A stretch of 36,594 nt of DNA from Nanobdellota archaeon (GTDB lineage: Archaea > Nanobdellota > Nanobdellia > UBA10117 > ARS21), in the NCBI GenBank assembly GCA_014240455.1, contig JAAZWY010000002.1, forward strand, positions 38,209 through 74,802, given 5' to 3'. The notes under the pieces were generated by a model that searched no databases, had not been told where the DNA came from, and saw nothing but the letters and a program-made list of their open reading frames with translations. Each line of letters opens with the position of its first letter. The first letter of the stretch is position 1. A program made the translations under genes and the position numbers. This document shows positions 1 through 36,594 of the stretch, one piece after another.

Positions 1-137
1 GTGAAGGAAGATCACGAAACTTTGGTAACGGACGGCCAAGAAATAATGATTCTAAGCCTAGTGAAGGAAGATCACGAAACTTTGGTAACGGACGGCCAAG
101 AAATAATGATTCTAAGCCTAGTGAAGGAAGATCACGA
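1..137. repeat. 60-bp in-frame tandem repeat: two perfect copies (1-60, 61-120) plus a partial third copy
   Basis: gtgaaggaagatcacgaaactttggtaacggacggccaagaaataatgattctaagccta occurs twice verbatim. Copy 3 starts gtgaaggaagatcacga and diverges. Confidence 0.95.
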
Positions 138-257
138 GGTCCAAGACGGTTTGGAAATAAGAAAGCTAGACCTTCAAGTTTTTCAAGACCTTCTAGAAAC
201 AAGAATCCAAAAGCAAGCAGGGTTGGTAGTACAATGCCAAATCCAAGATCTCGCTAA
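3..257 (+). CDS. C-terminal tail (5' truncated) of an Arg/Gly/Ser/Asn-rich protein, possibly the disordered basic tail of an RNA-binding protein or helicase
   Basis: Frame +3 translates EGRSRNFGNGRPRNNDSKPS x2, then EGRSRGPRRFGNKKARPSSFSRPSRNKNPKASRVGSTMPNPRSR*. This low-complexity RNA-binding-like composition is more plausible than the frame +1 ORF in the track. Confidence 0.6.
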   Translation, partial: EGRSRNFGNGRPRNNDSKPSEGRSRNFGNGRPRNNDSKPSEGRSRGPRRFGNKKARPSSFSRPSRNKNPKASRVGSTMPNPRSR

Positions 258-305
258 TATTTTCAGTAAAGAAATTGTTATAAACAATCTTTTACTACTA
301 TTTTT

Positions 306-479
306 ATGGTAGAATTATCATTTTATGACGTTAAAACAAAGTCAAAATTTACAACAAGCGACTTTGAAGTCAGAGAAAAGAATGGAAGATATTTCGCAGT
401 TTGTAAGTCTCCTGCAAAGGGTGCGACTCACGAATGCTGGAGAATTCTTTCCAAGAAACAAGCTGAAGAATTGAAATAA
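306..479 (+). CDS. Small hypothetical protein (57 aa), absent from the ORF track
   Basis: MVELSFYDVKTKSKFTTSDFEVREKNGRYFAVCKSPAKGATHECWRILSKKQAEELK*; good codon structure and starts just after the preceding gene. Confidence 0.6.
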   Translation: MVELSFYDVKTKSKFTTSDFEVREKNGRYFAVCKSPAKGATHECWRILSKKQAEELK

Positions 480-542
480 TTCGGAAATATTTTGATTAAT
501 CGATACTTTAATATAGTGATATCTATATCGGGTTTTGTTAAA

Positions 543-1109
543 ATGGCAAGAGATAGATTTGATGAATATATTAGATTTCGAAGAGAAGTTTCAGAATTTA
601 TAAAGGAAACAGATCAAGTTATAGAAGATCTTGAAGAATTTCCTTATGGAAAGATTGCAAAGATAATTAATACTTGTTCTACACAAATTAGAGGACTTAC
701 AACTTCTGGTTCGGAACAAATGAGTCATAATGAGAAGCGAACACGAGCATCTGAATATCTTAATCGTGCAATGGAAAGAATCCTTGATGAAAATTATCTT
801 GGACTAACTTTTGCAGCTGATAGTGACAGTTTTGATTTGATGAATCGAATTTCTGGAAAATTGAGTGATACTCGAATGGAAAACGGTAAAATTACGGGTA
901 AATTAGTTGGTTATTCTAGGGACCTTGATAAATTAGAAAATTATATTGTAAAATCACAAGACTTGAACATTAATGTTGATTCAGATCTTGGTGACAATGA
1001 TAACAACTTAGCTAAAGTAGATCCTGTTAAAATTGAATTGAAATATGTTACGCAAGCCACTCCTGACTCTCCTTGTGAGAGTTGTGATGGAAAGTGTAAG
1101 GGAAGATAA
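543..1109 (+). CDS. Hypothetical helical protein with C-terminal CxxCxxxC
   Basis: ATG at 543 (MARDRFDEYIRF...). The track start at 492 is a TTG-type extension. C-terminus is CESCDGKCKGR. Confidence 0.6.
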   Translation: MARDRFDEYIRFRREVSEFIKETDQVIEDLEEFPYGKIAKIINTCSTQIRGLTTSGSEQMSHNEKRTRASEYLNRAMERILDENYLGLTFAADSDSFDLMNRISGKLSDTRMENGKITGKLVGYSRDLDKLENYIVKSQDLNINVDSDLGDNDNNLAKVDPVKIELKYVTQATPDSPCESCDGKCKGR

Positions 1110-1545
1110 TCGCTGTACTCAACAAAGTTTTTTAATAAGTACTGCGTATAATTATTTTGTGGTAGAAATAGATTATCGAGAAAGGTTAAGAATTAATAGA
1201 AATAATATTCTTCCTAAAGCAGATGTTGTAATTAATTTAGTTACTTCTGAACCTCGTTCTCTTGGTCAGATAAAAAATGCACTTATTGTACACGGTCACA
1301 CTGACGGAGATAGTATTCGAAAATTGAAACCTTTACTTGATCGTCTTGAAGTTGTTAGATTTCCGTTTATGTGTTCTCCTGACAAGAAAGGAAATAAAAC
1401 AGGTTGGGGTTGGAGATATGGTTTATTGGATAAAATTGTAGAAGATTTTGCTAATTCTCCTGATGATTGTAATTATATTAATAGAACTTCATGGTACCTT
1501 AAACAAACACTCGGAGATCGATTTTATCGTTCTTTATATCAATGA
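1087..1545 (+). CDS. Hypothetical protein
   Basis: ORF overlaps the upstream stop and the downstream start (operon-like). Start uncertain (1045 or 1087). Confidence 0.5.
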   Translation: MESVREDNRCTQQSFLISTAYNYFVVEIDYRERLRINRNNILPKADVVINLVTSEPRSLGQIKNALIVHGHTDGDSIRKLKPLLDRLEVVRFPFMCSPDKKGNKTGWGWRYGLLDKIVEDFANSPDDCNYINRTSWYLKQTLGDRFYRSLYQ

Positions 1546-2204
1546 AAATATTAAACTGGAATACACACCCAAACAATAATAGAACTTCTCAAGCATTGGA
1601 GATGTTTGATGATTTATCTCCGGATATAATAACTTTACAGGAAGTTTCACCGGATTTTTTTGATGAAATTGAAGCTTATGCAAAGAGTAGATCCATGTAT
1701 CTTGATCAGACTCTTGATTGGGTTCGTCGTGGAATTCCTTATTACTTGGTAACTTTGCTGAAAGAACCTTCAGCAGAATCCAAAGGTTTACCTTATGAAA
1801 CTAGAAGAAATGGTCCGCTTTCCAGAGCACTTGGTTGGAAGGAAACTTTGAATTATTCGGTTTCTGAATTGGAATCTCAGACAATAATTAATGGGCATTT
1901 GGAACATCATGCCGGTCCAAGAACTCGGAGAAGGCAGTTGGATGAAATGTTAGATCATTTGGGGACGGGCACAAATATCTTAGGTATTGATTTGAATCAG
2001 TGGTTTCCTTTTGAGAAACGTAGTAATAGAAAACGCCTGCGCAAACATAATTTAACAGATATTGTTCGCGGGCGCACGATTAGTAATGGTTTGCAACTCG
2101 ACGGAATTATTGTTAGTGAGGATCTTGCTCAAAGAGAATATGATTTTGAGAAGCAAGATAGACATGGATCAGATCATTATCCTCTTTTTGTTGAGTTTTA
2201 TTAA
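1542..2204 (+). CDS. Endonuclease/exonuclease/phosphatase (EEP) family protein
   Basis: MKILNWNTH, IITLQEV, INGHLEHHAGPRTRRRQ, GIDLNQ and GSDHYPLFVEF match the EEP metal/phosphate motif order. Confidence 0.8.
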   Translation: MKILNWNTHPNNNRTSQALEMFDDLSPDIITLQEVSPDFFDEIEAYAKSRSMYLDQTLDWVRRGIPYYLVTLLKEPSAESKGLPYETRRNGPLSRALGWKETLNYSVSELESQTIINGHLEHHAGPRTRRRQLDEMLDHLGTGTNILGIDLNQWFPFEKRSNRKRLRKHNLTDIVRGRTISNGLQLDGIIVSEDLAQREYDFEKQDRHGSDHYPLFVEFY

Positions 2205-2258
2205 TATATTATTACTGCTAAGTGAAACGTTTATAATCGTTAAATCCGGTTACTGGTT

Positions 2259-2702
2259 ATGGTTCAGAATGATGCTGATAGACTAATAAATTATAAAACA
2301 TTGGCTGATGCGATTGTTAGATTAGTGGGTATGGCTCCAGAAGAATTTCCTGCAGCAGAAAGCATGGCAGATCATCTTCTTGGTTTTTTTGGTTATCAAG
2401 ATAGAGTTATTGATAATATGCTAGAACCTACTGATAGAAATATGTTTTATCAATTTCAAGATTGGGGACTTCTTAAAACTATAAGTGAAGAAACCACGTT
2501 ATGGGATGGTAGAGAGTGGCGGATTCATTATTGGTTGCTTAACACTGATAAAATATTAAATTGGACTCCTCCTGAAGAACCCGATGTAGATCCTGAAACT
2601 GTTAATATTTATGAAAGTCTTTCTCCTGCAGACTGGGGAATTGAAACATATGATGACGATGATTCCTGGCTTCCTAGAAAACGTGAATTTGATGAATATT
2701 AG
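2259..2702 (+). CDS. Conserved archaeal hypothetical protein (possibly DUF6015-like)
   Basis: LLGFFGYQDRVIDNMLEPTDRNMFYQFQDWGLLKTISEETTLWDGREWRIHYWLL resembles a recurrent archaeal uncharacterised family; very acidic tail. Confidence 0.55.
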   Translation: MVQNDADRLINYKTLADAIVRLVGMAPEEFPAAESMADHLLGFFGYQDRVIDNMLEPTDRNMFYQFQDWGLLKTISEETTLWDGREWRIHYWLLNTDKILNWTPPEEPDVDPETVNIYESLSPADWGIETYDDDDSWLPRKREFDEY

Positions 2703-2754
2703 ACATTCGACAAATTGAATAAAGAATTATAAATCAAGTTAGTAGAGTATTTTT

Positions 2755-4839
2755 GTGGAAGTGTTAGAACTATTTAAATCATATTTAGAAATCCTGCGTG
2801 AGCATCATGCGTCTATAAATTCTGGTCGAAGGAGTTATGGTGAAGTTTCTAATGTTGAAGATTTTGGAAATTATTTGATTGTTGGAATTAAACTAATTGA
2901 TAGAAAGATTAAGTTTCAATCTTCTGAACGAGTTTTGGTAGATGATGGTGATGCAATTGTTGAACATTATCGAAAAGGTAAGTATTATTTTAGAGTTCGA
3001 CCAGATGTTGATTTTTCTCAAGGTTCAAAAGTTTTAGTTAGTTCAACTTCAGATTTAGTTTTTTTAGTTGATAATATGTTGAAGAATCTTGAGGAAGTTT
3101 CTAATTCTAAAGAATACTCTAATTTTGTTAAAAATCTTTATTCTGGAAAAAGTAATGAATCTTGGCAGATTAAAAAAGTTAGTAAACTTGTTGGGAAAGG
3201 TTTTACTGAAAGTCAGAGTGACGTTATTTCAACTGCATTGAGTCTATTGGATTTAGAAAAAGGAATTGTTCCGGTGGAAGGTCCAGGTGGTTCAGGAAAA
3301 ACTGAATGCATTTCGGAGATTTGTAAGCAAGCGATTAAATTGAAGAAGCGTGTTTTGGTTTGTTCTGCTACAAATTTGGCAATAGATAATGTCTTGAGTA
3401 AACTTCTGGATGAAGACGGTGTTTTGAGAATTGGTTCTGATACTTCAATTGAACGTCCTGAAGTAAAAAAGTTTTCACTGAAGAACAAATTAGGAAAGAA
3501 ATTTGATTATGATGCAGTTGTAAAAGAATCTCTAATCATTGGTTCAACAATTGATTCTGTTGGAATTCATTTGAAGCATGAAGAATTTGATTTAGTTATT
3601 ATTGATGAAGCATCTACTGTTGAACTTTCTAAGCTTTTGATTGCTTTGTTGAAAAGTAAGCGTGTTTTGATTTGTGGAGACACTCAACAATTAAGTCAAT
3701 TTATTGATCGGAAGATTTTGAATAAATTAAGTGCTATAATTCCAGAAGAAGAACTTATGACTTTACATAAATCGCCGTTTGAGATGATTTCTAAACAATG
3801 GAATTCTTCTGAAAAGACTTTGTACTTGCGAGATAATTTCAGGAATTCTAAGAAAGTTTTTGAATTCATTAATGATAATTTTTATGAGGGTCGAATGTTG
3901 TTTAAGTCTGAACGAGAATTTAAGGGAACCAAGGCTAAATCTCTTGTTGAGATTGCGAGTGCTAATGAGATAACTTGGATTGTCCCTCATAATTCGGATT
4001 TGGAATTAGACAATCGGGGAATATTTAATCCTGTAAAATTCTCAAGCGGTTTTAGAAATTCATATTTTAATTATGGTAATTTGATTTTGATTGTCACAAT
4101 GTTGAAGGAATTATTGAAAACTTATTCTCCGAAAGAGATTGGAATTATATCTCCGTTCAACGCTCAGGTTTCTTTGATACGTGAGTTTATGATTCGATTT
4201 CCAGAGTATATTCTTGGACGCAAATACAAGAATGAGTTAGAGAAAACCAAACTTGGATTTTATTTGTTGAATAGCTTGAACATTAATACTATCAATAAAT
4301 TTCAAGGTCAAGAAAGAGATGCAATAATTTTTGATTTTACTAGTAATGCAGATTTTCTTTTTAGAGATCATAAGAAATTAAACGTTGTTCTTGGTCGTTC
4401 AAAGAAGCAGATTCTTTTAGTTGGTCTTCCTCCTCGAAGTCCGGTTTATCAGAATCTATTTGAGGCTTCTACAACTTATGGTGATATTGATTTGGCAGAA
4501 TATTCTTTGGCTTTTACTATGACTGATGAAGATGTTGCTGAATTTAAACGCGTGCGTGATTTGGTTTTATCCATTAAGGACTCTGACTTTTCACCGCGAG
4601 ATATTGAGGAACACTTGAAGAAAGAGCTTGTAAACCAGGTAGTTGAGAAATACAAGAAGGATGTTGCTGTTTTTGGACTAAGTAACTCGATTAATGATGT
4701 AGTTTCTGACACCTTGCGTGAGTTTTTTTCCATGGATATTGTTGATGATTTAACGTATGATCAATTGGAAAATGAAATTGATTTGAAAGTCAAAGAAATT
4801 ATTCATCAGAAAAAGCAGGGTCCTCTCTTTGGATTTTAA
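2755..4839 (+). CDS. Superfamily 1 (UPF1/IGHMBP2/Dna2-like) helicase
   Basis: GPGGSGKTE (Walker A), LVIIDEAS (II), LICGDTQQL (III), RDNFRNS (IV), INKFQGQERDAIIFDF (V), VVLGRSKKQILLVG (VI). GTG start. Confidence 0.85.
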   Translation: MEVLELFKSYLEILREHHASINSGRRSYGEVSNVEDFGNYLIVGIKLIDRKIKFQSSERVLVDDGDAIVEHYRKGKYYFRVRPDVDFSQGSKVLVSSTSDLVFLVDNMLKNLEEVSNSKEYSNFVKNLYSGKSNESWQIKKVSKLVGKGFTESQSDVISTALSLLDLEKGIVPVEGPGGSGKTECISEICKQAIKLKKRVLVCSATNLAIDNVLSKLLDEDGVLRIGSDTSIERPEVKKFSLKNKLGKKFDYDAVVKESLIIGSTIDSVGIHLKHEEFDLVIIDEASTVELSKLLIALLKSKRVLICGDTQQLSQFIDRKILNKLSAIIPEEELMTLHKSPFEMISKQWNSSEKTLYLRDNFRNSKKVFEFINDNFYEGRMLFKSEREFKGTKAKSLVEIASANEITWIVPHNSDLELDNRGIFNPVKFSSGFRNSYFNYGNLILIVTMLKELLKTYSPKEIGIISPFNAQVSLIREFMIRFPEYILGRKYKNELEKTKLGFYLLNSLNINTINKFQGQERDAIIFDFTSNADFLFRDHKKLNVVLGRSKKQILLVGLPPRSPVYQNLFEASTTYGDIDLAEYSLAFTMTDEDVAEFKRVRDLVLSIKDSDFSPRDIEEHLKKELVNQVVEKYKKDVAVFGLSNSINDVVSDTLREFFSMDIVDDLTYDQLENEIDLKVKEIIHQKKQGPLFGF

Positions 4840-4848
4840 AAATATAAA

Positions 4849-4864
4849 TGCCTCTTTCGAGGCA
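4849..4864 (+). terminator. Hairpin after the helicase gene, between convergent genes
   Basis: TGCCTC-TTTC-GAGGCA, perfect 6-bp stem. Confidence 0.5.
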
Positions 4865-4879
4865 TCGTTTATACCGAGA

Positions 4880-5053
4880 TTATAAATCTCGTGACTGAAC
4901 TGTCTTTCGTCCGTTTGCTTGTGCTCTGGTTACTGCATCTTTTACCATAGCAGAAACTCTTTCGCTAAGTGCGTCAGAGAAATTTCCAGCACAGTTGCAT
5001 CCGGAATCTCGAACAGCTTGTCTAACTGCGTTTTGTACAACTAATCTTGCCAT
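4880..5053 (-). CDS. Minimal (57 aa) histone-fold protein, absent from the ORF track
   Basis: Reverse strand: MARLVVQNAVRQAVRDSGCNCAGNFSDALSERVSAMVKDAVTRAQANGRKTVQSRDL*. Contains the helix alpha2 + A-x-A-N-G-R-K-T-V-x-x-x-D-L signature of archaeal and FtF/bacterial-type histones. Confidence 0.75.
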   Translation of the reverse strand: MARLVVQNAVRQAVRDSGCNCAGNFSDALSERVSAMVKDAVTRAQANGRKTVQSRDL

Positions 5054-5167
5054 AAAACATGGTATAGGTGCTGATTTAAAAGCTTTTTGAGTATGAGGCT
5101 TGAGAGTGTATTTCAGGAGGTTTCAGAGCGATAAGCTTTAAAAGAGATGTAGGGAATGATATTTTAT

Positions 5168-5251
5168 GCTGGAGTTCCAGAGCGGTCAAATGGGCTGGAC
5201 TTAAGATCCAGTGGCTTAGTGCCTTCGCAGGTTCGAATCCTGCCTCCAGCA
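5168..5251 (+). tRNA. tRNA-Leu (TAA anticodon)
   Basis: GCTGGAG/CTCCAGC acceptor, CTGGA-CTTAAGA-TCCAG anticodon arm, variable arm, GGTTCGAATCC T arm. Confidence 0.95.
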
Positions 5252-5280
5252 GTATAGACTTAGTTTGTTTAATAGAGTGT

Positions 5281-5299
5281 ATTAGAGATGTTTAAGTGA
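5281..5299. repeat. Copy 1 of ATTAGA(A)GATGTTTAAGTGA(TTA) repeat
   Basis: attagagatgtttaagtga; further copies at 5323-5345 and 5779-5800. Confidence 0.85.
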
Positions 5300-5322
5300 G
5301 AAGTGTAATAAGAGAAGTTATT

Positions 5323-5345
5323 ATTAGAAGATGTTTAAGTGATTA
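5323..5345. repeat. Copy 2 of the repeat; includes the stop codon of the 5343..5741 ORF
   Basis: attagaagatgtttaagtgatta. Confidence 0.85.
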
Positions 5346-5741
5346 ATATTCTACTTTGAGTATTTTTTTCTGTTTACTCCAGCCTTTCTGTTGTGAGGAA
5401 TATAAAGCTAAATCCTTTATTAATCCAATTAAATAGTCGGGTATTGGTTTAAGTCCTGACATTCCGTTTACCATTTCTAACGCCTTAGTTGAAGAAATTA
5501 ATACACCTGATTTGATTTCTTTGTCTTCCTTTAGATATTTCTTTAATTCATTAGATACAGGTATCTCGTAAATAAGAGTTGGATATTTCTTCTTCCATTT
5601 CTCAAAACTAATTTTTTCACCCCATTCTCCTGCTTCTTTATCTTCATGTGACAGATATAATGCCTCTAAGTTTCGGTCAGGTAATAAGGTTTTTTTAATA
5701 CTAACCTTTATCAAATTCTCTTCTTTTTCTTTCAAAACCAT
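5343..5741 (-). CDS. Hypothetical protein (132 aa)
   Basis: Lys/Glu-rich ORF with a leaderless-type upstream module shared with the next ORF. Confidence 0.65.
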   Translation of the reverse strand: MVLKEKEENLIKVSIKKTLLPDRNLEALYLSHEDKEAGEWGEKISFEKWKKKYPTLIYEIPVSNELKKYLKEDKEIKSGVLISSTKALEMVNGMSGLKPIPDYLIGLIKDLALYSSQQKGWSKQKKILKVEY

Positions 5742-5760
5742 AACAAATTTAGAACTCTGA

Positions 5761-5777
5761 TATTTATCAAGGTTTTG
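5761..5777 (-). promoter_or_regulatory. Duplicated promoter-like module (copy A)
   Basis: CAAAACCTTGATAAATA on the minus strand, 19 nt before an ATG; identical to copy B at 5952-5968. Confidence 0.6.
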
Positions 5778-5778
5778 A

Positions 5779-5800
5779 ATTAGAGATGTTTAAGTGATTA
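5779..5800. repeat. Copy 3 of the repeat; includes the stop codon of the 44-aa ORF
   Basis: attagagatgtttaagtgatta. Confidence 0.85.
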
Positions 5801-5932
5801 TTTTATTTTCCTAATATTATTTAATGCGACCTTTAGAACTTCCATTATTTTTATTTTATTTTCTTCATTTACATTTTTCTTTTCTATAATAGCGTTGAGG
5901 AGATTTAACAATTTTACAATATTTTTGTCCAT
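5798..5932 (-). CDS. Small hypothetical protein (44 aa), absent from the ORF track
   Basis: MDKNIVKLLNLLNAIIEKKNVNEENKIKIMEVLKVALNNIRKIK*; same promoter module and spacing as the neighbouring ORF. Confidence 0.5.
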   Translation of the reverse strand: MDKNIVKLLNLLNAIIEKKNVNEENKIKIMEVLKVALNNIRKIK

Positions 5933-5951
5933 AACAAGTTTAGTAAAAGGT

Positions 5952-5968
5952 TATTTATCAAGGTTTTG
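5952..5968 (-). promoter_or_regulatory. Duplicated promoter-like module (copy B)
   Basis: CAAAACCTTGATAAATA, 19 nt before ATG at 5932. Confidence 0.6.
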
Positions 5969-5970
5969 TA

Positions 5971-6168
5971 TTACTCAGAACTCTCTTCTCGAGTTCCGTC
6001 TTTGTTATACTTGTAAACTTTGCCTTCTTCTTCATCTTTTGTGTTGCGATGAGCTCCGTCACAATAAGGCATATTCTTAGAAATACCACATTGACAGATC
6101 CATTTGTCACCGTCTTTTGTTTCAATCTTGAGCGGTCCTTTATCGGACATAATTACAATTCGTGCCAT
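5971..6168 (-). CDS. CDGSH-type iron-sulfur domain protein
   Basis: WICQCGISKNMPYCDGAH, i.e. the CxCx...CDGxH cluster-binding motif. Confidence 0.9.
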   Translation of the reverse strand: MARIVIMSDKGPLKIETKDGDKWICQCGISKNMPYCDGAHRNTKDEEEGKVYKYNKDGTREESSE

Positions 6169-6251
6169 AGTATTATTAATAGTAAAAAGATAAAAGGATA
6201 ACTATCTTGTGAGGGAGCAAACTTAATTAAGTTCAAGCGTTTCATAGTTTT

Positions 6252-6614
6252 ATGAACTATAAAGAACTTTCTCGAGATTTGTTGGCGTTTGGAAGTCCGA
6301 TATTTTATCTTTTGGTTTTTGCGAGAGCACTTGTTGGTCCTTATCCGTTGTTTACTCTACAATTAATTGTTGCAGGAATATTGATATTTTTGGGTGCAGC
6401 AATCTTTAGAGAATTGATTGATTGGTATGTGGTTCGTGCCGGAATCTTGGCTTGGTTAACAACTCTGTTTTATGCTCACGACGGATTTACTTTGTTTGTA
6501 TTAGCAATTTTTACAGGAATCGTTTTGTCGGCATACCATCTTGAGAAGAAACTTGGTACGATAATCTGGGCAGTTGTTTCTGTGCTAGTTATTGGATTGA
6601 TTTCAGTAACATAA
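6252..6614 (+). CDS. Hypothetical integral membrane protein
   Basis: Several hydrophobic segments (LLVFARALVGPYPLFTLQLIVAGILIFLGAAI and others). Confidence 0.65.
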   Translation: MNYKELSRDLLAFGSPIFYLLVFARALVGPYPLFTLQLIVAGILIFLGAAIFRELIDWYVVRAGILAWLTTLFYAHDGFTLFVLAIFTGIVLSAYHLEKKLGTIIWAVVSVLVIGLISVT

Positions 6615-6640
6615 ATAAAGTCTTATTGATTTATAATTCT

Positions 6641-7042
6641 ATGAGTTTAATGGTTGCTATTTTGGTGGTTATGGGAATACTTACTTTGATTGTATCTTTA
6701 GCTAGCGTTGGAATTGTTTCAAAACAGCCAGACCGGAGATTGTGGAGATATATGGACTCACGAGGTTTAATTAAATTCGAGAACTACAATATTATGACTA
6801 CTGTTGAGTATGTTCGACTTCGAGAAGATGCTATGAAAAAGGGTAGAACTTGGAGTAATATTGTTGAGGGTGTTGCAGTTATTGGAACTGCCGAATCTGC
6901 GCGCAATAAAGTTAAGTTCTTAGGTAAGAATTCTAGACTTCTTTGGAGAGGATTACATTCCCGTAAGTTTGAAGGACGAAGAATCATGCTTGCTGAGGCT
7001 GAGAAGATTATTTCTGAAGAAAAAGGTAAACGGCATAATTAG
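6641..7042 (+). CDS. Hypothetical protein with N-terminal TM segment
   Basis: MSLMVAILVVMGILTLIVSLASVGIV followed by a basic cytosolic domain; ATG at 6641 preferred over 6626. Confidence 0.6.
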   Translation: MSLMVAILVVMGILTLIVSLASVGIVSKQPDRRLWRYMDSRGLIKFENYNIMTTVEYVRLREDAMKKGRTWSNIVEGVAVIGTAESARNKVKFLGKNSRLLWRGLHSRKFEGRRIMLAEAEKIISEEKGKRHN

Positions 7043-7085
7043 GCCTTTCGGCACCTTTTTAAATTAAATTTAAGAATTTTGGATT

Positions 7086-7253
7086 ATGGTAAAGCAAGAG
7101 AATGGCTACCACGTATGCGATGTCTGTAAATACAGATACGCAGATAATGAGCATGCTTTGACATGTGAAGATAACTGTAGAGCGGGAACTTTTGACCCTG
7201 AATTGGAATCTTATGGAATTCCTCCGGGTGAAGAAGCAGTTGCACAGGAATAG
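7086..7253 (+). CDS. Small zinc-finger-like protein (55 aa), absent from the ORF track
   Basis: MVKQENGYHVCDVCKYRYADNEHALTCEDNCRAGTFDPELESYGIPPGEEAVAQE*; CxxC...C...C pattern seen in archaeal small Zn proteins. Confidence 0.7.
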   Translation: MVKQENGYHVCDVCKYRYADNEHALTCEDNCRAGTFDPELESYGIPPGEEAVAQE

Positions 7254-7276
7254 TTTTTTAAATTCTCGTACCTAGA

Positions 7277-7636
7277 ATGGTTATGGCTAAAGCTAAGAAT
7301 GAAACAAGATTGAGACCTCGATATAGTTCTCTTATATTAGTATTAGTTATTGTACTGGGCTTCTTCTTATTTGAAGCAAATTCTTACAATTCTGATGCTA
7401 CCGGATTTCATGTAATAAATCCTCTTGCAAATCCTACTGAGATTTTTATATTTGAGCGGTCTGTTGATCTTGTTAAAGTTGATGCAGTGACTTGGATCCC
7501 TGATCAAAAATACACAGTAGATGAACACCGTTATTGTATTGCTGATTGTCAGGCCTTTGCAAATGAAAATGGGTTCGAAGTTATTCGATCACACTCTCGC
7601 ACTTGGGGAGAGTGTCTTTGTGAGGTTGCGCTTTGA
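7277..7636 (+). CDS. Hypothetical protein with N-terminal TM/signal anchor and Cys-rich C-terminus
   Basis: LILVLVIVLGFFLF; C-terminal CIADC...CLCEV. Confidence 0.6.
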   Translation: MVMAKAKNETRLRPRYSSLILVLVIVLGFFLFEANSYNSDATGFHVINPLANPTEIFIFERSVDLVKVDAVTWIPDQKYTVDEHRYCIADCQAFANENGFEVIRSHSRTWGECLCEVAL

Positions 7637-8037
7637 GAAAACCTAAATCTATGAGTGAACTTGTTTATCATACTCGTAGAAAGGATGAGTTCGGAACTGT
7701 TCGAGTTTGGGTTTTCAAGGAGAATTGTACTGAATGTGGCAAGGTTAAGATGGGAAAACCTGTTAATCCTAAAACTGGGAAAGTTAAATCACGATCAAAA
7801 GAATATGTTTGTTCTGAATGCGACCATAGTGTTGAGAAAGAAGCATATGAGGATTCATTGACTGCAAGTATTGAATATACTTGTCCTGAAGGTCATTCTG
7901 GTGAAATTGAAATTCCTTTTGAGCGGAGAAAGCTTACTATTAAAAATTTGAATACTGGGAAAAATAAAAGAAAACCGGGCGTTTCATTTAATTGTAAAAC
8001 TTGTGATTTTGAAATTAAAGTTGTTAAGTTGAAGTAG
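7633..8037 (+). CDS. Zinc-ribbon-rich hypothetical protein
   Basis: CTECGK, CSECDH, CPEGH and CKTC motifs. Confidence 0.65.
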   Translation: MRKPKSMSELVYHTRRKDEFGTVRVWVFKENCTECGKVKMGKPVNPKTGKVKSRSKEYVCSECDHSVEKEAYEDSLTASIEYTCPEGHSGEIEIPFERRKLTIKNLNTGKNKRKPGVSFNCKTCDFEIKVVKLK

Positions 8038-8244
8038 AATCTTCAATGCGTTTTTATTACCGTTCTTGGCTTCGTCTTTCCAATATTTGACAAGACGCTG
8101 TTCCGTTTTCTCTGTATTATAGTTGTCCTTTATCTTCATTTCTTCTCCGAGGAGAGACATGAAACACACTAAGATATTGACACATGTCTTACTTTATATC
8201 AATATCCACTTTAATACACTCCATTATAGAAACCAGTTAAGGAA

Positions 8245-8318
8245 TGCTCGAGAAGAGATTTGAACTCTTGACCTCTGCATTACCAATGCAGCGCTCTACC
8301 ATACTGAGCTACCCAAGC
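8245..8318 (-). tRNA. tRNA-Thr (GGT anticodon)
   Basis: Reverse complement GCTTGGGTAGCTCAGTATGGTAGAGC...CATTGGTAATG...GAGTTCAAATCTCTTCTCGAGCA. Confidence 0.93.
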
Positions 8319-8416
8319 ATGAGTTCTGGTGTTTTGGTTTGTTTTTAAGAATTGTTATTTCATAATTTATCGACATATTTTTAAACCGTATAGTCAATCA
8401 GATATTTACAGACTGC

Positions 8417-8491
8417 GGGCCTGTAGCTCAGTCTGGTTAGAGCACGAGGCTTTTAACCTCGGTGTCGCGGGTTCAAATCCTGTCAGGCCCG
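8417..8491 (+). tRNA. tRNA-Lys (TTT anticodon)
   Basis: GGGCCTGTAGCTCAGTCTGGTTAGAGC, GAGG-CTTTTAA-CCTC, GGGTTCAAATCC. Confidence 0.95.
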
Positions 8492-8529
8492 TATAATAAT
8501 TATTTTAAGCTTGTATTTTTTATTTCTTT

Positions 8530-9300
8530 ATGCGAGATAAGTTTCTTGATGTTGTTAGATTGATGAAGTTTCATAAGAAACGTGATAAGTTTTCTTTGAA
8601 TTTTTTGAAGAACTATTTATCGGTTGAATATTATCGAAAGGTTTCTCGGAGAGTTAAGCAAGGAAAATCTTCTGTTGAAATTAAACGAATGGGTTATTCT
8701 TTTTTGATATCTGGTCGAGATTTATTACCGCGCATTTATTCTTCAGGGAAGCTTGACAAGAAGTTTAACAAATTAGTTGAGAAGGAATTCTACGCTGAGA
8801 AGTATAAGCAGTTTTCAGGAAATTCTTGGTTAGTGCTACCTGAATTTATTGGTCCTAATGTTCTTGTTGAAAAGAGAATTAAATCCTTGTTGGCGTTGGT
8901 TTTATTTGCTCCAGATTTCAAGTTGAATATTATTGATGATTCTGGAGATGTTAAACCTTTAGTAAATTTTGTAAAGAGTCTTGGCTCAGTTAGGGCCAAG
9001 ACTTCTAAGAAAACTATCAAGCGTAGCGATCTAAATATTATTGAGAAAAATGTTCGATTGGGAAAGTTTAGGGATATTGCAAATCGTGCTGGGAAAAAAG
9101 TTAAAATTGGTGAGGGCGATAAGTTATTCTTGAAAAGATATATTCGTGATGCTCGTAAAATTAAGGTTGAAATCTCTGATAAACTTTTGAAAGAGGTATC
9201 TTCTGATTTGATTCCGTTAGTTAAGGCTTCAGCACAGATGGAACTGAGAAAAGAAGTTAGTTTAGTTGATGTTGAAAGAATTAGAGAATTGAAATTATGA
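8530..9300 (+). CDS. Putative degenerate MCM/AAA+-like protein lacking a Walker A motif
   Basis: LPEFIGPNVLVEKRIKSLLALVLFAPDFKLNIIDDSGDVKPLVNFVKSLGS resembles the MCM 'P.I.GHE.VK.AL.L.LFG...ILL.GDPGTAKS.LL..V' region. LFLKRYIRDARKIKVEISDKLLKEVSSDLIPLVKASAQMELRKEVSLVDVERI resembles the MCM C-terminal lid. Confidence 0.5.
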   Translation: MRDKFLDVVRLMKFHKKRDKFSLNFLKNYLSVEYYRKVSRRVKQGKSSVEIKRMGYSFLISGRDLLPRIYSSGKLDKKFNKLVEKEFYAEKYKQFSGNSWLVLPEFIGPNVLVEKRIKSLLALVLFAPDFKLNIIDDSGDVKPLVNFVKSLGSVRAKTSKKTIKRSDLNIIEKNVRLGKFRDIANRAGKKVKIGEGDKLFLKRYIRDARKIKVEISDKLLKEVSSDLIPLVKASAQMELRKEVSLVDVERIRELKL

Positions 9301-9347
9301 TTAAGTAAAGCTTTTATTTTATTGGATTGGATTGGAGAACTAATGTT

Positions 9348-9719
9348 ATGAGTAATGAATTGATTAGTGAAGTGCGTTATGTTGATATACGTAGGCGAGC
9401 TTATTGGAAAAAGTCAGTAAGACGGTATCAGGAAGAACAAAGTCTGGAAGATGCTTTTATGGATGAAGAAGAATTTACTAGATTGGAACATATAGTTACT
9501 TCTAGAAAAAATGTTCTTTCTGCAGTTCAAGATTTGGCAAATCACGGATTCATTAGTGTTCCGAGTAAAATAAATATGCGTAGAGACTATTTTAGGGCAA
9601 AAGATACTTTGACTGCTGCAGGAATTCTTACTAACGGTCGTTCTACAAGGCTATCTGACAAAGGTCGGACTTTTTTATTGGAATATGGGCGGAGAAATTA
9701 TGATTCTGTCGAGGCATAA
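9348..9719 (+). CDS. Hypothetical protein, possible winged-helix fold
   Basis: VTSRKNVLSAVQDLANHGFISVPS...AAGILTNGRSTRLSDKGRTFLLEYGR; start reassigned to ATG 9348. Confidence 0.5.
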   Translation: MSNELISEVRYVDIRRRAYWKKSVRRYQEEQSLEDAFMDEEEFTRLEHIVTSRKNVLSAVQDLANHGFISVPSKINMRRDYFRAKDTLTAAGILTNGRSTRLSDKGRTFLLEYGRRNYDSVEA

Positions 9720-9750
9720 GTGTTTTATAGAATATTAGTATTTGTTAATT

Positions 9751-9969
9751 ATGGCTTTGAGTATTGAAGCAATTATCTTTTACTTCTTGGTTATAGATAG
9801 TGTTGCTGGAAACCTAATTGTTTGGTTTTCTCCGAAACTTTTGAAATGGTATACGAATACTTGGAAGAAATTCTCTAGAGAATTTCCTGCAACTAAAGGC
9901 TGGATGGCTTTCTATCTTATACTGGTACTCTGGATTGGATATAGCTTGAATCGTTTAGGAATTGTGTAG
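9751..9969 (+). CDS. Small membrane protein
   Basis: MALSIEAIIFYFLVIDSVAGNLIVWF...WMAFYLILVLWIGYSL. Confidence 0.55.
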   Translation: MALSIEAIIFYFLVIDSVAGNLIVWFSPKLLKWYTNTWKKFSREFPATKGWMAFYLILVLWIGYSLNRLGIV

Positions 9970-10003
9970 AAAAGATTTTATACAATATTCGTATTTGTTA
10001 TCT

Positions 10004-10201
10004 ATGGTAATATCACAAGTTAAAGCTGAAAAGGCTGCATTAGAGTTAGGTCTTGGTGATGATTTTATTAAGTGGTTAAACAATAAATTGTCCTATCGGA
10101 TCTTTATGGGTCGAATAACTGCTAAGCGTAAACGTGGCAGTCAAACAATTCAAAGACAAAGAGCTAATGAATTGGAAGAATTTGTAACAAATAAAAGATA
10201 A
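10004..10201 (+). CDS. Small basic hypothetical protein
   Basis: MVISQVKAEKAALELGLGDDFIKWLNNKLSYRIFMGRITAKRKRGS...; ends just before the next GTG ORF. Confidence 0.5.
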   Translation: MVISQVKAEKAALELGLGDDFIKWLNNKLSYRIFMGRITAKRKRGSQTIQRQRANELEEFVTNKR

Positions 10202-10202
10202 T

Positions 10203-10436
10203 GTGGCAACATATCGTGAATGTAAAGATGCATTGGTTAAACTTAGAGATAGTTTTGTAGCTTCTAAGTCTGTAGCAGAAAGACAGGCACTTCTTAATAC
10301 TGCAATTTCTGATCCTGATTTGAAAGATTGTAAGGCTCTTCAGCGATGGGTGGCTTGGGCATTTGAAAATATTGATTGGAAACTTGTAAAGAAACAAAAA
10401 AAGCGTTCTGGATTTTTTTCAATATTTAAAGAATGA
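10203..10436 (+). CDS. Small hypothetical protein (GTG start)
   Basis: ORF translation-coupled with the upstream ORF. Confidence 0.5.
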   Translation: MATYRECKDALVKLRDSFVASKSVAERQALLNTAISDPDLKDCKALQRWVAWAFENIDWKLVKKQKKRSGFFSIFKE

Positions 10437-10437
10437 A

Positions 10438-10511
10438 TGCACCCAGAGGGATTTGAACCCGCGGCCCCCTGCTTACAAGGCAGGTGCTCTACCAGACTGA
10501 GCTATGGATGC
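10438..10511 (-). tRNA. tRNA-Thr (TGT anticodon)
   Basis: GCATCCATAGCTCAGTCTGGTAGAGC...CCTTGTAAG...GGGTTCAAATCCCTCTGGGTGCA. Confidence 0.93.
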
Positions 10512-10554
10512 ATGAAGTTTGGTTTTGTTTTTGCTTTTTAAGAGTTTCGCAAAG

Positions 10555-10628
10555 TGGCGAGAGGGGGATTTGAACCCCCGACTTTCCGCTCATGAAACGG
10601 ACGCTCTGCCATACTGAGCTACCTCGCC
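10555..10628 (-). tRNA. tRNA with CAT anticodon (elongator Met or Ile2)
   Basis: GGCGAGGTAGCTCAGTATGGCAGAGC...TCCGT-TTCATGA-GCGGA...GGGGGTTCAAATCCCCC. Confidence 0.92.
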
Positions 10629-10709
10629 AATTTATCTCCCTCATTTGAGTTTATAAATATAACGCTTCAAGTAGGATAGCCTTATATAATTATTTCAGCT
10701 AAGGTTAGA

Positions 10710-11306
10710 ATGGTAAAACAGATTAAATTGAATTATGCTCTTGGAGATTTAGAACCGTATATTGACAAAGAAACAATGAATATACATTATAATAAACATC
10801 ATGCTGCTTATACTAATAAGACTACTGTGATTTTGGATGAATTGAAAATTCGTAGTAATAATCCAAAAGTTGTATTCAAACGAGCATCTAAGAATGCGAG
10901 TCTTAGAAACAATGGTGGTGGCTGGTGGAATCACAATTTCTTTTTTGAAGCCTTGAATAAACCTGCTTCAAATAAAATTTCAGCTGAATTTGAAGAGGTT
11001 ATTTCTGAAAACTTTGGATCGTATGATAAATTTGTTGAGGAATTTTCAAACGCAGCTGCAACTCAGTTTGGCTCCGGCTGGGCTTGGCTCGGAAAGAAAA
11101 AAGATGGTTCTTTAGAGATTTATTCTACTTCAAACCAGGACAATTGTTTCATGGATGTAAATAAAATCTCCTCTATTCCAATTTTATGTTTAGATGTTTG
11201 GGAACATGCATATTATTTGAAGTATCAGAATCGTCGACCAGAATATGTTAAGAACTTCTACAACGTAATTGATTGGTCTGTTGTTGAGGAACGATATAAT
11301 GCATAA
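10710..11306 (+). CDS. sodA: Fe/Mn superoxide dismutase
   Basis: NIHYNKHHAAYTNK, WNHNFFFEAL, FGSGWAWL and DVWEHAYYLKYQNRRPEYVKNFYNVIDW are all SOD family motifs. Confidence 0.93.
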   Translation: MVKQIKLNYALGDLEPYIDKETMNIHYNKHHAAYTNKTTVILDELKIRSNNPKVVFKRASKNASLRNNGGGWWNHNFFFEALNKPASNKISAEFEEVISENFGSYDKFVEEFSNAAATQFGSGWAWLGKKKDGSLEIYSTSNQDNCFMDVNKISSIPILCLDVWEHAYYLKYQNRRPEYVKNFYNVIDWSVVEERYNA

Positions 11307-11403
11307 GAAATGTTTGATTTGTGGTTGTGGAGATCATAAAGTAATTGGTTGTTCAAAGCACAAAGCTAAGAACTGTGGTTGTTTTAAGAAGTCAAAGAAA
11401 TAG
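11299..11403 (+). CDS. 34-aa Cys/His-rich putative metal-binding microprotein overlapping the SOD stop
   Basis: MHKKCLICGCGDHKVIGCSKHKAKNCGCFKKSKK*; 6 Cys and 3 His. ATG lies inside the last codons of SOD. Confidence 0.55.
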   Translation: MHKKCLICGCGDHKVIGCSKHKAKNCGCFKKSKK

Positions 11404-11433
11404 TTTTTTATACTCGGAATTGGGGTCAAAATT

Positions 11434-11841
11434 ATGGTAAGAGATTGGAAAGATAGTTATTTCTCAGTTGATGAGCGAGAGCTAGAAATTATTGACTTTA
11501 ATCCCTTAGAAGACAGATTACCTGATGGATTAATGGAGTTTGAATCAGGCCTATATGGTGCTTGGCCAATTTATGATAATAGTAATATTACTTGGGATTT
11601 TGAACCTGTATCTGGTGAAACAAATGTTATGCCTATGGAACTTGAGGATATAGATGCATTTGATTTTAGATTGTGGTTGGATAATAAACCGGAGAAATAT
11701 CGGATCGGTATCTTGTCAAGATGTGGTGATGATGTTTATTTATTCATGAGTATGCCTCTTGAAGCTAATGGAGGAGTTTATACTTCTGCAGAACATATAA
11801 ATCAATTTCTTAATATGTCTAGACAATTAAACTCTGTCTAA
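11434..11841 (+). CDS. Acidic hypothetical protein
   Basis: ORF with preceding TATA-like tttttatac. Confidence 0.55.
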   Translation: MVRDWKDSYFSVDERELEIIDFNPLEDRLPDGLMEFESGLYGAWPIYDNSNITWDFEPVSGETNVMPMELEDIDAFDFRLWLDNKPEKYRIGILSRCGDDVYLFMSMPLEANGGVYTSAEHINQFLNMSRQLNSV

Positions 11842-11875
11842 ATAAAGCTTATATATTTCTGAGCATAGTGTTACT

Positions 11876-12151
11876 ATGGTACATAACCTTAGAAAATTAG
11901 TTACTCAAATTAATGAGGATTTTGATAAATATAGAAGCTTGGCTGATCCTGGTCGGAAGTTGACATTCAAAGGTCAGCTTTCTGGAAAGATTCAAGAAGC
12001 TAGACGAATGGTTGCAGATATTCAGACTCGAGGTGGTGGAATTCCTGAGAAGTTTGGTGATTTGATTTCTACGAGCGAAATTAAAGAAATAAATGCTAAA
12101 TTGAATTCTGTTGAAAATAGTTTGAAGAAGGATAAATTAGGTAGGCAATGA
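11876..12151 (+). CDS. Hypothetical protein
   Basis: 4-nt ATGA overlap with the following ORF. Confidence 0.55.
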   Translation: MVHNLRKLVTQINEDFDKYRSLADPGRKLTFKGQLSGKIQEARRMVADIQTRGGGIPEKFGDLISTSEIKEINAKLNSVENSLKKDKLGRQ

Positions 12152-12474
12152 GTCAAATAATACAGGAAACTGAGATTGTTAAAGATAGTATGAGGGTAAA
12201 AAATCTAAATACTTTATTTAACCAACTTGGATCAAAAGAGTTTTACGGATTCAAATTTAATCGTGTTACTGACGATCGAGAATTCGAGAGTGTTGAGGTT
12301 AAGCCTATTTCTGAATTTAAAGCAAAGAATGCAGAAGATTTGATTTCTAAAATGGAAGATACGGATTTTACATATTTTGGGACGATGGATCAAATCAAAA
12401 ACAAGTATCGATTGAGAGTTTACAATATTGTTAATCGTATAGAATTAATTGAATTCTTTAAACAACTAGTTTAA
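12148..12474 (+). CDS. Hypothetical protein
   Basis: Translation-coupled with the upstream ORF. Confidence 0.55.
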   Translation: MSQIIQETEIVKDSMRVKNLNTLFNQLGSKEFYGFKFNRVTDDREFESVEVKPISEFKAKNAEDLISKMEDTDFTYFGTMDQIKNKYRLRVYNIVNRIELIEFFKQLV

Positions 12475-12549
12475 TGGACGGGCCGAGATTCGAACTCGGG
12501 GCCTCTCCGCTGCCAGCGAAGCGCTCTGACCGGACTGAGCTAACCGCCC
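12475..12549 (-). tRNA. tRNA-Ala (GGC anticodon)
   Basis: GGGCGGTTAGCTCAGTCCGGTCAGAGC, loop CTGGCAG, T-arm CCGAGTTCGAATCTCGG; G3:U70 present. Confidence 0.93.
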
Positions 12550-12622
12550 TTGAATTCCGGTTTAATTTTTAGTTTAAGAAGTTTTTGATAAAGTTTAAAT
12601 TGTTTGACTGCTTCGTAAAATT

Positions 12623-12811
12623 ATGAAAGCAAAACAATTAATGCGATTAAACGCCGCACTGTTTACACTTGTATTTGTGCTACACGGATTAAGAATATTA
12701 AATGGTTGGGAAGCGAACGTTTCAACTTGGGCAGTTCCAATGTGGTTGAGCTGGGTTGTAGTGGTTCTTGTAGGATATTTAGGTTGGAATAATTGTAATT
12801 TAAGTAAATAA
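12623..12811 (+). CDS. Small membrane protein (2 TM)
   Basis: LNAALFTLVFVLHGLRILNGW...WLSWVVVVLVGYLGW. Confidence 0.55.
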   Translation: MKAKQLMRLNAALFTLVFVLHGLRILNGWEANVSTWAVPMWLSWVVVVLVGYLGWNNCNLSK

Positions 12812-12812
12812 G

Positions 12813-12887
12813 TGGCCCGACCAAGATTCGAACTTGGGATCTTCCCCACGTCAAGGGGACGTCATAACCAGGCTAGACCATCGGACC
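12813..12887 (-). tRNA. tRNA-Val (GAC anticodon)
   Basis: GGTCCGATGGTCTAGCCTGGTTATGAC, TCCCC-TTGACGT-GGGGA, CAAGTTCGAATCTTG. Confidence 0.93.
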
Positions 12888-13196
12888 TTATTCTAGAAGT
12901 TGAATTTCTAAGTTAATATCACTTGGAATTGGTACTCTAAGAACTAAGTGTAATGCTCTTTCATCAGCTGCAAGATCAATCATTCTCTTGTGGATTCTCA
13001 TTTCGTAGTTTTCCCAAGAAGCTTTACCTTCTCCTTGTGGAGATTTTCTTACAGGTACTTTAAGAGTTTTAGTTGGAATCATAATTGGACCTGCGAATTT
13101 TGTTTTTGTTTTTGTTGCAATATCCTTGATTTGATTGATAACTTCGTTTAGTTGATTCAAATCAGTTCCGTACAGTTTTATTCTCGCTGTTGGCAT
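12888..13196 (-). CDS. rps10: 30S ribosomal protein S10 (uS10)
   Basis: ARIKLYGTDLNQLNEV...FAGPIMIPTKTLKVPVRKSPQGEGKASWENYEMRIHKRMIDL. Confidence 0.95.
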   Translation of the reverse strand: MPTARIKLYGTDLNQLNEVINQIKDIATKTKTKFAGPIMIPTKTLKVPVRKSPQGEGKASWENYEMRIHKRMIDLAADERALHLVLRVPIPSDINLEIQLLE

Positions 13197-13241
13197 TGTA
13201 CAATGATTTGAGTATGTTGTTTTAAAAGAGTTTTGGTTGAC

Positions 13242-13772
13242 TTAGATGACTTTCTCAACTTCTCTAAAAATAGCCTTTATTGAGGGTTCTGCGTTGAGTT
13301 TATGGACGATCTGAGCACCATAATGTTTTAGGAGGGGTTTAGTCTCTGTTTTATACACTTCAAAACGATGATTGATTACTTCTTTTGTATCATCTGCCCG
13401 ACCTTGTCCTCTCTTCATAAGCCGTTCCTTGAATACTGAATTTCTACCCGTAAATGCTATGACTTTAATTACTTCAATCTTATTTTTGATGAGTTTTGCT
13501 TGAGTTATATTTCTTGGAAATCCATCAAGAACTAGAATTTTTTTGTTGGATTTAATATAATTAAGAGTTATTTGGACTGCTAGTTTTGGTGGTATAAAAT
13601 TGCCTTTGTTAATTAATGCGAATACTTTCTTTCCAAGAGTTGAGTTTTTGTTTAATTTTCTTAGAATATCTCCAGTTGATACGTGTTTGTATCCGAACTT
13701 CTTGGCAATCAGTTTAGCCTGAGTTCCTTTGCCTGATCCTGGCGGTCCAACAACTAAAATAGCTTTTTGCAT
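13242..13772 (-). CDS. adk: Adenylate kinase
   Basis: ILVVGPPGSGKGTQAKLIAKKFGYKHVSTGDILR, LDGFPRN. Confidence 0.92.
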   Translation of the reverse strand: MQKAILVVGPPGSGKGTQAKLIAKKFGYKHVSTGDILRKLNKNSTLGKKVFALINKGNFIPPKLAVQITLNYIKSNKKILVLDGFPRNITQAKLIKNKIEVIKVIAFTGRNSVFKERLMKRGQGRADDTKEVINHRFEVYKTETKPLLKHYGAQIVHKLNAEPSIKAIFREVEKVI

Positions 13773-13819
13773 ATAGATAGAACACTCAAGTAGTATAAAA
13801 AAATTTAGAAAAAGTATTA

Positions 13820-13837
13820 GAGGCTCCGAAGAGCCTC
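13820..13837 (-). terminator. UUCG-capped hairpin plus U-tract downstream of the EF-1A gene
   Basis: Minus strand GAGGCTC-TTCG-GAGCCTC, then TAATACTTTTTCTAAATTTTTTT. Confidence 0.75.
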
Positions 13838-13848
13838 ATAAATTATAC

Positions 13849-15111
13849 TTATTTTTTCAAGTCGATACAGACTCCAGCTGCAACTGTTCTACCCATGTCT
13901 CGGATAGCAACTTTTGCTAATTGTGGGAAGTCTGAGTTCTTCTCAATACAAGTTGGTCTTGTTGGAACACAAACAATTTCCGCAACGTCTCCGTTTCGAA
14001 GTAAGTCTGGGTTTTCCTCAAGAGTTTCTCCTGTTTTAGGATTGATTTTCTTCAAAATCTTTGTAACTCTACAAGATACTTGCGATGTATTAATGTGGAA
14101 TACCGGAGTATATCCAATTGTTAATACACTTGGGTGGTTCAGTACAACAATCTTTGCAGTAAACTCTTTAGCTACTGTTGGTGGATTGTCTGCTGGACCT
14201 AGAACGTCTCCTCGTTTCATATCGCCTTTTCCAAGACCTCGAATAGAGATTCCGACATTGTCACCTGGACCTGCACTTTGCATTTGTTCGTGGTGCATTT
14301 CAATTGTTTTTAATTCTCCTGATTTACCAGAAGGCATTGAAACAATCTTTTGTCCTAGCTTCATGTCTCCAGTTTCAATTCTTCCGACTGGAACTGTTCC
14401 AATTCCTGTGATGGTATAAACATCTTGAATTGGCATTCTCAAAGCAAGGTTTGTTGGCTTCTCTGGTGGTTTCAATTTGTTAAGAGATTCAAGTAAAGTT
14501 GGTCCTGAGTACCAGGACATTTCGCTTGATTTATCCTTAATATTGTCTCCTTTCAGAGCAGCGATTGGGACAAATTCTATCTCATCAGCTTTCCAACCAT
14601 AAGTTGTGATAAGCTTTTTGACATCTGATACTGCTGTATCATATTTGTCCTGAGCATAGCTAACCATATCCATCTTGTTAACTGCTACAATCAATTGTCC
14701 TACTCCAAGAGTTTTTGCTAGGAACGCGTGTTCCTTTGTTTGTTCTTGGACTGAATTGGTTGCTGCAACTACTAAGACAGCTGCGTCAGCTTGTGATGTA
14801 CCAGTGATCATATTCTTAATGAAGTCCTTGTGGCCTGGTGCATCGATAATTGTAAAATAGTATTTATCGGTTTCAAACTTCTTATAAGTTAAATCAATAG
14901 TAACTCCACGTTCACGCTCTTCTTTAACTGTGTCCATTACGTAAGCGAATTCGAATCCAGCTTTTCCTTTTTCAGCTGCTTCTTGCTTATATTTGGATAT
15001 AGTTTGTTCGTCTATAGCTCCTGATTCAAACAGGAGTCTTCCAACTGTTGTGGATTTACCATGGTCAACGTGACCAATGACAACTAAGTTCATGTGTGGT
15101 TTTTCTGCCAT
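13849..15111 (-). CDS. tuf: Elongation factor 1-alpha (aEF1A)
   Basis: [32 protein letters not shown]. Confidence 0.97.
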
Positions 15112-15186
15112 ATTTTTACCTATTAGGCTTAACGCCGTGATTTGAGTTGATTGATGATGTTTAAAAAGATTGCGGTGTGAGTTGGT

Positions 15187-16173
15187 TTAGTTGGCAATTG
15201 CGGCGAATTCTAGAATAGGATTATAGCTCCATTCAAGTCTTCTTCGCGTGGTTGTGTGTTCTGTTGTTAGTTGATCTAATCTTTGAGCCACTTTTTCTAA
15301 GGAAACGTATTTTCCTTGCATTCTATTTCTTACATCGAATCTTTCTATTAAGTCATCTATTTCATCAATCCTTGAATCAATTAAAGAATATATTTCTCCA
15401 CTTCTTCCAGTTGCTCTTGTTATTGAGGTGTTGAATAATGATTTTAGAATTGCTGCATAACCCGTTGTTTCTCTTGAGATTACTTTTACATCGAATGCTC
15501 GATTGTCTTGGCTAATCGTTGTTCTTGCTGTTTCTTGTAAATCTTCTTCGTTCAATCCTAAAAGATCTAATGCTGTTGACTGGACCAAATTATTGAAAGG
15601 TTTTATTATTTCTTTTGAAAGATGGTCATCAATTCTTTTTGCCTTGAATCTATCTAAGATTGTTCTTTTGTTTAGATTTGAGTAATTTGAAGTGTTAGTG
15701 TAGAAAGTTGTTGTTTCTGGAGATTCATCTGAGATTCCTGCTTCTTCAATTATTTCTTCCTCATTATCAAAATATATTTTTTGCTCGAGAGTTGGATTTG
15801 TTGAATCTTCAACCATTTCGTAGAAATTCTTTACTAATAATTCTGCATTTATTATTTTCTTTCCAGCTTGTTGTTCGTGCTGAATATAATTTGAAAGCTC
15901 ACTAAATACTGTTTTGTATGAAACACTTGAAGTTGGCTTTGATTCAACTCTGCCTGAAATATCGCCAAATTCAAAATGTGTTCTTGTGTGTTCTTCTGGT
16001 CGGTTTTCTTTAGAATATCCGGTCAATTCTTTTAGTGAATTTGTAACTGTTGTGTGGATTGATTTAGCAAATCCTCTTTGTTGTTCTGCTCGTTTTAATG
16101 TTGCCAGTCCGCGTTCTGATATTTCAACAAGAGTTTCTGGAACTTTTAGAGCAATTTGTGTAACTAAATCCAT
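15187..16173 (-). CDS. Orphan hypothetical protein (328 aa) between fusA and tuf
   Basis: Long ORF with no recognised motif; predicted helical and Ser/Thr/Glu-rich. Confidence 0.6.
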   Translation of the reverse strand: MDLVTQIALKVPETLVEISERGLATLKRAEQQRGFAKSIHTTVTNSLKELTGYSKENRPEEHTRTHFEFGDISGRVESKPTSSVSYKTVFSELSNYIQHEQQAGKKIINAELLVKNFYEMVEDSTNPTLEQKIYFDNEEEIIEEAGISDESPETTTFYTNTSNYSNLNKRTILDRFKAKRIDDHLSKEIIKPFNNLVQSTALDLLGLNEEDLQETARTTISQDNRAFDVKVISRETTGYAAILKSLFNTSITRATGRSGEIYSLIDSRIDEIDDLIERFDVRNRMQGKYVSLEKVAQRLDQLTTEHTTTRRRLEWSYNPILEFAAIAN

Positions 16174-16203
16174 GTGTTATTGTGGTAAATAAAACTTAAA
16201 AGC

Positions 16204-18390
16204 TTAATCAAGTTCCGGAACTGGAAGTTCTGCCTTCATTCCCTTTCTTTGTCTAATCTTTGCAACTACTCCATTTAGTAATTCTCTTGGAAGCGGTTCG
16301 AAGTTTTGGTCAACAAGGAACCATGCACCTCTACCTCTTGTGCTTTCTCTTAAAGCACCGGTGAAACCAAATGATTCTGCTACTGGAACTCTTGCGGTTA
16401 TTGTTAATACTCCGTCTCCTTGTTCAGTGTCAACTAATTGACCTCTGTTGCTTTGGACTAATTTTGAAACTGCACCTAAATATTCAATTGGTGCATCGAT
16501 TCTCATTGTTTGAATTGGTTCGTAAAGAATTGTTCCTGCCGTTAGCATTGCGTTGTAAATAGAATTTCTCATTGCTGGAATAATTTGAGCTGGACCTCTG
16601 TGGATTGAGTCTTCGTGAAGCTTTGCATCTTTCAGAGTTACAATCATTTTTCCACAAGGTTCTTTTCCGTATGGTCCGCCGTTCATAACTTCTCTGAATG
16701 ACTCAAGAACTAATTCAATAATTTCATTAATATAAACAATACCTCGCGTACCGTCAATGAACATATTTCCGTTGTAAATTTCTTTTACTTTCTTTGCTTT
16801 GTCACGATCCATTCCTGCAGTTGTTAATGATTCTACAACTTCCTTTAGATTCTTCTTTCTGACTTTTACTTCTGGAACGTCACCGTTTGTTATTGCATCA
16901 AACATTTGATCAGTCATTGGTTCAACAATTACATGTAAGTGATTGTGTCTATTTGGAGATTTTCCTACAACTTTTGGAGATTCCTTTGCAACTGTTTCTC
17001 TGTAAACAACAATTGGATCTGAAGTTACAATATCAATTCCTTTTTCTCGAGTGATTAGGTGTTCTTTAATTTCTAAGTGTAGTTCGCCCAATCCGGCGAT
17101 AATATTTTCTCCAGTTTCTTGGTTGATTGTTACTTTCAGAGTTGGATCTTCTTTTGATAATTGTCTCAAAACTTCAATTAGTTTTGGAAGATCTTGTGGA
17201 TTTTTTGCTTCAATAGCTTTGGAAACTACTGGTTCAAATAAGTGTGAGATTGCTTCGAAACCTTCAATGTCTGCAGTTGTTACGGTTTCACCTGCGTGTG
17301 CTGCTTTCAATCCAACAATTCCTGCAATGTTTCCTGCCGGGACTGAATCTACAACTAATCTTGAACCTCCTTTAGCCAGAACAATTTGTTGTGTTCTTGC
17401 TGAAGTATCTGCATTAATTAATTTGACTTCGGAACCTTTCTTCAGTGTTCCTGAAAATACTCGCCCATAAGCAATTTCTCCTGCTTGTGGATCAATAATA
17501 ACTTTAGTTACTACGAAAACTAATGGTCCATTTGGATTGCCTGTGATTAATGACTTTCCGGCTTCGGAATCAATATCTCCGTGCCATAATTTTGGAATTC
17601 TATATTTTTGAGCATCAATTGGTGCTGGTAAGTGATCTACAACCATATCCAGAACTGGTTCGTGTAAAGGTGCTGCTTTTAGCAATCCTTTCATATCATC
17701 TTTTTGGTAGAAATCGTAAACATCTTTGAAACTTACTCCTTTCTTTTTCATGTAATCAACTGAAAGTGCCCAGTTTTGGTAAGCTGAGCCGAAAGCTACT
17801 GATCCATTTTGAACAGATACTTGCCATTTATCTTTGAATTCTTCCGGTGAATATGATCTAATCATTTTGTTTACATTTGCAATAATCTTGACAAATCTTT
17901 CTTGCATTTGTTCAGGAGTTAATTGTAATTCTTTGATTAATCTGTCAACTTTGTTAATGAATAGAACTGGTTTTACTCTTTCTTTTAGAGCTTGTCTTAG
18001 AACTGTTTCAGTTTGAGGCATGCAGCCTTCAACTGCACAAGCAAGTACAACTACTCCGTCAACTGCTCTCATTGCTCTAGTAACTTCTCCACCAAAGTCT
18101 ACGTGACCTGGTGTATCAATAAGATTGATTAAGTGAGGTTTATTTTGTACTTCGTGAACCATAGAAACGTTAGCAGAATATATTGTAATTCCTCTTTCAG
18201 CTTCTTCTTCATCAAAGTCGAGAGCTCTTTGTTTTCCAGCTAATTCTTGAGAAATCATTCCTGCTCCTGCAAGTAAATTATCTGAGAAAGTTGTCTTTCC
18301 GTGATCGATGTGAGCTGCGATACCGATGTTTCGGATATCATCAGGTCTCTTCATTCCGTCAAGAACTTGAGAAGTCATATCTGCTGCCAT
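16204..18390 (-). CDS. fusA: Elongation factor 2 (aEF2)
   Basis: IAAHIDHGKTTFSDNLL, LIDTPGHVDFGGEV, FINKVDRL, and diphthamide-site loop DSIHRGPAQIIPAMR. Confidence 0.97.
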   Translation of the reverse strand: MAADMTSQVLDGMKRPDDIRNIGIAAHIDHGKTTFSDNLLAGAGMISQELAGKQRALDFDEEEAERGITIYSANVSMVHEVQNKPHLINLIDTPGHVDFGGEVTRAMRAVDGVVVLACAVEGCMPQTETVLRQALKERVKPVLFINKVDRLIKELQLTPEQMQERFVKIIANVNKMIRSYSPEEFKDKWQVSVQNGSVAFGSAYQNWALSVDYMKKKGVSFKDVYDFYQKDDMKGLLKAAPLHEPVLDMVVDHLPAPIDAQKYRIPKLWHGDIDSEAGKSLITGNPNGPLVFVVTKVIIDPQAGEIAYGRVFSGTLKKGSEVKLINADTSARTQQIVLAKGGSRLVVDSVPAGNIAGIVGLKAAHAGETVTTADIEGFEAISHLFEPVVSKAIEAKNPQDLPKLIEVLRQLSKEDPTLKVTINQETGENIIAGLGELHLEIKEHLITREKGIDIVTSDPIVVYRETVAKESPKVVGKSPNRHNHLHVIVEPMTDQMFDAITNGDVPEVKVRKKNLKEVVESLTTAGMDRDKAKKVKEIYNGNMFIDGTRGIVYINEIIELVLESFREVMNGGPYGKEPCGKMIVTLKDAKLHEDSIHRGPAQIIPAMRNSIYNAMLTAGTILYEPIQTMRIDAPIEYLGAVSKLVQSNRGQLVDTEQGDGVLTITARVPVAESFGFTGALRESTRGRGAWFLVDQNFEPLPRELLNGVVAKIRQRKGMKAELPVPELD

Positions 18391-18441
18391 GGTTTTTTGT
18401 AGAGTGATAGTTTTATATACTTTTTGACAAGGCGTGGAGAA

Positions 18442-19860
18442 TTATTTCTTGAACTCAACAATCAATTTAGCTACTTTCTTTCCGTCTGCTTTACCTGCAA
18501 CCTTATTCATTATCTTTCCGATTAGTGCACCTTGGGGAAGGTTTTCATCATAATTATCTTTGATTAACTTTAGAAGTGCTGAATCTGACATTGGTTTGAA
18601 TTCACTTATTATTTTGTCGAAGTCTTCTCCTTTCATGAATCGCTCCATTACTTTTGAAATTGATTCATTTGTAAGTCTTCCTTCATCGAGAGCTTTGAAA
18701 AGTCTTGAATAGAATTCTACTGGAAATATTCCTAGTTCGGTTTTTAGCTTTCTTTTAAGTTCTTTCTCAGTTGATAGTAATGTTGTTGCAACAAGTGTTG
18801 GATTCAAATTTTGCTTTTTCATTGCTCGATCGAAGACTTCATTCTTTTTTGAGTCTGCCATTCGTTTTGAAAGTTCATCATTCAGGCCTAGTTTTTTGTA
18901 TCGATTTATACGCTCTGGAATTAATTCTGGAATATTCATTGTCTTTACTCTGTCCATATCAACTTTGATTGTGGGTATGTCTGTTTCCGGGTACATTCTT
19001 GATGCTCCAGGCATTGGTCTCAAGAATTTTGAAGTTAGATCTTCTTTTACATTTCTAACGTGGCTGTCGGTTTTTCGTTTCATATCAATCTCTGCCTTCT
19101 GTCTCTTTGCTTCAATTTCTGTAATCTTCGGAATTTGTTGTAAGTCCTGAACTCCTTTCAGTTCTACTCTTGCATGACCTTTGATTGAAATATTTACATC
19201 CTGACGAATTGTTCCTATGCCTCTCATAACGTTTCCAGTTGAACGCAGCATTGTTCCAAGAATTTGTGCAACTTCTTTTACTTGATCTGGAGTTTTCATA
19301 TCTGGCGCTGTTGCTATTTCTAATAATGGAATTCCTAATCTGTCCAGTCTATATGTGACTGTGTCTTTTGTTTCGCCAGTTCTTCGTGCTGAATCTTCTT
19401 CCAGCACAACAGTATCGATTCCGACTTTTCCTGCTGAGGTTTTAATATAACCATCTACCCCGACTAAGCAAGTTCTCTGAAACCCTGAAGTATTTGATCC
19501 GTCTACAACCGTCTTTCTCATAACTTGGAGATATGGAATAATTCTACAATTTAACATTTTACAAACCAGAAGTCCAATGTCGAGCGCATCTTGATTAATT
19601 ACTTCTGGTGGCTCTTCATCCATTTCTACTAATGAAGTATTGTTATTATGGACTTCATAAATGTACGTCAGCTTTTTTTCTGCTGCGTGTGCTGCTGCAA
19701 CATCTACTTTTCCCATTTCTCCAGCAAGTGCTCGAAGTCTTCTACTTATTGTAAAATCTGGATTTGATGAAATTAGTTTTGATTGGCATCGTGAGAAAAG
19801 TTTTCCAGTAGCTAACTGCTGGTGAATTTCTATTCCTGATTTTAATCCTAAGTTTTTCAT
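18442..19860 (-). CDS. gatE: Glu-tRNA(Gln) amidotransferase subunit E (short, 472 aa, no AspRS-like insertion evident)
   Basis: GLKSGIEIHQQLATGKLFSRCQS...; GatB/E signature; C-terminal GatB/YqeY tail. Confidence 0.93.
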   Translation of the reverse strand: MKNLGLKSGIEIHQQLATGKLFSRCQSKLISSNPDFTISRRLRALAGEMGKVDVAAAHAAEKKLTYIYEVHNNNTSLVEMDEEPPEVINQDALDIGLLVCKMLNCRIIPYLQVMRKTVVDGSNTSGFQRTCLVGVDGYIKTSAGKVGIDTVVLEEDSARRTGETKDTVTYRLDRLGIPLLEIATAPDMKTPDQVKEVAQILGTMLRSTGNVMRGIGTIRQDVNISIKGHARVELKGVQDLQQIPKITEIEAKRQKAEIDMKRKTDSHVRNVKEDLTSKFLRPMPGASRMYPETDIPTIKVDMDRVKTMNIPELIPERINRYKKLGLNDELSKRMADSKKNEVFDRAMKKQNLNPTLVATTLLSTEKELKRKLKTELGIFPVEFYSRLFKALDEGRLTNESISKVMERFMKGEDFDKIISEFKPMSDSALLKLIKDNYDENLPQGALIGKIMNKVAGKADGKKVAKLIVEFKK

Positions 19861-21116
19861 TAGTATAAGAATCCATTTGGAACGGATTTTTCTGAGAGTT
19901 CTCCTCTAAGATTTGTTGTCATTAAATCCCTAACTTTGTCTTTGTCTTTTTCCTGTCCAAGAACCCATGAAAGTTTTACAATTGCAGTTTCTGCAAGCAT
20001 ATCTCCTAAATAAACCACTCCGTGATTGAATAAATCTCGTCCTGTTGAATATACGTAAGGATCAACTTTTCCATAATTTGCTTGAGATGTCATTCCAACA
20101 AACATTTTCTTGGTGGCTGCAGTTATTGATTTTAGCCAAGTATTTGCAGATACATGTCCGAGTCCAGTTCCTTCAATTATTACCCCTCGATATCCTTCTT
20201 TTACATAGAAGTCTAGAATTTTTGGAGATAATCCCGGATGATATTTTATTAGAGCAACTTTTTCTTCAAATTGTGATTGAACATTAACTTCTCCTGCGTG
20301 TCTGAGATTTGATCCTCTTAATTTTTCAATCTTACCGGTTTTGAATAACTTTGCATAAGGCATTGAATTTATTGGTCTAAAGGTATTTCTCATAGTGGTA
20401 TGCATTTTCTTTGTTTTTGTTCCTGGGTTTGCAATACAGTAATCGTCTGAAGACGTTCCATGTAGAACTGTTGCTACTTCTGCTATATCTGAATTAGCAT
20501 AATGTGTTCCGCAGATTAAATTCATTGCACCATCGAAACTTCCTCGGTCAGATGATCGCTGTCCACCAACTATCGCGACAGGTTTTCCTAAACCTTCTAA
20601 TGCAAAGGATAATGCTGCTGCAGTATAATGTAAAGTATCTGTTCCATGAGTTACAATTACGCCTCTAACATTTTCTTTGTTTAATTCTCGTCCAACAAAT
20701 CCTGCGAGTTTGGACCAATCGTCAGGACTGAATTCTTCGCTGAACTTTGACATTGCCGGAGTTACTGAAATGTTTGCAATCTTTTTTAGTTCTGGAATTT
20801 GAGATAATAATTCTGCTGGTTTTGTTATTGGATGTACTGCGCCAGTTCTATAGTCAACTCGTGAAGTAATTGTTCCACCAGTTGAAACTAATGAAACATT
20901 TGGAAGTTTTAGATTCTTTTCTGCTTTTAGTTCTGGAAGTTTTTCAACCTGTAAATTTCCCGTAACTGTTACTTTTGAATTTCCTTTTGGAATTCCTACG
21001 TTGTATCCATTACTAAGTTTTAGGACAAAGATGTTATCATCTTTAGATTCGAGCAATATTCCTGAATATTCAAACCCGGCGTGCTTAATTCTTACTCGGT
21101 CTCCTGCAGAACTCAT
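19860..21116 (-). CDS. gatD: Glu-tRNA(Gln) amidotransferase subunit D
   Basis: VSLVSTGGTITSRVDYRTGAV, VIVTHGTDTLHYTAAAL asparaginase-type motifs. Confidence 0.94.
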   Translation of the reverse strand: MSSAGDRVRIKHAGFEYSGILLESKDDNIFVLKLSNGYNVGIPKGNSKVTVTGNLQVEKLPELKAEKNLKLPNVSLVSTGGTITSRVDYRTGAVHPITKPAELLSQIPELKKIANISVTPAMSKFSEEFSPDDWSKLAGFVGRELNKENVRGVIVTHGTDTLHYTAAALSFALEGLGKPVAIVGGQRSSDRGSFDGAMNLICGTHYANSDIAEVATVLHGTSSDDYCIANPGTKTKKMHTTMRNTFRPINSMPYAKLFKTGKIEKLRGSNLRHAGEVNVQSQFEEKVALIKYHPGLSPKILDFYVKEGYRGVIIEGTGLGHVSANTWLKSITAATKKMFVGMTSQANYGKVDPYVYSTGRDLFNHGVVYLGDMLAETAIVKLSWVLGQEKDKDKVRDLMTTNLRGELSEKSVPNGFLY

Positions 21117-21165
21117 ATTAAGAGCTTATAGTAATCCTATATAAAAATATTGAAAAAAAAGTAAA

Positions 21166-21185
21166 TGGTACCCCGAAGGGTACCA
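21166..21185 (-). terminator. UUCG-capped hairpin plus U8 tract downstream of ftsZ
   Basis: Minus strand TGGTACCC-TTCG-GGGTACCA, then TTTACTTTTTTTT. Confidence 0.75.
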
Positions 21186-21228
21186 GGCTAAGACGTCGTA
21201 AGACAACCTCGGAGGTGCGCCTTAACTA

Positions 21229-22302
21229 TTATATGGTCTCCAAACCAAGTTCGTGGTTCATTTCTAAGGCTTGTGGTGATGGTCGTGCTCTTCCTTTTCC
21301 AAGGACGTACGGAGACTTTACTCCAGTTATGATTGTCATAATCCGAAGTTTTCCTCTCATTTCATCATCAATTCTTGCTCCCCAGATGACATTTGCATCT
21401 GCGTCAAGTCCTGCCGTTATGATTTCACCAACTCGCTCGGCTTCATCAAGAGTCATGTCTGGTCCACCTGTAATGTGGATCATTGCTCCTGTTGAACCAT
21501 CGTAGCTTACATCCAACAATGGGTTGGATAATGCTCGTTTAGTTGCTTCATCAACTCGTTTATCACCATCTGCTTCTCCAATTCCTGTTACTGAAACTCC
21601 GCCAGAAGACATAATTGCTCTTACGTCTGCGTAGTCTAAGTTAATCAAGGATGGTACTGAAATGATTTCTACAATACTCTTAATCATTGTTGAAATTAAT
21701 TCGTTTGCGACAGCGAATGCTTGTCTAATAGGTAAATTTCCTGCAATTGAAGATAATCGATTGTTGTCGATTACAATTACTGTATTGGAAACTTCTCTTA
21801 ATTGCTTAAGTGCGAATTCAGCTTTGTCGATTCTTGCCTTTTCAATACTGAATGGCATTGTGACTACACCAATTACAATTGCGCCTTGTTCTTGTGCAAC
21901 TTGTGCAGCTACTGGTGCTACTCCGCTTCCAGTTCCTCCACCAAGTCCAGCACAAACAAAAACCATGTCTGCACCTTGAATTGCGGCTTTCAATTCGTGA
22001 ATTTGTTCTCGAGCGGATTGTGCTCCAATATCTGGGTTACCTCCTGCTCCAAGTCCACGTGTAGTGTCTCGTCCAATTAGAATCTTTTTGTCAGCTTCTC
22101 TATGATCTAAATGTAGCTTGTCAGTGTTTACAGAAATAACTTCAGCTCCACTAATACCTTTTCGGTATAGCCAGTCAGCCATGTTGTTACCTGCGCCACC
22201 GCAGCCTAATACTTTTATATTTGCTTGTCCAATATTTGAGTCAACAGTAGTATCGGTCGATGTCTCCATCGTGTCCAATGCGTTTTGTACAAGGAAATCC
22301 AT
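21229..22302 (-). CDS. ftsZ: Cell division protein FtsZ
   Basis: [26 protein letters not shown] tubulin signature, FNxxD-type region [10 protein letters not shown]. Confidence 0.97.
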
Positions 22303-22488
22303 TTCTTTCTTTCTCCGAGGTCAATAGCATTAATTTGCCTTTGACTTGTTTTAAAAATGGAACATTTAATTTAAAAGGGATTATATGTTGGACCATACAG
22401 GTTCCGAGTTTTTATTTTTGAAAACGAGTTACATGGTTGAAGTTTTGTAATTGTATGTTCCAGAATATAGTTTTCACTTTCGGATTAA

Positions 22489-23163
22489 TCACTTAAAATG
22501 CTTTATGGTCTTTCCAATCTTTTTGATTAACTTGTGTCTTGTCTTTTTTGATCGTTGTTTGGCTCGCCTGATCGTGTTTTGTAACTTAGGATTGCTTGCA
22601 AGTGGAATCATCTTTGAAGATTTGTTTGATTCGCCCCATGCCTCATAGTAAACCAAATCTGTTGCTTGAATTTCTGGAAGTTTCTTTGGATGCTCATCTG
22701 GTTTTCCAAGTGCTACAAGTGCATGAACATTTACTTTATCCATCTTACCCGGTTTCTTAGACAAAACTTTTCTTACTTCTGATTCAGAAAATGCTCCAAC
22801 CCACGTTCCTTGTAATCCATATTCTTGTGCTGCGATAAGTATATTTTGTATAATCGCTGAGGAATTTTGTATTGCATATATTTCTCCTCGAGCGCCATAT
22901 AATTGAGTTAGTCTTTTTGGATTTGAACAAACCGCAATAATTACAGGTGCGTTTTCAATCCAATCTTGATCAACACACGCATCCTTTAGTTTTGTTTTTA
23001 GTTTGTCTGATTCTACTAACACCATCCAAGTACTTGGCACATTTCCGGCTCTTGGTGCACTAACTCCTGCTTCGAAAATATCAAATAATACTCGGTAGGG
23101 AATTGTACTTTTTTTGAACTTTCTAATTGAGCGTCGGCCAAAGATTGCCTCGAGAATATCCAT
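22489..23163 (-). CDS. Nitroreductase family protein with a basic C-terminal extension
   Basis: IFGRRSIRKFK, APRAGNVPSTWMVLVES, QNILIAAQEYGLQGTWVG. Confidence 0.85.
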   Translation of the reverse strand: MDILEAIFGRRSIRKFKKSTIPYRVLFDIFEAGVSAPRAGNVPSTWMVLVESDKLKTKLKDACVDQDWIENAPVIIAVCSNPKRLTQLYGARGEIYAIQNSSAIIQNILIAAQEYGLQGTWVGAFSESEVRKVLSKKPGKMDKVNVHALVALGKPDEHPKKLPEIQATDLVYYEAWGESNKSSKMIPLASNPKLQNTIRRAKQRSKKTRHKLIKKIGKTIKHFK

Positions 23164-23238
23164 ATTTTTCTATATATTGAGAGAATATAAAGTTTTGCGA
23201 ATAATAAGTCTTTTATTGGTCTTTCATCAATAGGAGCT

Positions 23239-24924
23239 ATGGAATATTCCAAACTAGTGGAGATATATGAGGCTCTATCTGGAACTAGTAAATTGCTTGA
23301 AAAACGGGCAATAATTGCTGGATTTCTGAAAGGTTTGAATTCTGAAGAAGTTGAATCTGCAGTTTTGTTACTTGAAGGTCGGCTTTTCCCTGAATGGGAT
23401 CGACGAAAGATTGGTATCGGAACTCAGACTGTTATTAAATCAATTTCAACAAGCTCAGGTAAAAGTGAGGATTTAATTAAAGCTGACTGGGCTAAAATTG
23501 GTGATTTGGGTCTTGTTGCTGAACGTAATATTTCTTCCAAAACTCAATCTACTTTGTTTTCTGGCAAATTGACAATTGATCAAGTTTTTACAAATCTTCG
23601 TAAGCTTTCTGAAATTGAAGGTGGTGGAAGTACTGGAAAGAAAATTGGTTTGATCGCCGAGTTACTTAGTGCTTCAAGTGGTGTTGGTGCAAAATATATT
23701 GTTCGGACTTGTCTTGAAGATTTGAGAACTGGTGCGGGTTTTGGAGTTTTGCGTGATTCAATCGCTTCAGCATTTGATGTTGAAGTAGCTAATGTTCAAA
23801 CTGCTTATGATTTGACTACTGATATTTCTAGTGTTGCAAAAATTGCTAAGACTAAGAGTAATGAGGGGCTGTTAGCTTTGGAATTGTCCGTTGGAAATCC
23901 TGTGAAAGTAATGTTGTTTAAGAAATCAGAATCTATCGAAGAAGGGTTTGATGTTGTAGGTAAACCTGCGGCAATTGATTACAAATATGATGGGTTCAGA
24001 CTTCAAATTCATCGTTCGGGAAAAGAGATTAAATTATTTACTCGAAACTTGGAAGATGTTACTTCTCAGTTTCCAGATATTGTAAAGATGATTGAGAAAG
24101 ATGTTAACTCTAAAGAATTTATTATTGATTGTGAAGTAATTGGTTATGATAAAAAAACTGGTAAGTGGAAACCTTTCCAAGATATTTCCCAGCGAATTAA
24201 ACGTAAATATGAAATTGAAGAAATGATTAAAGAAGTTCCAGTTATGATTATTGTATTTGATATTATTAATTTAGACGGAGAGAATTTAATCTCAATGCCG
24301 TTTGGTGAACGACGTGATAAACTTTCTAAAGTTATTAGAGAAGATCCTTTGGCAGTTAGTTTAGCTAAGGAAATTGTAACTGATTCTGTTGAAAAAGGTA
24401 AAGAATTCTATGCTAAGGCGTTATCTGATGGTGCGGAAGGAGTTATGATGAAGAAACTTGACAGTGTGTATAAACCTGGTTCTCGAGTAGGGTATGGAAT
24501 TAAAATCAAACCAGTTATGGAAACTTTGGATTTGGTTGTTGTTGGATCTGAATGGGGAACTGGGAAACGTTCAAAGTGGTTAAGTAGTTTTATTCTTGCA
24601 TGTCGTGACGGTAATGACTTCAAAGAGATTGGAAAAATGGGTACTGGATTCAAAGAGAAGGATGAGGAAGGAGTTAGTTTTGGTAAAATGACTGAATTGT
24701 TAAAACCACTGGTTGTTAGTGAGTCTGGTCGAGAAGTGAGAGTTAAGCCGGGAGTTATAATTGAGGTTAAGTATGAGGAGATACAAAAATCTACTAACTA
24801 TGATTCTGGTTTTGCTTTGCGTTTCCCTCGTTTTGTTAGATTGAGAGATGATAAAGGTCTGAAAGATGTTGATGATTTGAAGCGTGTTTCAAAACTTGCT
24901 AAGAGTCAGAGAAGTCGTGGATAA
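23239..24924 (+). CDS. lig: ATP-dependent DNA ligase
   Basis: IDYKYDGFRLQIHR (active-site KxDG), FIIDCEVIGYD, EGVMMKKLDS, LDLVVVGSEWGTGKRSKW. Confidence 0.95.
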   Translation: MEYSKLVEIYEALSGTSKLLEKRAIIAGFLKGLNSEEVESAVLLLEGRLFPEWDRRKIGIGTQTVIKSISTSSGKSEDLIKADWAKIGDLGLVAERNISSKTQSTLFSGKLTIDQVFTNLRKLSEIEGGGSTGKKIGLIAELLSASSGVGAKYIVRTCLEDLRTGAGFGVLRDSIASAFDVEVANVQTAYDLTTDISSVAKIAKTKSNEGLLALELSVGNPVKVMLFKKSESIEEGFDVVGKPAAIDYKYDGFRLQIHRSGKEIKLFTRNLEDVTSQFPDIVKMIEKDVNSKEFIIDCEVIGYDKKTGKWKPFQDISQRIKRKYEIEEMIKEVPVMIIVFDIINLDGENLISMPFGERRDKLSKVIREDPLAVSLAKEIVTDSVEKGKEFYAKALSDGAEGVMMKKLDSVYKPGSRVGYGIKIKPVMETLDLVVVGSEWGTGKRSKWLSSFILACRDGNDFKEIGKMGTGFKEKDEEGVSFGKMTELLKPLVVSESGREVRVKPGVIIEVKYEEIQKSTNYDSGFALRFPRFVRLRDDKGLKDVDDLKRVSKLAKSQRSRG

Positions 24925-24997
24925 TTTGGAACAGTTTTTAGTTTTTGGAACAATGTTTCAAAAACATGTTCAGTTTTTGATATGGTGTTCCTTTCAG

Positions 24998-25021
24998 GAA
25001 ACGCTTTTATAGTTGCGTTTC
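24998..25021. promoter_or_regulatory. Inverted repeat bracketing a TATA box; putative operator
   Basis: GAAACGC-TTTTATAGTT-GCGTTTC, ending 11 nt before the ATG at 25033. Confidence 0.6.
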
Positions 25022-25032
25022 AATTATAGAAC

Positions 25033-25554
25033 ATGAAGGGAGATATTCTCAGTAAAGTATTTGATCCTAAGACTGTTGCAGTAATTTATGCACTTCTTGA
25101 TAAGAAAGGTAGATTCTACTTGAGAGACTTATCTCGAGAATCCGGAGTGAGTCTTGCAACTGCCCATCGTATTGTCCAAAAACTTGTTTCAATTGGAATG
25201 GTTCGTAGAGATGAGAGTGATAGAATTAGATTTTATGAGATTGATAGAAGTGCCGACGCATTTAGAGTTCTTGCAGGAGTGCTATTAGATAAAGTCAAAA
25301 CTCCGGCAGAAATATTGAAAGATCGACTTGGAACCTTACATGGCTCTGAACCGAGAATATTTACTGACCGAGATGATCCCAGTAAAATTGTTGTTGTTAG
25401 CTCATTGATTGATAAGCGTGACATTGAAGACATCACTGGCTTTGTAAAAGAGGAGATTGGGATTGAAATCAACCCAGTTTTGTTCTCCAATACGCAGTTT
25501 ATTGAGATGAAAAAGGCTGGATTCGTTGATTCTAGGAAATTAGAGCAAGTATAA
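25033..25554 (+). CDS. HTH transcriptional regulator
   Basis: FYLRDLSRESGVSLATAHRIVQKLVSIGMVRRDESDRIRFYEID is a winged-helix domain. Confidence 0.8.
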   Translation: MKGDILSKVFDPKTVAVIYALLDKKGRFYLRDLSRESGVSLATAHRIVQKLVSIGMVRRDESDRIRFYEIDRSADAFRVLAGVLLDKVKTPAEILKDRLGTLHGSEPRIFTDRDDPSKIVVVSSLIDKRDIEDITGFVKEEIGIEINPVLFSNTQFIEMKKAGFVDSRKLEQV

Positions 25555-25604
25555 TAGTTTTAATAGCAGAAATCATTAAAAAGAAAAAATAGCATTACTC
25601 ATCA

Positions 25605-26420
25605 ATGATAATTAACGAGGAATTCTTGAATAGATTACGACGTTCGTTTGGTTTGAATCTTTATGAGGTAAAACTTTGGGCTGCAATTCTTTCAAGAGGA
25701 GTTTCTACGGCAGGAGAACTTAGTGACATTGCGGATGTTCCTCGTTCGCGAACTTATGATGTTCTTGAGAGTCTTGAACGGAAAGGATTTGTTATTGTAA
25801 AACCGGAAAAGCCGATTAAGTATATGGCAATTCCACCACTCGAAGTTCTTGATCGAGTTCATGGAAAGATTCGGGCGGATTTGATTAATCATTCTGAAAG
25901 AATAACTAAACTAAAGGACTCTGAGATGATGGCTGAATTGGGAAACCTACACAAGCAAGGTATTGAGCCAATGCAAGTTACTGATTTTTCTGGAGCTTTG
26001 AAAGGTCGACACAATATTTATGATCAATTAAGTTATGTTTTGAAAGAGGCACGAGCTAGCATTGACTTGGTTACTTCTGAAGAAGGATTAGGCCGTAAAA
26101 TTAGGATGCTTAAACCTCTTATTGAGCGTGCAGTTTCTCGCGGTGTTAAAATTCGAGTTGTTGCTCCTTCGAGTAATGTTGAATTAACGGAAATTATGAA
26201 CGGTTTTGGAGAATTAGTAGAATTTAGAAATAATCCTAACTTGCGTGGAAGATTTTGTGTAGTTGACAAGAAACATATTGTTTTCATGTTGACTGATGAT
26301 GAAGAAGTTCATCCTTCCTATGACATGGGATTCTGGGTAAAGTCTCCTTACTTTGCCGGAACTTTGAATAAAATGTTTGACAAAACTTGGGGCGCTGAAT
26401 TAAGCCCTGACTCCGAATGA
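25605..26420 (+). CDS. TrmB-family transcriptional regulator with PLD-like effector domain
   Basis: LYEVKLWAAILSRGVSTAGELSDIADVPRSRTYDVLESLERKGFVIVKPEKPIKYMAIPP; MLKPLIERAVSRGVKIRVVAP. Confidence 0.85.
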   Translation: MIINEEFLNRLRRSFGLNLYEVKLWAAILSRGVSTAGELSDIADVPRSRTYDVLESLERKGFVIVKPEKPIKYMAIPPLEVLDRVHGKIRADLINHSERITKLKDSEMMAELGNLHKQGIEPMQVTDFSGALKGRHNIYDQLSYVLKEARASIDLVTSEEGLGRKIRMLKPLIERAVSRGVKIRVVAPSSNVELTEIMNGFGELVEFRNNPNLRGRFCVVDKKHIVFMLTDDEEVHPSYDMGFWVKSPYFAGTLNKMFDKTWGAELSPDSE

Positions 26421-27287
26421 AGTTTGAGCGTTTAGATTATTTTCTGACAAACCGTAGAATAATTTTCCAAATAATGGTGAAGGTCTCTCATATTTTGTAA
26501 CTCTGTAATCTTCCGCGCCAGATAACTCTGCTGCAATATCTAATGCTTCTTGTTTTCCACCGAGAGAATCAACTAGTTTTCTGCTTAATGCTTCAGTTCC
26601 TAGAAATATTTCTCCCGTTGATTGAGCCCTTACAAATGATTCGGTTAGACCTCTTGATGTTGCTACGTGTTCAACAAACATATCATTTAGAAGATTGATT
26701 TTATTCTGAAGGTATTCTCTTTCTGCATCTGAGACTTCTTTGTATGGTGATCCAGTATCTTTGTATTCTCCAGAAACAAATCTTTCATAAGATACGTTAT
26801 AATCATCAAGCAGACCTGAGAATTGTAAATATGAACCTGTTACTCCGATTGAACCGGTTATTGTTGCGGGATCAGCTACAATATGATCTGTTGATGCTGC
26901 AATCCAATATGCTCCTGATGCTGCATTTTCTCTCATCCAAGTAACTACTGGTTTCTCAAATGCTTCAATTGCATTTGATATTTCTCTTGAACCTACAACA
27001 GTTCCTCCTGGACTGTCAAGTTCTAGAATTACTGCTTTTGTGTTATCGTTTTTAGCTGCAGATTCTAATTGCGAAATTACGTCATCAGAAAATGTGTCTG
27101 GTGAATATCCGTCTGAACCTGAGTAAATTGTTCCAGTTATTGGAATTATTAATATTTCATCTCCAAACTCTTCTGCCGGTCCCGAGACTATCATAAATAT
27201 TGTTATTATTGCGACAGTGTATCCAAATATTCTTAGTGCTTTTTTCCACCAGGTGTCTTTGAACGTATTTCTGCGCTTGAAAAACAT
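26400..27287 (-). CDS. sppA: Signal peptide peptidase SppA (S49)
   Basis: AVILELDSPGGTVVGSREI, ENAASGAYWIAASTDHIVADPATITGSIGV. Start probably MFFKRRNTF... rather than 27326. Confidence 0.9.
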   Translation of the reverse strand: MFFKRRNTFKDTWWKKALRIFGYTVAIITIFMIVSGPAEEFGDEILIIPITGTIYSGSDGYSPDTFSDDVISQLESAAKNDNTKAVILELDSPGGTVVGSREISNAIEAFEKPVVTWMRENAASGAYWIAASTDHIVADPATITGSIGVTGSYLQFSGLLDDYNVSYERFVSGEYKDTGSPYKEVSDAEREYLQNKINLLNDMFVEHVATSRGLTESFVRAQSTGEIFLGTEALSRKLVDSLGGKQEALDIAAELSGAEDYRVTKYERPSPLFGKLFYGLSENNLNAQTSFGVRA

Positions 27288-27363
27288 GTATTGATATGTA
27301 TTCTGTGGTATATAAGAGTTGCTCAATCCTAACTGTTTTAAACTCAGATTTTGGGATTATTTT

Positions 27364-28875
27364 ATGCAAGCATTAATTCAAGAATTAGTTGAAACTAAGA
27401 AGCTGACTAAGAACAAAGTTGAATCCATTAAACGGAAATATGTTCGTGATGGAACTCTTGAAACTTTTCCTTTGAATGTTCATATTTGGAAAGCTTGTAA
27501 TGATTCTCAAAAAGAAAAACTTCGTGCAGTTTTGAATACTAAACCAACTAGAAATATGGCTGGAGTTTCAATTATTGCAATTATGCCTAAACCAAATGGT
27601 TGTCCTGCAAGATGTACTTTCTGTCCTGAGGGTAAAAATGCTCCAAAGAGTTATACTGGTTTTGAACCTTCAACAATGCGTTCAATTAGAAATAATTATG
27701 ATGCTTACAAAACTGTTACTGAAAGAGTTGCAGCTTTGAAACGAACAGGTCACTTGACTGATAAGAATGAAATTATTATTCAGGGTGGAACTTTTCCATC
27801 TTATGAGTGGGATTATCAGAAAGATTTTGTTAAGAGATCTTTTGATGGTTTGAATGGTGAGATTTCTGAAACTCTTGCTGAAGCTCAAGAGAAGAATGAA
27901 ACTTCTGAAAATCGATGTATTGGTCTGACTGTTGAAACTCGACCCGACTGGATTTTCCCTGAACAGTTTTTGGAACTTGGTTGTACTCGAATTGAAATGG
28001 GATTACAATCTATTTCTGATGAAGTTCTTGAAGCAGTAAATCGTGGCCACACGGTTCAACAATTTAAAGATGCAGTTAAGGTTTTGAAAGAAGCTGGTTA
28101 CAAAATTCTTTATCATATTATGCCGGGTCTTCCTAAAACTACTTTTGAAATGGATGTCAAAATGATGACTGAGATTTTTGAGAACGAAGATTTCCGTCCA
28201 GACATGTTTAAGATTTATCCGACTTTAGTTATGCCTGATACTGAATTGTATGATCAATGGAAATCTGGAGAATATGAACCAAAAGACGAGGAGTATTATA
28301 TTAAAGTTATTGAAGAGGCTTATCGAAGAGCTCCGAAATGGACTCGATTGATGAGAGTTCAACGAGATATTCCTGCGCAGTACATTGGTGCTGGACCTAA
28401 GAAAGGAAACTTACGTGAATATGTTGAAGAGAATTTGATTAAGGAAGATTATCCAGTTAAGGAAATTCGATTTAGAGAAGCCGGTCAAGTCTACAAGCGA
28501 ACTGGAAAAGTTGCTAAAAATATTGAATTGTTTGTTGAGAAATATCGATCAAGTGGTGGAGATGAATATTTCATTTCTGCTGAAGATAAAGAGCAAGATA
28601 TTATATTGGGATTTTGTAGATTACGTCTTGGTGAAAGACCTGAAGCAATGATTCGAGAGTTACACATTTATGGAAGCGTGACTGGAATTGGAGACGAGGG
28701 TGAAGATACTCAACACAAAGGTTGGGGAACAAAACTTATGAAAAAAGCTGAAGAAATTGCTCGTGAAGCGGGAAGAGAAAAAATGTTAGTTATCTCCGGA
28801 GTTGGAGTTCGAGAATATTACAAGAATGTTCATGGTTACTCTCGAGATGGTTGGTATATGGGTAAGAAATTATAA
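27364..28875 (+). CDS. elp3: tRNA uridine-34 carboxymethyl-type modification enzyme Elp3 (radical SAM + GNAT)
   Basis: MPKPNGCPARCTFCPEG, IIQGGTFPSYEWDYQKDFVKRSFDGLNG, C-terminal GNAT KGWGTKLMKKAEEIAREAG. Start reassigned to ATG 27364. Confidence 0.93.
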   Translation: MQALIQELVETKKLTKNKVESIKRKYVRDGTLETFPLNVHIWKACNDSQKEKLRAVLNTKPTRNMAGVSIIAIMPKPNGCPARCTFCPEGKNAPKSYTGFEPSTMRSIRNNYDAYKTVTERVAALKRTGHLTDKNEIIIQGGTFPSYEWDYQKDFVKRSFDGLNGEISETLAEAQEKNETSENRCIGLTVETRPDWIFPEQFLELGCTRIEMGLQSISDEVLEAVNRGHTVQQFKDAVKVLKEAGYKILYHIMPGLPKTTFEMDVKMMTEIFENEDFRPDMFKIYPTLVMPDTELYDQWKSGEYEPKDEEYYIKVIEEAYRRAPKWTRLMRVQRDIPAQYIGAGPKKGNLREYVEENLIKEDYPVKEIRFREAGQVYKRTGKVAKNIELFVEKYRSSGGDEYFISAEDKEQDIILGFCRLRLGERPEAMIRELHIYGSVTGIGDEGEDTQHKGWGTKLMKKAEEIAREAGREKMLVISGVGVREYYKNVHGYSRDGWYMGKKL

Positions 28876-29136
28876 TCCAAAAGCTTCTTGGAATTCTTTC
28901 ATCTTTTTGTATTCTCTTGAAAACTTTCTACCTTTTTCAGTTATTGTGAAATTCTTTCCTCGTTTTAATGGTTGTTCTTCAATTAGTTTTTTTGCAGTTA
29001 ATTCTGCAACGTATTCTTTCATTAAAGTGTGAGAAAGATTTGATTTGTAAAGAAGATGAGTTGGTTTAATTGCTCCGCCTTTGTTGACAATCGCCAATAA
29101 CATATCATTGATTATGTCAATTCTAGTTCTTCGCAT
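28870..29136 (-). CDS. Winged-helix (ArnR1/HTH_45-like) protein
   Basis: RIDIINDMLLAIVNKGGAIKPTHLLYKSNLSHTLMKEYVAELTAKKLIEEQPLKRGKNFTITEKGRKF. Confidence 0.8.
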   Translation of the reverse strand: MRRTRIDIINDMLLAIVNKGGAIKPTHLLYKSNLSHTLMKEYVAELTAKKLIEEQPLKRGKNFTITEKGRKFSREYKKMKEFQEAFGL

Positions 29137-29815
29137 TCTTCACCTTCCTAAATGTGAATAACATTGTTATGAATCCCGCAAGTTGAACTACTTGTGCAAC
29201 CACATATGCAATTGGAATATAAATTGCTGGAATGAAAATTAACTGACTGAACATTAGTAATGTAAATGCTGCCAATGTTTGTTTTGTTTTCTTTGATTTA
29301 TTTCTGAAGTAAGTTCTCAAAGTCATCATTGAGATGAAGAATAGGAAAGCTGCCGCAGTTAAGTGAAATACTAAAGTTACTTGTGTACTAAATACTGAAG
29401 CAATTAATACAAAATACATTAATAATCCTTTAACAGATTTTGAAGTCTTAGCCTTTCTTGATAGGACTAAATATATTCCTAGAAGTGCTGTCAGAGTTAG
29501 AAGTCTATATCCTAATAATCCTGTGCTGAAAAAATTACTTGCCGGTCCGACTGCTTGATGGACTGCTTGAGCAATTCCAAATGAATTCTGTTCAATGAAA
29601 TTGTAATAAATTATTAGATTTGTTAATACTCGTGTTGCGAATGCTGTGGCAAGCATTGCGAATGCTACACCGAAATAGAAATATTTCTTCATGTTGCTGA
29701 TTTTGTAGAATTTGTAGCTAGTTAATGCGATTAATGCCGCAACAGCCATTGTAACTACTTCAAAACCTGCGTCAATTCCTAAGAACCACGCTGGGCTTAG
29801 TATAAAGTTCGCCAT
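29123..29815 (-). CDS. Polytopic (about 7 TM) membrane protein overlapping the wHTH gene
   Basis: About seven hydrophobic segments; 14-nt overlap with the downstream wHTH gene. Confidence 0.7.
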   Translation of the reverse strand: MANFILSPAWFLGIDAGFEVVTMAVAALIALTSYKFYKISNMKKYFYFGVAFAMLATAFATRVLTNLIIYYNFIEQNSFGIAQAVHQAVGPASNFFSTGLLGYRLLTLTALLGIYLVLSRKAKTSKSVKGLLMYFVLIASVFSTQVTLVFHLTAAAFLFFISMMTLRTYFRNKSKKTKQTLAAFTLLMFSQLIFIPAIYIPIAYVVAQVVQLAGFITMLFTFRKVKNAKN

Positions 29816-29954
29816 TAATTACTATTTAGTGATACATCTTAAAAGGGTTATGAAAAGTCATTCTTTAGAGTCCGTTCATAATCTTTTATTAACAGAATAT
29901 TGTACTATTTGTATGCCTTTAAGACCAATCATATTCTCTTGGATTGGGAAAATT

Positions 29955-29999
29955 TGATGCCGGGAATCCCGTCTATGCCGGGCGGGTTCCATTCATCAC
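29955..29999. ncRNA. GC-rich intergenic island, possible structured RNA
   Basis: gatgccgggaatcccgtctatgccgggcgggttccattcatcaca stands out in AT-rich flanks; GGAATCC can pair with GGGTTCC. Confidence 0.3.
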
Positions 30000-30034
30000 A
30001 ACTCTTTTAAAGAAATTATTTGATACAACATTAC

Positions 30035-30107
30035 AGCCCTGTAGTGTAGTGGTCAATCATCTGAGACTTTGGATCTCGGGACCCCGGTTCAAATCCGGGC
30101 AGGGCTA
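30035..30107 (+). tRNA. tRNA-Gln (TTG anticodon)
   Basis: AGCCCTG/CAGGGCT acceptor, TGAGA-CTTTGGA-TCTCG, CCGGTTCAAATCCGG. Confidence 0.94.
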
Positions 30108-30112
30108 GAATT

Positions 30113-30790
30113 TTACTTTTTAGCTGCTTTTGCCACTATCTTTTTTTTTGTTTTGGAAGCTGTCTTTGTAGCCTTTGGTTTGGTTTTCTTTTCTTCTTTT
30201 GCTAGTGCTTCTTCTTCAGCTTTCAAAGTTGCTTCAATTGCTTTTTCTAACATTTCCTTGTATTCTTTTCGTTGCACTTCGATACTAGAAATTTGAGTAT
30301 TCAAGTCAGTAATGTTAGTTTCAAGTTGTTTAATAAATTTAGAATTGTTAATTTCAATAAGTGATTTGTTGCTGTCAGGTGCACTGAAATTGTTTGCTAG
30401 TGCTTCATCGTAACTGAATTTTTGTTGTCCGTCTCTTGTTTGGAATGCAAATTCATGTTCATTAGAAAGAGTTTCTTGCGCTTGTTTGACAAGCTTTTGT
30501 TTGTGACGCAAGTAAATGTCAAGGAGTTTCTTTTGATTTAAACTCCAGAAATAAATGTACCACCACTTCTTTTCAGCGTCCTTTTCTTTTGTGTATTCAA
30601 CGAAGCCAATGGTGTGTAGCTTGTAAAGAGATTTTCTTGCAGCATTAATCTTAATATCGAATTTCTCTGCAATCTCGTTTTCAGAAATTATATCCGTTTC
30701 TGAAAGCAGTTTAAGAATTTCCTGAGTCTGTTCATCAAGTTCGATGCCCATATCTTCGACTATGGCAGTTATATCTTTTAATTTTAACAT
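30113..30790 (-). CDS. tfe: Transcription factor E alpha (TFE)-like protein lacking zinc-ribbon cysteines
   Basis: N-terminal eWH (ETDIISENEIAEKFDIKINAARKSLYKLHTIGFVEYTKEKDAEKKWWYIYFWSLN) and the TFE-like stretch FSYDEALANNFSAPDSNKSLIEINNSKFIKQLETNI; K/A-rich tail. Confidence 0.85.
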   Translation of the reverse strand: MLKLKDITAIVEDMGIELDEQTQEILKLLSETDIISENEIAEKFDIKINAARKSLYKLHTIGFVEYTKEKDAEKKWWYIYFWSLNQKKLLDIYLRHKQKLVKQAQETLSNEHEFAFQTRDGQQKFSYDEALANNFSAPDSNKSLIEINNSKFIKQLETNITDLNTQISSIEVQRKEYKEMLEKAIEATLKAEEEALAKEEKKTKPKATKTASKTKKKIVAKAAKK

Positions 30791-30836
30791 GGATGCCGGG
30801 TTTATATTAACGCACTACTTCTAAATAAAGGTTGCG

Positions 30837-31904
30837 TCATGCTATAAATGGTAGCAGTATCGCTCCAATTAGTAACGCAACACTAAAGAAAGAAAGATAC
30901 ATAAAGATTTTGGAAGCACGCTTTTTGTCTTTTATTATTCCGAATACTGCGTCCTGTAACATTTTCCCACCGTCAAGGATTGGTATTGGTAAGAGGTTGA
31001 ATAGTCCGATTCCTAAGCTTAGAATAAAGAACCAGTTTAGGAATCTTGAGAAGAAAATTAATGGGTTTGAATACCATTTCGTAGGTTCTAAAATGGGTTC
31101 ATAACTGAAGCCGAAGCGCCCAATTTCAGGATTATCTGGATTCTGTGCTGCAGTTATTTCAAGGGTTCGGTCCTCTAGTTGGAAGGTCGCTGAATCTCCT
31201 GGAGTTTTTGAAGATAGAGCTGTGCTGAATTCTTCGAAGTTTGAAATTGGTACTGAATCTACTGCGAGAATTATATCTCCGTCAAGTAATCCTGCTTCTT
31301 TTGCAGGGAATTCTTCTGCAGTTCCTATAATTTCTAATCCAGTTAAATCAAATGCTCCGAATAGTGCGGGAGTTACTAAGAAGATCATTGTGACTGCTGC
31401 TAACGCTGCAGTAGTTATATTCGCCCAAGGTCCTGCTGCATACATTGAAAGTCGGTGTAGAATTGGTGCTTTTCTTAATTGTGCTTCGTCAGGTTTTACG
31501 AATGCAAAAGGCAGTATTGCTAATAATCCAACTCCTGCTGACTTTACTTTGATGTTGTGGACTCTTGCGATTATTCCGTGTCCGCCCTCATGAATTATTA
31601 ACAATGTAAGTATTGCTAGAATTCCTTCCACTAAAGGTACTGTTATTTGTGATCCTGGAATCCTTAATCCGGGGATTACTGGAGATACAACTGGCTGAGG
31701 TGTTGGTTGAATAAATGCTCCGAATAAATAATATAGAATGTATAACATTCCTGCGTATCCAACTAATATTCCTAAGTATGACCAGTATTTTAAAATGGGA
31801 CGAAATGTTTTTGCAATTTTGTCCATCAACTTAATTCCTTTTGTGGTTTCCCACATAAAAATAAGTCCGTGTCTCTTGAATTCTCCAAAAGTCATGACTA
31901 ACAA
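30837..31904 (-). CDS. Site-2 protease (M50 metalloprotease) with PDZ domain
   Basis: LIIHEGGHGIIARVHNIKVKSAGVG (HExxH-type HEGGH), PDZ EAGLLDGDIILAVDSVPI, LLPIPILDGGKML. Confidence 0.92.
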   Translation of the reverse strand: MLVMTFGEFKRHGLIFMWETTKGIKLMDKIAKTFRPILKYWSYLGILVGYAGMLYILYYLFGAFIQPTPQPVVSPVIPGLRIPGSQITVPLVEGILAILTLLIIHEGGHGIIARVHNIKVKSAGVGLLAILPFAFVKPDEAQLRKAPILHRLSMYAAGPWANITTAALAAVTMIFLVTPALFGAFDLTGLEIIGTAEEFPAKEAGLLDGDIILAVDSVPISNFEEFSTALSSKTPGDSATFQLEDRTLEITAAQNPDNPEIGRFGFSYEPILEPTKWYSNPLIFFSRFLNWFFILSLGIGLFNLLPIPILDGGKMLQDAVFGIIKDKKRASKIFMYLSFFSVALLIGAILLPFIA

Positions 31905-31925
31905 TGGTTAGCGAGATTAATAAGT

Positions 31926-32123
31926 TTATCCTCGTTTGTACTTAGAAATTACATCAATAGCGTCGATGTGTCCCATGAAAACTGCTCTGCAACATTGTCT
32001 CTTAAGACCTGCTTTATCTAAAGCTTTCTTTAGATCTCCGCCTTTCTTCATTGCTTCTTTGAAAGCCGGCCACTCTTGGGCAATCGGTTTTCCGCATGCA
32101 AAACATCTTATTGGAATTATCAT
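31926..32123 (-). CDS. rpoN: DNA-directed RNA polymerase subunit N (Rpb10)
   Basis: MIIPIRCFACGKPIAQEW, RQCCRAVFMGH. Confidence 0.95.
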   Translation of the reverse strand: MIIPIRCFACGKPIAQEWPAFKEAMKKGGDLKKALDKAGLKRQCCRAVFMGHIDAIDVISKYKRG

Positions 32124-32124
32124 T

Positions 32125-32544
32125 TTATCTATAGGATTTTTGTCGCTTAGCTCTTGGAGCTGATTTGTTTGGTTTGTGCGGTTCGTTTCTTCGAACGTCA
32201 GCTACAATTAGGTGTCTGTCGTAATCAAGATAAGCTTTCTTTAAGTCTTCTGACTTTGAGTGTTCAACAAGCGCTCTTGCGATTGCTAAACGTCCTGCTT
32301 CTGTTTGTCCTGATTGACCTCCGCCTTTTATGTTGACTTGGATGTCAACTTTCTGGGCAATGTCACCTGCGATTATGATTGGTTCCTGTAATCTTAATTG
32401 GAACATTTCTGGTTTATATTCTGAAATTGGAGTGCCGTTAATTTTAAGGTTTCCTTTACCTGGCCGTAAAACTGCTCGTGCTATTGCTCTCTTTCTTTTT
32501 CCACTAGCTATAATTACTTTTGATTTACTTGCCATATTTACCAA
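32125..32544 (-). CDS. rps9: 30S ribosomal protein S9 (uS9)
   Basis: ASGKRKRAIARAVLRPGKG, GGGQSGQTEAGRLAIARAL, C-terminal KRQKSYR. Confidence 0.95.
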   Translation of the reverse strand: MVNMASKSKVIIASGKRKRAIARAVLRPGKGNLKINGTPISEYKPEMFQLRLQEPIIIAGDIAQKVDIQVNIKGGGQSGQTEAGRLAIARALVEHSKSEDLKKAYLDYDRHLIVADVRRNEPHKPNKSAPRAKRQKSYR

Positions 32545-32947
32545 TTATTGTTGCGAAGTCTCCAATCTTCATATATTTTGCGTATTTTAATTTTGATAGG
32601 TTTGCTGATTTAATTGTTTCTAATTTTGAATCTTTGTGTTCTTCTGGAATTCCTAAGTAGCACATAATTCTTTTGTATGCTGTAATTCCTCTTGAAGTTT
32701 TGTACGGAAGCATTCTTTTGATAGATCGTCTTACGATTCTATCTGGAATTTTTGGAGTAAACGGTCCGTGAAAAGGTTTACCGATATTCTTGAAGTTTTC
32801 AAACTTTGAGATAATTGTATTTTTTGATCCAGTAACAATTGCGTGTTCACAATTTACTATTACTATCTCTTCTCCTAACAATGCTTCTTTTGCGACTTGA
32901 CTTGACAGTCTGCCAAGAACTAAGTCTGTTGCGTCGTATACTTTCAT
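32525..32947 (-). CDS. rpl13: 50S ribosomal protein L13 (uL13)
   Basis: VYDATDLVLGRLSSQVAKEAL, HGPFTPKIPDRIVRRSIKRMLPYKTSRG. Confidence 0.94.
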   Translation of the reverse strand: MKVYDATDLVLGRLSSQVAKEALLGEEIVIVNCEHAIVTGSKNTIISKFENFKNIGKPFHGPFTPKIPDRIVRRSIKRMLPYKTSRGITAYKRIMCYLGIPEEHKDSKLETIKSANLSKLKYAKYMKIGDFATIIGKYGK

Positions 32948-33279
32948 GCGATTATCCTTAATTTGTCACCCTTGTCGTCCTTTGCTGAAAGGTCGTGTAG
33001 GGAAACTAACTTTGAACCTGATTGTTTTACTTTGCCTAGAACAGCTTCTGAGAATCTCCAACATGCAATGTTAAGTTTCTTTGTAAGTTGTCCGCCTGCG
33101 ACTAGCTTTCCTGGGATAACTACTGTTTCCCCGTCAGCATATTCATTCAAGCTACCTAAATTTACAGTAACTCGTTTTCTTGCAGGTACTGAAAGTTTAT
33201 CTGATACTTGATTCCAAAACTCAGACTTCTTTCTAAGGCTAGCAATTAACAGCTTCAAGTGTACGTTTGTTGCGTTCAT
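32944..33279 (-). CDS. rpl18e: 50S ribosomal protein L18e (eL18)
   Basis: FWNQVSDKLSVPARKRVTVNLGSLNEYADGETVVIPGKLVAGGQLTKKLNIACWRFSEA. Confidence 0.94.
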   Translation of the reverse strand: MNATNVHLKLLIASLRKKSEFWNQVSDKLSVPARKRVTVNLGSLNEYADGETVVIPGKLVAGGQLTKKLNIACWRFSEAVLGKVKQSGSKLVSLHDLSAKDDKGDKLRIIA

Positions 33280-33314
33280 TTTTTCGTTTTTCTCCTTTGT
33301 TGATTGTGATCTTA

Positions 33315-33398
33315 TGCACGAGACAGGATTCGAACCTGCGAAGACACTAAGTCACTGGGACCTAAACCCAGCCCATTTGACCGCTCTGGCACTCGTGC
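33315..33398 (-). tRNA. tRNA-Leu (TAG anticodon)
   Basis: GCACGAG/CTCGTGC acceptor, CTGGG-TTTAGGT-CCCAG, long variable arm. Confidence 0.94.
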
Positions 33399-33407
33399 GT
33401 GAGGGTC

Positions 33408-34055
33408 TTACTTAACCTTCAACTCACTCAAGTTTGCTCCAATGTTAGTTAGAGCCTGCTTAAGCAGTTCTTTTGGTTCAAGCTGTCCCCAGCTTTCGAT
33501 TACAAGTATGAATTTATTTGGTTGGTTTTTAAGCGTTGCTATTTCCTCGTCGTCTACCATTTTTCGCAATTTTTCAAGGTTTTCTGTACCTTTTGCTTTT
33601 GATGGATAGTGGAAGTAGTAAGCATGACCAGCAGACCATTTTACATGTTCTCTTCCTTGTCCTGGAATTGCTACTGCTCTAAACTCAACTTTTTGATTTT
33701 CTGATAGATTAACCAATGGAGTGTTTGGGTAAAGTATTTCTACGCCTTTTCCTTTAGTTTGTAAATCTGCTGAAGTTACTATTTTTGGTCCTTCAACATT
33801 TAATGTGATATCAATCTTTGGATCTTTCATCTTGAAGATTGATGCGTCTACTTTTAGAGGAACTAATCCAATTCTGTGAGCTAGAATTTCATCGTAAAGA
33901 ACAGATGTGTTTTCTTTGAAGTAAACTTCTTCAACTGCGAAAGTTGGTACATCATAAGTTACTGTTCTTCGGATTAGATTCATTAATGCTTCTGAAGCGC
34001 CTTCAACCACAAGTTGAATTTCGCTATCTGTTGAATTAAGTATTTGAAACTTCAT
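33408..34055 (-). CDS. rpoD: DNA-directed RNA polymerase subunit D (no Fe-S domain)
   Basis: [67 protein letters not shown]. Start reassigned from 34091 to 34055. Confidence 0.94.
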
Positions 34056-34453
34056 ACTCGTCTCCCTCTTCGTCCGCCTTTCTTTCGGCATCCGCCGTGT
34101 GGAATTGGTGTAACGTCTTCGATCGATAATATTTTCATTCCGTTTCTTGTTAAAGTTCGGATTGTTGGTTGAGCTCCAGGACCTGGATGTCGTGAACCGT
34201 TGTGTCCGCCTTGCGCTCTGACTCTTACGTGCAGTTTTGTTACGCCTTTTTCTTTTGCGTTTCTTGCTGCTTCTTTAGCCATAACCATTGCAGTGTTTGC
34301 GTGTGCTTCTAATCTTTGTTGTTTTGTAAATTGACCTCCAGAAACTAATGCAATTGTTTCTGATCCAGTCATATCTGTGATGTGTAAGATTGTGTTATTG
34401 TAAGATGAGTAAAGATGTGCAACTCCTGTTTGTGTTTCTTTTGGTGCTGCCAT
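34052..34453 (-). CDS. rps11: 30S ribosomal protein S11 (uS11)
   Basis: [58 protein letters not shown]. Confidence 0.96.
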
Positions 34454-35007
34454 TATTCAGTTTTCACCTCTTGGATTTTTACTTCTGCTTTTTCTTCTTC
34501 CTTTGAAGCTTTTTCAACTACCTGTACAAGTACTGGTGAAAAACCTTCTCGGAATGCTACCTTGCTTCCTGCGTTAATTAAGTGAGCTGAGGAAGTTATA
34601 ACTTTTCCATCAACTGTAACTTTTTTGTGTAGAATAAATTGTCTTGCTTGATTTGCTGAATTTGCAAGTCCCATTTTGTAAACAACTGTTTGTAATCTTC
34701 GTTCAAGTAAATCTCTAAGTTGTAAGTTTAAAACATCGTCAGCACTTGCATCTTTTTTTACAAGTCCTAATTTGATTAATTTTGTAATAAGAATTTTAAT
34801 AGCTGCTTCTTTTTTATCTCCTCTAAGACCTACAATATCTCTAGCTTGAGATCTGAAGTTTCTAAGTATCGCTTCCATCTTCCAGATTTGTTTCTTGTTA
34901 GTGAATCCATATTCTTGAGCTAATTTTTGTTCTTCATCTATTCGATCAGCTTGCCATGGATGGTTTGGCGATTGATACTTTTTTCTTTGTCGTCTTGCTA
35001 ATCCCAT
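34453..35007 (-). CDS. rps4: 30S ribosomal protein S4 (uS4)
   Basis: [61 protein letters not shown]. Confidence 0.95.
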
Positions 35008-35462
35008 TATTTAGTTTCCTTCCTACGAGTTGCGACCGTACCTGTTCTTCCGGTAGATTTTGTGGATTGTCCACGAACTTTCTTGGATTTTGCTGCGTGT
35101 CGTACTCCTTTGTATGATTTGACTTTTCTCATGAATCTTATATCGAATTGTTTTGTAAGATCTAGATCTGAGGATAGAATATGTTTATCTTCTCCAGTTT
35201 CTCGGTCTCGTCTTCGGTTCATAAGCCAAGTTGGAATATTATATTTTGCTGGGTTTCTAATAACGTCTTCAATTTTTTCAACTTCTTTAACTGTGTATTC
35301 TCCGCACTTCTTTTTTATGTCTAAATTTAGAACTTTACATACTGCATTAGCAAACATGTAAGAAGAGCCTTTTGGCTTTGTTAGTGCGTGACCCATTGGG
35401 ACGTTTCCTCGTATATCTTTGTCTCCGAGTCGAATAATTTCTCTGAATTCATTATCAGCCAT
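35007..35462 (-). CDS. rps13: 30S ribosomal protein S13 (uS13)
   Basis: REIIRLGDKDIRGNVPMGHALTKPKG, SYKGVRHAAKSKKVRGQSTKSTGRTG. Confidence 0.95.
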   Translation of the reverse strand: MADNEFREIIRLGDKDIRGNVPMGHALTKPKGSSYMFANAVCKVLNLDIKKKCGEYTVKEVEKIEDVIRNPAKYNIPTWLMNRRRDRETGEDKHILSSDLDLTKQFDIRFMRKVKSYKGVRHAAKSKKVRGQSTKSTGRTGTVATRRKETK

Positions 35463-35553
35463 AGTCTCATTAATTTATGTTTACTTTTTAAAGGTATCGA
35501 TGTAAAACCGCATTACGTGAGTTAAGTGTTCGGTGTTTTACCTTTAAAGGGTA

Positions 35554-35636
35554 CGCCAAGAGTGGGATTTGAACCCACGACCCCCGAAGGGACAGGATTT
35601 CCAATCCTGCGCAATACCAGGCTATGCGACCTTGGC
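35554..35636 (-). tRNA. tRNA-Ser (GGA anticodon)
   Basis: GCCAAGGTCGCATAGCCTGG...CAGGA-TTGGAAA-TCCTG, long variable arm, GTGGGTTCAAATCCCAC. Confidence 0.94.
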
Positions 35637-35720
35637 GTGGTTTTGGTCGTTCTTTTAGCTTTAAAAAACTTGTTCTTGCTCTATCTGAATGTTTAAATAT
35701 TTGAAAGTGCATTAATATTT

Positions 35721-36110
35721 ATGACAAAAAAGATTAAACGACACTTACATGAAGGTGAAGAGATTCATTATATTGAGCAACCCTCTTGGTTCAAATATCA
35801 CAAACAATTGAAATGGTCTTTCTTATTGCTCCCATTGGTTGATGCTGCGCTAAAAAAATATAGTACACACTTGGTTATCACTAACAGTAGAGTTCTTTTG
35901 AGACATGGACTTATTGGTGATCATTCAAAAGGAGTTAGTTACAATAACATGACTACTGTAAAAGTTAATCAGAGTGCATTTGGTGCAATGTTTAACTATG
36001 GTCATTTACACGTTCATACTCAGACTGGTGGGCACGCGGACCTAAATTTCCACTTTATTAAAAATCCAATTACAGTTAAGAAACATATTGAGAAGCGAAT
36101 GAGAGGTTAG
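35721..36110 (+). CDS. Bacterial-type PH-domain (bPH_2-like) protein
   Basis: YSTHLVITNSRVLLRHGLIGDHSKGVSYNNMTTVKVNQSAFGAMFNYGHLHVHTQ. Confidence 0.75.
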   Translation: MTKKIKRHLHEGEEIHYIEQPSWFKYHKQLKWSFLLLPLVDAALKKYSTHLVITNSRVLLRHGLIGDHSKGVSYNNMTTVKVNQSAFGAMFNYGHLHVHTQTGGHADLNFHFIKNPITVKKHIEKRMRG

Positions 36111-36493
36111 AAATCTTTTGGAAGCATTATTGGTATTCCGTCTTCAATCTTGAAAACTCGTTTACACTTTCTACAAGTTAGTTTATCTTTATTGTAATCT
36201 AATTCTGATGGAACGTTATCTAACTTAATTATCTTTACATTATTTGATAAGACATAAATATCTTGAGATTCTCTCGCTCCGGGGATTCCTTCTTGAGTTA
36301 ATTCCACCGCAGGTATATCTTGGGTATCATACATCTCACCGGTTTCTGTTACAAAAGAATATTCTGTAACTTCTGTAAACTTTCCAGTAGGATCTGCACC
36401 TATAACTAAGAAGACTAAAACTAATGCACCTACGATTATCCAAGGTAAATATTGATTAAAATCTGTTTTTTTCTTAGAACGTCTTCTAGGCAT
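36107..36493 (-). CDS. Membrane-anchored protein with partial Trm112-like C-terminus
   Basis: TM segment YLPWIIVGALVLVFLVIG; C-terminal LTCRKCKRVFKIEDGIPIMLPKDF. Confidence 0.6.
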   Translation of the reverse strand: MPRRRSKKKTDFNQYLPWIIVGALVLVFLVIGADPTGKFTEVTEYSFVTETGEMYDTQDIPAVELTQEGIPGARESQDIYVLSNNVKIIKLDNVPSELDYNKDKLTCRKCKRVFKIEDGIPIMLPKDF

Positions 36494-36540
36494 AAAACTT
36501 AGAAGACTTAATAGTATATAAGTTTAGGTAATTGGTTGAA

Positions 36541-36594
36541 CGCCAAGAGTGGGATTTGAACCCACGACCCCCGAAGGGACAGGATTTCCAATCC
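36541..36594 (-). tRNA. tRNA-Ser (GGA anticodon), truncated by the window end
   Basis: 54 nt identical to positions 35554-35607 of the complete tRNA-Ser; extends through the anticodon. Confidence 0.85.

What the first reader, a model, noticed from the sequence alone, without database searches (positions are those of the whole stretch)
5281..5968. Duplicated gene cassette: two small ORFs with identical promoter module, spacing and stop-codon/3' module
On the minus strand, CAAAACCTTGATAAATA (5761-5777 and 5952-5968) lies exactly 19 nt before each ATG, and the spacer is partly conserved (AACAA[A/G]TTTAG on the plus strand). Each ORF (132 aa and 44 aa) ends in TAATCACTTAAACATCT, so the stop codon itself is part of the repeat. 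A third 3'-module copy at 5281-5299 follows next to tRNA-Leu. The two ORFs are not obviously homologous, so it looks like interchangeable payloads between constant ends. This recalls gene-cassette, toxin-antitoxin or small mobile-unit logic and sits beside a tRNA gene.
Basis: partly seen in the sequence, partly recalled or inferred. Interest (0 to 1): 0.7.

Follow-up and report, generated by a model that had tools for sequence, protein, structure and literature searches.

The report
Archaeal gene cassettes with constant ends

Summary
The 5' module P (CAAAACCTTGATAAATA, 19 nt before ATG) is a leaderless BRE/TATA promoter. The 3' module T (TAATCACTTAAACATCT) supplies the stop codon. Within the window the modules frame ORFs of 132 and 44 aa with no detected homologues. 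Fused T-P junctions recur in two relatives (same genus, same family) and nowhere else convincing among 378 genomes of the class. At the orthologous locus (tRNA-Leu(TAA) to a shared gene block) three species keep the modules but carry different payloads: X,Y here; a,b in G001; an orphan 151-aa gene plus a distant b relative in G003. A second array in G001 (methyltransferase) lies at tRNA-Asn, and one in G003 (61-aa ORF, CDGSH) lies between two tRNA genes. One T-P unit without an ORF sits between fttA and rpS3ae. No attC-like fold, dif-like palindrome, integron integrase, or toxin-antitoxin or phage family match was found. Best reading: a clade-restricted gene-cassette array in tRNA-associated islands, with payloads exchanged by recombination at the T-P junction. 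The recombinase is unknown. Site-specific recombination at a CTAATTCAAAACCTT core is suggested by boundaries at tRNA-Asn and in a truncated gene, but not shown.

The parts
5167..5252 (+). tRNA-Leu(TAA), conserved anchor of the locus
   Evidence: ARAGORN; orthologous in G003 with its 3' end repeated beyond the array
5281..5301 (-). T3: outermost 3' module copy (CACTTAAACATCT-CTAAT), no ORF in front of it
   Evidence: sequence; 5281-5347 is 95.5% identical to the end of G001 contig C35
5302..5328 (-). conserved spacer between T2 and T3 (about CTAATAATAACTTCTCTTATTACACTT)
   Evidence: kept in G001 C35 and C15
5329..5345 (-). T2: TAATCACTTAAACATCT, includes the stop codon of ORF Y
5343..5741 (-). 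payload ORF Y, 132 aa, no known family; codon usage typical of genes in the window
5742..5778 (-). P2: leaderless promoter module (BRE/TATA TCAAAACCTTGATAAATA plus 19-nt conserved spacer to ATG)
5784..5800 (-). T1: TAATCACTTAAACATCT, includes the stop codon of ORF X; fused to P2 through CTAAT
   Evidence: T-P junction model R1 68 bits
5798..5932 (-). payload ORF X, 44 aa, orphan; coding evidence weak
5933..5973 (-). P1: promoter module of X, without a T in front; abuts the stop codon of the CDGSH gene
5971..6168 (-). CDGSH iron-sulphur protein gene (65 aa) next to the array; in the order found only here and in G003, where it carries a P module
6252..6614 (+). flanking membrane-protein gene, intact here, truncated by the array side in G001

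Best explanation
This is a clade-restricted gene-cassette array in a tRNA-associated variable island of a DPANN-type archaeon. Each cassette is a self-expressed unit: a leaderless BRE/TATA promoter with an almost fixed start region (P), a small ORF, and a constant tail (T) that begins at the stop codon. Cassettes stand head to tail, so every internal boundary is the same T-CTAAT-P sequence. Payloads are gained, lost and swapped by recombination at that shared junction, while promoter and tail stay. Shown: the anatomy, its recurrence in relatives, different payloads at the orthologous locus, association with tRNA genes, and a T-P unit without payload. Inferred: that junctions are the crossover points, and that an integrase-like or microhomology process inserts cassettes at CTAATTCAAAACCTT-like sites, with homologous recombination between junctions reshuffling and homogenising them. 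No recombinase is identified.
For: Module copies in G001 and G003; R1 model hits of 31-68 bits only in G000, G001 and G003 among 378 class genomes; the pattern scan of 85,462 species genomes hit only the two records of those relatives. Orthologous locus with conserved flanks (80% nt in G001; tRNA-Leu, rub55 and orf134 in G003) but different payloads: T-s-T 95.5% and T-P 88-92% identical, whereas Y/X versus a/b show no detectable similarity. All ten P modules have exactly 19 nt to the ATG. CDGSH occurs in 2 of 18 genomes of the order, both times next to the modules, at different loci, with similarity ending at the ATG. Island signature at tRNA-Leu in G003. Empty T-P unit at G000:C11:167062-167107 and tandem T-P without ORF at L034:7020-7100. 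At tRNA-Asn, G000 and G001 are near-identical for 186 nt and diverge exactly at TCAAAACCTT.
Against: Only three metagenome-assembled genomes of one family carry it, and array sizes are one to a few cassettes. No circular cassette, no recombinase and no strain-level presence/absence was seen. P-only copies in front of a 37-aa gene and of CDGSH could be ordinary strong promoters. Payloads b and G003b are homologous, so not every exchange is to an unrelated gene. Some contigs end inside the modules.
Confidence: 0.6

Rival explanations
1. Regulon reading: P is a shared strong promoter and T a shared operator or 3' processing signal of ordinary, fast-evolving accessory genes. The modules are conserved by selection; nothing moves as a cassette.
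For: P is in the same register as other leaderless promoters of the genome. Some P copies lack T (L034:10923, CDGSH in G003). The aIF2-beta gene has a similar native promoter.
Against: T occurs only with the arrays plus one ORF-less site. T after the last gene of an array is followed by no promoter. An ORF-less T-P unit lies between convergent genes. Genes at the same position are unrelated, while the junction is 88-95% identical.
Confidence: 0.2
2. Local tandem duplication of one gene with its flanks, followed by rapid divergence of the coding part and gene conversion of the flanks.
For: a, b and G003b form one weakly similar family (b/G003b z about 11; a/b p about 0.01). The two G001 junctions are nearly identical to each other.
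Against: Y, X, the 151-aa gene, the 61-aa gene and the methyltransferase show no similarity to that family or to each other. Arrays occur at several loci, and in G003 in the opposite orientation relative to tRNA-Leu.
Confidence: 0.12
3. Integron-type cassette cluster without integrase (CALIN), as reported for some archaea.
For: Head-to-tail ORFs in one orientation with a constant boundary; archaeal integrons exist (PMC9668308).
Against: The T-P junction does not fold on either strand better than shuffles (z between -0.9 and 0.5; the T-s-T end -1.4 and -1.7); no integrase above an IntI cut-off; each cassette has its own promoter.
Confidence: 0.03
4. Toxin-antitoxin or small defence module.
For: Two small ORFs in tandem in an island beside a tRNA gene.
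Against: No family hit in Pfam, NCBIfam, PHROGs or PADLOC; the pair X-Y is not conserved.
Confidence: 0.05

Closest known systems
Integron gene cassettes and CALINs, including archaeal ones (Ghaly et al. 2022, PMC9668308)
   Same: Small mostly unknown genes head to tail, constant sequence at every gene boundary that reaches into the stop codon, variable content at a fixed locus.
   Different: No folded attC, no IntI or attI seen; every cassette has its own leaderless promoter; the constant sequence is a promoter plus tail.
tRNA-gene-associated integrative islands of archaea (integrated MGEs with tyrosine recombinases, e.g. PMC6563490 for Thaumarchaeota, seen as title and abstract only)
   Same: Arrays lie within 1 kb of tRNA genes; G003 has a duplicated tRNA-Leu 3' end; G000 has an integrase element at the tRNA-Asn where G001 has a cassette.
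   Different: No integrase in the arrays; boundaries of single cassettes are at T-P, not at tRNA ends.
Mobile promoters / MITE-like elements (from general knowledge; not studied in detail here)
   Same: A short promoter-bearing sequence recurs at several loci, once without a gene.
   Different: No terminal inverted repeats or target duplication seen; T and P frame genes rather than insert only upstream of them.

Membership tests
Integron / CALIN | Folded single-strand attC site between genes | tested here: not met
   Ten folds of junctions and array end, both strands, none clearly better than shuffles
Integron / CALIN | Integron integrase in the genome | tested here: inconclusive
   PF00589 search of G000-G003: one recombinase in each, plus a second (441 aa) in G000 that is far below the NCBIfam IntI cut-off. 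The MAGs are incomplete and the one-per-genome recombinase was not profiled; CALINs lack IntI anyway
Gene-cassette array (generic: variable genes between constant ends at a fixed locus) | Constant ends with different genes between | tested here: met
Gene-cassette array (generic: variable genes between constant ends at a fixed locus) | Demonstrated excision/insertion, empty versus filled site | tested here: inconclusive
   ORF-less T-P unit in G000 and tandem T-P in G003; no strain pair
tRNA-targeted integrative element | Direct repeat of the tRNA 3' end at both ends | tested here: inconclusive
   Met in G003; no repeat found in the window; contig broken in G001
tRNA-targeted integrative element | Integrase gene inside the element | tested here: not met
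   No tyrosine recombinase in the arrays
Toxin-antitoxin module | Conserved toxin and antitoxin families as a pair | tested here: not met
Xer/dif-type recombination site | Two 11-bp inverted arms around a 5-8 bp centre | tested here: not met
   Best arms no better than shuffles

The most novel reading that the evidence does not exclude
T-CTAAT-P is a compound double-strand recombination site (T as left arm, TCAAAACCTT as right arm) of an undescribed archaeal cassette system that carries its own promoter and stop codon, so that any captured ORF is expressed at once. Single cassettes insert at CTAATTCAAAACCTT-like host sites, as at tRNA-Asn and in the truncated membrane-protein gene of G001.
Probability: 0.22. 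Interest if true: 0.85.

Novelty: new variant of a known kind. Interest (0 to 1): 0.6.

Why it matters
DPANN-type archaea have very small genomes, and how they take up and express new genes is poorly known. A constant promoter-plus-stop frame that accepts different genes at a tRNA hotspot would be a gene-exchange route distinct from integrons, and it offers a sequence tag for pulling out the changing accessory genes of this lineage.

Tried and rejected
Own-genome search first suggested a purely local duplication; the DNA search in relatives overturned that. Homologues of Y were sought in the order, in genome contigs, viral contigs and plasmids: none convincing (one weak 38% match in G004, E 0.005, ignored). 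Viral-contig scans with modules and payloads gave nothing; seven T-like viral hits look like chance. Structure of Y: pLDDT 52, useless. Structure of b: pTM 0.65 but no PDB fold match. Profile comparison of Y with the b family: no match. R1 hits below about 30 bits in other genomes were treated as chance, including the one in G012 (26 bits). attC and dif hypotheses tested and rejected. The P-like promoter of aIF2-beta was considered as a further module and rejected as a native promoter.

Full report
The window is G000:C22:38209-74802 of a 464-kb, 92% complete archaeal assembly. Relatives carrying the same modules are G001 (same genus; its contig C35 has the length and content of JABIPN010000010.1, 'Candidatus Woesearchaeota archaeon' SI072_bin119) and G003 (same family; contig C11 has the length of JAAZYP010000001.1, 'Nanoarchaeota archaeon' bin62s). 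So this is a DPANN-type archaeon; the window's own species name is not known.

Check of the observation. Exact repeats of 17 nt or more in a region of this size and composition are rare by simulation (4 of 2000), and there are two. The 19-nt spacing is explained: upstream regions of 32 genes of the window show AA at -33/-32 and a TATA box at -28 to -22, the layout of leaderless archaeal promoters, and P fits this register exactly. T is not a general feature: the pattern ACTTAAACAT-N2-3-CTAAT occurs 11 times in G000-G003, all in arrays or the one ORF-less unit, and none with the reversed control.

Relatives. A search with the DNA around the finding hit the junctions repeatedly in G001 and G003. 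In G001 contig C35 (L032) the order is H gene (opposite strand), T-P, ORF a (130 aa), T-P, ORF b (145 aa), T-spacer-T, contig end. In G001 contig C15 (L033) it is H gene, T-spacer-T, P, methyltransferase (224 aa), tRNA-Asn. In G003 (L034) it is tRNA-Leu(TAA), about 0.9 kb, P, a 151-aa ORF, a T-P without ORF, T-P, a 128-aa relative of b, T. A second G003 site (L035) has a degenerate T, P, a 61-aa ORF, P, CDGSH, lying between tRNA-Thr and tRNA-Met. All ten P modules end 19 nt before ATG. In four of six ORFs followed by T the TAA of TAATCAC is the stop codon; b has a shifted TAA and the 151-aa ORF stops earlier (sequence).

Same locus, different genes. BLAST of window 1-14000 shows that C35 of G001 is collinear with window 6489-10646 at 79-84% and that its end matches T-spacer-T at 95.5%, while X, Y and CDGSH are replaced by a, b and an H gene. 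That C35 continues into tRNA-Leu is inferred, because the contig ends in T. G003 has tRNA-Leu, the array, then rub55 and orf134 homologues in the same order. Payload comparison against shuffles finds similarity only for b/G003b (z about 11) and weakly a/b; Y and X match nothing in protein comparisons (the one marginal DNA score, Y/X, p about 0.015 among ten comparisons, is not significant). Background identity between G000 and G001 is 79% in coding and 84% in alignable intergenic DNA. So the frame is conserved and the content is not. In G003 the array points away from tRNA-Leu, in G000 towards it.

Mobility hints. (i) In G003 14 nt at the tRNA-Leu 3' end recur exactly beyond the array; of 26 tRNAs on that contig it is the only one with such a repeat within 20 kb. 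(ii) The CDGSH gene exists in only 2 of 18 genomes of the order, both next to modules but at different loci; its similarity begins at the ATG. (iii) G000:C11:167062-167107 is a T-P unit with no ORF between the convergent fttA (beta-CASP) and rpS3ae genes; in G001, G002 and G003 other sequence follows fttA. It runs into the rpS3ae stop codon. (iv) At tRNA-Asn G000 and G001 are near-identical over 186 nt and part exactly at TCAAAACCTT, the start of the P core; G000 continues with a 441-aa tyrosine recombinase gene, G001 with the methyltransferase cassette. (v) In G001 the array side cuts the membrane-protein gene within a few bases of CTAATTCAAAAC. Points iv and v were noticed after the fact and are suggestive only. 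Two of the G003 sites lie within 1 kb of a tRNA 3' end, each expected for about 8% of random positions.

Distribution. A sequence model of the junction (R1) gave strong hits only in G000, G001 and G003 of 378 genomes of the class; the rest are near the noise. A pattern scan of one genome per species (85,462) hit only the two relatives. Viral contigs gave none convincing. G002, same family, has none but is 78% complete.

Mechanism. I favour gene cassettes exchanged at the T-P junction (0.6). Homologous recombination between junctions can explain swapping within an array; insertion at new sites with only 10-12 matching bases would need a site-specific or microhomology process. Candidate enzymes are unidentified: each of the four genomes has one tyrosine recombinase, and G000 has one more. 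The integron reading fails on folding, and no integron integrase was recognised. A pure regulon reading (0.2) explains P but not terminal and ORF-less T copies. Tandem duplication with fast divergence (0.12) fits a/b/G003b but not the other payloads. Payload functions are unknown except the methyltransferase and CDGSH; the 151-aa gene contains YHGSP near its start, which recalls ADP-ribosyltransferase-like proteins, but no profile or structure supports that.

Noticed in passing
window 35553-35607 and 36540-36594: Exact 55-nt repeat of the tRNA-Ser(gga) 3' part at the contig end; the length suggests an assembler k-mer overlap artefact rather than biology.
   Followed up: partly
window 1255-3806; G001 contig C25 (L011): 2552 nt 100% identical between this window and a small G001 contig although other orthologous contigs are about 80% identical; probably a stray contig of this species in that bin.
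   Followed up: partly
L111:7234-8713 (G000:C11:175233-176712): tRNA-Asn followed by a 441-aa tyrosine recombinase, an integrated element running off the contig end; best profile XerA but far below cut-off.
   Followed up: partly
L032:11298-11870 and L033:1-751: Two related proteins rich in GRKGG-type repeats, divergent from the arrays, with identical upstream regions and conserved C-termini; no Pfam, NCBIfam, PHROG or viral match.
   Followed up: partly
window 7984-8169; L034:5675-5803: Small 'GNKNA' protein overlapping orf134 here has a homologue directly beside tRNA-Leu in G003.
   Followed up: no
window 1-180: 60-nt in-frame coding repeats (two identical copies and a third partial one).
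   Followed up: no
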